A stretch of DNA of 64,000 nt, taken from the NCBI GenBank assembly GCA_028284765.1, contig JANQRA010000020.1, positions 62,001 to 126,000 on the forward strand. The letters run 5' to 3'. A model generated the notes under the pieces. That model ran no database searches. It was not told the origin of the DNA and worked only from the letters and a program-made list of their open reading frames with translations. The stretch is from Acidimicrobiia bacterium. Lineage in GTDB: Bacteria; Actinomycetota; Acidimicrobiia; Spongiisociales; ZC4RG35. This document shows positions 1-64,000 of the stretch, piece by piece. A program made the translations under genes and the position numbers. How positions within the stretch are numbered: the stretch's first letter is position 1; the number at the start of each line of letters is the position of its first letter.

Positions 1-267
1 CACCACACCGACCCCGGGCGTTACTCGTGGTGGGACTACCGGGCGGGGATGTTCCAGAAAAACATGGGCATGAGGTTGGACCTCGTCTACGTGTCAAAGC
101 CTCTCGTCGACCGAGTGGTCTGGGCCGAGATCGATAGGGAGGCCAGAAAAGGCAAGCCGACACCGTCGGACCACGCCCCCGTCGTTGTCGACCTTGACGA
201 ACCTGGCAAGGAACTCGACGCCGGATGGGAAGCTGCGATGAAGCGGATCGCCCAACGGAGTACATGA
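1..267 (+). CDS. xth: Exodeoxyribonuclease III, C-terminal fragment (5' end outside window)
   Basis: Frame 1 open from base 1: HHTDPGRYSWWDYRAGMFQKNMGMRLDLVYVSKPL...PSDHAPVVVDL; the WWDYR, GMRLD and SDHAPV motifs are typical of ExoIII-family nucleases. Confidence 0.9.
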   Translation, partial: HHTDPGRYSWWDYRAGMFQKNMGMRLDLVYVSKPLVDRVVWAEIDREARKGKPTPSDHAPVVVDLDEPGKELDAGWEAAMKRIAQRST

Positions 268-338
268 TCTTCGACACCACTGTCTTAGGGGCAGCCGCAT
301 ATGCCATGATCTGACTCGTCTGAAGCGTCACCAAGGAC

Positions 339-355
339 CTCCGCCCTAAGCGGAG
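339..355. terminator. Possible intrinsic terminator downstream of xth
   Basis: CTCCGC-CCTAA-GCGGAG followed by TCTTT. Confidence 0.4.
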
Positions 356-553
356 TCTTTCCTTGAGAGTCAGCCCAACCTCGTGGTGAGCGCAGATCGT
401 AAGTCGGCTCCCCTCAGACCTCGCCCATTGGTGCCTGTGGACCGGGTCGGAATTCCTCATCTCGACGTTTGACCCAGCTGCCAAGTGGAGTCCGAGCCAG
501 CGGGCATTCATCTAGGTCGTGCCAGATGAGATCGTCACCCGGAGACTGACTAG

Positions 554-586
554 CCGTGGAGCTATTGCCGCCCAATAGCTCCACGG
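554..586. terminator. Perfect 14-bp stem, 5-nt loop hairpin downstream of the MaoC-like gene
   Basis: CCGTGGAGCTATTG-CCGCC-CAATAGCTCCACGG; no U tract. Confidence 0.5.
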
Positions 587-651
587 GACAGCTGCCCTGC
601 TGCAGAGGCTCAGGGCGGTTGACTCCCCGAGCCAGACTCAGACCTTCTACT

Positions 652-1161
652 TCACCAATCAGTCGATGGCTCAGGGAACGGCGACTGAGCGCCTTCTGCC
701 CCGCGCCTGTACACGAGGAAGCTCCGAGTCCAGCGGATGACTTCGTCGCCGTCCTGGTTCAGACCCCTCGTTCTCACAGTGACGACGCCGGCGTTCGGGC
801 GCGAGTTGGACTCCCTCAGCGCAACCACCTCGGACTCGGAGTAGAGGGTGTCACCCACGAATACCGGACGCTTCAACTCGATGTTCTCCCAGCCCAGGTT
901 GGCAAAGGCCAGCTGCGAAGTGTCCATGACCGATTGGCCGGTAACGATCGCCACAGTGAGCGCCGAGTTGACGAGCGGCTTTCCAAACTCCGACTTGGAG
1001 GCATAACTCGCATCGAGGTGCATCGGATTGGTGTTCATCGTCAACAGCGAGAACCAGACGTTGTCGTTTTCGGTGATCGTGCGACCCAGACGGTGTCTAT
1101 AGATATCACCCACGACGAAGTCCTCGAAGAACCTGCCAAGCGGAGCGTCATGGATTGTCAT
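652..1161 (-). CDS. MaoC-family dehydratase
   Basis: 169 aa hotdog-type sequence (FEDFVVGDIYRHRLGRTITENDNVWFSLLTMNTNPMHLD...). Confidence 0.85.
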   Translation of the reverse strand: MTIHDAPLGRFFEDFVVGDIYRHRLGRTITENDNVWFSLLTMNTNPMHLDASYASKSEFGKPLVNSALTVAIVTGQSVMDTSQLAFANLGWENIELKRPVFVGDTLYSESEVVALRESNSRPNAGVVTVRTRGLNQDGDEVIRWTRSFLVYRRGAEGAQSPFPEPSTDW

Positions 1162-1177
1162 TAGGCACCTCTAATCA

Positions 1178-1190
1178 TATGTCTGACTTT
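1178..1190. promoter_or_regulatory. Putative GntR/FCD operator
   Basis: TATGTCTGACTTT, 17 bp upstream of the MaoC start; matches the AATGTCNGACATT core. Confidence 0.5.
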
Positions 1191-1260
1191 TATTCGAGAA
1201 TGCGAGTGATGCTGCCACATTCCGGGCGAAAATGACGCTCCGGGCCAGGAAGCGGCGCAA

Positions 1261-1273
1261 TACATCAGACCTA
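1261..1273. promoter_or_regulatory. Putative degenerate GntR/FCD operator
   Basis: Minus strand TAGGTCTGATGTA, resembling the AACGTCTGATGTA site at 39457; lies before the 1311 gene. Confidence 0.35.
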
Positions 1274-1310
1274 TGCTGGGCAATCAAGGCTGCGAGTAGT
1301 AAGGAAAGCT

Positions 1311-2336
1311 GTGACGGATTTCGACACTGAAACCAAGACGGTGGTCATTCTGGACGGGAGTCTCCACCCATCAAACGACTTCAGCTCAGAGAGGGATCGG
1401 TGGGCCAAGAGGGGGATCGAACTGGTCTTGAAGGAGTGCCGAACCGAAGCAGACATCTTGGCGATGGATCTGGATGCTGACGCACTCGTGTACTGGGGTC
1501 TTGACGTGCCAATCACCAGAAGGGTCATCGAGTCGCAGAGACGGTGTCGCATCATCATCAGGTACGGAACAGGTGTGGACTCCGTTGACCTCGACGCAGC
1601 GACCGAACACGGGATACCAGTCGCCATTCCCGCCGGATACTGCACCGACGAGGTCGCGCTCCATGCGACCACTCTCATGTTGACTCTGGCACGGCGGGTC
1701 TCCTTCCTCGATCGTGTGATTGCTTCAGGTGGCTGGAGGGAGCCGTCTCCACATACAGACACCGTCGATCGACTATCGAATCAGACCCTGGGACTACTCG
1801 GCTTTGGTCGAATCGCCCAGCAGGTGGCCAAGAACATGAAACCAATGGTGGCGGAAATTCTATGCGCAGACCCATTCGTCAGCGAAAGCGTCGCAGCCGC
1901 TCAAGGTGTCCAGAAGGTCGAATTCGACGAACTCCTCCGACAATCGGATTTCGTATCGGTGCACTTGCCCCTCACGGACGAAACCCTCGGAATACTCGGA
2001 AAGGATGAGTTCGAATTGATGAAATCAGGCTCCTATCTAGTCAACACAAGCCGTGGTCCAGTAATCGACGAGTCAGCGTTGGCTGAAGCCCTCGCTGGAG
2101 GCCAGCTCGCGGGCGCCGGACTCGACGTGTTCACCGTGGAGCCGTTACCGGCCGACAGTCCGCTTCGCGGTCTGCCGAATGTCGTCTTCACCCCTCACTT
2201 CGCTTCGAACTCAGAAGAGGCCAAGGAGGACATGTTTGAAGGTGTCGCAGATATTGTCGAGAAGTCGCTCTCCGGCAAGTGGCCGAACGGTGTCGTGAAT
2301 CCTTCAGTCGAGCCGAGATTCGCCTTCGATGCTTGA
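1311..2336 (+). CDS. NAD-dependent D-2-hydroxyacid dehydrogenase (CtBP/phosphoglycerate dehydrogenase-like)
   Basis: 341 aa; NQTLGLLGFGRIAQQVAKN Rossmann motif, NTSRGPVIDESAL, catalytic-region FTPHFA. Confidence 0.9.
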   Translation: MTDFDTETKTVVILDGSLHPSNDFSSERDRWAKRGIELVLKECRTEADILAMDLDADALVYWGLDVPITRRVIESQRRCRIIIRYGTGVDSVDLDAATEHGIPVAIPAGYCTDEVALHATTLMLTLARRVSFLDRVIASGGWREPSPHTDTVDRLSNQTLGLLGFGRIAQQVAKNMKPMVAEILCADPFVSESVAAAQGVQKVEFDELLRQSDFVSVHLPLTDETLGILGKDEFELMKSGSYLVNTSRGPVIDESALAEALAGGQLAGAGLDVFTVEPLPADSPLRGLPNVVFTPHFASNSEEAKEDMFEGVADIVEKSLSGKWPNGVVNPSVEPRFAFDA

Positions 2337-2337
2337 A

Positions 2338-3954
2338 CTACATGGGGATCGTGGCGTCAATCAACAGAGGGCCTCGACGCTCCCTGACCAGAAGCTCCGC
2401 TGCGATGAGGTCGGCCTTCGATTTCACCGAAATCGACTCAGCTCCAAGAGCTCGAGCCACGCTGTGAGGAGAGGGCCACGGCATTGATGCGACCGATGGG
2501 TCTGAGCCCTTGGCCACCAGGGCTCGATGTTCGATTCCATAGCCGCCATCATTGAGAAGGCAGACCACCAAGTCGAGCCCAAGCGACACCGCCGTGTCGA
2601 GTGCATTGACCCCGCCCATCATCCATCCCCCGTCGCCCATGACCGCCACCGTCGGCCTTTTGGATGAAGCAACTCCCGCACCGATGGCAGCCGCCATCGA
2701 AAGCCCGACAGACCCGAACGCTGCTGGCAAGACATGCGCCCTCGGATCGATCACGTCGAGGTGTCGAAGTGGCACCTCCATGAACCCGCCAACATCACAA
2801 ACCACGATCCGATCTGACGGCAACGTCTCGTTCAGCCAAATCATGAGGGCCCTCGGATCAATTGCCGAATCCGTGCTCACATCGACGAACTCATCGAGAG
2901 GCGATTGTGCGGCAAGCCGGTCCGCCACATCTCTTGATCCCCAAGGGCGGGGACTGTGGCCGGACTCGGCCAGAGCCTCATGCATCAGAGCGGCGGTGGT
3001 TCCCACATCTCCAATCACTCCGACATCCACCGCATACCAGCGCCCGAAGGCTTGCGGATCGGCATCTACCTGGATCACAGTTTTGCCATCCAACAACGAA
3101 CCGTAGGACGTCGTGTAGCGGTTCAATCCCGCACCGAAGACCACGAGACAATCGGCTTCGCCGATCACCTCGGCGCTCGCCTGCGACGAGACGGTCCCAC
3201 AGACACCGAGATCGAGACTCTCGCCACGGAAAAGGCCTCTGGCTTTGAGAGTTGTGGCAACGGGAGCCCCAACGGCCTCGGCAAGGCGCAAAACGTCGCT
3301 GCGGGCTCCGGCGTCGACAACTCCCCTCCCAGCGATGACGACCGGCCTCTGCGCAGTGGCTATGACCCCGAGAGCCACATCCAGGGCCTCTTCGTCGGTT
3401 TGCGGTGCGATTCGGTGTGGCGTCGGCGCCGCCACGTCTTCTGGAATCACCTTGGCAGAGAGGATGTGCGTCGGAAGGTTGAGGACCACAGGCCGCCGCT
3501 CTCCAATGGCAAGCGCGTAGGCGCGGGCGAAGTCGTAGGCGACCCGCCCCGCGGACACGACCGAGACGAACTCAGCACCTGTCGGCGCAACGGTGGCCTC
3601 TTGGTCAATGGCTTGGTTGTGGGCAAGGTCAGACGGGTCGGTGTCCCCGCACAAGACGAGAAGTGGGGTGCGCGACCGGGCCGCCTCGTGGATCGCCGTG
3701 ACGGCGTTGGTCAACCCAGGGCCGTGAGTGACGGCGGCGACGCCCACCCCTCCTGACACTCGCGAGAAACCATCAGCAGCAGATACTGCGATGTCCTCTC
3801 GGTTGACCGGAATGTACGTAACACTCTCCTTGGACACGAGTGCATCGATAACGTCGAGGTTTCCGTCACCAAGCAAACCGAACACCGTGCCGATTCCGGC
3901 GCTCCCCATTGATCGTGCCAATAGCTCATAAGCAGGAATGGGCGTGGCATTCAT
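2338..3954 (-). CDS. Thiamine-diphosphate-dependent enzyme (acetolactate synthase/benzoylformate decarboxylase family)
   Basis: GDGNLDVIDAL...NREDIAVSAADGFSRVSG; C-terminal AVMGDGGWMMGGVNALDTA...NDGGYG ThDP motif. The ORF is open to 4047, but its first 31 codons would cover the divergent promoter, so MNATPIPAYELL at 3954 is preferred. Confidence 0.88.
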   Translation of the reverse strand: MNATPIPAYELLARSMGSAGIGTVFGLLGDGNLDVIDALVSKESVTYIPVNREDIAVSAADGFSRVSGGVGVAAVTHGPGLTNAVTAIHEAARSRTPLLVLCGDTDPSDLAHNQAIDQEATVAPTGAEFVSVVSAGRVAYDFARAYALAIGERRPVVLNLPTHILSAKVIPEDVAAPTPHRIAPQTDEEALDVALGVIATAQRPVVIAGRGVVDAGARSDVLRLAEAVGAPVATTLKARGLFRGESLDLGVCGTVSSQASAEVIGEADCLVVFGAGLNRYTTSYGSLLDGKTVIQVDADPQAFGRWYAVDVGVIGDVGTTAALMHEALAESGHSPRPWGSRDVADRLAAQSPLDEFVDVSTDSAIDPRALMIWLNETLPSDRIVVCDVGGFMEVPLRHLDVIDPRAHVLPAAFGSVGLSMAAAIGAGVASSKRPTVAVMGDGGWMMGGVNALDTAVSLGLDLVVCLLNDGGYGIEHRALVAKGSDPSVASMPWPSPHSVARALGAESISVKSKADLIAAELLVRERRGPLLIDATIPM

Positions 3955-4003
3955 GAAGAGCCCTCCGGACGTCCGATCGAGGCGCTTCCTACTTGTTCCA
4001 CCA

Positions 4004-4016
4004 TACGTCGGACATT
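4004..4016. promoter_or_regulatory. Putative GntR/FCD operator in the divergent TPP-enzyme/GntR promoter
   Basis: TACGTCGGACATTTAAA directly upstream of the GntR start. Confidence 0.6.
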
Positions 4017-4028
4017 TAAACTGGACCG

Positions 4029-4745
4029 GTGACGACAGATCAAACACCTGCCTATCGAGCTATCTCTGATTCGATACGCAACGACATCCTCGCCCAACGC
4101 CTCGTGCCAGGAGATCGGCTACCTGTTGAGACTGAGCTGGCTGATCGGTTCAGCGTCAGCAGGTCCACGGTTCGTGAGGCACTCCGCGAACTTGCGTCAC
4201 AAAACCTGGTCGTCACCACGCGAGGCGCCACCGGTGGAACGTTCGTCGTCGTGCCGAGCACTGAAAACCTCGCTCGCAGTCTCACCATCGGCATCGAAAT
4301 GATGGCAGCAAGCACAGACCTGACTGTCCAGGAGATGTTGGAAGCCCGAGAATTCCTTGAACTCCCGGCGGCGAGGCTTGCAGCTGAGCGAGGGACGGAA
4401 GAGCAACACGAGCTCATTCGTGAATACCTCAGGTCGAGACAGGCAGACGAAGAGGCCGGTCGCGAGCTAATCGCCAATTGGCGATTGCACCAGCTCATTC
4501 TCAAGGCAGCCAACAACCCCCTGCTCGAGCTGATGGCACAGCCAATCTTCCACGTGTTGCAAACGAGGTTCGCTCAGATATCCGCGCCATCGGGTTTTCG
4601 TCGGCAGGTGCTCCAAAACCACCGCGCCATTGCTGACGCGATCCTCAACCGGGACGCGGACCTTGCGGCTCAAGTCATGTTCGATCATCTCGAGTGGCTG
4701 AGACCGTCGTATCAGGAGTTCGACACCCGCCTCGGCGGTCGATGA
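4029..4745 (+). CDS. GntR-family transcriptional regulator, FCD subfamily
   Basis: N-terminal wHTH (LPVETELADRFSVSRSTVREALRELASQNLV) plus helical FCD-type C-terminus. Confidence 0.92.
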   Translation: MTTDQTPAYRAISDSIRNDILAQRLVPGDRLPVETELADRFSVSRSTVREALRELASQNLVVTTRGATGGTFVVVPSTENLARSLTIGIEMMAASTDLTVQEMLEAREFLELPAARLAAERGTEEQHELIREYLRSRQADEEAGRELIANWRLHQLILKAANNPLLELMAQPIFHVLQTRFAQISAPSGFRRQVLQNHRAIADAILNRDADLAAQVMFDHLEWLRPSYQEFDTRLGGR

Positions 4746-5932
4746 AACCGCTTGCAGACATTCGAATAGTCGCCGTCGAGCAATACGGGGCAGGGCCCTA
4801 CGGAAGCCTGTACCTGGCAGATCTCGGAGCCGACGTGATCAAGGTCGAAGACCCTTCTTCGGGGGGCGATATCAGTCGATATGTGCCGCCGTTCCAACAA
4901 GGGACCGACTCGCTGTTCTACGAGACTTTCAATCGGAACAAGAGGTCGATATCCCTAGACCTTCACTCCCCTGAGGGTCGCTCCGTCTTCGAACGGCTGG
5001 TTGGAACAGCAGATGCTGTCTACTCCAACCTGCGGGGCGACGTTCCGGCTCAGCTCAGAATCCGATACGAAGACCTTTCAGACATCAATCCCCAGGTCGT
5101 CTGTGTGAGTCTCTCTGGATACGGAGCAACAGGCCCCGGCTCGCACACGCCAGGCTACGACTACATCTTCCAAGCCACTTCCGGTTGGATGTCGATCACT
5201 GGCGATCCGGCAGGTCCGCCGTCGAAATCGGGGCTGTCTCTGGTCGACTTCTCAGGCGGTGTAGTGGCCGCGTTCACAGTCCTGGCTGCGATTCATGCCG
5301 CCCGACGAGATGGGCACGGCGGGGACTGTGATCTGAGCCTCAATGACGTAGCGACATCCCTCCTCACCTACGAAGCAACATGGGCACTCAACCGGGACTG
5401 GATTCCCCAACGACGCGAGCGTTCGGCTCATCCGTCTCTAGTCCCCTTCCAGGCCTTTTCCGGAGGCGATGGCCAGTGGTTCATAGTCGCGTGCGCGAAA
5501 GAGAAGTTTTGGTCGTCGACAGTCGCAGCGCTTGACGACGCTCGATTGCTCTCTGAGGACTTCAAGAACTTCGAGAAGCGGCGACAAAGCAAATCTGAAC
5601 TCATCCCAATTCTCGACGAGATCTTCGCAACGGCTCCGGGGGCTCATTGGGTGGGCGTACTCGGCGATGCCGGTGTGCCGGTTGGCGAAGTCAGGTCGGT
5701 CAAGGAAGTTCTACAGGACCTCGAGCAAACCGGAAGCGACCTCCTGATCGAAGTCGAACACGAGGAGTTCGGAACGATCAAGGAGATCCGCACCCCTGTC
5801 CAAGTTGGTGATGAACTGCCCGAAACGAGGCGCGCTCCTCGGCTTCACGAACACGGCGCCGAAATCCTCGCCGAACTCGGATATCAGGAGGCTGACATCC
5901 AGGAGTTGACTGCCGCGGGGGCATTCGGGTGA
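4742..5932 (+). CDS. CaiB/BaiF-family CoA-transferase
   Basis: MKPLADIRIVAVEQYGAGPYGSLYLADLGADVIKVEDPSSGGD...NRNKRSISLDL; ATGA overlap with the GntR stop codon. Confidence 0.93.
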   Translation: MKPLADIRIVAVEQYGAGPYGSLYLADLGADVIKVEDPSSGGDISRYVPPFQQGTDSLFYETFNRNKRSISLDLHSPEGRSVFERLVGTADAVYSNLRGDVPAQLRIRYEDLSDINPQVVCVSLSGYGATGPGSHTPGYDYIFQATSGWMSITGDPAGPPSKSGLSLVDFSGGVVAAFTVLAAIHAARRDGHGGDCDLSLNDVATSLLTYEATWALNRDWIPQRRERSAHPSLVPFQAFSGGDGQWFIVACAKEKFWSSTVAALDDARLLSEDFKNFEKRRQSKSELIPILDEIFATAPGAHWVGVLGDAGVPVGEVRSVKEVLQDLEQTGSDLLIEVEHEEFGTIKEIRTPVQVGDELPETRRAPRLHEHGAEILAELGYQEADIQELTAAGAFG

Positions 5933-7026
5933 TGAGAACCCTGAGTGCTCCGTTGTTGACAAAGATTGGAGCCGGCCTGGAAATCACCGAACTGACTCTC
6001 GACCCTCCCAAGGCCGAAGAGGTGCTGGTGAAGATGACGGCTTCGGGGGTTTGTCACAGTTGCCTCCACGCGATGGACGGCACTCACGGCGGAATGCCCC
6101 TGCCATTAGTCCTCGGCGATGAAGGTGCGGGGGTTGTCGAGGAGGTTGGTTCCTCTGTCAACGAGGTGAAGGTGGGAGATCACGTAGTGATCTCCTGGGC
6201 CCCGAATTGCGGAAGATGCAAGTTCTGCGTTTCTGGCAGGCCAGTGCTCTGTCATAGGGGCGCACCTGCCGGGCACCTGCCCGACGGATCGACCCGGTTC
6301 CATCGTGGCGGGCGGCCGGTCTACCACTTTGGACCGGCAACTTACTCTCCGTATACAGTCGTTCATTCGAGCGCCGCCATCCCCATCAGAAGAGACCTCC
6401 CACTTGACCTGGCTGCAATGATCGGTTGTGCCGTCGCGACTGGCGTCGGTGCGGTGGTGAACACCTCGGGGGCTCGACTCGGAGATTCAATTGCCGTCTT
6501 CGGATGCGGCGGCGTTGGGCTGAATGCTGTGCAAGGAGCCAGCCTCGTTGGTGCACACCCCGTCGTAGCCGTCGACCTGAATGACGACCGCCTCGATCTG
6601 GCAAGTCAGCTAGGTGCCACCCATCGAGTCCGCGCCGACTCTCCCGACTCTCTCGAACAGTTGATGGAGATCTCGGATGGTGGCTTCGATGTGACGATCC
6701 TCGCTGTTGGTGCCACTCGGGCCTTCGACCAAGCGTGGGAAGCAACAGGCCGCGGAGGCACATGTGTCATTGTCGGACGCACCCCCGACGGCGAGCGAAC
6801 CGAGTTCAACCCACAGACCATCCACACAGGAGAGAGACGGCTGGTGGGGTCGATCTACGGCTCGGTCAGACCATCTTTGGACTTTCCGAAGTTCGCAGAC
6901 CTCGTAGCTGAGGGAGCTCTAGAACTCGAAGCGATGGTGACGAACCGCTACGCCATCGAACAGATAAACGAAGCGTTCGCCGACCTTGCGGGTGGACGTC
7001 TAGCGAGGGGCCTAATCGTCTTCTGA
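5929..7026 (+). CDS. Zinc-dependent alcohol dehydrogenase
   Basis: GDEGAGVVEEVGSSV, structural-Zn CGRCKFC, GCGGVGLNAVQGA. Confidence 0.92.
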   Translation: MMRTLSAPLLTKIGAGLEITELTLDPPKAEEVLVKMTASGVCHSCLHAMDGTHGGMPLPLVLGDEGAGVVEEVGSSVNEVKVGDHVVISWAPNCGRCKFCVSGRPVLCHRGAPAGHLPDGSTRFHRGGRPVYHFGPATYSPYTVVHSSAAIPIRRDLPLDLAAMIGCAVATGVGAVVNTSGARLGDSIAVFGCGGVGLNAVQGASLVGAHPVVAVDLNDDRLDLASQLGATHRVRADSPDSLEQLMEISDGGFDVTILAVGATRAFDQAWEATGRGGTCVIVGRTPDGERTEFNPQTIHTGERRLVGSIYGSVRPSLDFPKFADLVAEGALELEAMVTNRYAIEQINEAFADLAGGRLARGLIVF

Positions 7027-8040
7027 ACGGGAGTGGAGCGCTCCAGCCAAGACTTTGGCGTGCATGATGAACTCAAGGGTGATTTCGAGTACGTCTGCTG
7101 AAGTGTCTTCGACCCATGGGTGCCACCAGCCTTCAGGTTCCTGAGTGTCTGCGTACCACGCCGCCATCCGGTGGAGCCAATCCCGATACTGCTGCTCACC
7201 AGTGATTTGATAGAGAAGCGCGGCCCCCCAACTGCTCTTGCAAACCGACGGGTACTTGAACTGAGCCTCAGTACTCGCCATGGAGAAGTCTTGATAGCGA
7301 CGAGCGAGATCCAGGTAGGCCGGCAAGGGCTCTGCCAGATAGAGACGCCCGAGGAATGCGGCTGCTATTCCTCCAAGGGTCCAACGCTGCATTCGATCGA
7401 CCTGACTCGCAACTACGAAACGCTGCTGAAAGCCTGGATCGGACTCCAAGATCACTCGCTGCTCGGATCGCGACCAGAAACAATAAAAGCGATCGGGGAG
7501 ACTCTCCTGCGCCTCATAAACAGCCTTGAGAAATGCGGCAACCCGACGAGCTTCTTGGAGTCGCCCTGTGGCCAGAAGAGCGAACCCAGGTCCGGCCGCA
7601 TAGGGGATGTCCATCTCATCGCTACCCGTTCCGTCGGGCCGTCGATCGTTGGCGAAGCCTCCGGACACGGGGTCCTGCCATTCCACCATCGAGTCGACGA
7701 GCCCCAAAGAAAGGTCGTACTGAGCCAGCATGTGGGCCCCCACGATCAAGGCCGAGTCGCGATATGCCCATCCATCTTCAAGAACTCGGAGGTCACCCTG
7801 GACTCGACCGTCGCTGACCAAGTTCTGTCGAATCCAACGACACAACTCCAGAGCCGCCGATCGCTCACCCATGAGGGCTAGCGACCAAGGGCCGCGGTAG
7901 TACTTGTAGCCGAAGGCGGGGTCTCCGATGACACCAGAAGGGTGTTGTTGGGTCAGTATCCAGTCAGTGGCCCTTCTCGCGACGGTGTCTAGCTCGCGCA
8001 CCGCCCTGCGATCCTCCCCCGTGTTTGGGATTCCACTCAT
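7012..8040 (-). CDS. Uncharacterised alpha/alpha-barrel-like protein (terpenoid cyclase or six-hairpin-glycosidase-like fold)
   Basis: 342 aa, helical Trp/Gly-rich repeats (WILTQQHPSGVIGDPAFGYKYYRGPWSLALMG); paralog of the protein at 46824-47866. Confidence 0.6.
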   Translation of the reverse strand: MSGIPNTGEDRRAVRELDTVARRATDWILTQQHPSGVIGDPAFGYKYYRGPWSLALMGERSAALELCRWIRQNLVSDGRVQGDLRVLEDGWAYRDSALIVGAHMLAQYDLSLGLVDSMVEWQDPVSGGFANDRRPDGTGSDEMDIPYAAGPGFALLATGRLQEARRVAAFLKAVYEAQESLPDRFYCFWSRSEQRVILESDPGFQQRFVVASQVDRMQRWTLGGIAAAFLGRLYLAEPLPAYLDLARRYQDFSMASTEAQFKYPSVCKSSWGAALLYQITGEQQYRDWLHRMAAWYADTQEPEGWWHPWVEDTSADVLEITLEFIMHAKVLAGALHSRSEDD

Positions 8041-9047
8041 CGGGTCGTCGCTCCCACCGCTTCGGCAATCATCTCAAACACCGTCCATTTCGGCTGATAG
8101 CCAAGAGTGCCGCGCGCCTTGCTGCTACTGACATACCAGCTGGGTCTCAACTCAGAATCGGATATCTCAACAACCTCGAGGTTGAGAACACGACCTATCT
8201 CCTCAACAATCTGCCGCTCGGTATGCGGAGCTGAGGGCCCGACGTTGAAAGCCTCTCCTTCAGCATCAGGGCTCTCGATCATCAAATGGATGGCACGGGC
8301 GATATCTCGGGCGTCAGTGATCATCGTCAGACTGGAGCGACCCTTCAGATCGGTACGCAGGAGAAGCTTCTGGGCTCTCTTCTCGATGCTCAATAGCTCG
8401 CGCAATAGACCTTCGCTGCGGCCATCCTGCGCACGCGTCTGAAGCCACGCGATGGCGGAGTCAAGAAACCACCTTCTCCCGAAGGGACTCTTCGGGTCGA
8501 TCAACTCTTCAGGGCTGGCCGTCGCTGTGGGCCGAACGATGGTGAATGGGAGGCCGTAGCTCCTCCAAAACGCTCTACACATTGCCTCTGCTCCGACTTT
8601 GGTGGCTCCATACACGGAACCCGCGACCAATGGGTGGTTCTCGTCGACGGGGAGATAGTCGGGTTGTCCGGTGAGAGCCGGCCAATAGACGGCATCACTC
8701 GATACGTAAACGAAACGACCCGCATCTGGTGCGTGGTCTCGAGTCGCATTGAGCAGGTTGTAGGTCCCGTTGAAGTTGACCTCGACGTAACGGTCGTCAT
8801 CTACATCGTGTGTGGTCAGAGCCGCGGCAAGGTGGCACACGATGTCAACGCCGGACACCGCTGGCTCGAGTGAGCTCGGTTCACCCAGATCACCGCGGAA
8901 AACAGCCACGGGCACGTCGGCTCCAAGTGCGTCTAGCGCCTTATCGCCTGGAAGACCGAACCCCCGGACTTGATGACCGGCCTCACAGAGTCTCCTGACC
9001 AACTGGGATCCGATGCGACCGCTCGCTCCAGTCACCAGAACTCTCAT
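8037..9047 (-). CDS. NAD-dependent epimerase/dehydratase (extended SDR)
   Basis: MRVLVTGASGRIGSQLVRRL...VYGATKVGAEAM; GTGA/ATGA-type overlap with 7012-8040. Confidence 0.9.
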   Translation of the reverse strand: MRVLVTGASGRIGSQLVRRLCEAGHQVRGFGLPGDKALDALGADVPVAVFRGDLGEPSSLEPAVSGVDIVCHLAAALTTHDVDDDRYVEVNFNGTYNLLNATRDHAPDAGRFVYVSSDAVYWPALTGQPDYLPVDENHPLVAGSVYGATKVGAEAMCRAFWRSYGLPFTIVRPTATASPEELIDPKSPFGRRWFLDSAIAWLQTRAQDGRSEGLLRELLSIEKRAQKLLLRTDLKGRSSLTMITDARDIARAIHLMIESPDAEGEAFNVGPSAPHTERQIVEEIGRVLNLEVVEISDSELRPSWYVSSSKARGTLGYQPKWTVFEMIAEAVGATTR

Positions 9048-9120
9048 TGGGATTCAGGACGAGTGCCGTCAAACACTCTGATCCGTGCGTCACGGTGTCT
9101 CATCGCACTCCGCCCCGTTC

Positions 9121-9133
9121 ATTGTCGGACTTA
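9121..9133. promoter_or_regulatory. Putative GntR/FCD operator
   Basis: ATTGTCGGACTTA, 74 bp upstream of the epimerase start. Confidence 0.5.
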
Positions 9134-9195
9134 TGACCGCAATGCGACCTTAGCTGCCCCCTACCCAATATCCCCTGCGAGTAAGCCGGAATCTC

Positions 9196-9765
9196 TTGGA
9201 ACCAATACCAACCAGCACGGCCGATATGGCAAATGCTATTGTCCGACGTATCGACGGAGTCAGTGATATCAAGGTTGCTTTCCTGAACGGCCCGATTGCC
9301 ACCGTCATCGGATACTTCGAACAGAAAACCGATGTCACCGAGGCAGGTGCTCGAGTCGACGTGAGGCGGACATCAATCATCGAAGGGCCGCGACACCACA
9401 GAGGCGCGGAGGGTGTCGCCATCGCTCCCGTCGGAGGCGGCGGAGGACTCTGGCGCGCCGATCTCCTAGTTGAACTCGAGACCCAAAAGAGCTGTTTCCA
9501 CTATCACCCGGCGTTCCGAGACGACGACGTCGGCGACCGATTCTTCGATGAGCAGCTGGATGCTGACCCTTTGGGCTGGATCGAAAGTCGTCTAGAAGAC
9601 TTGCCATCTCTCCTGGAAGAGGCTTCCGCACCAGACCTGACTCCGATGGTCGACCTCCACCAGCACCAGCGCAGCATCCACTTCATGATGTCGCTGATCG
9701 AGTCTGCGTTGGCACGGGTACCACTGGCCCGAACCGCACCCCAGGAGCTACTTGAAAATGTCTGA
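9196..9765 (+). CDS. Hypothetical protein, unrecognised family
   Basis: 189 aa ORF between two operator-like sites; start uncertain (TTG 9196 or ATG 9226); His/Asp-rich central region CFHYHPAFRDDDVGDRFFDEQLDAD. Confidence 0.55.
   Translation: MEPIPTSTADMANAIVRRIDGVSDIKVAFLNGPIATVIGYFEQKTDVTEAGARVDVRRTSIIEGPRHHRGAEGVAIAPVGGGGGLWRADLLVELETQKSCFHYHPAFRDDDVGDRFFDEQLDADPLGWIESRLEDLPSLLEEASAPDLTPMVDLHQHQRSIHFMMSLIESALARVPLARTAPQELLENV
9238..9250. promoter_or_regulatory. Operator-like site inside the start region of the 9196 ORF
   Basis: ATTGTCCGACGTA; only partly palindromic and overlaps coding sequence. Confidence 0.3.
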
Positions 9766-9769
9766 CATT
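9757..9769. promoter_or_regulatory. Putative GntR/FCD operator, perfect palindrome
   Basis: AATGTCTGACATT, followed at 9873 by a weaker AATGTCAGGCTAT; upstream of the ABC importer operon. Confidence 0.6.
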
Positions 9770-10002
9770 CGGAATGAACGGCGGGAGAGGAGATACGGCG
9801 AGGAACGCGAAAACCTTCTGACAAAACCTCAGAAGACAGTTGACGTCGTCTCATCCCACCCCCTAAATTCAAAATGTCAGGCTATTGACTTAAGGCAGCT
9901 GACAAGAGAAAAGGCCGCCTGTTGGTCAGTCTCCCGAGAGCGACGTCACGTTGCCCTGGGGAAGCGGGCCGCCTGGCAAGCCTGTACGAGGAGGAACGGC
10001 AA

Positions 10003-11751
10003 ATGACACGATCCGGGCAGAAACCTTGGCGAAAGCTATTGCTATTAGCGATGGTCTTCGCCCTCGTTGTCGCGGCGTGTTCTGGCGAGACCACGGACAC
10101 AACCGAAGGCGGCGAGACAACCGATACCACAGAGGCAGACTCCACAGATACCACCGACGGTTCCAGCGACACGACTGAACCGGACGATGGTGGTGAGGAG
10201 TTGGTCCTACAGGCAGTCATGTCCGAGGAGGCCACGGACCTGAACCCACTGACGACCGGTCAGCAGGGTAAGGGCCACGTCTTCCAGGCCATATTCATGC
10301 CACTGTTGGAGACTGACAACGAAAAGCAGATCTACTCGAGAACCCTCGAGTCCTGGTCCATGTCGGAAGACGCCAGAACCGCAACGCTGGTTCTGAAGAG
10401 CGACGTTGAATGGAACGACGGGACCCCGATGACGTCCGAAGACGTGTACATGTCATTGACGATGTACCTCGACGCCAACATCAGCAACCGGGCAAACCGG
10501 ATTGGTGGAGTGTTGGGTCAACAGGCGTTCATCGACGGAACTGCGGACACCATCGAAGGTTTGACCATCGTCGATGAGCAGACGGTCACCGTGGATTTGG
10601 AGAACCCAGATGCCGCGTGGCTGCCGAACATCGCCGCACAAGCCGAGGACCTCCCGATCCTCCCCCACCATGTGTTGGGAGATGTACCGCACTCAGAAAT
10701 GCTCGACAACGAGTACTTCCGGACCTATCCCGTTTCGAGCGGGCCGTACCAGCTAGTTCAGTTCGTTGACGGCCAGTTCGCAGAGTTCGTCCGTAATGAC
10801 AACTGGTCACTGGGTACACCAGGATTTGACCGTGTGTTCTTCAGGATCGTCTCAACCGATGTGATGGCCGCTCAGTTGGAGACAGGTGAGATTCAGGTCA
10901 TGTTCCCGGTCGACCCGGCGGATGTGGATCGCATCAGCGGCATCGACGGCGTCACTGTTGGTTCAGAGCAGGGCATCGCACCTGAGCTGTGGTCAATCAT
11001 GTTTGACGATGAAGAGCTCGACGCTCGAGTTCGACAGGCGATGCTGCATGCAATCGACAGAGAGGCAATCTGCCAAGAGGCGATGGCCGGATACTGCTCG
11101 ACGCCTATCACCAACATCCGACAGATCGCACCCGAGTGGTCCATTCCGACAGTCGAGGAATACCCCGACCTGATCGAATACACCTACGACCCCGACCGTG
11201 CCCGTGAACTCCTCGCCGAGGCGGAGGCAGACGGTGCGTGGGATCCGGACACGGAGTTGATCTTCAACGCCCGCCCAGGTCGTAGCTATGTCGACACAGC
11301 GATCGCTATCGCTCAAGCACAGATGGCGGAAGTGGGGATCAACTGGACGATCATCAACACCGACACCGGTGGTCTGATCGACAACATCCGGGAACAGCCC
11401 CTCGGAACCATTGATGGATTCTGGGTCAGCGGAGCCGACTTCACAGTCGACCCGAGTGCTGTGCAGGTCTACACAAGCTGTGAGAACGCCCGTACCGGCG
11501 CCAACCTGATCTCCTATTGCCGTCCTGAGTTGGACGAGCTGTGGGCGGCCGGGCGCCAGACATCGGTCCAAGAAGAGAGAGCCGAGATCTACCACGAGGC
11601 ATTCCGATTCCTCAACCAGGATCCGGCAGAGATCTATCTCTACATCGTCGACTCGATCATCGCCTTTGACTCCCGCATCGAGGGAATCAAGCCGCACGGT
11701 GGCATTGGCCAGCCGTACTGGAACATCGGCGAATGGACGTGGAACGGATAG
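10003..11751 (+). CDS. ABC transporter substrate-binding protein, family 5 (oligopeptide/dipeptide type), lipoprotein
   Basis: Signal peptide with VVAACSG lipobox; SBP_bac_5 pattern (LVLQAVMSEEATDLNPLTTGQQGKGHVFQAIFMPLLE...); RBS GAGGA before ATG 10003. Confidence 0.92.
   Translation: MTRSGQKPWRKLLLLAMVFALVVAACSGETTDTTEGGETTDTTEADSTDTTDGSSDTTEPDDGGEELVLQAVMSEEATDLNPLTTGQQGKGHVFQAIFMPLLETDNEKQIYSRTLESWSMSEDARTATLVLKSDVEWNDGTPMTSEDVYMSLTMYLDANISNRANRIGGVLGQQAFIDGTADTIEGLTIVDEQTVTVDLENPDAAWLPNIAAQAEDLPILPHHVLGDVPHSEMLDNEYFRTYPVSSGPYQLVQFVDGQFAEFVRNDNWSLGTPGFDRVFFRIVSTDVMAAQLETGEIQVMFPVDPADVDRISGIDGVTVGSEQGIAPELWSIMFDDEELDARVRQAMLHAIDREAICQEAMAGYCSTPITNIRQIAPEWSIPTVEEYPDLIEYTYDPDRARELLAEAEADGAWDPDTELIFNARPGRSYVDTAIAIAQAQMAEVGINWTIINTDTGGLIDNIREQPLGTIDGFWVSGADFTVDPSAVQVYTSCENARTGANLISYCRPELDELWAAGRQTSVQEERAEIYHEAFRFLNQDPAEIYLYIVDSIIAFDSRIEGIKPHGGIGQPYWNIGEWTWNG
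10084..10200 (+). repeat. Low-complexity Thr/Asp/Glu-rich linker-coding repeat
   Basis: Encodes GETTDTTEGGETTDTTEADSTDTTDGSSDTTEPDDGGEE. Confidence 0.8.
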
Positions 11752-11764
11752 GACCTCCTCCTAC

Positions 11765-11796
11765 GTTGGGGCTCTGCCTGGTGGCAGAGCCCCAAC
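11765..11796 (+). terminator. Strong perfect hairpin between the SBP and permease genes (attenuator or mRNA stabiliser)
   Basis: GTTGGGGCTCTGCC-TGGT-GGCAGAGCCCCAAC, 14-bp stem and 4-nt loop, no U tract. Confidence 0.7.
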
Positions 11797-11909
11797 AGGG
11801 TGAATAGGAACCGTCCTGATAAGCAACTTCGGCCCAGCGGCTGCAGACGCTGTTATGCCGACTACCTAACCTGACGCAAGGCCACTAGTAGACCGGGAGT
11901 GAGCGAGAC

Positions 11910-12866
11910 ATGCTGAGGTACCTGCTCAGAAGGATCCTTATCGCGATCCCGGTCCTGCTGGGCATTCTCTTCCTCGCCTTCGTCATGACTCGTGCTCTCC
12001 CCGGAGACCCGTTGCTCATGATGATGAGCATCGAAGAGTTCGAAGCTTCGGAGGAGTTCCTTGAAACGCGGAGAGAACAGCTTGGTCTGTCCGATCCCCT
12101 CCCGGTTCAGTACATCACATGGGTCGGAGAGGTAGTCCAAGGCAATCTGGGCGTCTCATTCCATCGACGGGCCAACGTTGCCGAAGTGATCGCCGGGCGC
12201 ATCGGGCCAACAGCGCTATTGACCGGAACCGCAGTCTTCATGGCTCTGGCTGTGGGGATACCAACGGGGGTGATCGCCGCCATAAGGCAGAACAGTTGGT
12301 TCGATTACACATCTGCAGCAGGGAGCATGCTCGCAATCTCGATTCCCAACTTCTTCTTGGGGCTCATGGCGATTTACGTGTTCTCACTTCAGCTCGGATG
12401 GTTACCGACAGGTGGTTTGAACACCCTGGGAGCTGAACCATCCTTCGTTGACTCGCTACGACACCTGATCATGCCAGCGGGAGTACTAGCCGCCGTCTTG
12501 ATCGGCCCCTATGTTCGATACACGAGGCAAAGCATGCTCGACGTGCTCCATCAGGACTACATCACGACAGCCACTGCGAAGGGCGTGAAGCGCTCATCCA
12601 TCTTGATTTTTCACGGATTGCGGAACGCACTCGTCCCCCTCACGACGGTGGTTGCAATCCAAATTCCAGCCCTCCTCGCTGGAACAGTCATCATCGAGAC
12701 CATCTTCACCTGGCCAGGAATGGGACAACTCGTCTTGGAAGGGATCTCGCGACGCGACTATCCAATCATCGTCGGGGTGGTTCTTGTCAGCGCCGTGCTC
12801 GTGATGGTCTTCAACCTTCTCGCCGACCTACTCGCCGCCGTCCTTGACCCGAGGATCAGATTGTGA
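11910..12866 (+). CDS. ABC transporter permease (DppB/OppB-like)
   Basis: MLRYLLRRILIAIPVLLGILFLAFVMTRALPGDP; C-terminal IVGVVLVSAVLVMVFNLLADLLAAVLDPRIRL. Confidence 0.95.
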   Translation: MLRYLLRRILIAIPVLLGILFLAFVMTRALPGDPLLMMMSIEEFEASEEFLETRREQLGLSDPLPVQYITWVGEVVQGNLGVSFHRRANVAEVIAGRIGPTALLTGTAVFMALAVGIPTGVIAAIRQNSWFDYTSAAGSMLAISIPNFFLGLMAIYVFSLQLGWLPTGGLNTLGAEPSFVDSLRHLIMPAGVLAAVLIGPYVRYTRQSMLDVLHQDYITTATAKGVKRSSILIFHGLRNALVPLTTVVAIQIPALLAGTVIIETIFTWPGMGQLVLEGISRRDYPIIVGVVLVSAVLVMVFNLLADLLAAVLDPRIRL

Positions 12867-13819
12867 ACGACGAACGTACTGAACAGATACTCGACGAAGA
12901 GGCCCAGGCGCTGATTGGAGCCGGTGAAGCACCGGACCCCAGAGGCGACATGAAGCGAGCGAAGGCCAAGATCCAGTCTCCAGGACGAATCGCGTGGAGG
13001 CGGTTCCTCCGCCATCGACTTGCGTTGGGCGGAATGGTCTTCGTCGGGATCCTCTTCCTCGTGGCGATCTTTGCCGAGTTCCTCGCACCGTACGACCCCA
13101 ACGTGGTCAACACGTCAGCATTTCGCACCCCACCAAGCTCTGAACACTGGTTGGGCACAGATTCGGCCGGCCGAGACGTTCTCAGCCGCTTGATCTTCGG
13201 AGCTCGAGTCTCTTTGACCGTGGGTGTCGCTGCAGCTCTCTCTGCCCTCGGGCTGGGCACTCTCCTCGGCTTGCTGGCCGGTGTGGTGGGCGGTTGGGTG
13301 GACTCATTCATCATGCGGGCCGTCGACGTGTTCCTCTCTTTCCCGTCGCTCATGTTGATTCTGCTGCTCGTTGCCGTTCTTGGCCCAAGTATCGGAACAA
13401 TCGTGGTGGTCATCGCCCTCTTCGAATGGCCAACGGCGGCCCGCATAGTTCGACAGATGGCCCTGTCGGTCAAAGAAACAGACTTCGTCCTCTCGGCACG
13501 CGCTGTCGGATCGAGCCGCTGGCGAATCATGCGGAAACACGTCGCGCCGGCTGTCCTCTCACCTCTGACAGTCGTAGGAACGTTGCTCGCTGCGCAGGCG
13601 ATACTCCTGGAAGCGGCGCTCTCGTTCCTAGGTCTTGGCGTCAAGCAGCCGCAGGCGAGTTGGGGTGGGATGCTCGAGGAAGCCAAGTCGTTGACCATCC
13701 TGGAGCAAATGCCGTGGATGTGGATTCCGCCAGGTCTCACGATCGCCGTCACTGTCCTCGCGATCAATTTCATCGGCGACGGGCTCAGGGACGCATTCGA
13801 TCCGAGGCAACAGATGTGA
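12863..13819 (+). CDS. ABC transporter permease (DppC/OppC-like)
   Basis: HWLGTDSAGRDVLSRLIFGARVSLTVG; C-terminal GDGLRDAFDPR. Confidence 0.95.
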   Translation: MNDERTEQILDEEAQALIGAGEAPDPRGDMKRAKAKIQSPGRIAWRRFLRHRLALGGMVFVGILFLVAIFAEFLAPYDPNVVNTSAFRTPPSSEHWLGTDSAGRDVLSRLIFGARVSLTVGVAAALSALGLGTLLGLLAGVVGGWVDSFIMRAVDVFLSFPSLMLILLLVAVLGPSIGTIVVVIALFEWPTAARIVRQMALSVKETDFVLSARAVGSSRWRIMRKHVAPAVLSPLTVVGTLLAAQAILLEAALSFLGLGVKQPQASWGGMLEEAKSLTILEQMPWMWIPPGLTIAVTVLAINFIGDGLRDAFDPRQQM

Positions 13820-13829
13820 GCCGGATCAC

Positions 13830-14900
13830 ATGACACAGCGCCCAAACGATTCGTCACGTGAACCCCTACTCGAGGTCCGCAATCTGAACACGACATTCAA
13901 GACTGAGACCGGCACCGTCCAAGCCGTGCGCGGTGTCAACTGGGAGATCTACCCCGGTGAGTTCCTTGGAGTCGTCGGTGAATCCGGGAGCGGCAAGAGT
14001 GTGACGATGGCCTCGATCATGGGCCTCGTACCGACACCACCGGGGTCCGTGGGCGCTGACTCCGTCACGTTCGAGGGTAAGGATCTCCTGTCGCTCAACG
14101 AACGACAGATGCGAAGAATCAGGGGTCACGAGATCTCGATGATCTTTCAGGACCCGATGACGTCATTCAATCCCGTGCACACCATTGGAAACCAGATCTC
14201 TGAAGCGATTCGAGTCCATGACTCGAAGATGACGAGACGAGCGGCAAAGAAGCGCTCGATAGAGTTGCTGTCACTGGTCGGTGTTCCCAGCCCCGAAGTT
14301 CGATTCGCTCAGTTTCCCCACGAGTACTCCGGCGGTATGAGGCAACGGGCGATGATCGCCATGGCGATCGCCAATCAGCCGAAACTGATAATCGCGGACG
14401 AGCCGACCACGGCGCTCGACGTCACGATTCAGGCACAGATACTTGACGTCTTGAATCTGATTCAGGAAGAAACGGACGCGGCGACCATCCTTATCACGCA
14501 TGACCTCGGCCTCATCGCCGAGATGTCAGATCGAGTGCTTGTCATGTACGCAGGAAAGGTCGTGGAGACAGCGACAGTCTTTGAGCTCTTCGCCGATCCG
14601 AAGCATCCATACACGCTCGGGTTGCTTGCAAGTCTTCCTCGATTGGACAGTCAGCTCGACTCGCTTCTGTCAATACCGGGACAGCCTCCTTCCTTGATCA
14701 CTCCACCCACTGGGTGCTCCTTTCATCCACGATGTGACCTGACAAAGGGTCGCTCTGAATGCAGAAGCGAACTCCCGGTGCTCGTTGAAGCCTCCAATGG
14801 CCACCACACGGCGTGCCACTTCTGGGACGAGATGACAGAGATTGCCGAAGTTGTCACTGACACGGTCGGCATAGATGTCAGGTCGAGCGTGGAAACATGA
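13830..14900 (+). CDS. ABC transporter ATP-binding protein (DppD/OppD-like)
   Basis: GESGSGKS Walker A, YSGGMRQR signature, LIIADEPTTALDVT Walker B, oligopeptide C-terminal Cys motif. Confidence 0.96.
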   Translation: MTQRPNDSSREPLLEVRNLNTTFKTETGTVQAVRGVNWEIYPGEFLGVVGESGSGKSVTMASIMGLVPTPPGSVGADSVTFEGKDLLSLNERQMRRIRGHEISMIFQDPMTSFNPVHTIGNQISEAIRVHDSKMTRRAAKKRSIELLSLVGVPSPEVRFAQFPHEYSGGMRQRAMIAMAIANQPKLIIADEPTTALDVTIQAQILDVLNLIQEETDAATILITHDLGLIAEMSDRVLVMYAGKVVETATVFELFADPKHPYTLGLLASLPRLDSQLDSLLSIPGQPPSLITPPTGCSFHPRCDLTKGRSECRSELPVLVEASNGHHTACHFWDEMTEIAEVVTDTVGIDVRSSVET

Positions 14901-15940
14901 CATCGACCGTCGATGTGAGTGCGGACGATCGAATGCCGCTGGGAGAAGAGATGCTCCGGGTCGAGGATCTCAAGGTCCACTTTCCAGTGAAGTCGACCGT
15001 GCTGCGTCGCAAACTCGGAGAGGTCAAAGCTGTCGATGGGATCGATCTGGAGCTGGCTGCAGGCGAGACGCTAGGCCTGGTCGGCGAATCCGGATGCGGA
15101 AAGTCAACCACGGGGCAGGCCATTCTCCGTCTCATCGAACCCACCGCTGGGAAAGTCATCTTCCGAGGAAGAGATATCACGGCGATCAGCAGACGCCAGA
15201 TGAGCCCGCTGAGACGAGAGATGCAGATCGTGTTGCAAGACCCCTTCGCATCACTCGATCCGAGGATGACGGTCCGCTCGATCATTGCCGAACCGCTGAA
15301 GGTTCATGGCGTCTACACGTCGGGCAAGGACCGAAGGAAGCGTGTCGACGAGCTCCTCGAGCTGGTGGGGTTGAGCAGCGAGCTCGGCTCCCGGTTTCCC
15401 CATGAGTTTTCTGGCGGGCAGCGCCAACGAATTGGGATCGCTCGCGCCCTCGCCCTGAATCCTCAGCTGTTGATTCTCGATGAACCGGTTTCCGCACTAG
15501 ACGTGTCCATCCAGGCACAGATCATCAACCTGCTGGAAGAGCTTCAGAAAGAGTTCTCCCTTGCCTATCTGCTGATCGCCCACGACTTGGCGGTGGTCAA
15601 ACACATCTGTGATCGCGTTGCGGTCATGTACCTCGGCAAGATCGTTGAGACCGGAACTCGTGACGAGATCTACAACGACCCCACGCATCCGTACACGCAA
15701 GCTCTGCTCTCAGCGGTCCCGACTCCGGATCCGGCCAAGCGTGACGACAAGACGCGCATTCTGCTCGAGGGCGATGTGCCAACTCCAGAGAATCCGCCGT
15801 CAGGGTGTCGCTTCAGGACAAGGTGTTGGAAGGCGCAACCCGAGTGTGCCGACGAAGTCCCAGCTCTGATCGACCGAGAGGGACTCGGTCATCCGAGTGC
15901 CTGCCTTTTTCCAGAGTCGATCGCCGCAGAAGATCTGTGA
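14897..15940 (+). CDS. ABC transporter ATP-binding protein (DppF/OppF-like)
   Basis: GESGCGKSTTG, FSGGQRQRIGIARAL, LLILDEPVSALDVS, GCRFRTRCWKA. Confidence 0.96.
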   Translation: MTSTVDVSADDRMPLGEEMLRVEDLKVHFPVKSTVLRRKLGEVKAVDGIDLELAAGETLGLVGESGCGKSTTGQAILRLIEPTAGKVIFRGRDITAISRRQMSPLRREMQIVLQDPFASLDPRMTVRSIIAEPLKVHGVYTSGKDRRKRVDELLELVGLSSELGSRFPHEFSGGQRQRIGIARALALNPQLLILDEPVSALDVSIQAQIINLLEELQKEFSLAYLLIAHDLAVVKHICDRVAVMYLGKIVETGTRDEIYNDPTHPYTQALLSAVPTPDPAKRDDKTRILLEGDVPTPENPPSGCRFRTRCWKAQPECADEVPALIDREGLGHPSACLFPESIAAEDL

Positions 15941-17016
15941 GAGCCCTCGTCGCCAAGGGATTGGGTGACCTGGAGCTTCTCGACTTGCCGGAACCGACCG
16001 CACAGCCCGGGCAAGTGCTAGTCAAGACGATGATCACAGCGGTCAGCGCTGGGACCGAACGACGCATGGTCTACGGCCGGCCGAACGATTTGCGGGAGCA
16101 TGCGCCGGACTTCCCCGTTGAAGGTGGATTCGGGTATCTAGCTGCTGGTGAGATCCTCGAGCTGGGTCGAGGTGTCGAGGGCTTGAAGGTTGGCGATCGA
16201 GTCAGCGCCGGAAGAGCGTGGGGCGCCCACCGCGAGATTCTCGATACGGACGCAACGTCTGTGATCCCAGTGCCAGACACCATGAGCTACATGGAGGCCG
16301 CAGCGTCGTATTGGGCAGTACCGCCGTTGGCGGGGATCCTGGCAACCAAGCCCCGCATCTACACAAACTCAGCGGTTGTCGGGCTTGGGCCTCTAGGTCT
16401 CTGCGCCGTCCAGATCCTCGCTCGATCCTCTCGGCGCGTGCTCGCGGTGGACATCGTGGACTCGAGAGTCGAAAAGGCGAGATCATTTGGCGCGGTGGGA
16501 GTCAACACGACCACTGACAGCATGCAAGAGGTCCTCGAGTCGGAGATGCCAGCCGGGCCAGAGGTCGTGATTGAGGCTTCAGGAACGCAGGCAGGGCTCG
16601 AACTCGCGTTAGACATCGTCGCCCCTCTCGGGAGAATCGCCCTCGTTGGCGTGCCCCCGCCTCTCGAGGGCATGAATCTGTTCTGGCCCATGCAGCACAA
16701 GGGAGTCGAGCTAGTGCCACTGGCGCGTGAGTCCACCACGTCGCCTCAAGGTGGTGGTGCTGGAAGCCCACGTGCTACCTACCTTCCCGATGCGCTGGAC
16801 ATGATCAGCCGGGGCATCTTGGACATCGACGCTATGACCAGCTGGGTCGTCTCCATAGATCATGCCGTGGAGGCTTTCGACCTACTCAACAATCGTCCCG
16901 ATGAAGTACTTGGCATCGGGTTCGCCTGGGACTCGAGCCTCACGTCGGGCCAGGAGCGATTCGACGCCCTCAGAGTTGCTGCACAGACCACGGACCAACA
17001 AGAAGCTGATGAATAG
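15937..17016 (+). CDS. Zinc-binding dehydrogenase (MDR superfamily)
   Basis: GTG start at 15937 overlaps the upstream stop (GTGA); RALVAKGLGDLELLDLPEPTAQPGQVLVKT, VVGLGPLGLCAVQILA. Confidence 0.88.
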   Translation: MRALVAKGLGDLELLDLPEPTAQPGQVLVKTMITAVSAGTERRMVYGRPNDLREHAPDFPVEGGFGYLAAGEILELGRGVEGLKVGDRVSAGRAWGAHREILDTDATSVIPVPDTMSYMEAAASYWAVPPLAGILATKPRIYTNSAVVGLGPLGLCAVQILARSSRRVLAVDIVDSRVEKARSFGAVGVNTTTDSMQEVLESEMPAGPEVVIEASGTQAGLELALDIVAPLGRIALVGVPPPLEGMNLFWPMQHKGVELVPLARESTTSPQGGGAGSPRATYLPDALDMISRGILDIDAMTSWVVSIDHAVEAFDLLNNRPDEVLGIGFAWDSSLTSGQERFDALRVAAQTTDQQEADE

Positions 17017-17824
17017 CGACGCGAGACCGGACAGCCACCTCGAACAACATGTGAGAGCTCTGGGATTGAATGGGTTCACGACAGTCAAGGGCGTCGTCCC
17101 GCCTGGTGAGGTCGATGCCGTCCGCCAATCAGTTGCTGACACCGTCGAGCGGATATCCGGGTACAGCGAGGCTGGCGTTGGGTTCCTCGCAACGGTGCTC
17201 AATCACGATCAATCCATAGTCCCCTATCTGGTCAGCCCAGAGCTGCGCGGACTGGTCGATCGGATGCTCGGCAGCTTTGCGCATGTGTCTTTTGCCTCGG
17301 CGATCATCAACGCTCCCGGCAATGACAGGGGAAAATGGCACGCCGACTGGCCGTTCAACCAGGAGCTCGCAGGAAGAGTCGCAGCGCCGTATCCCGACGC
17401 AGTGATGCACCTGACGTCCCTCTGGATGCTGTCCCCCTTCTCGATCGAAACTGGAGGAACCCTCGTCGTTCCTGGCTCCCATCGGAGCCCAAACAACCCG
17501 ACGGGTGAGAACGGCTACGACCGGTACGCTCCGGTGCCTGGAGAGACAAACGCTGTTGGGGCCGCAGGGGACGTTCTGGTGTTCGATAGTCGGCTTTGGC
17601 ACGCAACCGCGCCCAACATGACCGATCGACCCAGAGTGGCACTTGCTATTCGCTTCGCTCCCTGGTGGCTCGATGTCAGTGTGCTGCGGCCCGGGAGTCG
17701 CAAACGCAAGCAAATGGTCGATGAGACAGGCGGAATCGAGAACGAAGCGCCTTGGCTGAACAGCGATGTGTATGACGGGCTTCCAGACAACATGCGGTCT
17801 CTCTTCCGCCACATGCGCGCCTGA
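17009..17824 (+). CDS. Phytanoyl-CoA dioxygenase (PhyH)-family protein
   Basis: MNSDARPDSHLEQHV...; KWHADWPFN and DSRLWHATAPN iron-ligand motifs, GTLVVPGSHR. Confidence 0.88.
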   Translation: MNSDARPDSHLEQHVRALGLNGFTTVKGVVPPGEVDAVRQSVADTVERISGYSEAGVGFLATVLNHDQSIVPYLVSPELRGLVDRMLGSFAHVSFASAIINAPGNDRGKWHADWPFNQELAGRVAAPYPDAVMHLTSLWMLSPFSIETGGTLVVPGSHRSPNNPTGENGYDRYAPVPGETNAVGAAGDVLVFDSRLWHATAPNMTDRPRVALAIRFAPWWLDVSVLRPGSRKRKQMVDETGGIENEAPWLNSDVYDGLPDNMRSLFRHMRA

Positions 17825-17826
17825 CC

Positions 17827-19869
17827 TCAATCAAGCAGTATGTCCCGGGAGACCTCGTCGACCGATGCGACTCCACAAAGCCTCATCGACTCGACCAACT
17901 CTTGTGTGATCAGCTCGATCACCCTTTGGACACCCGCTTCTCCCGCGGCTGCAAGGCCCCACCAAACGGGTCGGCCGATCAAACCGGCACGAGCTCCCAT
18001 GGCGAGCACCTTGAGGAGGTCAGTCCCACTTCGGATTCCACCGTCTGCGAGGAGCTCCATCTTGTCCCCCTTGACCTCGAGTGCGCTTGCGATCACGTCG
18101 TACGCACTCACACTGCTGTCCAACTGCCGACCGCCGTGGTTGGACAGGATCACCGCGTCGATCTCGGCCTCGGCGGCAAGTCGGACATCATCGGGATGGA
18201 GTACGCCCTTCAAGACGATGGGCAACTCCGATACAGAGCGAATCCACTCGACGACTTCCCATGTCAACCGGCGATCGATACCACGACGGCTGGCGTCCGG
18301 GTCCAAATGGACGAACTCGACTTCTGGTGGGACGACCAACGGCTGGTGCAGTTCTCTCAGCCGGGTCGGCATTCCTGCATGGTCGACCGTCAGGCACAAG
18401 GCTCTGGCGCCGCTTCCCTCCGCTCTCTTGAGGATGTCCTCCATGTGTCGTCGATCCGGAGACATGTAGAGCTGCATCCAGAAAGGAACGCCCTCAGCGG
18501 CTACACGTTCCATTGTCGTCGAGGAGTTCATGGACAGCACCATTAGAAGGCCCGCTTCCTTGACGGCGCGCGCCGTGGCCACCTCGCCATCACGGTGCGC
18601 GAGTCGTTGCACCGCTGAGGGAGCAATGACCAATGGAAAGGCGAGGCCCTCTCCGAGCAGTGAGGTGTGGGTCCTGACCTCGTGGACATCGCGCATCACC
18701 CGAGGAACGAGACTGACCGAATCGAGACTCTGACGATTCCTTCCGACCGACGTCTCGAGCCCGGCTCCACCGGCCACGTATCCGAAAGTGGCATCGGAGA
18801 GGACAGCTTGGGCAAGATCCTCGAACTCGTCGACGTGATGGATCCGGGACACCTCGAAGTGTTCGGTTTCATCCTCGTGGCGTTCGACGAGGCCGGCGCC
18901 TTCGAGTAGCTCGAGAACGCGCTCCGCGGTGGCGTGATGCAGCTGGTCCCTTGACTCGCGGGAAGCACCGGCGACGTGCGGTGTTTGTATCACGTTGCGG
19001 TGACTTGATAGCGGGTCGGAAGCTGGATTGGGTGGTTCAGGATGTCGGACGTCGAGGGCGGCCACCGAGACTCGACCGCTATCTAGAGCATCGAGCAAGG
19101 CCCGCTCATCGACGATCGCTCCTCTGGAGACATTGACCAGTACGACACCCTCCTTCATCTGGGCAAAGGCATCCGGTCCAAGTAGCCCCCGAGAGCTCGG
19201 GTTCAAATCTGCACAAACCACGATCGCGTCGGATCTCTCCAACAACTCGACCAGAGGTACGTGCTCGATGCCGGCGGCAGCGTCAGGACTGACAGTCCCC
19301 CTATGCGTCATCGGCCGGGGACGCCGGCCCGTGGCTAAGACTTCGAACCCAAACGCCTTTGATCGTGCAGCCACAGCCCGTCCGACCCTCCCCGGGCCGA
19401 CCACGCCAAGTGTCTGACCACGCAATCGGCGTAGCTCGGACCTTTCTGCGACCTCGAGCGACGACCAGTTTCTGGCCTTGGCTACGTCGTTGAGGACGAC
19501 GATCCTGCGCTTGGCCGCAAGCAACAACGCCATGGCATGATCTGCGACCTCCTCGGTGCTCACCGCAAGATTGAGCACGGGCAGATCCGCCGCTTCCGCC
19601 GCAGCATGGTCGATGTGCTCTGTCCCTGACTGGGCTGCAACGATGCCAACGCAAGCGCTCATCTTCTCAATATCGCTGGCGGTAACCTCGTCGAGACCAG
19701 CAGCCACCACAACGGAAGCCTCACTGATCAGCTCGTTGCGCTGGTCCCGATTCTCTGGCACAACCAGGTCGACACCTCTAATTGCGAGCAATTCGACTTC
19801 GGTGGCGTAGTCGAAATCTGAGACCCAACTCAGCGGATCAAAGACGACGACGCACGGGCGCTGACTCAC
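17827..19869 (-). CDS. Fusion: N-terminal D-2-hydroxyacid dehydrogenase, C-terminal FMN-dependent alpha-hydroxyacid dehydrogenase/oxidase
   Basis: One 680-aa ORF. N-half RGQTLGVVGPGRVGRAVAARS, NVSRGAIVDERALLDAL, IQTPHVAGAS; C-half FPLVIAPSAVQRLAHRDGEVATARA, LPIVLKGVLHPDDVRLA, ILSNHGGRQLD, LLADGGIRSGTDLLKVLAMGAR. Confidence 0.9.
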   Translation of the reverse strand: MSQRPCVVVFDPLSWVSDFDYATEVELLAIRGVDLVVPENRDQRNELISEASVVVAAGLDEVTASDIEKMSACVGIVAAQSGTEHIDHAAAEAADLPVLNLAVSTEEVADHAMALLLAAKRRIVVLNDVAKARNWSSLEVAERSELRRLRGQTLGVVGPGRVGRAVAARSKAFGFEVLATGRRPRPMTHRGTVSPDAAAGIEHVPLVELLERSDAIVVCADLNPSSRGLLGPDAFAQMKEGVVLVNVSRGAIVDERALLDALDSGRVSVAALDVRHPEPPNPASDPLSSHRNVIQTPHVAGASRESRDQLHHATAERVLELLEGAGLVERHEDETEHFEVSRIHHVDEFEDLAQAVLSDATFGYVAGGAGLETSVGRNRQSLDSVSLVPRVMRDVHEVRTHTSLLGEGLAFPLVIAPSAVQRLAHRDGEVATARAVKEAGLLMVLSMNSSTTMERVAAEGVPFWMQLYMSPDRRHMEDILKRAEGSGARALCLTVDHAGMPTRLRELHQPLVVPPEVEFVHLDPDASRRGIDRRLTWEVVEWIRSVSELPIVLKGVLHPDDVRLAAEAEIDAVILSNHGGRQLDSSVSAYDVIASALEVKGDKMELLADGGIRSGTDLLKVLAMGARAGLIGRPVWWGLAAAGEAGVQRVIELITQELVESMRLCGVASVDEVSRDILLD

Positions 19870-20762
19870 GAGTCGAGTACGGGAGTCCTCAGCGCGCCGA
19901 TTCCCTCGATGCTCCCAATCATGACGTCGCCGGACTTCAAGAATCGGCCAGAGGCAGCCCCGACACCGGCCGGTGTACCGGTTGCAATGATGTCGCCAGG
20001 TTGAAGAGTCGTGAACCTCGATATGAATTCGATGAGGTCGGAGCAGTCGAAAATCATCGTTCCGGTAGAAGCATCTTGGGTGACTTCATCGTTCAATTGG
20101 AGTCGCATCTGGAGATCATGAGGATCTGAGATCTCGTCCGACGTGACGATCCATGGCCCGGTCGGAGAGAACGTGTCGAGCCACTTTCCGGCGAGCCAGT
20201 CGAAGAACCCGTCCCACGCCTGCACTTCCCTATCTTCGAGTCCCCACTCCATCGAACGTGCTGAGATGTCGTTGAGGATGGTGTAGCCCCCAACGTGCGA
20301 GAGGGCTTCCTCCCGCGAGACTTCCCTTGCGGTTGAGCCGATGACAATCGCCAGCTCCAACTCCCAGTCCACTTCATTGGAGACGTTTGGTAGCAACAAC
20401 GGCTCATCCGGGCCGATGAGAGCCGTTGTTGGTTTGATGAATATGCGCGGAGTGCGACGGTTCTTGTCGACCTTCGTACCGCCGCCTTCGTCGATGTGAG
20501 CCTGGTAGTTCCCGGCTGCAGCCAGAACCTTCCCAGGGTTCGGGATCGGAGTCAGCAGGGTGACATCCCCCAGCTCGTGATGTGGAACCGATGGGATCAG
20601 AGCTTCCAGTTGCGACTGCCAACCCGGAAGTCGCAACAATCCGAGCACGGACTTTGGCAGCGAACCGCCACTAGCTCTCCCGACATCGATCACACCATCC
20701 TCGATGGTGATGATCCCGGCGCGAGGCTCAGATCCATCAACGGTGAATGTTCCCAATCTCAT
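19866..20762 (-). CDS. Fumarylacetoacetate hydrolase-family protein
   Basis: KVLAAAGNYQAHIDEGG, EVDWELELAIVIGSTAREVSREEA, GDIIATGTPAGVG; start chosen at MRLGTFTVDG. Confidence 0.92.
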   Translation of the reverse strand: MRLGTFTVDGSEPRAGIITIEDGVIDVGRASGGSLPKSVLGLLRLPGWQSQLEALIPSVPHHELGDVTLLTPIPNPGKVLAAAGNYQAHIDEGGGTKVDKNRRTPRIFIKPTTALIGPDEPLLLPNVSNEVDWELELAIVIGSTAREVSREEALSHVGGYTILNDISARSMEWGLEDREVQAWDGFFDWLAGKWLDTFSPTGPWIVTSDEISDPHDLQMRLQLNDEVTQDASTGTMIFDCSDLIEFISRFTTLQPGDIIATGTPAGVGAASGRFLKSGDVMIGSIEGIGALRTPVLDS

Positions 20763-20811
20763 TGTGTTGTCTTCTCCTTGTCGAATGCTCGCCCGCGCCT
20801 CGAGACGCTCT

Positions 20812-22110
20812 TCATCTCTCCAAACCTGCCACGTCCAGCGGTCCGCCTTCTGATTCAAACTCGGCATCGACGTCGGCCCGAAGAGCCGGATCGGCGAGAT
20901 AGTCGAGGGCGGTCGCGGCCAGCCCATACGCTCCGTTGAGGACTCCAGCGTCACCGCTCGAAGAACCTGCATACTCAGCGAACTCGGCCGTGTGAATAGG
21001 AACCGTCTTCGGCGCAACCGTCACCTTCGGATGGATGGACGGGACTCGAACGCTCACGTTGCCCATGTCAGTAGAGCCTGAAGGGACTGGCGATCTGAGC
21101 GGCATCGGCTCTCCCTTCTCCGCCTGGGATAGTGCAAATCGATTGGCGAGAACCATGTTGTTGCGCACCGGCAGGGCGATTGGGTTCAGGTCCCAGTTCA
21201 CTTCCACGTTCGTCCCTGTACCAGCGGCCGCCGCGTGGAAAATCGCATCCATACGATCGGTGAGTTCGACCAGAGTGTCAACGTACCTAGACCTGACGTA
21301 GTACATGGCTGCCGCATGATCAGGGATGATGTTCGGCTTCTCCCCGCCATGGGTGATCACCCCGTGGATTCGATCGTCGGGTAGCAATTGTTGGCGGAGT
21401 TGACCGATCATCGTGTAGGCCGCAACGCAGGCGTCGAGAGCGTTCCGGCCCATGTATGGAACCGCCGATGCGTGTGCGCCTAGCCCATGAAACGAGACTT
21501 CGACCTGTCTCATGCCCAGATAGGTGCATGCAGCCGATGGCGAGCCAGCAGGGTGGACCATCATGGCGCAGTCGACATCATCGAACCCGCCTTCGCGAGC
21601 GATGAGTTCCTTTCCACTGCCGCCCTCCTCTGCAGGGCAACCGATCAGCCTGACGCTGCCTCCCAATTCATCGACCTGTGCAGCTGCAGCAAGGAACCCG
21701 CCGACGGCTGCTGCACATATGACGTTGTGACCACAGCCGTGGCCGATGCCTGGCAATGCGTCATACTCGGCGAGGATGGCGACACGCGGACGGCCGTCCC
21801 CCGCGGTTGCTACGAAAGATGTTTCAAGGCCGAAAACACCCACTTCGGCCTGCACGCCATTCTTGGAGAGCATCCCCGCCACAGATGCGGCAGCATGATG
21901 TTCGTTGAAAGCGGTTTCCGGGTTGGCGTGGATCGTATGAGACAACGACAGCAGATCGGACTCGATCTCCTCGAGAGTCCTGAGGATTAACTCCCTGCGC
22001 TCCGGGCCGGCCCCTTCCCGTTCGGGGAAGACATCAGCTTGATCATCGTCAGAGACGAGACGCTCGAGGTACTTCTCGTATGCCTGAGGTCGATTCAGAT
22101 TCCTGTTCAT
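20812..22110 (-). CDS. M20-family amidohydrolase (AbgB/ACY1L2-like)
   Basis: ILAEYDALPGIGHGCGHNVICAAAVGG, GCPAEEGGSGKELIAREGGFDDVD, GAHASAVPYMGRNALDA. Confidence 0.9.
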   Translation of the reverse strand: MNRNLNRPQAYEKYLERLVSDDDQADVFPEREGAGPERRELILRTLEEIESDLLSLSHTIHANPETAFNEHHAAASVAGMLSKNGVQAEVGVFGLETSFVATAGDGRPRVAILAEYDALPGIGHGCGHNVICAAAVGGFLAAAAQVDELGGSVRLIGCPAEEGGSGKELIAREGGFDDVDCAMMVHPAGSPSAACTYLGMRQVEVSFHGLGAHASAVPYMGRNALDACVAAYTMIGQLRQQLLPDDRIHGVITHGGEKPNIIPDHAAAMYYVRSRYVDTLVELTDRMDAIFHAAAAGTGTNVEVNWDLNPIALPVRNNMVLANRFALSQAEKGEPMPLRSPVPSGSTDMGNVSVRVPSIHPKVTVAPKTVPIHTAEFAEYAGSSSGDAGVLNGAYGLAATALDYLADPALRADVDAEFESEGGPLDVAGLER

Positions 22111-23630
22111 TCCTTCTCGACTCCTATTCGGCGCCCAGCTACGAGGACCATCTCGATCCCTCGAGGCGCGGTACGGGGATTGTCGTAATCATCAGTCCCG
22201 GTCACCGTCTCCGGATCGAATACGACGAGATCCGCTCGCCTACCCGGCTCGATGATGCCGCGATCTGACAACCCATACGCATCTGCTGGCTTCCCGCTCA
22301 TCTTGTGCACAGCGTCACCAATCGAAATGAGTCCCTTCTCCCGTGCGAGGTCACCCAGAACTCGGGTGAACGTGCCGAAGCCTCTTGGGTGAGCTTTGGA
22401 ACCGACGTATACGCCATCGCTGGCGATGAGAGTGCGGGGGTCAGCGAGAGTTCTCTTCATGATGGCGTCCCACGAAACGTCAGGTGCCTGCCAGGCATAG
22501 ATCAAGACACCGCACGGCATCTCGTGTTTGAGCAACTCCACGGCAACACGACCAACCGTCGTTCCCCATTCGTCGGCAATCGACCCAAGGGTGCTTCCTT
22601 CATGCTTGCCGCTTGTCGTCCCGGCAACGATGACCTGCTTGTCGACACCACCAGTCAGTCTTTCCTCAAGGTGCGAAGCCAACTCTGACGCGAGAGCCTC
22701 GTCATGGGTGAGCTTCTGAGAAAGCTCTGTGACTCCATGTGCCAGAAGCCTCGGAGGAACATGAAATGCAAGCGAGGTGCAGCCAGCGGGGTACAAGTAA
22801 GAATCTACGGTGACATCTGCGGTTTGATTGACCTGGTCGAGAAGGGCCAAGCCATCCTCGTCGAGACGCTCGTGGGCGATTCGCACTCCCGCACCAGTTC
22901 TCCGGCCGACCTCCGCGGCCTCAACCCATGCCCCGTCTCGACCCGCGTCGAGGAGTCGAATGTGACTGGCATACACACCACCTCGATCGGCGACGCGCTC
23001 GACCAACTCGACCAGCTCGTTCGTCTCCGAAAAGCGACCCGGTAAGTAGTCGAGGCCCGTTGCGAGCCCAACGGCACCGGCATCGAGCCAATCGGCAACC
23101 ATCACATGCATGCGCTTCATCTCGGACGGCCCAGGCTTGTGTTGCGAATCGCCCATGACGGCCGCTCGGACGTTGTTGTGTGGAACCATCGGTACCACGT
23201 CAGACAGGCTGCCCTTTCTGAGGTCTGCCAGGAACCCGGACGGGGTGTCCCAGCGTGGCAATGGGTCGAGCAGTGGCCCGTAGATCGCTGCGGTGTCTTC
23301 CCACCAGCGGTTGCTCGACTCTTCTGCCAACCCCACCCAGCCAAAACCGTCTGCTCCAGTCAGCGTCGTCGTGACCCCTTGTGCCGTGAGAGCAGTTCGG
23401 TCTGGATGACCTTTGATCGACGCCATCTCGATGTGAGTGTGCGTGTCGATGAATCCCGGAGCCAACACTTTGCCCCCAAGGTCGATCGTGTCTTGCCTCG
23501 CGGCGCTGGAAAGGTCGCCCACAGCTGCTATCTGCCCATCGGAGACTCCGACTTCTGCCGGCGTAGGGACAGCCGATGGTCGGCCATCGATCACCGCAGC
23601 ATTCGATAGGACGAGATCAAATGGCCTCAC
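22107..23630 (-). CDS. D-aminoacylase-type amidohydrolase
   Basis: LAPGFIDTHTHIE, TGLDYLPGRFSETNELVEL, MSGKPADAYGLSDRGIIEPGRRADLVVFDP. Confidence 0.88.
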   Translation of the reverse strand: MRPFDLVLSNAAVIDGRPSAVPTPAEVGVSDGQIAAVGDLSSAARQDTIDLGGKVLAPGFIDTHTHIEMASIKGHPDRTALTAQGVTTTLTGADGFGWVGLAEESSNRWWEDTAAIYGPLLDPLPRWDTPSGFLADLRKGSLSDVVPMVPHNNVRAAVMGDSQHKPGPSEMKRMHVMVADWLDAGAVGLATGLDYLPGRFSETNELVELVERVADRGGVYASHIRLLDAGRDGAWVEAAEVGRRTGAGVRIAHERLDEDGLALLDQVNQTADVTVDSYLYPAGCTSLAFHVPPRLLAHGVTELSQKLTHDEALASELASHLEERLTGGVDKQVIVAGTTSGKHEGSTLGSIADEWGTTVGRVAVELLKHEMPCGVLIYAWQAPDVSWDAIMKRTLADPRTLIASDGVYVGSKAHPRGFGTFTRVLGDLAREKGLISIGDAVHKMSGKPADAYGLSDRGIIEPGRRADLVVFDPETVTGTDDYDNPRTAPRGIEMVLVAGRRIGVEKE

Positions 23631-24727
23631 TGAAGGGCTCCGCGGGCGGCCAAGGGAATCACATCCACGACAACTCCGTCTCTCACACCGAGGAACTCGT
23701 TGTGCAAGACGGTGGTGGCGTCGCTGTAACCCGGAATGAACTTGAGTCGGTCGCCTATCTGTGGATCCGAACCATCCGGGAGGTCCAAGCGCATGTGCTC
23801 CGCGTATAGCTGTGAGACCTCAGACCTGTTGATGTCGACGCAGATCGGCTTCATGATTTTGTCGGGAAGCGCTTTCCACCCCGCGTCGAGTATCGCCTCA
23901 CGCTCAGTAGGTCGAGAACCGACGGCGGCAACCGCAAAAAGGGCATTTGCGAGGTCCACCCCGCACATCTCCCGATAGAACCTGTCCATGAGGCACCCGC
24001 CTCCCGCCTGGATTTCAGTGACACCATCTATCGCAGAGGTGATTTCAAAGCTACCGGTGCCGCCGCAACTGACGATGTCCACATCGATGCCGCTGTCCCG
24101 GATCGCTTCAGCCGCCTTCACCACCCGGCTGACCGCCTCATTGATGGCTCTTGATTTCTCGTCGGTTGAGGAGATCGTGAGGAGATGACCCTCGTATCCC
24201 ATCACCCCAGCAAACGGAAGCCCAGAGGCGACGATTTTCTCCGCCAAAACAACGGCGTCCTCAGTCGATCGCACACCTGCCCTCGACATGCCGATATCGA
24301 CTTCGATGAGAAGCGGGATCGATTGGCCAGCTGAATGGGACGCCACTTTGGCAAGCTCTAGATGCTCCGGGCTATCGATGGTGGCCGCGGCCCAGGCACT
24401 CTCCTGGAGTTCGGCCAACCGCAACCAAGCCTGTTCTGTGCTGGGCTGATTAGCGATGAGTATCTGATCAATACCTCCGGCCGCCATCACCTCCGCCTCC
24501 CCGACTTTGGCGCAGGTGACACCAATCGCCCCAGCCTCGACCATTTTCTGAGCGAGAAGAGGGGACTTGTGCGCCTTTATGTGGGGTCGCCAGTCCAGCC
24601 CGCGACGAGCCATGTGCCCGGCTAGCACTGAACAATTGGCTTCGAAGGCGTCCAGGTCCACAACCAAAGATGGGGTCGGCAACGAGGAAACCTCTAATCC
24701 GATGCTCGGATGCTGGCGGTCATTCAC
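23627..24727 (-). CDS. D-threonine aldolase/alanine racemase N-terminal-fold PLP protein
   Basis: LPTPSLVVDLDAFEANCSVLAGHMARRGLDWRPHIKAHKSPLLAQKMVEAGAIGVTCAKVGEAEVMA; metal-site-like C-terminus. Confidence 0.88.
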   Translation of the reverse strand: MNDRQHPSIGLEVSSLPTPSLVVDLDAFEANCSVLAGHMARRGLDWRPHIKAHKSPLLAQKMVEAGAIGVTCAKVGEAEVMAAGGIDQILIANQPSTEQAWLRLAELQESAWAAATIDSPEHLELAKVASHSAGQSIPLLIEVDIGMSRAGVRSTEDAVVLAEKIVASGLPFAGVMGYEGHLLTISSTDEKSRAINEAVSRVVKAAEAIRDSGIDVDIVSCGGTGSFEITSAIDGVTEIQAGGGCLMDRFYREMCGVDLANALFAVAAVGSRPTEREAILDAGWKALPDKIMKPICVDINRSEVSQLYAEHMRLDLPDGSDPQIGDRLKFIPGYSDATTVLHNEFLGVRDGVVVDVIPLAARGALQ

Positions 24728-24748
24728 AAGTTTGCTCCTCTGTCAGAT

Positions 24749-26335
24749 TCATCGGATCGCGACGCCGGCCCTTTCTGCTGTCAGGCAGCCGTTCTGCATC
24801 GCCCAACTTCCGTTGACCATTACGTCTCTGATCCCGGCTGGTTTCCTACTGGGGTACTTCTCTGTCGCCTCGTTCGCTATCGAGCCTTCGGAGAAGACAA
24901 CCACATCGGCCTTTTTCCCGGACGCCAGCCTTCCGCGATTCCGGATGCCAAGACGTCCGGCAGGTATGGAGGTCGCCTTCGCCACGGCCTCGGGCAGCCC
25001 AATGACCCCTCTGTCGCGGACATAGTCTCCAAAAAGAAGGGGAAACGTGCCAAAGGTCTTGGGCATCAGCCCGAGATGTGAGTGCTCTACCGGATGGGCA
25101 GACATGCCGTCCGTCACCGGGACACATGCCTTGTGCTGGAGCAGCGTGTCGAGGTCTTCCTGGCGCTTGATCGTCGGGGCTACCCAGAACTGCGGATCTG
25201 TTCGGAGCAGCTCCACAGCCCCGTCTGCGGGTGAGAGGCCGGCATCGCGTGCAAAACCCCCGATGGTGATACCGACCATCCATGCGGCGCTTCGATCACC
25301 GACTTTGACGATCTGATCGTCGTCCCAGTCACGCTCCGCTTCCTTCAACTCCTCGCTGAGTCTCCTTCGGTGCTCCGGATCATTGAGGCGCTCAACTAGA
25401 ACGGAGAGACCACCTGCCAGGGCCCAGCGCGGCAAAGATTGAGAGAAGGCCCCACCTCCTCTGGTGAACAGGGTGAGATCGAAGGTCGCCTTACCTCCCC
25501 TGGCGTTCTCGTCGTCGATCAGGTCGAGCATTGCCCTTGCCTCATCAACCGGGTCGCTTGTGCTCGGGTAGAGATGGGAGACATTGACGTGCGTATCGGC
25601 TGCTCTGCCCGTCGCGAGGGCCTCTTCCAGACTCTCGATTGTTGGCTGGCCGCCGTAACGCATATGGGTGTGATAACTACGTCCTGCGAGTCCTGCCTCC
25701 TTGGCGATGGCGACGATCTCATCGAACCGTGCATATAGACCGGGCGGGTACGAGAGACCGGTGCTGACGCCCATGGCGCCTTGCTCGATGCTCGACCGCG
25801 CAAGGCGAGCCATCAGCTGAGTCTCCTCCGGAGTGGGTGGTCGGTCTTCAGATCCGACGGCGAGCCTCCGGAGGGTGTTGTGACCCACGAGTGTGCCGAC
25901 GTTTGTACGGGGCGAGGTCAGTTCGATGGTGTCCAAGTACTCCGCTGTTGAATCCCAACCCCAGACAGTCGGAGCGCCGTCGGCGCCTGGGAAACCGAAC
26001 ACGGGCTCTTCTTGTCGAAGACTCTCTCTCGTCTTGTCGTCGGTAGGAGCGGCCGAGAATCCGCAATGCCCCACGATCTGCGTCGTGATCCCCTGCCAAA
26101 CAGCGCTGACACAGTCGGGATCGGACAGTGCCGAAACGTCGGAATGTGTGTGCAAGTCGATGAATCCAGGCGACACAACGCAACCAGAAGCGTCAAATCT
26201 CTGTGCATCCGCTATCGGTTCGGAGTTGCCAACCCCGGCGATCTCATCACCGACAATGAGGAGACTCCCTTGGAATGGCTCACCCCCAGAGCCGTCGACG
26301 ATCACTCCGCCCTCTATCACGGTCCTCTCAGCCAA
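24749..26335 (-). CDS. D-aminoacylase-type amidohydrolase
   Basis: VSPGFIDLHTHSDVSALSDPDCVSAVWQGITTQIVGHCGFSAAP, GVSTGLSYPPGLYARFDEIVAI, GRLGIRNRGRLASGKKADVVVF. Confidence 0.9.
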   Translation of the reverse strand: MAERTVIEGGVIVDGSGGEPFQGSLLIVGDEIAGVGNSEPIADAQRFDASGCVVSPGFIDLHTHSDVSALSDPDCVSAVWQGITTQIVGHCGFSAAPTDDKTRESLRQEEPVFGFPGADGAPTVWGWDSTAEYLDTIELTSPRTNVGTLVGHNTLRRLAVGSEDRPPTPEETQLMARLARSSIEQGAMGVSTGLSYPPGLYARFDEIVAIAKEAGLAGRSYHTHMRYGGQPTIESLEEALATGRAADTHVNVSHLYPSTSDPVDEARAMLDLIDDENARGGKATFDLTLFTRGGGAFSQSLPRWALAGGLSVLVERLNDPEHRRRLSEELKEAERDWDDDQIVKVGDRSAAWMVGITIGGFARDAGLSPADGAVELLRTDPQFWVAPTIKRQEDLDTLLQHKACVPVTDGMSAHPVEHSHLGLMPKTFGTFPLLFGDYVRDRGVIGLPEAVAKATSIPAGRLGIRNRGRLASGKKADVVVFSEGSIANEATEKYPSRKPAGIRDVMVNGSWAMQNGCLTAERAGVAIR

Positions 26336-26380
26336 CTATGTTCGCTCCCGCAAACGGGCAGCGAAGTGATCGGTCGAATA

Positions 26381-27673
26381 TCACGTATAATCCGCCCGAA
26401 TCGAAGACGCTGTACGGCTTCCGGTTGAGACCTCACCCACAACGTCACCAAGGTCTTGCAAGTACGGCGTGACCGCAGGGGAATGGCCGAGAGACTGCAT
26501 GAACCGAATGCAAGGAACCGGCCACGTATCACGGGAGACCAACCATCCCCGTTCTTTCAGGCCGTCCGCTATAGCGAACATGTCCAAGGAATCAGACGTA
26601 AAGGCAAAGACGGTCATGGCCGGCTCACCCATCACCCGGAGACCCTCGATGTCGTCAATACCCTGCTGGAGTCTCCTCACAAAATCCAACGACTCCCTAA
26701 CTATCCGTTGGTAGCCGGCCCGACCGAGATACCTGAGCACGGCCCAGGCCGCGGCGATAGCTCCGCCGGGCCTTGTTCCTGTCATGCTTGGAGTCACGTA
26801 CCAGTCCGGATTGCGTTCCGGTGCGCCAAAGCGAAACTCCTGGTGAGAGTAGATCTCCGGATCCCGCGAGACGATGACGGAGGCACCTTTGGCGCCATAT
26901 CCGAACTTGTGCAGATCGGCGGAGATCGTCGTCACTCCAGGCGTGCGGAAGTCAAAGGTCGGGAAGACCTCTCCAACATCTTCTGCGAATGGAAGAAACC
27001 AGCCGCCGACACACGCATCGACATGGAAGTTGATGTCTCGCTCTATTGCTAGTGCGGCCATCGTGGGGATTGGGTCGACCATTCCGAGCGTGAGACTTGG
27101 AGCAGAACCGACGAGCAGGACAGTGTTGTCTGTGACGGCTGCTTGGTACGCCTCCAAATCCACCTGATGCTGTGAGTCGAGCGGAACCTTCTTCACGTCG
27201 AGGCCGAAGTAGTGGCCGCCCTTCCAAAACGCCGGATGAGCTGATGCTGGGACCACCATCTCGGGCTTGTCGATCTCTGGATGTGTAGCGCGAGCTCGGT
27301 CGCGAGCCGATTTGATGCCCATCAGAATGCTCTCCGAGCCGCCGGAAGTCACGCTCCCAACTGCATCGGGGCCGTGGAAGAGATCAGCTGCGAAGTCGAT
27401 GATGTCCCGTTCGAAAGCTGCCAGACCTGGGTAGTAGCCCGCATATAGAGCATTAGTCGAGAAGAATCGGAGGTAGGCATCCTTGGCAACATCGAGCACA
27501 TCCTGTGACGGGTAGTAGTTGACGCCGGCTGCCATCCGGCTTCGCCATTGCACTTGTCCTTCAGAGGCAGCAGCAAGCAGTTCGCTGACCTCACCTTGGC
27601 TGAGACTGTCCTTAGGCAGTTTCGCCCGCTCGGGTGGATCCTCTCTGGGTGATGTTGTGGCCAATCGAGCCAT
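26381..27673 (-). CDS. PLP-dependent group II decarboxylase/sphingosine-1-phosphate-lyase-like protein
   Basis: GSVTSGGSESILMGIKSARDRAR, FHVDACVGGWFLPFAEDVG, SADLHKFGYGAKGASVIV; ATG 27673 preferred over TTG 27688. Confidence 0.88.
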   Translation of the reverse strand: MARLATTSPREDPPERAKLPKDSLSQGEVSELLAAASEGQVQWRSRMAAGVNYYPSQDVLDVAKDAYLRFFSTNALYAGYYPGLAAFERDIIDFAADLFHGPDAVGSVTSGGSESILMGIKSARDRARATHPEIDKPEMVVPASAHPAFWKGGHYFGLDVKKVPLDSQHQVDLEAYQAAVTDNTVLLVGSAPSLTLGMVDPIPTMAALAIERDINFHVDACVGGWFLPFAEDVGEVFPTFDFRTPGVTTISADLHKFGYGAKGASVIVSRDPEIYSHQEFRFGAPERNPDWYVTPSMTGTRPGGAIAAAWAVLRYLGRAGYQRIVRESLDFVRRLQQGIDDIEGLRVMGEPAMTVFAFTSDSLDMFAIADGLKERGWLVSRDTWPVPCIRFMQSLGHSPAVTPYLQDLGDVVGEVSTGSRTASSIRADYT

Positions 27674-27687
27674 CCCGACGCTTGGCA

Positions 27688-27700
27688 AATGTCGGACGTA
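27688..27700. promoter_or_regulatory. Putative GntR/FCD operator
   Basis: AATGTCGGACGTA at the head of the 27.7-to-17.8 kb minus-strand operon. Confidence 0.55.
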
Positions 27701-27825
27701 TCGTCGTAGCCAGACCGTCCAGTGTCAAGAATTCGGATTCGCGACTCTCACCTAGAGCGGATGGCACACTTGCAGCTAGTCGAGGGTTTTCGAAGTGAGC
27801 AGCTCCGTTTCAAATCGACGCCTAC

Positions 27826-27840
27826 AATTGCCTGACAATT
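27826..27840. promoter_or_regulatory. Putative GntR/FCD operator variant
   Basis: AATTGCCTGACAATT, near-palindrome upstream of the MFS gene. Confidence 0.45.
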
Positions 27841-27918
27841 GTCACAAATCTCAGACTCCCTGACGCTCTATGAAACCTCGCTGCCGAGATGTGATGTCAG
27901 CGGAAGATCGGCAGAGCC

Positions 27919-29595
27919 ATGACGATGAAAGATCCGACTGCCGACCGAGCGAATGAAGATTCCTCGATCGCCCCACTGAGGATCGCCACATTTCGGCGGC
28001 TGTGGCTGGCCCTGATCGTCTTCAACCTCGGCCACCTCGTGTTCGTCGTCGCCTCGTCGTGGCTGATACTCGAACTGACCTCCTCCCCGTTCTGGGTGAG
28101 CTTGATGGTGGCCGCGCCCACCCTTCCTTTGCTCCTCATGTCGCTCCCAGCTGGGGCAGCGGCCGACCTCTTGGACAGGCGGCACGTCCTGATCGCGTCT
28201 TCAGCCCTACTGGCGGCTGGCTCGCTCGGCATCTCGGTGCTCTGGGCCTTTGATGCGATTACCCCAGGACGTCTGGTGGGTCTAGGCCTCGTGATCGGTG
28301 TCGGGGTGGCATTCTTCAACCCGGCTTGGCAGGCGATCGTTCCGTCTCTTGTGCCAACCAGCCTCGTGCCGGGAGCGGTGTCTCTGAATTCGGCTACCGG
28401 CGGCGTCGCAACCGCTCTCGGTCCCGCAGTTGGCGGACTTCTCGTTGCCACAGTCGGACCGGGTTGGTCCTTTGTCGTGGCTACGGTCGGCTACCTCACT
28501 CTGCTCCTGACAACTGTTGTGTCGCGGACTCTGGAATGGAACTCTGAGAAGGGGCCGATGTCGGTTGCCATCGCCACCGGCATCAGATACCTCCGATTCT
28601 CTGAAGACTACGTGTGGCTCCTACTGCTCGGATCGCTATTCGGGTTCAGCGCTTCGGCACTGAGGTCAATGCTGCCAAACATCACAAGTGATGTCCTGAC
28701 AGGCGACTCCGCGATGTATGGGTTGCTTCTTGGGATGTTCGGAGTTGGAGCTTTGGTCGGCGGTCTCACGAGAGACATCGGCGGGCGGATCGTCCGGAGT
28801 CGGATGATCCCGCTGTCGATCGTTTCCTTTGGCAGCGCTTCGATGGTTGTAGGCCTTTCACGATCCGTGATCCTCACGGCAGCGGCAATCGCAGTTGCGG
28901 GACTGCTTTGGACATGGATCCTCTCGACCCTGATCAGCACCTACCAGATGCTCACCCCTGATTGGGTCCGCGGCCGGACCATGGGCGCCTTCATTCTGTC
29001 GGTCTTCGGATTCATGCCCCTCGGATCAGTCGTAGCGGGTGCGCTCGGCAGCGTGGTCGGGGCCGACGTCGCTCTTGTCGTGTTCTCAGCAGGGATCATC
29101 GCTGTGGGCGTCTCCGCTCTGAAGATGCCTCTTCCTGTGCTCGAACAGATTGAGCCACCGGTCGTTCCGGAGCCAACCCTTCGCGGGGCGGGTGATGATC
29201 CAACGGACGAGGTAGTCATGGTCACCAACACCTGGACGATTGACGAAGAAGAGTTCGACGACTTCGTCGAACTGCTCTCACGTCTCCGAAAAGTGCGACT
29301 CAGGACTGGGGCCTATCAGTGGACGGCCTATCGGAGTGCAACGAACCTCAATCGCATCAGCGAGACGTTCATGCTCCACTCCTGGGAGCAGCATCTGCAG
29401 CAACACCGGCGGCTAGACGTTCATGCCCTCGAGACCATCGCCGAGATGCGACAGTTCAACAGACCCGAGACCCTCGTCCAGGATCATCTAGTGGCTTTCG
29501 ACGTCGAACATCCCGATCGCCGTCCGGCGTGGCATGAGCTGGTGTCCATTCACGAGGAGTTTCATGCGCCCCACCTCGATGACGATCGGAGCTAA
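27919..29595 (+). CDS. MFS transporter (MFS_3/transmembrane secretion effector type) with C-terminal ABM-like cytosolic domain
   Basis: About 410 aa of hydrophobic TM segments, then about 125 aa soluble domain (MVTNTWTIDEEEFDDFVELLSRLRKVRLRTGAYQWTAYRS...). Confidence 0.85.
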   Translation: MTMKDPTADRANEDSSIAPLRIATFRRLWLALIVFNLGHLVFVVASSWLILELTSSPFWVSLMVAAPTLPLLLMSLPAGAAADLLDRRHVLIASSALLAAGSLGISVLWAFDAITPGRLVGLGLVIGVGVAFFNPAWQAIVPSLVPTSLVPGAVSLNSATGGVATALGPAVGGLLVATVGPGWSFVVATVGYLTLLLTTVVSRTLEWNSEKGPMSVAIATGIRYLRFSEDYVWLLLLGSLFGFSASALRSMLPNITSDVLTGDSAMYGLLLGMFGVGALVGGLTRDIGGRIVRSRMIPLSIVSFGSASMVVGLSRSVILTAAAIAVAGLLWTWILSTLISTYQMLTPDWVRGRTMGAFILSVFGFMPLGSVVAGALGSVVGADVALVVFSAGIIAVGVSALKMPLPVLEQIEPPVVPEPTLRGAGDDPTDEVVMVTNTWTIDEEEFDDFVELLSRLRKVRLRTGAYQWTAYRSATNLNRISETFMLHSWEQHLQQHRRLDVHALETIAEMRQFNRPETLVQDHLVAFDVEHPDRRPAWHELVSIHEEFHAPHLDDDRS

Positions 29596-29605
29596 GGAAC
29601 CGAAA

Positions 29606-30670
29606 TCAGAGATCGACTGGGACACCAAGCTGAGCACCGACGAGTCTCAGCTCCCGCACGAGGTCATGTGGCAGCAGGACCCCGTCACGGTCTGATTGAA
29701 GCAACCGTTTGCGCTCAGGCTCACCGGGGACCAGGACCTCGCTGAAGCCCTCAGCCGGTTGCGTCGACTTGACTTGATCGACCACGGAAGTGACCGCCGA
29801 TTGGAAGGTCGATGTTGGGCCCATCTGGCCAGGATCGATGACGATCATCAGGAGACCGTTGTGCAATTCGCCGGGCTTGAGCTCTGGAGCCATGGCGCCC
29901 ACCAGCGCCCCGGCCAACAGCTCGACTGCGAAAGCGAGTGCGTAACCCTTGTGCTCACCAAACGGTCTGATCGCACCGCCTCTTTCGAGCGCGAGGGGGT
30001 CGCTGCTGGGTGTTCCATCCGCGTCGATTAGATACTCGGCATCCAGTTGCTGCCGCCTTGCCTTGGCGGCTGCGGCCTTGCCGCCGGCTATCACTGATGT
30101 CGCGAAGTCAAGCGAGAAGACTTCATCACCCTGGGGGATCGCGACTGCCAACGGGTTCGTGCCCCATACGGGAGCCCTTCCACCGAACGGAGCCACGTTC
30201 CCCTGTGCCCCTGTTGGAGCACCACCAACAAACAGCAATGCGATAAGGCCCTCGCGAGCACATCTTTCGGTGAAGTCGCCGAGACGCCCGATGTGATTGA
30301 TATGGAAGGCACCACAGACTGAAACTCCGCTGGAGCGGGCCTTGGTCGCACCCATGTCAGCCGCTTGCAACGCTGCCATCTGACCAAATCCCCACCGCCC
30401 GTCGAGAACTGCGACCGTATCGCTTTCTCTGACGATCTCGGGTCTCGCCGCCGGATCGAGACGCCCTGATTTGATCCTCTCGACGTACTGGGGGATACGC
30501 AGCAGGCCATGCGAGTGGTGCCCGATCCTCTCACTCCACACGAGAAGGCTCGCAACACTGTTGGCGATATCGTCAGGTGCGCCAGCCCCTATGAAGAGGC
30601 CTTCTGCCACCTCGAGCAGACGCGACCAGTGATACGAGTGAGAGGCGTGCTCGCGGGCCCCCTGATCCAT
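29606..30670 (-). CDS. Ldh_2-family malate/L-lactate/sulfolactate-type dehydrogenase
   Basis: HHSHGLLRIPQYVERIKSGRLDP, GFGQMAALQAADMGATKAR, FGEHKGYALAFAVELLAGAL. Confidence 0.9.
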   Translation of the reverse strand: MDQGAREHASHSYHWSRLLEVAEGLFIGAGAPDDIANSVASLLVWSERIGHHSHGLLRIPQYVERIKSGRLDPAARPEIVRESDTVAVLDGRWGFGQMAALQAADMGATKARSSGVSVCGAFHINHIGRLGDFTERCAREGLIALLFVGGAPTGAQGNVAPFGGRAPVWGTNPLAVAIPQGDEVFSLDFATSVIAGGKAAAAKARRQQLDAEYLIDADGTPSSDPLALERGGAIRPFGEHKGYALAFAVELLAGALVGAMAPELKPGELHNGLLMIVIDPGQMGPTSTFQSAVTSVVDQVKSTQPAEGFSEVLVPGEPERKRLLQSDRDGVLLPHDLVRELRLVGAQLGVPVDL

Positions 30671-30672
30671 TG

Positions 30673-31584
30673 TCAGGACAAATCCGAACAGCTGGATTCG
30701 TAGTAGCGACGAGCGGTCTCCGCCGCCTCATCGCTCAGCGGCTCGAACGGAGGGAGCAGCCGACGCGGGAAGCTGGGATCGACCAACCACGAGGTCAACT
30801 TGTCATAGGCTCCGTCGATGTGGGGCCGGTCCACACCGGCGTATAGACCCTCGGCTACTTCGATCATCCGTTTCTGGATAGCAAAGGCGCGATCAATCCG
30901 TCCGTCCCGCCCTGCTTCGAACAGCTCGCGGCTGAAGTTCGGGAACACCGGACCGAGACTGCTTATCAAGGAGCACTCGCCATACAAGCAGCCGTATGGG
31001 AACGGGCCTTGAAGGAAGAAATGCTGGAGCTCGGCCGCTTTGGTCATCACGCCCCTTATGAATCCCATGTCCATCGTGCTGGTCTTGGTGGCTACCAGAT
31101 TCGGCACCTCGTCGACAGTTATCTCATATTCAGCTGGTGACATGGTGTTGACGCCTCGCGGGTAGTTGTAGTGAAGGAACCCAGCCTCCGGAAACGCGCC
31201 ACACACATCCTTGAAGAAGCCCACCTTCTCGGCGGAACTCATGGCCCCCCATGAAGGAAGAACAATTTGAAACGTCGATGCTCCCCTCGATATCCCGTAC
31301 TCGATGCGTTCTTTGGCGTGCTCGGTCGAGAGGGTGATCACTCCGATTTGGGGATAGAAGTCATCCAACATGTGGTCCATGAAGACGTCAACGATGCGGC
31401 GATACGCGACATCGCTTACAGCGTGACCTTCACCGGCGGTACCAAGGACGTACAGGTGCCGATAGCCGGCCGTGGCGAGGTTCTCGATCTGCCTTGAGAA
31501 GGCGCGCTCATCAAGCTCATAGTCTTCGGTCCAGGGTGTGTTGGCACCTTTGAGCAACGCTTGCGGATAGCGAGTCATGTGCAA
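30673..31584 (-). CDS. Dihydrodipicolinate synthase/N-acetylneuraminate lyase-family protein
   Basis: MHMTRYPQALLKGANTPWTEDYELDERAFSRQIENLATAGYRHLYVLGTAGEGHAVS; FLHYNYPRGVN, LVATKTSTMD. Confidence 0.85.
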   Translation of the reverse strand: MHMTRYPQALLKGANTPWTEDYELDERAFSRQIENLATAGYRHLYVLGTAGEGHAVSDVAYRRIVDVFMDHMLDDFYPQIGVITLSTEHAKERIEYGISRGASTFQIVLPSWGAMSSAEKVGFFKDVCGAFPEAGFLHYNYPRGVNTMSPAEYEITVDEVPNLVATKTSTMDMGFIRGVMTKAAELQHFFLQGPFPYGCLYGECSLISSLGPVFPNFSRELFEAGRDGRIDRAFAIQKRMIEVAEGLYAGVDRPHIDGAYDKLTSWLVDPSFPRRLLPPFEPLSDEAAETARRYYESSCSDLS

Positions 31585-31635
31585 CCGATCACGCCGAGGC
31601 TCGAGCCGCCGCCGACACGAGGATGGAACTCACAA

Positions 31636-31881
31636 TCATCCACCGCTGAGAGCTGGCAGAAAGTGAATCTCCGCCTCCGGAGCAACGGTGACGTAGTCGG
31701 CATTGGTCATTATCTCCCCGTCTATCGCTACTGACATGTGACCAAGACCAGCCTGGCGAACGTCGGGGAATCTCGCCTCCAACGCGGCGATGACCTGGCT
31801 GACCGTTTCTGCTTCGACATCCACAGTCTTGCGTCCGCCACATCGGCGCTTCAAATCACCCAGCAGGTGTACCCGTGGCAC
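31636..31881 (-). CDS. MoaD/ThiS-family sulfur-carrier protein
   Basis: GTG start at 31881; VHLLGDLKRRCGG...ALEARFPDVR...VAPEAEIHFLPALSGG with terminal Gly-Gly; overlaps the end of the XDH gene by 26 bp. Confidence 0.85.
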   Translation of the reverse strand: MPRVHLLGDLKRRCGGRKTVDVEAETVSQVIAALEARFPDVRQAGLGHMSVAIDGEIMTNADYVTVAPEAEIHFLPALSGG

Positions 31882-34120
31882 CGTTGAGTTCGCTACTGAG
31901 AGCATCGACAACCCTGGGTGGCGACATAGGCAGATCGCGAAGCCGCACGTCAGTTGCGCCGTTGATTGCGTTGGCGATCGCGGCCAGAGGGGGAACGATT
32001 CCGACTTCACCCACACCCCTGACCCCATAGGGGTGACCCGGATTCGGGACCTCGACGATGACGGTATCGATCATCGGGAGATCAGACGCCACGGGCATTC
32101 TGTAGTCCAGGAACATTGGGTTCTCCATGCGGCCCGAATCGTCATAGACGTATTCCTCGTTGAGCGCCCATCCGATGCCTTGGACGACGCCGCCCTGCAT
32201 CTGTCCTTCGACGTAGCTCGGGTGTATCGCGCGCCCCGCATCTTGCGCTGTCGTGTATCGGAGGATGTCGACAAGACCAGTGTCAGGGTCAACTTCGACA
32301 TCGCAAACCTGAGTCGAGAAGGCAGGACCCACACCGCGAGCTGTCAACGAAGCCGTGGCAGCAATCGGCCCACCAGTTTTGGCAGCGGATCCGGCTATCT
32401 CAGCCAAGGAGAGAGGTGGCTTGGATCCGTCTGAGTGCTGCGCCTGGCCAGACTGCCACTCGACATCATCAGGTTCTGCACCCCATATCATTGCTGCCCT
32501 GCCGCGCAGGTCCTCAACGATCTCACCGCAGGCCTCGATCACGGCCATCCCTGTGGCGAACGTGACTCGGCTGCCACCGGTGACGTCAGTGAAACCGATC
32601 GAATCGGTGTCGACGATCGATGGCCGTATCCTCGTCTCGTCTATACCGAGGACCTCGGCCGCCATGAGGGCCATCGAGGCGCGGCTACCCCCGATGTCTG
32701 GCGAACCCGTGAGCACAGACGCTGTGCCGTCCTCGTGAATGCTGACGGTTGCGGAGGAGCCCAGACCGGCGTTGAACCAGAAGCCGCAGGCCACGCCTCT
32801 CCCCTGGTTGGGTCCGAGCGTTGCCTTGTAGTGGGGATGCTCCTTGATCGCCTCGAGCGTCTCCTTGAAGCCGATGAGCTTGAAGGTAGGGCCATACGTG
32901 GACTCACTCCCCTCCTCAACCGCGTTCTGGTAACGGAGGTCGATCGGGTCCATAGAGAGCGCCTCAGCAATCTCGTCGAGCACGGACTCCGCGGCGAAAG
33001 CCCCTATCGGCGCTCCCGGCGCTCTATACGCGGCGACCTTGGGCGTGTTGATGACGACATCTAGTCCGGTGATCGAAACATCGTGGATCTCATATGGGGC
33101 GAGCACGGTCTGACAGGCAGCCCCTACGGGAGATCCCTTGAAGGCCCCGGCGTCGAAGGCCATCCAGACCTCCGCAGCTGTGATTTTGCCATCGGACGTC
33201 GCTCCAATCTTCACTCGGACTCTCGACCCTGGACCAGGGCCCGTCGCCATGAAGACCTCGTCGCGACTCATCACCATCTTCACGGGGCGTCCCGACTTGG
33301 CTGACAGCAGCACTGCGAGGGGTTCGAGATAGATGGTTGTCTTACCGCCGAAGCCGCCCCCGATCTCAGCCGGTATGACCTTCAGTCTGGATCGTTCCCA
33401 ACCCAACACTTTCGCGGTTTGATCTCTAACCAAGAAGTGACCCTGTGAAGAGCACCAGACCACCGACCTGCCATCTTCGCCCGTGTCGGCGACCACCGCG
33501 TGCGGCTCGATGTAACCCTGATGCACTTGTTTGGTGGTGAACTCACGCTCGATGACCACATCCGCTCTCGCGAAGCCTTGCTTCGTATCACCTCGGTTGA
33601 ACACGTGACGCTTGGCGATGTTGGTCGGTTCACCACCATCGGGGTCCAGATCGCTATGGAGGATCGGAGCATCCGACGCCATTGCCTCGTCAACGTTGAG
33701 GACGTGGGGATGGATCTCGTAGACGACCTGGAGAGCCTGCGCGGCTGCATCCGCCGCCTGTTGCGAGGTCGCGGCAATGGCTGCGACAGGATGGCCGATG
33801 TACAAAACCTTGTCTCTGGCCATCACATTGTGTGAGAGGTCACGGAAGTCGACCACGGACTCGCCGCTCATGGCCTCCTCGTGGCTGATCTCAGGGAAGT
33901 CCTGAGCAGTAATCACAGCCTTGACGCCAGAAATCGCACGAGCGGCAGTCGTGTCGATCGATTTGATCGTCGCGTGGGGATGGGGGCTTCGGACGACCAC
34001 TCCAACCAGCATTCCGGGGAGGTAATAGTCGGCACCAAATCGAGCCTTACCCGTGACCTTGTCTAGGCCGTCGGGGCGAATCGATCGTTGACCAATGTGC
34101 TTGAAGGAAGTTGAAGTCAT
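31856..34120 (-). CDS. Xanthine dehydrogenase-family molybdopterin-binding large subunit
   Basis: RPDGLDKVTGKARFGADYYLPGMLVGVVVRSPHPHA; GGGFGGKT; YRAPGAPIGAFAAESVLDEIA; GVGEVGIVPPLAAIANAI. Confidence 0.95.
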   Translation of the reverse strand: MTSTSFKHIGQRSIRPDGLDKVTGKARFGADYYLPGMLVGVVVRSPHPHATIKSIDTTAARAISGVKAVITAQDFPEISHEEAMSGESVVDFRDLSHNVMARDKVLYIGHPVAAIAATSQQAADAAAQALQVVYEIHPHVLNVDEAMASDAPILHSDLDPDGGEPTNIAKRHVFNRGDTKQGFARADVVIEREFTTKQVHQGYIEPHAVVADTGEDGRSVVWCSSQGHFLVRDQTAKVLGWERSRLKVIPAEIGGGFGGKTTIYLEPLAVLLSAKSGRPVKMVMSRDEVFMATGPGPGSRVRVKIGATSDGKITAAEVWMAFDAGAFKGSPVGAACQTVLAPYEIHDVSITGLDVVINTPKVAAYRAPGAPIGAFAAESVLDEIAEALSMDPIDLRYQNAVEEGSESTYGPTFKLIGFKETLEAIKEHPHYKATLGPNQGRGVACGFWFNAGLGSSATVSIHEDGTASVLTGSPDIGGSRASMALMAAEVLGIDETRIRPSIVDTDSIGFTDVTGGSRVTFATGMAVIEACGEIVEDLRGRAAMIWGAEPDDVEWQSGQAQHSDGSKPPLSLAEIAGSAAKTGGPIAATASLTARGVGPAFSTQVCDVEVDPDTGLVDILRYTTAQDAGRAIHPSYVEGQMQGGVVQGIGWALNEEYVYDDSGRMENPMFLDYRMPVASDLPMIDTVIVEVPNPGHPYGVRGVGEVGIVPPLAAIANAINGATDVRLRDLPMSPPRVVDALSSELNGATGTPAG

Positions 34121-34123
34121 CTT

Positions 34124-34615
34124 CTATTCTCCAACGGTCTCGGACTCTGAGGCCAAGTCCGCCGCCACGTCGAGGATCGATCGGACAATCTTGTCATATC
34201 CGGTGCAGCGGCACAGATTTCCAGCAATCGCATAGCGGACCTCCTTCTCGTTGGGGGTTGGATTGCGATCCAGCAATGCCTTCGCCGCCACGAGAAACCC
34301 TGGGGTGCAAATCCCACATTGCAGAGCCGCTCCTTCGAGGAAAGCAGCCTGTAGGGGATGGAGGTTGTCCGGGTCGGCAAGTCCTTCCACCGTGACAACT
34401 TGTGAGTTCTGGACCTCGGGTGCAAACACAAGGCAGGAGCAGGTGAGTTCGCCATTCAGCAGCACCGAGCATGCTCCGCAATCGCCCGTACCGCATCCTT
34501 CTTTGACTCCAGTCAGCTTCAGTTCATCCCTGAGCGCACTGAGAAGCGTCTGAGAGTCATCGACGAGAAACTCGACTGGGTCCCCGTTGACCGAGCATGT
34601 GACATGTGTCTTCAT
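34124..34615 (-). CDS. Xanthine dehydrogenase-family [2Fe-2S] small subunit
   Basis: GVKEGCGTGDCGACSVLLNG, CGICTPGFLVAA, NLCRCTGYDKIV. Confidence 0.97.
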   Translation of the reverse strand: MKTHVTCSVNGDPVEFLVDDSQTLLSALRDELKLTGVKEGCGTGDCGACSVLLNGELTCSCLVFAPEVQNSQVVTVEGLADPDNLHPLQAAFLEGAALQCGICTPGFLVAAKALLDRNPTPNEKEVRYAIAGNLCRCTGYDKIVRSILDVAADLASESETVGE

Positions 34616-35559
34616 GATTCCGCGCCGGCCCTTTCCGCAGCTGTTCGAAGAACCCGTTTCGTCAGGACCCCCGCTATGTGGATACGAAAGTCCCTTGTCC
34701 CCCGCTTGTCACTTATCGGTTCGATCTGCTCCTTTGCTAGATCTGCTGCGCGTTCAAGACCGGGCTCGTCGAGGGACCTGCCAACCAGGGCATCCGAAAT
34801 GCCGACGATCGGCACCGTGGTGGGCGCCACTGCGCCTAGGACGAGATCTGCGTTTGTGACTTCACCAGTCGGACCCACCGACACCCGGGCGCCTGCACCT
34901 ACCACGGCGATGTCCATCTCCGTACGAGGCGTGAACCTCTGATACGCGTCCGACGTCCCTGCTGCCGGGCGGTCGGCAAGAAACTCAACGATGAACTCGT
35001 CGTTCGTTAACGATGTCTGGCCTGGTCCCGTCGTGATTGCAGTAACCGGAACTGTGCGCTCACCCTCCGGAGAAGCAATCACGGCGCTGAACTCGTTGAC
35101 AACGAGAGACGGACCAGTGTCTGCGGCCGGAGACGCATTGCACAGGTTGCCCCCAAGACTCGCCCTTGTTTGGATCTGGTCCGATCCGATCAGACCAGCC
35201 GCCTCAACAAGTCCCGGAAACTCACCGCTCAGTCTCGAGTCTCTCGTGAGGTGAGCGGCGGGAGTGCTCGCACCTATGCGCCAAAGCTTGTCATCGACGT
35301 TCAACCCCGTGAGCCGAGGGATGCGTTTGAGGTCAACGAGGAATTCCGGAAGCCGTCGCCCAGCTTTGGACTGAGGGAGGATATCGGTGGCGCCGGCAAA
35401 GACCCTTGAGCCAGGGTTCGAGCGGAGGAAGTCGCAGGCCTCGTCAATCGTGGAAGGGGCTACGTAGGGCAAGGAGCTTCTCGTTCTTGGGGAAGGCGCA
35501 TACTGATTTGAATTGTAGGACGAATCAAGGCTGCCTTGAAACCACTCCTTTGCGGACAT
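34612..35559 (-). CDS. Xanthine dehydrogenase-family FAD-binding medium subunit
   Basis: VAPSTIDEACDFLRSNPGSRVFAGATDILPQ; QTRASLGGNLCNASPAADTGP. Confidence 0.94.
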   Translation of the reverse strand: MSAKEWFQGSLDSSYNSNQYAPSPRTRSSLPYVAPSTIDEACDFLRSNPGSRVFAGATDILPQSKAGRRLPEFLVDLKRIPRLTGLNVDDKLWRIGASTPAAHLTRDSRLSGEFPGLVEAAGLIGSDQIQTRASLGGNLCNASPAADTGPSLVVNEFSAVIASPEGERTVPVTAITTGPGQTSLTNDEFIVEFLADRPAAGTSDAYQRFTPRTEMDIAVVGAGARVSVGPTGEVTNADLVLGAVAPTTVPIVGISDALVGRSLDEPGLERAADLAKEQIEPISDKRGTRDFRIHIAGVLTKRVLRTAAERAGAES

Positions 35560-35595
35560 GCCGCTTCGAGCCGGAGCCCAGTTCGGTTTATGCTA

Positions 35596-35608
35596 AATGT
35601 CCGACATT
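35596..35608. promoter_or_regulatory. Putative GntR/FCD operator, perfect palindrome, in divergent promoter
   Basis: AATGTCCGACATT between the XDH operon (start 35559) and the hydroxyacid dehydrogenase (start about 35650). Confidence 0.65.
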
Positions 35609-35649
35609 CACAGGCACAGATGGAACCGACCGAAAGAGGACACCCCGCA

Positions 35650-36630
35650 GTGAGCGCCAAACCCTTGGTCACATTCATCGACCCATTGACGTGGACTCGG
35701 GACTTCTCGTATGCCGTGGAAGAACAAGCACTGTCTGAGGTCGGTGTGCGTCTGGTGGTCCCAAAAGACGAGGACGAAAGAGACCGTCTCCTACCGCTTG
35801 CTGACGCGGTGGTCTCGAGTGGCACGGTGAACGTCGACAAGGACACGATCGACAGGCTGAAGAACTGTGTGGCTATTCAGTGCTACTCAGTTGGCATGAA
35901 CGCGATCGACCTCGAGGCGGCAACTGAGGCCGGCATTCGCGTCGGCAACGCCAACGCCTCTACGACCGAGGTCGCGGACCACACAATGGCTCTCCTTCTC
36001 GCCCTACAGCGTCGGCTGGTGCCAATGATTGCGGCAACCTCAGACGGCGAGTGGGACCTCCGGAATCTCCCCATTGCAATAGAGATCCGGAGGCTTGCTG
36101 GACAAACGCTGGGCATAGTTGGGGCAGGACGGATAGGTCGGGCCGTTGCAAGCAGAGCTCGAGCCTTTGGCTTCGTGACCGTCGCCAGCGATCCTGTCCA
36201 TCCGGACCCTCCCGACCCTGATCTGGAAATGGTCACCCTGGAGGACCTCTTCACTCGCAGCGACGCCATAGCTGTCTGCGCCTCGCTGGGGCCCGGCTCC
36301 TACAAAATCATCAACGATGCGGTGCTTGCGCACGCCAAGAAGGGGACTCTGTTTGTCAACGCTGCGAGAGGTGCGCTCGTCGATGAACAAGCCCTGGCTT
36401 CTGCGCTTTCTGACGGACGTATCGCCTTGGCCGCCCTCGACGTACGCGACCCTGAGCCTCCTGATCCCCGAAACGACCCACTGAGCGGACGTGATGACGT
36501 GATTCAGACACCCCACATGGCTGCTATGTCGGACGGTTCGAGAGAAGACATCCACCATCTAGTTGCGGAGAGCCTGATTTCAATGTTGAGAGAAGCTGGA
36601 CGGCTTCACGACAGGAGCAGTGCCAACTGA
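35650..36630 (+). CDS. NAD-dependent D-2-hydroxyacid dehydrogenase
   Basis: GTG start after AGAGGA; AGQTLGIVGAGRIGRAVASRARAFGF; close paralog of the N-half of the 17827-19869 fusion. Confidence 0.9.
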   Translation: MSAKPLVTFIDPLTWTRDFSYAVEEQALSEVGVRLVVPKDEDERDRLLPLADAVVSSGTVNVDKDTIDRLKNCVAIQCYSVGMNAIDLEAATEAGIRVGNANASTTEVADHTMALLLALQRRLVPMIAATSDGEWDLRNLPIAIEIRRLAGQTLGIVGAGRIGRAVASRARAFGFVTVASDPVHPDPPDPDLEMVTLEDLFTRSDAIAVCASLGPGSYKIINDAVLAHAKKGTLFVNAARGALVDEQALASALSDGRIALAALDVRDPEPPDPRNDPLSGRDDVIQTPHMAAMSDGSREDIHHLVAESLISMLREAGRLHDRSSAN

Positions 36631-37730
36631 CCACCAACGCCTCACAGTCGATTGCGGCCGGGATCATTGGCCTGAGTTGGATAGGCGCCGATCCGGCCGG
36701 AGGGGCCTCCGGCCCAGTTCTGGGGACGGCAACGCCCTATAGCCACGCCTCGGCGATGGCTGCTGTCGGTGGCATTTCGGTCCATGCAGTCTGCGATGTG
36801 AGGCCCGAGGCTCGACAGAGGTTCTCCCGTGACTGGGCTTCGCTCTGGCCAGACATCGTCTCTTTCGACAGTGCCGAGTCGATGCTGACCCGGCCGTTGG
36901 ACCTCGTCTCAGTAGTGACGCCTGACCATCTCCACGCCGAGATGATCGAGCGCTGTCTCGAAGCCGGCGTGGGGATGATCTTCACTGAAAAGCCATTCAC
37001 AACGGATCTGGCAGAAGCCGACCGGCTGCTCGACCTGATCGACGCCCGCGGCGCCACCGTCACCGTCAACCACACTTGGAGATGGAGGCCGGACATCGTG
37101 GAAGCCCGTGCGATTGTGGAGGAGGGTCGACTAGGGCCATTGTCCCAGATATCGATCGAGGCCGGGGGTCCGAGAGCGATGCTATTCCGCAACCTCAGCC
37201 ACTTCATCGACCTGGCAATTCACATCGCGGGTTCTCGGCCACTATGGGTAACTGGGGAACTCGAGCCTGGGGAAACCGACTACGGGTTGGTGTATTCGGG
37301 TGACGGCGGGTCAGATCCCCAACGGGACCCGGGCGCGTGGATGACGATCGGCTTCGATGGTGGGGTCAGAGGTCACGTGAGTGGCCTCAAGGCATCTCCG
37401 GCCGATGTCTGCATCCAAATCCAATGCGAAGGAGGGAGGATCACCATCGATCCTTTGGGTGCACGTGTGATTGCGAACCCGAGAACCAACGACGGCACAC
37501 CGGGGTCGGTCGGCGGCCCTTCTATCCAGGCGCTACGCCCGAGGCACACCAAATCCGGGATGGAAGCCGGACTTGCCGACTTGATCGACTCACATCATCG
37601 CGGTCGTCCGTCATCAGCGCCCGCAAGTGAGGCAAGAGAGACGATCGCGGTAATCGACGCGCTATTGCGTTCCAATAGGGACCGAGCCCGGGTCAAGGTG
37701 ACGCCAAGGGATCAGGAACTCGCGCCGTAG
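36627..37730 (+). CDS. Gfo/Idh/MocA-family oxidoreductase
   Basis: The frame is open upstream of ATG 36756 and encodes the expected N-terminal Rossmann strand (AAGIIGLSWIGAD...); EKPFTTDLAEADRL, NHTWRWRPDI. Start codon uncertain. Confidence 0.8.
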   Translation: MTTNASQSIAAGIIGLSWIGADPAGGASGPVLGTATPYSHASAMAAVGGISVHAVCDVRPEARQRFSRDWASLWPDIVSFDSAESMLTRPLDLVSVVTPDHLHAEMIERCLEAGVGMIFTEKPFTTDLAEADRLLDLIDARGATVTVNHTWRWRPDIVEARAIVEEGRLGPLSQISIEAGGPRAMLFRNLSHFIDLAIHIAGSRPLWVTGELEPGETDYGLVYSGDGGSDPQRDPGAWMTIGFDGGVRGHVSGLKASPADVCIQIQCEGGRITIDPLGARVIANPRTNDGTPGSVGGPSIQALRPRHTKSGMEAGLADLIDSHHRGRPSSAPASEARETIAVIDALLRSNRDRARVKVTPRDQELAP

Positions 37731-38623
37731 CGCTCCCGGAGCCATCGCATCACAGTCTCAGCGAACAACACTGCCCCATCCGGCCGTGGCGAATCCGCGA
37801 AACCTGTGATGACAATCCCCGCTCCGGCATCGATGGCCTCACATAGGGTTTCGAAGACCATCTCTGGTGTTCCGGCGAAGCCGTTCCGCTCGACCGACCG
37901 GACATCGGCACGCTCGGCAGCCTGGCGCAGCCTCGTCTCGTTTTCCTCAATCAGAATCTGGGCGCCGATCACATGCCGGATCTCCGAAGGATCACGGCCA
38001 ATCGCCTCACAGTGGTCCGCGAGACGACGTGCCTTCGCTTTGTACTCAGCTGGAGTCTTGAAGATGTGGTTCCACCAATCGCCTGCCCTTGCCACTGCCC
38101 TCAACCCCAGCGTGTCACCGGAAGCTCCGATCATGACCTTCGGAGCGGGCTCAGGCATTGGAATACACTGCGCCGCGGAGAGGGTGTAGAAACGCCCATC
38201 GAAGTCAACAGGGCCTCCTCCCCACAAGCGTCGAATCAGACTTGTTGCCTCGACGAGGCGATCCATCCGCGTCTGAATCGCCGGAAAAGCGATCCCATAG
38301 GCATGCGCCTCCTCCTCGTGCCATCCAGCCCCGAGACCAAGGACAAACCTCCCACCCGAAACGACCTGGGCGGTGGCCGCCATCTTGGCGAGCAAGGCGG
38401 GATTGCGAAACTCATTGCAAAGGACCTGGTGTCCCACTGTCTTGCCTTGAAAACGGGCAAGAACGTATGAGGCCAGAGTCCAGCCCTCCATCACACCCAC
38501 GAGATTGCTCTGAAGGTGGTCCGGCAGCCATATGGATTGGAAGGGATCAGCCACTGTCTCCAGATATGGAATGGTCTCCTGCCCCAGTCCGGAGAAGACA
38601 CTGACACCAACGTGAACACTCAA
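37712..38623 (-). CDS. LLM-class flavin/F420-dependent oxidoreductase
   Basis: SIWLPDHLQSN, GRFVLGLGAGWHEEEAHAYGI, MIGASGDTLGLRAVARAGDWWNH. Confidence 0.92.
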   Translation of the reverse strand: MSVHVGVSVFSGLGQETIPYLETVADPFQSIWLPDHLQSNLVGVMEGWTLASYVLARFQGKTVGHQVLCNEFRNPALLAKMAATAQVVSGGRFVLGLGAGWHEEEAHAYGIAFPAIQTRMDRLVEATSLIRRLWGGGPVDFDGRFYTLSAAQCIPMPEPAPKVMIGASGDTLGLRAVARAGDWWNHIFKTPAEYKAKARRLADHCEAIGRDPSEIRHVIGAQILIEENETRLRQAAERADVRSVERNGFAGTPEMVFETLCEAIDAGAGIVITGFADSPRPDGAVLFAETVMRWLRERYGASS

Positions 38624-38639
38624 CGCTGACCTCCCCTTC

Positions 38640-39434
38640 CTACGCCGACCCGAGGATCTCCTTGATGCGGGCCCCTTCGGTTCGGAACCAGTTCATAAGA
38701 ATGCTCACGTCGGTTCCGATGCAAAAGTGCCGAACTCCGAGTTCCAGGTATCGCTCTATTCCGTCAGGGCCAGCGAGCTCAGCTCGTGGCTGAATACCTC
38801 GAGCAAGAGCGGACTCGATCACATATCGCTCGGCCTCAACCACCTCGTCGTCGTCGTATCTACGTGGCTTTCCGATACTCAGCGCATAGTCGGCAGGGCC
38901 GAACTGGACCATGTCGATCCCATCTACCGAGAGAATCGAATCCAGATTCTCGACAGCCTCGGCTTTTTCGATCATCAGCGCCACCACCGCGTGATCGAGT
39001 GATTCGATGAACTCTGGGGTCCCGGCGTCCTGCCCGAACCGCACGTAGCGGCGCATGTTCACGCCATGTTCCCCGTTTCGACCCGGGAAATCGGCCCGCA
39101 CGGCCCGGACCGCTCTCTTGGCCTGCTCAACGGTTCTTATGTCCGAAAACAGCAGATTCTGGATGCCTGCACCCATCGCACGGTTCGCCAACCAGTCGCC
39201 GATGCCGTCCTCGACCTTGATCATGCCGGAAAGGTCGTCGAAGAGATCGATCGCTCGCCCGAGATTGTCCAGAGTCTGAAGGTCGTGAGGTGCGTACTCA
39301 GCGACGTATTCCACGTAATCAAAGTTGCCCGAATGTCCGACCATTTCGATGATCGACGGCCAAGGACTGTGAACGTGGATCCCAACAGAAGGGCGCCCAT
39401 CTTCTAGCAGTTCTCGCAGCCGGTTTCTTCTCAT
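38640..39434 (-). CDS. HpcH/HpaI aldolase/citrate lyase-family protein
   Basis: MRRNRLRELLEDGRPSVGIHVHSPWPSIIEMVGHSGNFDYVEY; MIEKAEAVENLDSILSVDGIDMVQFGPADYALSIG. Confidence 0.9.
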   Translation of the reverse strand: MRRNRLRELLEDGRPSVGIHVHSPWPSIIEMVGHSGNFDYVEYVAEYAPHDLQTLDNLGRAIDLFDDLSGMIKVEDGIGDWLANRAMGAGIQNLLFSDIRTVEQAKRAVRAVRADFPGRNGEHGVNMRRYVRFGQDAGTPEFIESLDHAVVALMIEKAEAVENLDSILSVDGIDMVQFGPADYALSIGKPRRYDDDEVVEAERYVIESALARGIQPRAELAGPDGIERYLELGVRHFCIGTDVSILMNWFRTEGARIKEILGSA

Positions 39435-39456
39435 GCTCTTCTCGGTGCACCCTTTA

Positions 39457-39469
39457 AACGTCTGATGTA
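39457..39469. promoter_or_regulatory. Putative GntR/FCD operator
   Basis: TTTAAACGTCTGATGTA, 23 bp upstream of the HpcH/HpaI start. Confidence 0.5.
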
Positions 39470-39564
39470 TCATGCCCCAACCAGTTCAGAGAGTCCAGCG
39501 AGGCACCCTGTCGCCAGATCACCCAATAGGGATGAAAGACATGGAAGTCGAACAGATCTAAGGC

Positions 39565-40608
39565 ATGACTCAATCACGAACCGTGCGAGTTGGAGTCGTA
39601 GGAGCCGGAGCCAACACCAGGGCTCGCCACTTACCAGGATTACTTGCCCTCGAAGACGTCGAAGTGGTCGCGGTGTGCAACAGAACAGCCAATTCGTCCC
39701 GGAGAGTGGCAGCGGAGTTCCAGATTCCACGAGTGCACGGTGACTGGCGCGACCTCGTGACATCTGCAGACGTGGACGCCGTGGTGATCGGCACCTGGCC
39801 GAACATGCACCGAGAGTTGACGATTGCCGCCCTTGAGGCGGGAAAACATGTTCTCTGCGAGGCCCGCATGGCCATGAACTCGAGCGAGGCCCGTGACATG
39901 CTTGAAGCTTCACGGAGAAACCCCCATCTCATTGCGCAGTTGGTTCCATCTCCGTTGTCTTTCACGGTCGACGCGACTATCCAACGGATGGTTGCGAGCA
40001 GCGACTTGGGTTCGATCCTCGCGGTCGACATTGCATTCCGAACCGGGCATTTTCTCGACCTCACCACGCCTCTCGACTGGCGGAAGGACAAGTCACTCTC
40101 TGGAAACAATGTCATCGCCCTCGGGATTTGGTACGAGACCCTCATGCGGTGGATAGGGCGGGCTTCTTCGGTCACAGCGATGAGCTTCACTGGCCCCGAA
40201 GCGGAGAATGAGAGTCCGTCAATGCGCCTACCCGATCACCTCGAGGTGCTGGCACATATGGAGAATGGGGCGCTAGCAAGAATTCAGATGTCAGACGTTT
40301 CTGGCTTGGACCCGGCCAACATGGCGACGATCTATGGGGCCGATGCAACCCTCCAGTTTCGGGACAACACACTCCACTTCGGAAAGAAGGGTGATCACAG
40401 CCTGTACGAACTGGAAGTTCCGGTATCGGAGCGGAGCAGTTGGCGTGTCGAGGAGGAATTCATAGCCGCCATTCGCGACAACGAGCCGTTCACGCTCACG
40501 GACTTCGAAACTGGTGTGGCGTACATGGAATTCACCGACGCCGTCTGGAGGAGCATCGAGAGCGGTTGCTCCGTCCAAATCCCTTCAAATGACCAACTCA
40601 ACAACTGA
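39565..40608 (+). CDS. Gfo/Idh/MocA-family oxidoreductase
   Basis: RVGVVGAGANTRARHLPGLLALEDVEVVAVCNRT...GKHVLCEARMAMNSSEARDM. Confidence 0.92.
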   Translation: MTQSRTVRVGVVGAGANTRARHLPGLLALEDVEVVAVCNRTANSSRRVAAEFQIPRVHGDWRDLVTSADVDAVVIGTWPNMHRELTIAALEAGKHVLCEARMAMNSSEARDMLEASRRNPHLIAQLVPSPLSFTVDATIQRMVASSDLGSILAVDIAFRTGHFLDLTTPLDWRKDKSLSGNNVIALGIWYETLMRWIGRASSVTAMSFTGPEAENESPSMRLPDHLEVLAHMENGALARIQMSDVSGLDPANMATIYGADATLQFRDNTLHFGKKGDHSLYELEVPVSERSSWRVEEEFIAAIRDNEPFTLTDFETGVAYMEFTDAVWRSIESGCSVQIPSNDQLNN

Positions 40609-40633
40609 AACTGCGCATGAACAGGAGACCAAA

Positions 40634-41377
40634 GTGAAAAAGGTCGCACTCGTCACCGGAGCATCTGGGGATATTGGGAGGGCGACGGCAATCGCCCTCA
40701 GCCGTAGCTCGTTCGCTGTCGCCATCACCGACGTAGACGATTTCGGACTCGAAAAGACCCTTGCGGCGATCAAGGAGACCGGCGGTGACGGAGCGAGCCT
40801 TACGTTAGATGTCACTCAGAAGCGAGACATCGAGTCTGCCATCCGAGAGATAAAGAGTTCGCTCGGTGGGCATGTGAGCGTGTTGGTCAACTGTGCCGGC
40901 AACTTGATGCCCACGAAGGCGGTCGACATCCCAGAGTCCGAATGGGACTCAATCGTGGACGTCAATCTGAAGGGCACCTTCTTGTGCTCTCAGGCGGTGC
41001 TGCCAGACATGATCGCCCAAGGGTGGGGCAGGATCGTCAATGTCAGTTCGACTGCTGGAAAGAACGTTTCCACGGTTGGTGGTGTTCACTACACAGCGGC
41101 CAAGGCAGGAGTTCTCGGCTTGACTCGACACCTGGCCAGCGAGGTCGCCGCTCATGGCATAACCGTGAACGCGGTATGCCCTGGCCTGATTGAGACCCAG
41201 ATGGTCTCGAACACGATCACGAGGGAGAGGATGGACGACTATGCGAAGTCATTCCCGATTCCGCGATTGGGCCGACCCGACGAGGTCGCATCCATGATCA
41301 GTTTCTTGGTGTCGGATGCAGCTTCTTACGTAACGGGGGCCTCGCTCGACATCAACGGCGGAGATCTGATGATTTGA
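40634..41377 (+). CDS. Short-chain dehydrogenase/reductase
   Basis: KKVALVTGASGDIGRATAIAL, NVSSTAGKNVSTVGGVHYTAAKAG, YVTGASLDINGGDLMI; GTG 40634 with AGGAGA upstream preferred. Confidence 0.92.
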   Translation: MKKVALVTGASGDIGRATAIALSRSSFAVAITDVDDFGLEKTLAAIKETGGDGASLTLDVTQKRDIESAIREIKSSLGGHVSVLVNCAGNLMPTKAVDIPESEWDSIVDVNLKGTFLCSQAVLPDMIAQGWGRIVNVSSTAGKNVSTVGGVHYTAAKAGVLGLTRHLASEVAAHGITVNAVCPGLIETQMVSNTITRERMDDYAKSFPIPRLGRPDEVASMISFLVSDAASYVTGASLDINGGDLMI

Positions 41378-41423
41378 AACTCAGCAAGAGCGCTCACCAT
41401 CTACTCAAAGAAAGAAGACACTC

Positions 41424-42896
41424 GTGACGACACAATCGATCACCGCAGAGAATCGCCTGTTCATTGGCGGTGACTTCACTGAAGCATCCGACGGCGCAAC
41501 ATTCGAGACAATCAATCCTGCGACTGGGAGGCCGATCACTGACGTCTCGCATGCGACTCCTCTTGACGTCGCTGAGGCTGTGGCCAAGGCGAGGGCTGCT
41601 CAGAAGCAATGGGAGAGCGAGCCCCTGAGTGTCCGAGCCAAAGTACTTCGCCGAACAGCAGAGCTGATCGTCTCTCATGCAGACCAGCTAGCAACACTCG
41701 AGTCGACCGACGGTGGCAAGCCAATCAGCGACTGCAAGGCACAGGTCCTAGGCACTGCGGAATGGTTCGACTTCTTCGCCGATGTCTCTGCACACCTGCG
41801 CTCAGATGTGATTCCTTCTTTTCCGGATCACCTGAACTACACCCTGCGTCAGCCATTGGGCGTTGTTGGCACGATCACGCCGTGGAACTACCCGCTGCCT
41901 TTGTATGGGATAAAGCTCCCAGCGGCTCTAGCCGTTGGGAACGCTGTGGTGCTCAAGCCAGCTGAGCAAACACCGCTGACGGCATTGGCCTTAGCGCGAT
42001 TGATGGCGGAGGCCGGGCTCCCCGACGGAGTGTTGAGCGTTGTCCCCGGGCTGGGAGAGACGACCGGCGCAGCGCTCGTCGACGCCGATGTCGACATGGT
42101 GTCTTTCACTGGCTCAACCGAAGTGGGACGCAAGATCGCCGCCCGGGCCGGCGACCGTCTAATGAAGGTCACGCTTGAGCTAGGTGGCAAGTCACCGAGC
42201 ATCGTGTTTGCAGACGCCGATCTGGACATAGCCGCCGCCGGAGCTCTGTTCACCTTCTGCGTGCATCAAGGGCAACTGTGCAGTGCTGGGAGCCGGCTAC
42301 TGGTTGAAGAGTCCATTCGAGAGGAGTTCGTTTCACGGCTGGTGACCATGGCGGAGGATCTTCGGGTCGGCGACCCAGCCGATGAGGCCACCCAACTTGG
42401 CGCGGTCATGAGCCAGGCGCAGATGGACCGAATCGAGGGCTTCGTAGCTTCCGGAATTGACCAAGGAGCGCGTCCTCTCACAGGGGCATCCAGAAAGGTG
42501 GTGGAGGGCCTCGATAACGGCCTCTTCTACACTCCAACCATCTTCGAAGACGTGAAAGTGGATATGGAGATAGCCCAGAACGAGATTTTCGGCCCTGTTC
42601 TCTCAGTCCTTCCATTCTCGAGCGACGAAGAGGCTGTCGAGAAAGCCAACGATGTTCTCTACGGCCTGGCAGCGGGAATCTGGACGAACGACCTTCGAAG
42701 GGCTCATCGATTCTCGAGGGATGTCGACGCCGGAATCGTCTATGTCAACACCATGAACGCACTGGCGCCTTGGTCTCCTTACAGCGGATGGAAACAAAGT
42801 GGACTCGGCGTCGAGGGTGGCATTGAGCAGGCCGAGAGCTTCACGAAGCTCAAAACGGTGTGGATCAACCTGGGAGACCAAGTTCCCACACTTTGA
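41424..42896 (+). CDS. Aldehyde dehydrogenase
   Basis: GTITPWNYPL, VSFTGSTEVGRKI, LELGGKSPSIVFADAD, FCVHQGQLCSAGSRL. Confidence 0.95.
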   Translation: MTTQSITAENRLFIGGDFTEASDGATFETINPATGRPITDVSHATPLDVAEAVAKARAAQKQWESEPLSVRAKVLRRTAELIVSHADQLATLESTDGGKPISDCKAQVLGTAEWFDFFADVSAHLRSDVIPSFPDHLNYTLRQPLGVVGTITPWNYPLPLYGIKLPAALAVGNAVVLKPAEQTPLTALALARLMAEAGLPDGVLSVVPGLGETTGAALVDADVDMVSFTGSTEVGRKIAARAGDRLMKVTLELGGKSPSIVFADADLDIAAAGALFTFCVHQGQLCSAGSRLLVEESIREEFVSRLVTMAEDLRVGDPADEATQLGAVMSQAQMDRIEGFVASGIDQGARPLTGASRKVVEGLDNGLFYTPTIFEDVKVDMEIAQNEIFGPVLSVLPFSSDEEAVEKANDVLYGLAAGIWTNDLRRAHRFSRDVDAGIVYVNTMNALAPWSPYSGWKQSGLGVEGGIEQAESFTKLKTVWINLGDQVPTL

Positions 42897-42905
42897 GGCT
42901 TTGAA

Positions 42906-43688
42906 CTAGGGAGACCGCAACCCGTCTGGTGTTGCCTCCAACCATTGGGACAACTCCGGCGACTCGACCAACTCTTCGAGGTTGGCGAGATGGTGATCCA
43001 TGGCTTGCCTGATCTCCCCTTCGTCCCTGCTCTCTATCGCTGCCAGTGTCTCCCAATGCGTCTTGATGACTAGCTGTGGATCCTCGTCGTTCTCGTAATA
43101 GTCCTGGAGCAGCACTGCGATTCTCCCCAGAATTTGATGCTGGTAGTAGGCGAGCATTTCGCTCTGGGCCGCCCTGCCAAACGAGTAGTGAAACAGGTGG
43201 TTGAGATGTCTGAGCATGCTCGACTCGCTGCCCGATGCCACCGCTCTTTCCAACCGCTCAACCGAGTCAGCCATGGCTCGGAGGTCCTCGTGGGTGGCCC
43301 TCTCCCCCGCACGGATCGCCAACTCCATTTCGACCGGTCGGCGTGCCTCGATCAACTCTGCGAGAGCAGCTTCTCGCCACTTCGCTTGCAGACGTATCAG
43401 GTTGAGCGGGACATCTTCGCTGACGACTGTCACCCCTCCAGTCGCTCCCCTCTTCGAGTCGAGCACTCCGTTGTCGCGGAGCACCTTCACGGCCTCCGTT
43501 ATGACCGGTTTGCTCACGCCGGTGAGCCTCGTCAAGGCGTCAATCGTCGGAAGGCGATCGCCAACTCGAAGCAAACCCGAGCGGATAGCGAAAGTTATCT
43601 GATCGACTACTTCCTCGTGAGCTCGAGCCGTGGAGATCTCGTAGAAAGGAACATCGGCGGCACGGCTGTCGATAACTTCAGGCGGCAA
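42906..43688 (-). CDS. GntR-family transcriptional regulator, FCD subfamily
   Basis: LRVGDRLPTIDALTRLTGVSKPVITEAVKVLRDNGVLDSKRGATGG; TTG start after AAGGAAA. Confidence 0.9.
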   Translation of the reverse strand: MPPEVIDSRAADVPFYEISTARAHEEVVDQITFAIRSGLLRVGDRLPTIDALTRLTGVSKPVITEAVKVLRDNGVLDSKRGATGGVTVVSEDVPLNLIRLQAKWREAALAELIEARRPVEMELAIRAGERATHEDLRAMADSVERLERAVASGSESSMLRHLNHLFHYSFGRAAQSEMLAYYQHQILGRIAVLLQDYYENDEDPQLVIKTHWETLAAIESRDEGEIRQAMDHHLANLEELVESPELSQWLEATPDGLRSP

Positions 43689-43808
43689 AGGGGTTTCCTT
43701 GATTGACAGCGATCTTTACTATTCACGAAGACCCTACCAGGACGGCACAAAGATGCCCTGGCCGGATGCTCTTCGTTGTTCCGCTCACTCAGATAGTTCC
43801 AGGCACCA

Positions 43809-44690
43809 ATGAAGCGAGGCGCGGCTGTCCACTTACAGCTTCCGGATGGATCGATCCAACGGATAAGCCCGGACGATGGACTGTTCTACCAAGCCTCCAT
43901 TTCAAGAAGCGGCCACGAGGTCGTCTTCTACGGCGCCCGGTCAGGCTTTCCCCGCCTCTGGAGATTCGAAACGGGAGCACTCCGGATCGAACCCCTCACT
44001 TCAGCTGAGTATGGATCACGGCATCCATCTTTCGACTGGCAAGGGAATCGCCTGACATTCGCAAGCGATCGATCTTCAACTGTCCAAGGTGAGACCGTGG
44101 AGAAAATGAGCCTTTCAACTAGTCACGTGAAAGCAGGGGTACAGATGCACATCTACGTGTGCAACGCCGACGGTTCAGGCGTTGCCCAGGTGACCGAAGG
44201 GCCGTATCTCGACCACCGACCTTCTTTCAGCCCCGACGGCCGATGGATCGCATTCGCATCGACGCGGTCGGGACAGACAGAGATTTGGCGGGTCCCGGTG
44301 GACGGAAGTGCCGATCCTGTTCCTGTGACCACAGGAGTCCAGGCCTTCCGTCCATGGTTTACACCCGACGGAGCGTCGATCTTGGCCTACGGACCCGACG
44401 GCGATCGTCACCGGATCTGGCGGATCAACGTGGAAACAGGCAACCGGACACGGGTCGGATCAGACGACAAGGGCAACACCCATGGTCCGTTTGTTCAACC
44501 TGGATGTGAAGAGCGTGTGCTGGCTCACTCAACCCGCGAAGGGTCCTGGGGTTTGTGGGAGTTTCCACTGGAGGGCTCAGAGCCTCCGACCTGCGTAACA
44601 CCCGCGGGCTTTGAGTCGGCGGCTCACGGCACCCGCTCCGAAAATGGGGCCCTCGCATTCGACGTGGTGGCAGTGGGCGGTGTGAACTAG
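43809..44690 (+). CDS. TolB-like beta-propeller (PD40) protein
   Basis: Repeats such as DHRPSFSPDGRWIAFASTRSGQTEIWRVPVDG and RPWFTPDGASILAYGPDGDRHRIWRINVETG. Confidence 0.85.
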   Translation: MKRGAAVHLQLPDGSIQRISPDDGLFYQASISRSGHEVVFYGARSGFPRLWRFETGALRIEPLTSAEYGSRHPSFDWQGNRLTFASDRSSTVQGETVEKMSLSTSHVKAGVQMHIYVCNADGSGVAQVTEGPYLDHRPSFSPDGRWIAFASTRSGQTEIWRVPVDGSADPVPVTTGVQAFRPWFTPDGASILAYGPDGDRHRIWRINVETGNRTRVGSDDKGNTHGPFVQPGCEERVLAHSTREGSWGLWEFPLEGSEPPTCVTPAGFESAAHGTRSENGALAFDVVAVGGVN

Positions 44691-45547
44691 GTCAGGTCGA
44701 GCTCGAAACCCTGCTCGGCATAGACCACCGGTCCGTCATACACAGAGGCAACGTCCGCGAGTGCTTGATCCCGCTGATCGACGGGGTCTAGCTGGGGGCC
44801 GTGGTGTACGAGAACCAATTGGCTGACACCCGCATCAGCCGCCATCTTCCCTGCCCCCACCGTTCCCGTCTGTCCGACATCTTCACCGTCTCGCTCCATC
44901 CGGGCCTGCAGGTCCCAACACATCGAGAAGAGCACGTCGGCGCCACGCGCCAGCTGAGTCACGCTCTCGCATGGTTCGGTGTCACCAGTGAAGACGACTG
45001 AGCCAAAATCTGTGTCAATCCGATATGCAAGGCAGTCCAAGAAGGGCTGGACGTGCTGCGCGTGCGCTGCAGTTACCGTCCACGCCTTCTGACGCACATG
45101 GTCGCCTGCCACCAGTTCCGTCTCCTTGGTTCGAGGCCGTGGCCGCGGCAATGAGCCGCCACGGTTTTGGTGGATGCGCTGGCTAACCGGATGGCCGATC
45201 CGAGCGTTTATGTCTTCACGGAACAGGCCGTTCTCGCCGACTATCTCTTCGATGAACCTTGCCGTTGGCTGGGGTCCATACGTTCGCAGAGGTGGAATCA
45301 GCCCTGCCCCTTGGTCCCAGCGGCTGAGAAGCAGCGCAGGTACGTCCACCACATGATCGAAGTGAAGATGGGTGAGAAACAGATCCGTGATCTCCGTCGG
45401 CTTTGTACCGGAGTCCACCATCTTCGCAGTTGCCCCGGGACCGCAATCGAAGAGAATCCTGTCGTCACCGACGCTTACGAGGAATGAAGAACCCCAGTTG
45501 TGAGCAAAAGGAGTAGGGGTTCCAACACCAACTGCCTGAACCTTCAT
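44687..45547 (-). CDS. MBL-fold metallohydrolase (RNase Z/arylsulfatase-like subgroup)
   Basis: FLTHLHFDHVVDVPALLLS, VVFTGDTEPCESV, LVLVHHGPQLDP. Confidence 0.88.
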   Translation of the reverse strand: MKVQAVGVGTPTPFAHNWGSSFLVSVGDDRILFDCGPGATAKMVDSGTKPTEITDLFLTHLHFDHVVDVPALLLSRWDQGAGLIPPLRTYGPQPTARFIEEIVGENGLFREDINARIGHPVSQRIHQNRGGSLPRPRPRTKETELVAGDHVRQKAWTVTAAHAQHVQPFLDCLAYRIDTDFGSVVFTGDTEPCESVTQLARGADVLFSMCWDLQARMERDGEDVGQTGTVGAGKMAADAGVSQLVLVHHGPQLDPVDQRDQALADVASVYDGPVVYAEQGFELDLT

Positions 45548-45573
45548 CCGGAGTCCTCGACAGAGGACGGGTT

Positions 45574-45586
45574 AATGTCTGACATT
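45574..45586. promoter_or_regulatory. Putative GntR/FCD operator, perfect palindrome, in divergent promoter
   Basis: AATGTCTGACATTTAAA between the MBL and MFS genes. Confidence 0.65.
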
Positions 45587-45616
45587 TAAAGCTCGAGGAT
45601 AGACACGCAGGTCGGG

Positions 45617-46843
45617 GTGGCCATGGCGGCCAGAGTTACAACCGAAGTAGACCGATCTCTTGCGAGACATGTGCGGCTCTCTGGCATGTTCACGTTCGGC
45701 GCGGTGTTCCCACTCTTTTTGTTCGGAGCGATGTCCGTCGACATCCAATCCGACCTCGGATTCGGCACTAGCGAACTTGGCTACGCGGGTGCCGCCTTCT
45801 TCGCCGGTGGGGGCCTGACTGCGCTCGGAGCTGGAGCCCGAATTGACCGTGTGGGCACCAGAGCGGCTCTTCGTATCGCAATGGCATTCAGCTTCGGCGC
45901 AACGGTTCTCATCGCCATTGTTGCGACCTCTTGGTGGGTGGCGGCGGTGGGCATTGCCATGTGTGGCGTCTCTCACGCATTGACCCAACTGGCTCTCAAC
46001 CGGATGCTCGCAGTCGGTCAGAGTCGAGGCTCTGGAGCCCTCGTGTTCGGCATCAAGCAGGCTGCTGTGCCAGCAGTCAGTCTCATCGCCGGATTCACCT
46101 CAGCCCTACTGGCTCCAAGTGTCAGTTGGCGCTTGATCTATCTACTCGGCTCCATCGTTACCTTGCTTCTCGGAGTCCTTGCGCCGCCGACAGCCGGCGA
46201 CAGTGGCCAAACGAAGACCAAGACGGCCACTTCGACGTCAAGCCTCAGGCGCCTGGCTCTGGCAGCGGCTCTCGCCGCTAGCGCAGGGAACGCACTTTCC
46301 CTGTTGGTCGTCGACTCGTTCGATGCAAACAGCTTCGATGCATCCGTCGGTGCCCTAGCCCTGGGCATCGGTAGCGGACTTGCAGTGGCAGCGAGAATTG
46401 GGAGTGGCTGGCTCGCCGAGCGCAGAAGGTCGGATGGAGTCAGGGAGTTTCGGTTTCTGCTGGTTGTCGGCTCCTGCGGATTCGCCTTGCTATCGGTGGC
46501 CGGCGGATCCATCGCCGCACTGTTTGTCGGGACGTCAGTTGCGTTCATGGCCGGCTGGGGTTGGCAGGGCCTTGCATTCTTCTCGGCGGTCTCACTCAAT
46601 CGATCAATTCCTCCGGCCACATCGACCGGGGTGGTTCTTTCCGGAACTATGGGCGGCTCAGTTGTCGGACCGATCGTCATCGGCGCAGCCGCTGACCACT
46701 ACGGATACGGACGAGCGTGGATGATTGGCGCCGCGGCTCTGATCCTGGCAGCTGTATGCGTCTCGCGGCTCGGGGACCACACCACGCCTTTCCAAACACC
46801 GACAGACTCTAAAAAGGAGCACCATGGCGGCACGCAGGAGTGA
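45617..46843 (+). CDS. MFS transporter
   Basis: 408 aa, about 12 hydrophobic segments; GAGARIDRVGTRAALRIAMAFSFGATVLI. Confidence 0.9.
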   Translation: MAMAARVTTEVDRSLARHVRLSGMFTFGAVFPLFLFGAMSVDIQSDLGFGTSELGYAGAAFFAGGGLTALGAGARIDRVGTRAALRIAMAFSFGATVLIAIVATSWWVAAVGIAMCGVSHALTQLALNRMLAVGQSRGSGALVFGIKQAAVPAVSLIAGFTSALLAPSVSWRLIYLLGSIVTLLLGVLAPPTAGDSGQTKTKTATSTSSLRRLALAAALAASAGNALSLLVVDSFDANSFDASVGALALGIGSGLAVAARIGSGWLAERRRSDGVREFRFLLVVGSCGFALLSVAGGSIAALFVGTSVAFMAGWGWQGLAFFSAVSLNRSIPPATSTGVVLSGTMGGSVVGPIVIGAAADHYGYGRAWMIGAAALILAAVCVSRLGDHTTPFQTPTDSKKEHHGGTQE

Positions 46844-47866
46844 AACTGCCACTGCTCTAGCGGAAGCTGAACTCGGCATCGAAGCCGGGCCAACTGGATC
46901 TCCGCAAGGCTTGGAGCAGACGGTGATCCGGGTACGGCCCATGGGCACTACTACCGCCTGCCATGGGCGCTGTCGCTGGTCGGAAGGCGCGCCGAGGCGG
47001 CGTCTGTCCTTTCCTGGATCGAAGAGAACGCTCTCTCCGAGGAAGGCGATCTGCTCGCCGGCCCGCCCCGCCACGCGTTTCAGGAGAGGTGGTCTTCTTA
47101 TCCGCTCGCAAACATCGCCACCGGAGCCTGGTTGCTGGAGCGCTACGACCTCGCACAGAAGATCACAAAACGACTCAGGGACTTCCAAGATGCGAAGACT
47201 GGAGGGGCCTTTGCGGGACATCCGGACCATCGGGTCGACCAGAGACAGGATCTCTTCCCAACTGCCCAGCTTGGCATGACAGGTTTGACCACCGGAGAGA
47301 TGAACCTGGCGGATGGCGCGTATCGATGGTTCTGCTCGTTGCACGAAGCGCAGCCAGACTTGCCCAACAAGCTCTACACAGCCACGAACGGCCCACGTCT
47401 GGTGAAACCCCCGAGAGACAACCCAGACCTGGAATGGCAAGTGGTCACAGACTTCAACAAACCACGCCAGGCCTTCTACAACCCTGGTATCGCAGCTGCC
47501 TTTCTCGGCAGGTATCACTTGACGACCGAGGACGAATACGCGTTGCGGCTAGCAAAGGCATTCCTCTCGCTGACCGAGAACGGTTCGAAAGCTCAATTCG
47601 ATTACCGAGAATCGGTGCAAGTGTGCAAGTACGGCTGGGGAGCGGCCGTACTGCTTGACGCCACTGGACACGAGGACTACCTCAAGGAGTCGATTCGGAT
47701 GGTCCACTGGTTTCGTGCGGCTCAAAGCAGCGATGGAAGCTGGGATAACTCACCGTTCCTTATGAGCAGGGCTGAGAACCCGGACGATGTGCGAATGGAA
47801 GTCACGGCCGAGTTCGTGCAACACCTAGCAACCCTCTCCACGGCAATCGGAGGACACCCCCTCTGA
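46824..47866 (+). pseudogene. Frameshifted alpha/alpha-barrel-like protein, paralog of 7012-8040
   Basis: Good RBS/start at 46824 (AAAAAGGAGCACCATGG) in frame 0, but homology (GDPGTAHGHYYRLPWALSLVGRRAEAASVLSWIEEN...) runs in frame 2 from about 46871-46922 to 47866. Confidence 0.75.
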
Positions 47867-48044
47867 CCAACCAATCAGCCGGATCGCACCACCTCTAGAT
47901 ACGGGTCCTACTCCCTCGCTTCCTCTACCCTCCAAGGCGACGAAAAGGGCGATCTGGTGCGTACACGACCTACCTAAAGGTCCCTTTCCCAGACCCCATC
48001 GCGTATCAGTAGCGGAGTAGATGCCTTGACCCGGCGAGATCAAC

Positions 48045-50069
48045 TTGCCTGAACCAATTCACAGCGGCCGCCGCTATATGCCTGGGCTCGATGGGCTCCG
48101 GGCTGTGGCAGTGCTCGGCGTACTCGCCTATCACCTCAATTTCGACTGGATCCCCGGTGGATTCCTCGGCGTGAGCGTGTTCTTCACGCTGTCCGGGTAT
48201 CTGATCACCGACCTGATCCTCGGCCAGATGAGGGAAGGCAAGTTCAAGCTGCCGTCTTTCTGGCTCGCCCGAGCCCGCCGGCTTCTGCCGGCGATGTTCC
48301 TACTGCTCATCGTGGTTTCGGCCTGGGTGACAACGATCGGTCCCCGTCAAGGGCCTGAGTTCCGGGAAGCCGCTGCGACCGCGGCCCTGTACGTCAACAA
48401 CTGGTGGCTGGTCTTCCGTGACATCTCCTACTTCGAACAGTTCGCGGCACCAGGCCCGTTCAACCATCTCTGGTCGCTCGCAGTCGAAGAGCAGTTCTAC
48501 CTGTTCTGGCCGTTCCTCGTCATGGGAGGCGTGGCGGTCATTCCGGAGCGACGTTCGGCTTGGATCCGGCCACGGTTCGCCCTCGCGACGCTCGGAGTAG
48601 CAGCCGCATCGGCAGTTCTGATGGCGGCGCTTTACGAGCCAGGCCTCGATCCGTCGAGGGTCTACTACGGGACCGATAGCCGGGCTGCCGAGATGCTGGT
48701 GGGTGCGGCACTGGCAGCGGTTTGGCCGAGTCAGCGCATCAGCACTCAGATATCGGCACAAGCGAGAAACGTGATCGATGGGGTCGGGCTGGCAGGGCTT
48801 GGTGTGATTGCCATCTTCTTCCTTCGGGCTGAGGAGTTCTCATCCTTCATGTACCGGGGCGGATTCGCGATTCTGTCTTTCGCTGTTGCTGCCGTGGTCG
48901 CTGCGGTCGCCCATCCCGCCTCGAGACTCGGTCCCCTGCTCGGAACCCAGCCGATGAAGTGGATCGGTGAGCGCTCCTACGGGATCTACCTATGGCACTT
49001 CCCGATAATCGTCCTCACCGCCTCCGCTACTTGGCTTGGGCCCGACCCGGTCCGGATAACGGTCCAGGTAGCAGCGACACTGGTTATCTCCGCTTTGTCG
49101 TGGAAGTACTTCGAGGACCCCATCCGACGCGGTGCGATCGGACGGATCTGGAATCGCCTGCGGTCCGGTACGTTCTCGCCGCAACAGGTCTTCGCCAAGC
49201 CGGCAAACGGTGTCGCTCTACTGGCAGCGGTTGTCATCGCCATTCCAGCCACCGCCGGGTTCGCCGGTGTTGGGATCGAGGAGGCAACTCAACCCGGCGA
49301 CGACGAGATCACCGTCGTCAGGACAGTGACTGTCGAACCTGAGACCACATCGACCATCGTTCCGGAGTCATCTCCAACCACCGCGCTCGCCACGACACCG
49401 ACGACGACGCTGATCGAAGACGCCCTGGGACCCTGCACCGAAGTGGTCCATGTCGGCGGGTCGACCTCCCTTGGACTGATACGCAAGCGTTGGATCTTCG
49501 ACGAGAGCCAACAAATCCCGGCCCAGTACGCGAGGGTCGGCATCACGACAAGCAACTTCGACATCATCGGCGGTCGGGCGATCTATGAAGGCTTCAGAGA
49601 GGAACCGCCGGCTAGGTGGTCAGCTCAGGAATGGCGTGACGCCGGTTTCAGTGGTTGCTGGGTATTCGCCTTGGGCACGATGGACGCCGCCAACGTGGAG
49701 ATTGCCGGGCCTTCGCTCGATGAGAGGGTGGACATCATGATGGACATCGCAGCGGGCGAACCCGTTCTCTGGGTGAACGTCAAGACGGTCAAGGACACCG
49801 GACCGTGGCGCTCCGAGCTGATGCCAGCCATGAATGAAGCCCTCCTCAGGGCCTGCGACCGGTACGACAACCTGAGGATCTACGACTGGGCGTTGGACGT
49901 TCAAGACGACTGGTGGGAAGAAGACGGTATCCACCCGAACGAGGAAGGTTCGGTCGAACGGGCTCGTCGCATCCCTGATGCACTGGTGAAGGCCTTCCCT
50001 GGCTCAGCGGCAACCGCTGACACTCCAACGGCCGGCGACGGCTGCCTCTTCGCCCTCGGCGACTACTAG
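48045..50069 (+). CDS. Acyltransferase_3 (OafA/YrhL-like) with C-terminal SGNH-like domain
   Basis: YMPGLDGLRAVAVLGVLAYHL; FNHLWSLAVEEQFYLFWPFL; T/S-rich linker then VVHVGGSTSLGL...DGIHPNEEGSV. Confidence 0.92.
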   Translation: MPEPIHSGRRYMPGLDGLRAVAVLGVLAYHLNFDWIPGGFLGVSVFFTLSGYLITDLILGQMREGKFKLPSFWLARARRLLPAMFLLLIVVSAWVTTIGPRQGPEFREAAATAALYVNNWWLVFRDISYFEQFAAPGPFNHLWSLAVEEQFYLFWPFLVMGGVAVIPERRSAWIRPRFALATLGVAAASAVLMAALYEPGLDPSRVYYGTDSRAAEMLVGAALAAVWPSQRISTQISAQARNVIDGVGLAGLGVIAIFFLRAEEFSSFMYRGGFAILSFAVAAVVAAVAHPASRLGPLLGTQPMKWIGERSYGIYLWHFPIIVLTASATWLGPDPVRITVQVAATLVISALSWKYFEDPIRRGAIGRIWNRLRSGTFSPQQVFAKPANGVALLAAVVIAIPATAGFAGVGIEEATQPGDDEITVVRTVTVEPETTSTIVPESSPTTALATTPTTTLIEDALGPCTEVVHVGGSTSLGLIRKRWIFDESQQIPAQYARVGITTSNFDIIGGRAIYEGFREEPPARWSAQEWRDAGFSGCWVFALGTMDAANVEIAGPSLDERVDIMMDIAAGEPVLWVNVKTVKDTGPWRSELMPAMNEALLRACDRYDNLRIYDWALDVQDDWWEEDGIHPNEEGSVERARRIPDALVKAFPGSAATADTPTAGDGCLFALGDY

Positions 50070-50104
50070 TTCGGTAGGAACCCGACGGCCGTCTGTAGCG
50101 TGCT

Positions 50105-51379
50105 TTGGCCATGCCCGACTCCGAACAAGGCCGTCTAAGCGGAACGGCAGACCAGAAGCGCCTTCCGAACGGAGTCAAACTCCTCATCGGCGCCCTGTTC
50201 GCAACAGGAATGGCGAATCGTGCCCAGGTGGTCGCCCTCGGTCTGCTGGTATTCGACGTCACAGGCGAAGAGCTAGACCTCGGTCTCCTGGGCCTTGCGT
50301 TGTTCATCCCGATCTTCGCCCTTGCTCCGTTCACCGGAACGATGGCCGACCGCTACGACCGGCGGAAGGTCTTCGCCTTTGGCCTGGCGATTGAGATGAT
50401 CAGCACGGCTGGGTTGTTCGTCCTGGCTCGAGGAACGCCCGACTCGATCGCTCCGATCCTTGGCCTGGTCCTCGTCTTCGGAGTGGCCCGAGCAGTCACT
50501 GCCCCAGCAAGCAGGGCCCTACCAATCGACCTTGCCCCTCCCGGATTGGTGGAACGGGTCGTTGCGCTCCGGACAGTGGCCTTCCAGACGGCCAACATCG
50601 TCGGACCGCTGGTGGCCGGAGTTCTGTTCACGATCGACCGTTCGCTTCCTTTCGCCATCTCCCTCCTCGGTCTCGTCGTTGCTGTCGTTCTTCTTCGGCT
50701 GGTGCCAGCCACAGGCGTATCACGCATCGCCAGTGGTACCGGACCCCGCCAGGCGCTGCGCGACGCATTAGAAGGTCTCCGCTACATGCGACGAACCCCG
50801 GTGCTCATGGGAGCGATCACTCTCGACCTGTTTGCAGTTCTCTTTGGCGGAGCGGTGGCGCTTCTGCCGGCCATCGGTGAGAAACGGCTCGGGGTAGACG
50901 AGGCAGCTGTGGGCTTCCTCTACTCAGCGATTGGGATCGGAGCACTGATCACCGCGGCCATCCTGGCGATCAAACCGATCCGCCGGCATGTAGGCGTGGT
51001 GCTCTTCGGCGTCGTCGCCGTGTTCGGTGTTGCGACCATTGTCCTGGGCCTGACCGAGTCTTATGTGGTGGCGGTGGTTTCACTTGTCATTCTCAGCGCG
51101 GCCGATGCGGTGAGCGTCTTCATCCGCGCCACAATCGTTCCCCTGGCCACCCCAGAGAACATGCGTGGCCGGGTCCTGGCTGTTGAGAACGTCTTTATCG
51201 GAGGATCGAACGAGCTGGGAGCCCTGGAGTCGGGCCTCACAGCCGCCTGGTTCGGACTGGTCACCGCCGTGGTTCTTGGTGGAGTTGGGACGATTGCGGT
51301 GGTGGGCGTGACGATGTTGGCCTTCCCGGCACTTCGCAAGGTCGACCGATTCGAGGACCTCCGACCAGCCTCGGTCTGA
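50105..51379 (+). CDS. MFS transporter (MFS_3-like)
   Basis: LFIPIFALAPFTGTMADRYDRRKVFAFGLAIEMISTAGL; many TM segments. Confidence 0.9.
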   Translation: MAMPDSEQGRLSGTADQKRLPNGVKLLIGALFATGMANRAQVVALGLLVFDVTGEELDLGLLGLALFIPIFALAPFTGTMADRYDRRKVFAFGLAIEMISTAGLFVLARGTPDSIAPILGLVLVFGVARAVTAPASRALPIDLAPPGLVERVVALRTVAFQTANIVGPLVAGVLFTIDRSLPFAISLLGLVVAVVLLRLVPATGVSRIASGTGPRQALRDALEGLRYMRRTPVLMGAITLDLFAVLFGGAVALLPAIGEKRLGVDEAAVGFLYSAIGIGALITAAILAIKPIRRHVGVVLFGVVAVFGVATIVLGLTESYVVAVVSLVILSAADAVSVFIRATIVPLATPENMRGRVLAVENVFIGGSNELGALESGLTAAWFGLVTAVVLGGVGTIAVVGVTMLAFPALRKVDRFEDLRPASV

Positions 51380-51448
51380 CCCCGAGCCGACGACACAGGT
51401 GCTCTGGTCCCGGATATCTTTGGCACCATCGCAAGAGGAGGAACGCGC

Positions 51449-52087
51449 ATCACTTCCGATGCCTATGCGGGCAAGGTTCGGTTCTACGAGACGGTCATCG
51501 ACCGCCTCAACCAGTCGATCCACGCCATTGCCTACAAGATGGTCCCGACCGGCGCAGGCGACCACGTTCTCGACGTCGGATGCGGGACTGGGGCACAACT
51601 CGTCAGGTACCAGAAGACAGGGGCAGCGGTGAGTGGTGTCGACCTGTCTCCATCGATGCTCGCCGCAGCCAAGGAACGTCTCGGCCAAGACGCCGACTTA
51701 CAACTGGCTGACGCCACCGACCTCCCCTTCGAAAACGACACGTTCGACCTCGCTCTCACCTCGATGTTCCTTCACGAGTTACCCACCGACGTAAGGAACG
51801 GAGTTCTCGAGGAGGCCAGCCGGGTCCTCAAGCCAGACGGCCACTTGGTGGTGGTCGAGTTCGATGCTGAACCCAGACGGGGGTTCGTGGCCAAGGCACG
51901 TCGAGGGTTCTCCAACATCGTTGAACGGGTTGCGGGATCGGAGCATCACAAGAACTTCAAGGAATTCATCCGAGCTGGTGGCGTAGAAGCGATCGTCGAG
52001 GACCACGCCCTGACGGTCGAGAACGTCCGGACCTTCGACGGCGGCGATCTTGCCATTTTCGTGCTGAAGAAGGCCAACCAGGCTTGA
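51449..52087 (+). CDS. Class I SAM-dependent methyltransferase (UbiE-like)
   Basis: DHVLDVGCGTGAQLVRYQKTGAAVSGVDLSPSMLAAAKERLG; the frame extends upstream of ATG 51539 to an AGGAGG-preceded ATC at 51449. Confidence 0.85.
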   Translation: MTSDAYAGKVRFYETVIDRLNQSIHAIAYKMVPTGAGDHVLDVGCGTGAQLVRYQKTGAAVSGVDLSPSMLAAAKERLGQDADLQLADATDLPFENDTFDLALTSMFLHELPTDVRNGVLEEASRVLKPDGHLVVVEFDAEPRRGFVAKARRGFSNIVERVAGSEHHKNFKEFIRAGGVEAIVEDHALTVENVRTFDGGDLAIFVLKKANQA

Positions 52088-52118
52088 AAGGACCCCAAGA
52101 GAACTCCTGGGGTCCTTT
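52087..52118. terminator. Bidirectional intrinsic terminator between convergent genes
   Basis: AAAGGACCCCA-AGAGAACTCC-TGGGGTCCTTT. Confidence 0.85.
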
Positions 52119-52149
52119 ACTTCAGCAGTGGCTGACTAGCTGCCTTGGT

Positions 52150-52932
52150 CTATCTGGTCAGCCACAACTGAACTTCCACGGTTCCGAAATCCTCAACCGC
52201 CAGAACTGACGGCGAGTCAGGAACCGCAACTCCGAAGTCCGAGAAGACGACTTCGGTGGTTCCGGTCACGAGAATCTGATTGTCGATCAGCTGTGCCTCG
52301 ATCAAGACGTCAACGTGGTTGGTGACTCCGTTGATGGTGAGGTGACCCGTTGTGGTCACCGAGATCACCTCACCGGTGGCGGCACCTTCGCCCAGTTCAA
52401 TGGGCGACTCGAGAGTGAAAGTCGCAGTTGGGTTTGCATCGGTGCCCAGCGCATCCTGGACCCTGTTGTCGCGCATGTCCGAGTCACTCACGAGGCCCGT
52501 CAGGTCAGCTTCGATGTCCACTTCGGTGAGAGAAGTCCCGTCGATGGTGATCGACCCCGACACTTCCGGGGTCCGACCTACCGCGGTGGTCGATCCGATG
52601 GAGTTGAGCACCTCATCAACTCGGAATCCGACGAAAGTCGAGGTGGTCGTTTCATCGAGGCTGAACGTGCCGACAGACGTGTCGATGTTCCACGAGCCCT
52701 CGATGCCATCCGCCACTGGCGTTTGGTCCCCTGCGACCTCAGAACCGTCTTCCTGTGCAATCACGGCTGCAGTCTCATCGAGATTCACAGCATCGGGGGC
52801 GTCTCCGCTCAGCCACCACACGATGCCGATGCCGGCGACCAAGAAGGCGAAGCCGAGGCCAATCGCGGGAAGAAGCCACAGTCTCCTATTCGGCCGTTTC
52901 GGCTGGGCAGTTGGTGTCTTTGTATCAAGCAT
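52150..52932 (-). CDS. YceI-family protein, membrane anchored
   Basis: N-terminal TM segment; SWNIDTSVGTFSLDETTTSTFVGFRVDEVL...GSITIDGTSLTEVDIEADLTGLVSDSDMRDNRVQDALGTDANPTATF. Confidence 0.92.
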   Translation of the reverse strand: MLDTKTPTAQPKRPNRRLWLLPAIGLGFAFLVAGIGIVWWLSGDAPDAVNLDETAAVIAQEDGSEVAGDQTPVADGIEGSWNIDTSVGTFSLDETTTSTFVGFRVDEVLNSIGSTTAVGRTPEVSGSITIDGTSLTEVDIEADLTGLVSDSDMRDNRVQDALGTDANPTATFTLESPIELGEGAATGEVISVTTTGHLTINGVTNHVDVLIEAQLIDNQILVTGTTEVVFSDFGVAVPDSPSVLAVEDFGTVEVQLWLTR

Positions 52933-52996
52933 GGGAGTCCTTTTCGTTGTTTGACACGATGTTCGGACTCCTGACTGAGACCTGGCTGGCGGTTTC

Positions 52997-53012
52997 CTGA
53001 GAATTGGCTGAG
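52997..53012. promoter_or_regulatory. 11-bp phased CTCAG/CTGAG direct repeat upstream of yceI
   Basis: Minus strand CTCAGCCAATTCTCAG; repeat starts are 11 bp apart. Confidence 0.45.
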
Positions 53013-53032
53013 GGTCAGACCAGCCTTCGACT

Positions 53033-53070
53033 CTCAGTGACTATTCGGCTCGAACTCAGGGATTCCTCAG
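53033..53070 (+). promoter_or_regulatory. 11-bp phased CTCAG direct repeats upstream of the YHYH lipoprotein
   Basis: CTCAG at 53033, degenerate TTCGG at 53044, CTCAG at 53055 and 53066. Confidence 0.5.
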
Positions 53071-53092
53071 GTTCGAGTCTGAATTTGTGACC

Positions 53093-54103
53093 ATGAGCAA
53101 TCCATATCCATCAGCCCACAGGAGGATGCGACCGGTTCTGGGACTACTTGTCCTGTGCCTTTTGGTCGCCGCGTGCAGTACGACCTCTGAAAGTGGGACC
53201 ACCGCACCAGTGGACGAGCCAGCCACCTCTGACGTCGCCGCCACAACTCCGTCATCGGACAACTCCGAGACCGAAGTAACCATGGCCGAGTCCGACTACC
53301 TCGGGACCTACACGCTCAGTGACGAGGAATACGGCACCGAAGTGACTGTGACAGTCGAAGGCGAAACCCGCACGATCGAGACGAACTCGTTGCCTGACCA
53401 CGAGACCGGAGACTTCCCGAATAGCGGAAATCCCAACACAATCACGGCCCAGGACCTGACGTATGAGTTCACGACTGAGCCGGTCTGGAGTGGGACTGCG
53501 AGCTACGCCCAGACTCCCGGCGTCGCCGTGAACGGCATTGCATTCGAGCCCGGGACAGCAGAAACCCTCACGTGTGATTCCGGGGAGACGTACCGGATCG
53601 AAGCGCTTCAGGACGTGTACAACCTGGGTCTCGACTTCAACAACGCCCACGTCCAACCAGAGGGGCAATACCACTACCACGGTGTCTCGCAGATGCTGGT
53701 TGAGGCGTATGAAGACGACGGCGACCTCGTCCACGTTGGGTTCGCGTCCGACGGCTATCTGATCTACTACTCAAAGTCCGGTGCCTACGAATCCAGCTAC
53801 GAACTGAGCACCGATGCTCGGAGCGGGACCGACTGTGTGCCGTCCGGGCCGGACCCGGAGACCGTCGACGTCGAAGGCACCACTCCAGATGGGACTTACA
53901 CCTCGGACTACGTATACGTCGAGGGATCCGGAGATCTGGACGAGTGCAACGGCACCACGGTCAACGGGGACTACGTGTACATCGTCACCGATGAATACCC
54001 CTTCATCCCACGTTGTCTCATGGGCCAATTCAGTGCACAGGGCCCAGGGGGCGGTGGACCTCCGGGGGCGGCACCCGGAGAAGGCGGGCCGCCTCAGCCG
54101 TAG
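53093..54103 (+). CDS. YHYH-domain lipoprotein
   Basis: Lipobox LLVAACS; QYHYHGVSQMLVEAYEDDGDLVHVGFASDGYLIYY; Pro/Gly-rich C-terminus. Confidence 0.85.
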   Translation: MSNPYPSAHRRMRPVLGLLVLCLLVAACSTTSESGTTAPVDEPATSDVAATTPSSDNSETEVTMAESDYLGTYTLSDEEYGTEVTVTVEGETRTIETNSLPDHETGDFPNSGNPNTITAQDLTYEFTTEPVWSGTASYAQTPGVAVNGIAFEPGTAETLTCDSGETYRIEALQDVYNLGLDFNNAHVQPEGQYHYHGVSQMLVEAYEDDGDLVHVGFASDGYLIYYSKSGAYESSYELSTDARSGTDCVPSGPDPETVDVEGTTPDGTYTSDYVYVEGSGDLDECNGTTVNGDYVYIVTDEYPFIPRCLMGQFSAQGPGGGGPPGAAPGEGGPPQP

Positions 54104-54119
54104 TGGCGGTCTGTCACCC

Positions 54120-54158
54120 GAGAGTCTGCTGGACCGCCACCGGGTTCAGCAGACTCTC
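54120..54158 (+). terminator. Hairpin after the YHYH gene, partly overlapping the regulator's phased repeats
   Basis: GAGAGTCTGCTG...CAGCAGACTCTC, 12-bp perfect stem extended inward by four weaker pairs. Confidence 0.6.
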
Positions 54159-54178
54159 AGGAAACTCCCAGGAAACTC
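54145..54178 (+). promoter_or_regulatory. Tandem 11-bp repeats upstream of the response regulator
   Basis: TTCAGCAGACT/CTCAGGAAACT/CCCAGGAAACT. Confidence 0.5.
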
Positions 54179-54182
54179 TCCT

Positions 54183-54878
54183 ATGTTGGCCGACGTGACC
54201 ACAGAACCAAGCCATCGCGTCCTCGTCGTCGACGACGAGGAATCACTAACCGACATGATTGCCAGCGCACTCCGATTCGGCGGCTACGAGGTTTCGACCG
54301 AGAACAACGGCTACGACGCCCTTCGTTCGATCAAGCGAAGCTCACCGGACGTCGTAGTCCTCGACGTGAACATGCCGGAGCTCGATGGCTTCGAGGTGTG
54401 CAAGAGGATTCGCCGGGACGGGATCAACACCCCCGTCATCTTTCTAACTGCCCGCCACGCCATCGACGACAAGCGAACCGGCTTCCGCCAGGGCGGCGAC
54501 GACTATCTGACAAAACCATTCAGTCTCGAAGAGCTCGGCCTGCGGGTGGAAGCCCTGCTTCGCCGAACACAGCCTGAGTCAGACTCATCGAGGGTCTCCG
54601 TCGGGGAGCTGACGATCGACGAGGGGGCACACCAGGTCTGGTTTGGGGAACAGGAGATCGACCTCTCTCCGACAGAGTTTCGACTGATTCACTTCCTGGC
54701 CATCAACCGTGGGCGGGTGATGTCCAAAGCTCAGATCGTCGCCTATGTCTGGGAGTACGACTACGACGGTGAGTACGGAATCGTCGAAACCTACGTCAGC
54801 TATCTCCGCCGGAAACTAGGACCGGCCGGAGCCAAGCTGATCGAGACGGTTCGCGGCGTTGGATATGTGATCCGATAG
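54183..54878 (+). CDS. OmpR/PhoB-family response regulator
   Basis: VLVVDDEESLTDMIASALRFGGYEVS...VVLDVNMPELDGFEV...LTKPFSLEELGLRVEALLRR; C-terminal wHTH. Confidence 0.95.
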   Translation: MLADVTTEPSHRVLVVDDEESLTDMIASALRFGGYEVSTENNGYDALRSIKRSSPDVVVLDVNMPELDGFEVCKRIRRDGINTPVIFLTARHAIDDKRTGFRQGGDDYLTKPFSLEELGLRVEALLRRTQPESDSSRVSVGELTIDEGAHQVWFGEQEIDLSPTEFRLIHFLAINRGRVMSKAQIVAYVWEYDYDGEYGIVETYVSYLRRKLGPAGAKLIETVRGVGYVIR

Positions 54879-54880
54879 CA

Positions 54881-56260
54881 ATGACACTCCGCACTCGGAT
54901 CACGCTCTCTGTGGCGATCATTCTTGCCGTGGTCGTCACCGCAATCGGCGTCGTGGCAACCAACTCGATCGAACAAATCCTCGTGGCGGAAGTCGACGAT
55001 GTGCTGGTTGGGTTCAGCACACGGGGTCCAGCCGGCCCACCACCGCTCCAGGGCCCTGCAGGTGAAGATGGCGTGGTCCGTCGTGACACCGCCGAGATTG
55101 TCATCGACCCAGATGGACAGGTCGTAGCGGCGAAACCTTCTGGCTTTGTTGACGATCCCGACCCACTCCCTCAGGTCGACGGCATCGACATCGGCAAGGA
55201 ACCCGTGACGGTCGTGTCCGTCGACGGCTCACTCGAATACCGGGCCATCGCTCTCGACATACCCAGCGGGCAGACTCTCATCCGCGCCTTCCCGCTCGAC
55301 ATGGTCACGGCAGCAACATCCTCTTTCATCAGGACTCTCCTCGTCGCCGGAGGACTCGTCCTTCTGGTTGGAGCGGCTGTCGCTTGGTGGTCTGTCTCGA
55401 GATCGACTCGCCCGGTTGAGCAGATGGTCCAAACAGCGGAAGAGATCGCAGCAGGCGACCTGTCACAAAGAGTCGATGACTTCCCGCCGGACACGGAGTT
55501 CGGGAAGCTGGCGACATCCCTCAATCAGATGATGTCGACAATCGAACAGGCCGTTGAGAAAGAGAAGGCAGGCCAAGAAACGATGCGTCAGTTCGTCGCC
55601 GACGCGTCGCATGAGCTGCGGACGCCCATTACTGCAGTGGCTGGATATGCGGAGCTCCATCAACACGGCGGGCTGGAGGACAAGGAGGCCGCCAACAACG
55701 CATGGCGTCGTATTGGCTCGGAGTCGAGTCGAATGGCCTCTTTGGTGGAAGACCTGTTGATGCTGGCCCAGGTGGGCGAAGCACAACCACTCCTGATTGA
55801 GGAGAACGATCTCGCGACCATCGTCGCGGCAGCCGTGGCCGACCACCACACGATCGATTCGACACGACCCGTTAAGGTCACCTGCCCCGAGTCAGTCCCA
55901 ATACGAGTCGACGGCGAGCGGATCCACCAGGTAATTTCAAACCTCCTCGGCAACGTGCGCGTGCACACGCCAGAGGGAACCACGGCGACGATCGAGGTGG
56001 TTCCCTCATCCGAAGCCGTGACCGTCTCTATCTCGGACGACGGCCCAGGCATTCCAGAAGAGTCGCTCTCGAAGGTATTTGATCGCTTCTACAGAGCAGA
56101 CAAATCCAGATCCCGCAAGTCCGGCGGATCGGGTCTCGGGCTATCGATCGTCAAGGCGATCGTCGAAGCCCACGGCGGCACCATCGACGCTCGCAACCGC
56201 GACGGAACCCACTTCGAGATGGTTCTTCCCAATGGCGATGCGCGAGGACTTGTCGCCTAG
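54881..56260 (+). CDS. Sensor histidine kinase (HAMP-HisKA-HATPase)
   Basis: FVADASHELRTPITAVAGYAEL, HQVISNLLGNVRVHTPEG, SDDGPGIPEESLSKVFDRFYRAD, GGSGLGLSIVKAIVEAHGG. Confidence 0.96.
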   Translation: MTLRTRITLSVAIILAVVVTAIGVVATNSIEQILVAEVDDVLVGFSTRGPAGPPPLQGPAGEDGVVRRDTAEIVIDPDGQVVAAKPSGFVDDPDPLPQVDGIDIGKEPVTVVSVDGSLEYRAIALDIPSGQTLIRAFPLDMVTAATSSFIRTLLVAGGLVLLVGAAVAWWSVSRSTRPVEQMVQTAEEIAAGDLSQRVDDFPPDTEFGKLATSLNQMMSTIEQAVEKEKAGQETMRQFVADASHELRTPITAVAGYAELHQHGGLEDKEAANNAWRRIGSESSRMASLVEDLLMLAQVGEAQPLLIEENDLATIVAAAVADHHTIDSTRPVKVTCPESVPIRVDGERIHQVISNLLGNVRVHTPEGTTATIEVVPSSEAVTVSISDDGPGIPEESLSKVFDRFYRADKSRSRKSGGSGLGLSIVKAIVEAHGGTIDARNRDGTHFEMVLPNGDARGLVA

Positions 56261-56271
56261 CGCTTTCGGGT

Positions 56272-57141
56272 TCAGCCGGAGACCGCTGCGAGCCGCGTCG
56301 CCTCAACTGCATGGGCCGCAATGTCCGTTGCAGCTTCCGGGCGTCGTCTCGGATAGCCCTTGGCGAGCTCCGTCAGCTCTTCGCCGGGCTCGACCACCAT
56401 CACGTCAACACCAGCAGCCCGAAGTTCGGACACCTCGTGTTCGAGTTGCCTCTTGGCATTCCGGGCAAACACGCCACCACCGGAGCGACTCATCGGAGCT
56501 GAAATGATCACCCGGTCCAAACTCTGCGATAGCGCAAGGTCAGCATGTGTTGAAGATTTCACTCCACCATCGACGAACGTCTCTTCTCCGATGACTCGCG
56601 GTCGGAACATCCCCGGCACTGAAGAAGAAGCTTCAACCGCGACGTCGACAGGCACATCCAGTCGATCACGACCGAAGACAACGAGCTTTCCACCCGGAAC
56701 CCTCACGGCCGGGATCCATAGCCCTTCGGGCCATGCGTCGAACGTTTCCATTCCGGGAAGCCCGGCAATCCAACCGGTGGGAAACCATCCCGGGGGCAGC
56801 ATGCCGGCCAAAGCCATTGTCGCTCCATGACCACCAGGAAGAACGTGCCTGGCCATGCTGGCTGAAAGAGGGAGAAGCGTCTTCTTGGACGCTCTCAGCT
56901 CGGCGAGCATCGCCCGACGTTGCTCGTCGGTCGGGCGACGGGTTGCCATCTCGTGGAAGTCACGGAGGTCGACGTCGGCCTTGAGTGCCGCAGCGAGACT
57001 GGCGCCGGCCGAGGTACCGACGATCAGATCAACGTTGTAGGGGTCGAATCCCCATTCGTTGCTCAGCGTTTCCAGAACTGCGAGGTGGAATATCCATGCA
57101 GCGGCGCCACCAGCGCCCAAGACCAAGCCTGTCTTGCTCAT
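56272..57141 (-). CDS. Patatin-like phospholipase
   Basis: GLVLGAGGAAAWIFHLAVLETL, VGTSAGASLAAAL, DGGVKSSTHADLA. Confidence 0.92.
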   Translation of the reverse strand: MSKTGLVLGAGGAAAWIFHLAVLETLSNEWGFDPYNVDLIVGTSAGASLAAALKADVDLRDFHEMATRRPTDEQRRAMLAELRASKKTLLPLSASMARHVLPGGHGATMALAGMLPPGWFPTGWIAGLPGMETFDAWPEGLWIPAVRVPGGKLVVFGRDRLDVPVDVAVEASSSVPGMFRPRVIGEETFVDGGVKSSTHADLALSQSLDRVIISAPMSRSGGGVFARNAKRQLEHEVSELRAAGVDVMVVEPGEELTELAKGYPRRRPEAATDIAAHAVEATRLAAVSG

Positions 57142-57188
57142 GCGGCCGTGAACCGTTTCGGTTGTCGGCGCATTCCGGCCGATCGAAA

Positions 57189-57216
57189 CGATGACGGTGC
57201 CCGCCCACCGTCATCG
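57189..57216 (-). terminator. Terminator-like hairpin downstream of the SDR gene
   Basis: CGATGACGGTG-CCCGCC-CACCGTCATCG. Confidence 0.65.
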
Positions 57217-57224
57217 ATCGAAAC

Positions 57225-57980
57225 TCAGGCCTCTTCTTCTTGCGGAATGTCGATCACGGGACCTAGTACAGCCCCACCGTCGATCACCCATTCCGATCCA
57301 GTGCTGTACGTGGCGTCGGCCGCCATGAACATCATCAGCTTGGTGACTTCTTCTGGAGTCCCAAAGCGCTTGATCGGCTGGGCCGCGGCGAGCTCGTCGC
57401 CCATGCCCTCAGTCATCGGGGTTCGGATCGGACCGGGGTGGATCGACATGACACGAATGTTGTCGCCCCCCAACTCCATCGCCGCAACCTTGGTCATGCC
57501 ACGAACACCCCATTTCGAGGCGCCGTAGGCCCCGATGGTTGCATACCCCATCAACCCTGCAGTCGAGGAGATGTTGATGATCGCCCCGCCGCCTGCCCTG
57601 CGCATCGAGGGCACCGTGAAGTGCATACCCAAGAACACGCCGGTCAGGTTGATGTCGATCACCCTGCGAAACTCGTTTGGGTCCATTTGATCAATCGCGC
57701 CATAGGCGACGATCCCGGCGTTGTTGACGAGCAAGCTCACAGGTCCGTAAGCCGCTTCGGCAGCACTAACCGCTGCCGCCCAGTCTTCGTCTTTGGTTAC
57801 GTCGAGATGTACGTATTGCGCAGAATCAGCCAGTTCGGCCTCTAGATCGGCGCCTTCCTCGTCGAGGATGTCGCCAAAAACAACCTTGGCTCCCTCGGCG
57901 ACAAGACCGCGAACATGTGATGCGCCCATTCCTCGTGCTCCGCCGCTGATGAGGGCAACTGTTCCTTCGAATCGTCCCAT
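57225..57980 (-). CDS. Short-chain dehydrogenase/reductase (hydroxysteroid dehydrogenase-like)
   Basis: GTVALISGGARGMGASHVRGLVAEGAKVVFGDI; YGASKWGVRGMTK. Confidence 0.93.
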   Translation of the reverse strand: MGRFEGTVALISGGARGMGASHVRGLVAEGAKVVFGDILDEEGADLEAELADSAQYVHLDVTKDEDWAAAVSAAEAAYGPVSLLVNNAGIVAYGAIDQMDPNEFRRVIDINLTGVFLGMHFTVPSMRRAGGGAIINISSTAGLMGYATIGAYGASKWGVRGMTKVAAMELGGDNIRVMSIHPGPIRTPMTEGMGDELAAAQPIKRFGTPEEVTKLMMFMAADATYSTGSEWVIDGGAVLGPVIDIPQEEEA

Positions 57981-58120
57981 TGTCTCCTTCCTTCGTTGAC
58001 GATCTTCTTTCAACCTACGCGAGTCGCGCGAGCACTCAGACAGAGCAAAATCTGTCACCCCTGGGCAGTAAGAATTAGGAGGTGCCCTACCCAATCTGTG
58101 TCTTATGAGCTACAATTCTG

Positions 58121-58132
58121 TATCACGTGATA
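58121..58132. promoter_or_regulatory. Perfect 12-bp palindrome, candidate toxin-antitoxin autoregulatory operator
   Basis: TATCACGTGATA, 9 bp before an alternative GTG start at 58141. Confidence 0.5.
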
Positions 58133-58140
58133 TAGGGGTT

Positions 58141-58581
58141 GTGTTGAGTCTCGAATACGACGTTGGACGGCTTCTTGGGCTTGGTCGCCGGACCGAAGCT
58201 GAGATGGAAGAGAGTGTCCGCTCGGGCACTTTGCCCGCATCGGCGCTCATCGAACTTGTTAGACACGTCGCCGGAACCAAGCGGGGGCCAGCCACGACGG
58301 CTACGGCCACCCGAATCGTGTCCCGGGCCACCTGGAATCGGGCGCTGAGAAACCCGAAGGCGAAGCTCTCCCCTGCCGTGGCCGACCGCATCGAACGTGT
58401 AGGTCAACTCGTTGCACACTCCGAAGCGGTGTGGGGCGATGAGGACGACGCACGTGAGTTCGTCACCTCGCACCAGGTAATCCTCGGTGGTGCTCCACTC
58501 GACATGGCGGCCGACTCAACGGTCGGTGCGCGGAGGGCCGAAGCGATCCTGGGCAGGATCGATCACGGGATCGTCGTGTGA
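58141..58581 (+). CDS. Antitoxin, Xre/MbcA/ParS (DUF2384-type)
   Basis: Small basic protein ending RRAEAILGRIDHGIVV; 4-bp overlap with the RES toxin; the ORF is also open from ATG 58105. Confidence 0.82.
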   Translation: MLSLEYDVGRLLGLGRRTEAEMEESVRSGTLPASALIELVRHVAGTKRGPATTATATRIVSRATWNRALRNPKAKLSPAVADRIERVGQLVAHSEAVWGDEDDAREFVTSHQVILGGAPLDMAADSTVGARRAEAILGRIDHGIVV

Positions 58582-59036
58582 GAGCTTGGCGTTTCCACGC
58601 CAGCAAGTACGACCCTCTCGACACGACCGGCGCTCAGATTCATGGAGGGAGGTGGAATCCGCGAGGCGTCCCGGTCCTCTACCTATCCCTCACATACGCG
58701 GGTGGCTTGCTCGAGTTGCTCGCACACGCTTCAGTTCCCAATCGTCCACCCAAAGGTCATGTCGCTTCGCTGATCGAGGTACCAAACGAGGCCGGGATCA
58801 GGAAATTGGAGCCGCCCTATCGGAAAGGGTGGGACCACCCCGACGACCTCCGAGTCCCTCGCCGGATGGCCAAGGACTGGCTGGATCGAGGCAGGGAGCT
58901 TGGACTCGTCGTACCGTCGGTTCCCGGCGCTCCAGTCGAGCGCAACCTCGTATTGAACGGTTTGCACCCAGAGTTCAAGAATCTCGTAGTCGTGGAATCC
59001 ATCGGACCGATCTACGACGAGAGAATCTGGGGCTGA
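58578..59036 (+). CDS. RES-domain toxin
   Basis: MRAWRFHASKYDPLDTTGAQIHGGRWNPRGVPVLYLSLTYAGGLLELLAH...NGLHPEFKNLVVVE. Confidence 0.9.
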   Translation: MRAWRFHASKYDPLDTTGAQIHGGRWNPRGVPVLYLSLTYAGGLLELLAHASVPNRPPKGHVASLIEVPNEAGIRKLEPPYRKGWDHPDDLRVPRRMAKDWLDRGRELGLVVPSVPGAPVERNLVLNGLHPEFKNLVVVESIGPIYDERIWG

Positions 59037-59037
59037 G

Positions 59038-60627
59038 CTACCCCTTCATGATTGGTCGGAGATAGCGGAGTGCGGCCATGGGCTCGGCAGCAGCGGCTGC
59101 CAATGCTCCTCCGCCGATCGCACCAGCGATACCCGGAGCCATGACATCAACACCCGCGAGATACACACCCTTGATTCCTGTCTTTGGCGTCAGGTCTTCG
59201 CTGGTGAACCTGTCCGGCTCGGAGGCGAGTCCATATATGGACCCTTTGTGCGAACGAGCGAAGTGGTGGGTCGTGACCGGGGTTGATAGCTCAGAGAAGG
59301 AAACCAGCGACCTCAGATCCGGGTAGTGCTCCAGATACTGCTCGAGCAGGGCGTCCGAGACTTCAGCCTTGAACTCGTCGTATTCGGAGCCGCGCTTCTT
59401 CCACCGAGTTCCCTGCCACTTCTGATACGAGTCCCAGGGAACGAACGTGATGATCTCACCGGTGTGTCGCTGCTCCGGCCCAGGATCATGTGCCGGGTCT
59501 TTCAATGAAGGGAAGCTGCAGTAGAGAACATCAGCTCGTGGAATGGGCGCGTCAGGAGTGACTGGCCACACATCACGCTCCATGTCCCAAGTCTCGAAGA
59601 ACCACTGCGAGTACCTGGCGCCTCCGGCCCGTTCGACGTCGCCCTCGAAGCCAAGATAGAGACTCACGTGCGCAGGCCCAGGCGTCATCGACACCGGAGC
59701 ATCCAAAACACCATTGGGTAGCATCCCGGCGGTCACAGGTGCGCCAGCAGCGCTGATCACGGCTCCCGCCGAGATCTCAGTCCCGTCCGACAGCCTGACT
59801 CCGACTGCCTTGCCCCCTTTGATCACGATGCTCTCCACCTCGGTGCGAACGAGCGTCCAACCTCCGGCGTCAGCAACTGTGCGGAGCATCTCTCTTGCGA
59901 TGGACTCCGCCGTCCCCACGGGATAGAAGGCACCCCAGGCGAAGTGGGCAACCATCAGCGCATGCATGGCGAAGGATGACTTTGACGGGGTCGATCCGTA
60001 GTACGCCCATTGCGCAGCCAACACCGATCGGAGGTGGGGATCGTCGGTCAGGTCTTCGAGGACCTCGGCCGTGGTGGCGTTGAAGAATGGCATCGCGGCC
60101 TTCGAAGCCTTCCGCTTCGCTCCAGCGCCAAGGACCGGCGGCGCAACGCGAGCCTGCATGTATCCGGCAGCGGATCGGGAGGCTGCCTGAACCAACTCGA
60201 GGTATCGGTCTATCGCTCCCCGCTCGTCCGGGAAGTACTCGTAGAGCATGTCCCGAAATGCAGGCTTCGAATTCGGAAACTGAATCGTGAACCCATCAGG
60301 GAAGTTGAACTCGTCGTATATCTCCCCGACCGAAGCCCACTCCAGGCGCCCGTCAGTCAGATCCCTGAGGAGTCGCCCCAGGTAGCTGCGCTCCGTCATC
60401 TCGCCCACTAGGTGGACACCCACGTCCCACTTGTATCCAGGACGGGTGAAGGTCTGGGTGAATCCACCCGGGATGACGTGTTGTTCGATGACCAGCACCC
60501 GCTTGCCAAGCTTGGCGAGCAGTGCGGCAGACGTCATCCCACCCATGCCCGAGCCAATGACTATGTAGTCAAACGCCCCTTCTGGGACCTCACGCGACCA
60601 ATACCTGACCTTTTCGATGACGCTCAC
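59038..60627 (-). CDS. NAD(P)/FAD-dependent oxidoreductase (phytoene desaturase/retinol saturase-like)
   Basis: DYIVIGSGMGGMTSAALLAKLGKRVLVIEQHVIPGGFTQTFTRPGYKWDVGVHLVGEM. Confidence 0.92.
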   Translation of the reverse strand: MSVIEKVRYWSREVPEGAFDYIVIGSGMGGMTSAALLAKLGKRVLVIEQHVIPGGFTQTFTRPGYKWDVGVHLVGEMTERSYLGRLLRDLTDGRLEWASVGEIYDEFNFPDGFTIQFPNSKPAFRDMLYEYFPDERGAIDRYLELVQAASRSAAGYMQARVAPPVLGAGAKRKASKAAMPFFNATTAEVLEDLTDDPHLRSVLAAQWAYYGSTPSKSSFAMHALMVAHFAWGAFYPVGTAESIAREMLRTVADAGGWTLVRTEVESIVIKGGKAVGVRLSDGTEISAGAVISAAGAPVTAGMLPNGVLDAPVSMTPGPAHVSLYLGFEGDVERAGGARYSQWFFETWDMERDVWPVTPDAPIPRADVLYCSFPSLKDPAHDPGPEQRHTGEIITFVPWDSYQKWQGTRWKKRGSEYDEFKAEVSDALLEQYLEHYPDLRSLVSFSELSTPVTTHHFARSHKGSIYGLASEPDRFTSEDLTPKTGIKGVYLAGVDVMAPGIAGAIGGGALAAAAAEPMAALRYLRPIMKG

Positions 60628-60697
60628 ATGGCCAACTTAGACCGAGAGCCTCCGAGCGATGTCGAAGTTCCAACGAGGGAGGTTATTTTGCTCCCCC

Positions 60698-61567
60698 ATG
60701 GTGACGATCCTCGATGGAGGCATGGGCAACGAGTTGCTTCGGCGGAGCCGCAAGCGCACCCCTATGTGGTCAGCCCAGGTGTTGGTCGACGACCCGGACC
60801 TGGTTGTCCAAACCCACCTCGACTACATCGAGGCAGGGGCAACGGTCATCATCACCAACAGCTATTCGACGGTGCCCAGCTACCTGGCAACTGGTGGCCT
60901 CGAGTCCTCATATGTCGAGCTCACCAGGCTCGCCGGCGAGTTGGCACGTCAGGCCGCGAGCGAGTCAGGGACTGACGTTCGCATTGCTGGGAGCCTGCCT
61001 CCCCTATCCGAGAGCTATCGCCCGGACCTCGTCCCACCCGACGCAGAAGCCCGACCGATCTATGCCGAGATGGCAGCAGCGTTGGAACCCAACGTCGACA
61101 TCTTCCTGTGCGAGACCATGTCCAGCGCTCGGGAAGGTACGAATGCCGTCTCTCAGGCGAAGAAGGCAGCGAGGGGTCGTGAGCTCCCGGTGTGGGTCTC
61201 GTGGACCCTCAACGAGGCCGAAGGGAAAGGGCTTAGGAGTGGGGAGACGGTCAAGGAGGCCTTCGAGGCCCTTGCGGAGTTCGAACCCCATGCGTTTCTC
61301 TTCAACTGCACGTCGTCTGAGGCCATCACTCAGGGAATTCGGGAGCTGACCGCTCTGACCGACCGTCCCACCGGTGGCTACCCGAACAGGTATGTCGTTC
61401 CGGAAGGCTGGACCCTTGGACAGGACGTGGTCAACGACGTTGACGCCAGTACCGAGGCATTCATCAAGGGAGCCGGAGCGGCGATCGATGCCGGAGCTTC
61501 CATCTATGGCGGATGTTGCACGGTCGGTCCGGCCGACATCGCTGCCCTCAGTAGACAGCTGACCTAG
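60698..61567 (+). CDS. Homocysteine S-methyltransferase-family protein
   Basis: MVTILDGGMGNELLRR; FLFNCTSSEAIT; C-terminal GGCCTVGPADIAAL zinc-site motif. Confidence 0.93.
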   Translation: MVTILDGGMGNELLRRSRKRTPMWSAQVLVDDPDLVVQTHLDYIEAGATVIITNSYSTVPSYLATGGLESSYVELTRLAGELARQAASESGTDVRIAGSLPPLSESYRPDLVPPDAEARPIYAEMAAALEPNVDIFLCETMSSAREGTNAVSQAKKAARGRELPVWVSWTLNEAEGKGLRSGETVKEAFEALAEFEPHAFLFNCTSSEAITQGIRELTALTDRPTGGYPNRYVVPEGWTLGQDVVNDVDASTEAFIKGAGAAIDAGASIYGGCCTVGPADIAALSRQLT

Positions 61568-62502
61568 CTGCGGCCGGCGTGTTGAAGGACACGCATGGCC
61601 CGGAGCGTGTTCCACCGGCTCGGCTGACCGGGCTCCTCCATCCGGAAGTACTCCCGTCCGGAGTGGTGGTTCTGCAGCTTCCAACGGCCGTCGGCAGTTC
61701 GCTTCTTCTCAACCAACTCGAGGGCCTCGTCCGACCGTGAATCCGGTTGCACCTCCGCACTCCGGAGATAGTCCAGCCCCCGGAGAACGTCGTACCACCA
61801 ACGTGGTGGGAACGAGAACCGAGTCCAAGACTGGTTTATGACCTCACCAGTCGATGCTGATCGCATCAGTCGGCGGTCCAGCAGGTAATCCTGCCCTAGC
61901 TGTCGAGCAGCCGCTGTGTCCTTGGCCAGCGCCGGATCGAGATCTGACCGCTCGAACTCGAGCAGCGCCTCGAGGGTGCTGATGGTGGAGTGGAACGAAG
62001 AACGGATCGAGCCGTTGACGACCTGGCAGTTCCATCCCCCGTCATCCATCTGCTGATCCAGCAGGAATCGAACGGCCTCCACGTTCCTCTCGGTCCCAAC
62101 TCCGAAGTAGCAGGCGAGGGCGACATTCATCGCAGTCACACATGTCTCACCGATGTAGTCGAAGAAGGGCACTCCCCCTCCACCATCGACTCCATGACGC
62201 CACCTTCGGTCGCTATCGACCAGGCGCTGCGTCGCTCGGCGGGCGCCAACACTCGTTGGGACAATTCCATAGTGACGTAGGAGTCGAAGGGTGTAATTGG
62301 TCGATATCCACTTTGGTGAATAGAACCCCTTTGCCCATTGTCCATCGGGGGCCTGCAGGTCGAGAAGTTCCTTACCCCAGCCTTCCTTGGACACCCGTTT
62401 TCGCTCCTCTGCAGCCGCCTTGTCATTCAGCAGATCGGACAACACCTGCCATCGAATCGCAGGGTCGCTATCGAGAAGCCAGTGGATGACGTCCATCAAC
62501 AC
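61564..62502 (-). CDS. Prenyltransferase/squalene-oxidase-repeat-like protein
   Basis: WISTNYTLRLLRHYGI, LLDQQMDDGGWNCQVVNGSIRSSFHSTISTLEALLEFE. Confidence 0.75.
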   Translation of the reverse strand: MLMDVIHWLLDSDPAIRWQVLSDLLNDKAAAEERKRVSKEGWGKELLDLQAPDGQWAKGFYSPKWISTNYTLRLLRHYGIVPTSVGARRATQRLVDSDRRWRHGVDGGGGVPFFDYIGETCVTAMNVALACYFGVGTERNVEAVRFLLDQQMDDGGWNCQVVNGSIRSSFHSTISTLEALLEFERSDLDPALAKDTAAARQLGQDYLLDRRLMRSASTGEVINQSWTRFSFPPRWWYDVLRGLDYLRSAEVQPDSRSDEALELVEKKRTADGRWKLQNHHSGREYFRMEEPGQPSRWNTLRAMRVLQHAGRS

Positions 62503-63050
62503 AGCTTCGCAAACTCGGCGGCAATCTCATCAGCCCAAGCGTCAATCGCTTCCCAGTCACGGAAATCACCAACGGGGAGGGCATCGTTGGGGATCGGCAT
62601 CTTCTTCAGCATCTTCTCGGCCATTCCGACAGGTGGGAGATCGGGATCCCACGCACCGAAGAAGACTCGCTCGCCCCGCGGATGAAGCGTTGATGCGAGT
62701 TCGTCGAACTCCTTTGGTCTGCTGGTCTCCAGGACATCGTTGCCATCTTCATCAACGAGATCCGTCCCGAGCGGTCCACTGCTGAACAGCCAAACTGGCT
62801 TCTGCGCCAGCGTCTTCTTGTGCTTCTTCACGAACCGGTTCGCGTCCTTCAACCAGTGATACATGTATGCGGCGCTGCCGATCACGAAGGCGTCGTAGCT
62901 GTCGATGTCGGATACTTCGCCGACATCTGATGACGTGGCCCCAAAGCCGTGTTCATCGAGCCGGACTGCCAGTCGATCAGCGATGCCTGCCGTAGCTCCG
63001 TGCCGGCTGGCATATGCGACGAGAATTCTCTCCGAGCGAACGCTCGACAT
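62496..63050 (-). CDS. Flavodoxin-domain protein (HemG-like)
   Basis: ILVAYASRHGATAGIADRLAVRLDEHGF...YDAFVIGSAAYMYHWLKDANRFVKKH. Confidence 0.9.
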   Translation of the reverse strand: MSSVRSERILVAYASRHGATAGIADRLAVRLDEHGFGATSSDVGEVSDIDSYDAFVIGSAAYMYHWLKDANRFVKKHKKTLAQKPVWLFSSGPLGTDLVDEDGNDVLETSRPKEFDELASTLHPRGERVFFGAWDPDLPPVGMAEKMLKKMPIPNDALPVGDFRDWEAIDAWADEIAAEFAKLC

Positions 63051-63146
63051 TGCAAGTCCTTTCGTAACCCACAACGAGTGTCGCACGAGCGAGTCGATCG
63101 TTGTAGGGCCGAAACTCCTGACTTGCCGGACCTTTGGAACCGAAGA

Positions 63147-63635
63147 TCACCAACCGGTAGTCCCGTGCCCTCCCTTGAACGGACCGTCGATCTCTGGTGT
63201 TATCCAACCGCCGTAGAAGTCGCCCGCCTGAGGTTCGACCTTGACGCCCTCCACATAGCAATCGACCTTTCCGGGGTAGAAGGCGACCATGTCACGCAGC
63301 TGTTCGAATCCTGGGCTTGGGGTCCGATAGGTCCAAGCAACGTTGCGGATCACCTGAGCCCCACCTTTGAGATCGAAGTAGTTGGCGCGACCCTTGTACT
63401 CGCAGAACGTGGTGTGCCGATTCGGCTTCAGATGCGCCCAACCCACATGCTGAGCCGGGATATAGAAAACCGGAGGGTGCGAGGTTTCGAGCACCCGGTG
63501 AGCAATTGTCGTGGTGGCCAGCTCGATCTCACCAGACATCACCACGACTCGTCGATCGTCGAGCTCGACCCTGGGCGGGCGGGGGTAGTCCCAAACAGAC
63601 TCGCGGCTGCGAGGAGTGGTTTTGGCGCTGCTCAT
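63147..63635 (-). CDS. DUF427-domain protein
   Basis: HPPVFYIPAQHV...TTFCEYKGRANYFDL...FYPGKVDCYVEGVKVEPQAGDFYGGWITPEI. Confidence 0.9.
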   Translation of the reverse strand: MSSAKTTPRSRESVWDYPRPPRVELDDRRVVVMSGEIELATTTIAHRVLETSHPPVFYIPAQHVGWAHLKPNRHTTFCEYKGRANYFDLKGGAQVIRNVAWTYRTPSPGFEQLRDMVAFYPGKVDCYVEGVKVEPQAGDFYGGWITPEIDGPFKGGHGTTGW

Positions 63636-63675
63636 ATCTTCTATTCGTTCCAGATCCAGGCGCGGATGCTCGGCC

Positions 63676-64000
63676 ATGAGCAAGTGTTCGACCGCTAGCC
63701 TCGCCGCCGTGTGGAGAAGTGGGTCAGGGGTAAAGGGACGAGGCGTCGTCGGTTGGGCAATCCTCAGTCTCGTTGCGGCCTCTTGCACCGGCGCTGATAC
63801 ATCGCCAACGACGACCGATACCAGGCCTGCAAGCACGAGCACCACGGGAGCGACCTCACCTCCAACGACTCAGGCGGAGGCGGTAGCCCCAGCCTTCGAC
63901 CCCACAGCCCAACACCTGATTTTCGCCCCGGTGCCCCCGAAGCCAGACAGCAAGCCGCCTGACTTCCCAACTCCAGATGGGAGCTCGGACTACATGGCTC
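63676..64000 (+). CDS. Putative secreted lipoprotein, truncated by the window end
   Basis: Open frame from ATG 63676 to the edge (absent from the ORF table because it has no stop): VVGWAILSLVAASCTGADTSPTTTDTRP..., lipobox then Thr/Pro-rich linker. Confidence 0.6.
   Translation, partial: MSKCSTASLAAVWRSGSGVKGRGVVGWAILSLVAASCTGADTSPTTTDTRPASTSTTGATSPPTTQAEAVAPAFDPTAQHLIFAPVPPKPDSKPPDFPTPDGSSDYMA

Follow-up and report, generated by a model that had tools for sequence, protein, structure and literature searches.

Nickel lactate racemases (LarA) are a known route by which 2-hydroxy acids are inverted. Inversion can also proceed through two oxidoreductases of opposite stereospecificity, as with SlcC and ComC, which, according to the passages on them in PMC12421959 (citing Denger & Cook 2010) and PMC6303947, convert sulfolactate from S to R via the 2-oxoacid. 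SlcC is a member of the D-2-hydroxyacid dehydrogenase (D-2HADH) family, like one half of the fused protein described here, but SlcC and ComC are separate proteins and ComC is NAD(P)-dependent, whereas the partner domain in the fusion belongs to the FMN-dependent family FMN_dh. The two-step reaction that we propose below, (S) oxidation followed by NAD(P)H reduction to (R), has been assembled in an engineered deracemisation cascade from an FMN-dependent (S)-2-HADH and an NADH-dependent (R)-2-keto acid reductase (PMC5034429); unlike the fusion, this cascade is artificial, uses separate enzymes and has a reductase that depends on NADH. Deracemisation of pantolactone likewise combines FMN oxidation of the L form with NADPH reduction to the D form, by an FMN-dependent L-pantolactone dehydrogenase and an NADPH-dependent conjugated polyketone reductase (PMC10384591), but its substrate is a lactone, its enzymes are separate and its reductase is not a D-2HADH. 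PbfF, an NAD-dependent racemase of the pfam02826 family acting on an aminohydroxyphosphonate (PMC12366243), belongs to the D-2HADH family and flips the configuration of a carbon carrying a hydroxyl group, first oxidising and then re-reducing it; it does so with one domain and NAD+ for both steps, whereas the fusion has a second, FMN-type domain.

Fusion of neighbouring genes for consecutive steps is known from the ALDH-ADH proteins AdhE and BdhE, two independent fusions of adjacent genes whose products handle a common intermediate, with channelling supported by structures (PMC12454647). They represent different enzyme families, and while their channelling is backed by structures, that of the fusion reported here is hypothetical. 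Its C-terminal half is a full homolog of the EC 1.1.3.15 group (4-hydroxymandelate oxidase, HAO1, glycolate oxidase), which provides the best fold matches and whose catalytic residues it carries; members of that group occur alone or with a heme domain (flavocytochrome b2), whereas the half described here is joined to a D-2HADH domain and has a short loop 4 (soluble type). A search of one open-access library found no paper on a single chain combining D-2HADH and FMN_dh, and a word search of the D-2HADH family classification (PMC6303947) found no mention of fused members. The initial annotation knew of no described enzyme with this architecture but called for a search. Its impression holds for the single-chain form, which appears undescribed in the literature searched, but not for the chemistry, which is known from separate enzymes.

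Architecture of the fused gene

Within the window, a stretch of 64,000 nucleotides from an Acidimicrobiia bacterium, the interval 17827-19869 holds a 680-aa open reading frame, as initially annotated. It lies on the minus strand, with a GTG start at 19869 and a stop at 17827; the plus strand of the interval has many stops. All motifs quoted in the initial annotation are present in the translation, and the two modules it described both match curated Pfam profiles, confirming that a D-2HADH and an FMN_dh are joined in one reading frame. The chain runs from the D-2HADH half through a linker of ∼20 residues to the FMN-dependent L-2-hydroxyacid oxidase/dehydrogenase half (Table 1). Many D-2HADH and FMN_dh models of NCBIfam match the protein, but no match reaches the cutoff of its model, and neither half is therefore a member of a named equivalog. 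The usual stereospecificity of the two families is opposite (Pfam; stereospecificity here is a family habit), and the earlier reasoning that they usually act on opposite stereoisomers holds.

Table 1. Features of the fused gene, its operon and related genes in the window
Feature	Positions	Strand	Basis
N-terminal D-2-hydroxyacid dehydrogenase half, residues 1-325	18895..19869	-	Pfam PF00389/PF02826, CtBP1 alignment, loop and triad comparison
Interdomain linker, residues 326-345 (GLVERHEDETEHFEVSRIHH)	18835..18894	-	Low pLDDT 326-334, codons, GC3, start of standalone G136 homolog
C-terminal FMN-dependent 2-hydroxyacid oxidase/dehydrogenase half, residues 346-680 and stop	17827..18834	-	Pfam PF01070, residues, fold match
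FAA-hydrolase family gene (FAAH), 298 aa from inferred ATG (ORF 19866-21017), GTGA 4-bp overlap with fusion start	19866..20762	-	Pfam PF01557
M20 family amidohydrolase, operon member	20812..22110	-	TIGR01891 above cutoff
Amidohydro_3 (N-acyl-D-amino-acid-deacylase-like), operon member, 4-bp overlap	22107..23630	-	Profile search
Fold-III PLP enzyme (DSD1 / 3-hydroxy-D-aspartate aldolase-like), operon member, 4-bp overlap	23627..24727	-	Below cutoff
Second Amidohydro_3 gene, operon member	24749..26335	-	Profile search
PLP decarboxylase / aminotransferase-V-like gene, probable first gene of operon	26381..27688	-	
Peptide-type ABC transporter, transcribed divergently, with solute-binding protein, two permeases and two ATPases; probably serves uptake for the operon	9922..15940	+	Pfam SBP_bac_5, ORF sequences
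Standalone D-2HADH paralog, closest relative found of N half (46% identical), NAD-type loop	35536..36630	+	Sequence and tree comparison

The C half matches FMN_dh (PF01070) over residues 353-678 (E 1e-106; profile positions 1-348 of 350). As placed by alignment to solved lactate oxidase and 4-hydroxymandelate oxidase structures, its catalytic and FMN-site residues Tyr364, Ala419, Tyr468, Asp496, Arg503, Lys554, His578 and Arg581 are present and correspond, in that order, to Y24, A79, Y129, D157, R164, K230, H254 and R257 of glycolate oxidase. Asn448 occupies the position that we take to be equivalent to Trp108 of glycolate oxidase. AlphaFold predicted this half with confidence (pLDDT mostly above 90), and the prediction superposes on HAO1/glycolate oxidase and mandelate oxidase with TM-scores, normalised by target, of 0.90-0.96 (0.92-0.96 for HAO1/glycolate oxidase); the N half and linker are less confident (mean pLDDT 81, pTM 0.61; linker residues 326-334 below 50). 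The N half matches 2-Hacid_dh_C (PF02826) at residues 113-300 (E 3e-48) and 2-Hacid_dh (PF00389) at residues 31-325 (E 6e-12), and alignment to the solved structure of CtBP1 showed an intact Arg249/Glu278/His298 triad. Both catalytic sets are thus complete; loss of either had been named at the outset as an argument against a bifunctional enzyme.

In the D-2HADH family, the loop after GxGxxG sets the preference for NAD vs NADP, and members are mostly reductases, nearly all natural dehydrogenases using NAD+ only (PMC6303947). In the N half, the GxGxxG motif (GPGRVG, 155-163) is followed by the loop ATGRRPRP (about 179-186). This betaB-alphaD loop lacks the NAD-specifying Asp, which family membership does not require. 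The label 'NAD-type' in the initial annotation would suit the paralog encoded elsewhere in the window, whose loop reads ASDPVHPD, but not this half, for which NADP(H) is more likely than NAD as cofactor; by the published rule, the missing Asp predicts NADPH use and a role as reductase. All four of the other fusions described below have a VRRRPTG-like loop, likewise without Asp. Unfused D-2HADHs paired with FMN_dh genes in Arthrobacter, Advenella, Chelatococcus and Nitratireductor retain the Asp (NAD-type). A general rule that D-2HADHs partnering FMN_dh are NADP-type was rejected, as the NAD-type Asp occurs in about half of the unfused plasmid pairs.

Other fusions and unfused pairs

Homologs of the two halves are not always separate proteins; had they been, this would have counted against the fusion. 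Four genomes of the same class (G283, G257, G248 and G291) encode full-length fusions of 686-700 aa in which a D-2HADH domain is likewise followed by an FMN_dh domain, the Pfam domains having been checked in two of the four. Fused genes are thus found in at least 5 of roughly 1,100 genomes examined, a lower bound because the larger surveys scored only the best few candidates per genome. A survey of the phylum of G755 with the full-length query (349 genomes, scoring limited to the top few candidates in each) detected no fusion, and G000 was the only genome with one among 34 of the family and 138 of the order. In GC-rich DNA of this kind, long stop-to-stop reading frames alone are no evidence of fusion, and further apparent fusions (L027, L142/L152, L143 and L153) were discarded: their N-terminal extensions, although in frame with FMN_dh, match no D-2HADH and are read as over-extended frames. 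A 1355-aa open frame in G171 was also rejected as a fusion, since it resolves into two separate ORFs ∼50 bp apart.

To trace each half, we built separate maximum-likelihood trees. The C half of the window protein is the neighbour of an FMN_dh that stands alone in G136 (58% identity; support 100/100), and the N half groups with standalone D-2HADHs from the same genome as the window (46% identity), from G136 and from G135 (100/99). Long branches were flagged in the N-half tree, but its result is consistent with that of the C-half tree, and the nearest neighbours stand out clearly. In both trees, the other four fusions form clades separate from the window fusion, the label 'fused' requires at least two changes, and bootstrap trees with a single change amount to 0%. 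The trees therefore require two independent origins of the fusion, with the same domain order. Close relatives of the second fusion keep D-2HADH and FMN_dh as unfused, adjacent genes in that order (∼5 bp apart in G159, ∼50 bp in G171, adjacent in G230), so it was neighbouring genes that fused. Outside the window's own genome, both halves have their nearest homologs in G136, where these lie on different contigs; joining its contigs C34 and C90, which would give an adjacent pair, was rejected because the start of C90 lacks the missing FMN_dh end.

The second fusion (L147 6998-9058, L148 7455-9515, L149 5703-7778 and L150 1548-3650) lies near genes for a luciferase-like monooxygenase, an AMP-dependent (CoA) ligase, a glyoxalase-family protein and a P450. 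As this neighbourhood differs from that in the window, the fused unit has served in different pathways. This lineage has Ser in place of the conserved Tyr (glycolate oxidase Y129), and two of its members also have Phe in place of Y24; the chemistry of its flavin half may therefore be altered.

Unfused pairs were also found on plasmids. In Burkholderia multivorans the D-2HADH and FMN_dh genes overlap by 4 bp, in Arthrobacter agilis the pair is followed by FAAH, in Streptomyces the two genes are neighbours, and in Advenella they stand directly after an annotated L-arabinonate dehydratase; in Diaphorobacter, Chelatococcus and Nitratireductor, one gene lies between them or the order differs. The Advenella genes (A. 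kashmirensis conjugative plasmid pWTk445, L167 1950-5823: L-arabinonate dehydratase, D-2HADH and alpha-hydroxy acid oxidase in tandem) form a candidate C2-epimerising sugar-acid pathway. Because the query contained both halves, these plasmids show that the pairing recurs and overstate its frequency: the FMN_dh genes most similar to the fusion mostly have no neighbouring D-2HADH, and in FMN_dh loci fetched regardless of pairing (L128-L133, L151-L154) the comparisons made showed no D-2HADH match close by, the nearest being ∼6 kb away (L128).

Gene neighbourhood and possible functions

The fused gene is the last of a tight minus-strand operon running from 27688 to 17827, with 4-bp overlaps at 23627/23630, 22107/22110 and 19866/19869. 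Two Amidohydro_3 genes flank the fold-III PLP gene, which resembles 3-hydroxy-D-aspartate aldolase and D-serine dehydratase (22107-26335, minus strand); together with the divergent peptide-type ABC transporter, these genes suggest uptake and breakdown of N-acylated D-amino-acid-like compounds. A phytanoyl-CoA-dioxygenase-family gene (16862-17824, plus strand) converges with the fused gene, their 3′ ends being 2 bp apart. The surrounding region (1311-43688) is a dense catabolic island with three D-2HADH sequences (1311-2336 on the plus strand, the fusion and the standalone paralog), a TPP-dependent decarboxylase/acetolactate-synthase-like gene, CoA-transferase III, DHDPS-like and HpcH/HpaI aldolases, a molybdenum hydroxylase trio (31856-35559, minus strand), an aldehyde dehydrogenase and two GntR/FCD regulators. 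It also encodes an Ldh_2 L-2-hydroxyacid dehydrogenase (29606-30670, minus strand) distantly like L-sulfolactate dehydrogenase (NCBIfam, below cutoff), which, with the standalone D-2HADH paralog 5 kb away, is a possible second, unfused inversion pair. Elsewhere, FAAH recurs near related genes (42% identical in G136, downstream of D-2HADH; 39% in Arthrobacter), and the partners include IlvD/EDD dehydratases (G136, Advenella) and enolase-superfamily enzymes (G136, Diaphorobacter). These partners hint at sugar-acid-like substrates; the deacylases and PLP enzymes of the window operon point more to acylated D-amino-acid-like compounds.

There is a nearly even chance, in our estimate, that the fusion is a bifunctional redox enzyme whose two activities together invert a chiral 2-hydroxy acid at C2. 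Oxidation of the L (2S) acid to the 2-oxoacid would fall to the C-terminal FMN half, with O2 or some other acceptor taking up the electrons; the N-terminal half would then turn the 2-oxoacid into the D (2R) acid, NADPH being the most likely reductant, and so supply the next enzyme of the pathway. Stereoinversion is supported by the independent origin of the same join in relatives, by the complete active sites of both halves, by the unfused neighbouring pairs and by the engineered cascade in which this chemistry works with separate enzymes. The direction from L acid through 2-oxoacid to D acid is favoured by the loop without Asp, the predominance of reductases in the family and the FMN oxidation of L-2-hydroxy acids with oxygen, which is in practice irreversible. 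The common substrate of the two halves, the direction, the use of NADPH and any channelling are inferences. The inversion suggested by the initial annotation is plausible and is improved by the evidence from cofactor, phylogeny and context, with two changes besides that of the cofactor: flavin oxidation would not feed NADH reduction directly, the reductase spending separate NADPH, and the reverse direction is unlikely since flavin oxidation is in practice one-way. Glycolate is improbable as substrate, because with achiral glycolate and glyoxylate the two halves would run a futile, NADPH-wasting cycle and because Asn448 stands at the Trp108 site; the substrate is likely a chiral 2-hydroxy acid. 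Counting against inversion, the window operon, with its acylases, PLP enzymes and FAAH, names no such acid, purely catabolic oxidation would also fit it, and the fusion is rare.

Such oxidation could involve both halves, the FMN half acting on the L isomer and the N half on the D isomer with NAD(P)+, so that both enter catabolism as one 2-oxoacid. The position of the gene in a catabolic operon beside an importer fits this idea, and the Arg/Glu/His triad of the N half supports either direction. The four unfused partner D-2HADHs with the loop Asp, which are NAD-type, also speak for oxidation of both isomers; the fused versions, however, lack that Asp, and most characterised family members are reductases, almost all dehydrogenases being restricted to NAD+. 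We consider this account unlikely.

It is likewise unlikely that two unrelated pathway steps were fused for co-expression with no common intermediate; for example, the FAA hydrolase could release an L-2-hydroxy acid for oxidation by the FMN half, and the N half could use another 2-oxoacid. FAAH does overlap the start of the fused gene, its best NCBIfam match (below cutoff) is 2,4-didehydro-3-deoxy-L-rhamnonate hydrolase, and the G136 homologs, on their different contigs, are not a demonstrated pair. Against this, a second lineage has the same pairing although its gene neighbourhood is different; what belongs together would thus seem to be the two halves rather than the pathway.

The junction and its implications

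A missed stop or frameshift at the junction had been raised as an objection to a fused enzyme. GC and GC3 are even along the whole gene, including codons 281-360, no homopolymer was found at the junction, and frame +1 is interrupted by 27 stops and frame +2 by 15, so the composition of the sequence gives no sign of one. The assembly comprises 23 contigs, and the linker contains an in-frame GTG (Val340) near the start site of standalone relatives, both of which would fit the joining of two separate neighbouring genes by a missed stop or an assembly indel; with frame and GC3 continuous across the junction and independent full-length fusions in four other genomes, such an artefact is very improbable. 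We conclude that the fusion is most probably not an assembly accident, the comparative evidence being the strongest argument.

Taken as a whole, the account in which a single chain inverts its substrate, FMN irreversibly oxidising the L acid, NADPH reducing the product to the D acid and the 2-oxoacid passing between the fused sites, and in which this arrangement evolved at least twice from neighbouring genes, is possible but doubtful. If true, it would add a further inversion design beside LarA, PbfF and separate dehydrogenase pairs, with flavin oxidation and nicotinamide reduction in one chain. Inversion would then run in one direction only, at the expense of NADPH and of O2 (or a different acceptor), and the protein would be a ready-made counterpart of the biocatalysis cascades assembled from separate enzymes. 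In catabolic clusters, those for sugar acids among them, neighbouring genes often carry no annotation beyond 'hydroxyacid dehydrogenase' and 'alpha-hydroxy acid oxidase'; for such neighbours, the recurrent pairing also suggests what their function might be.
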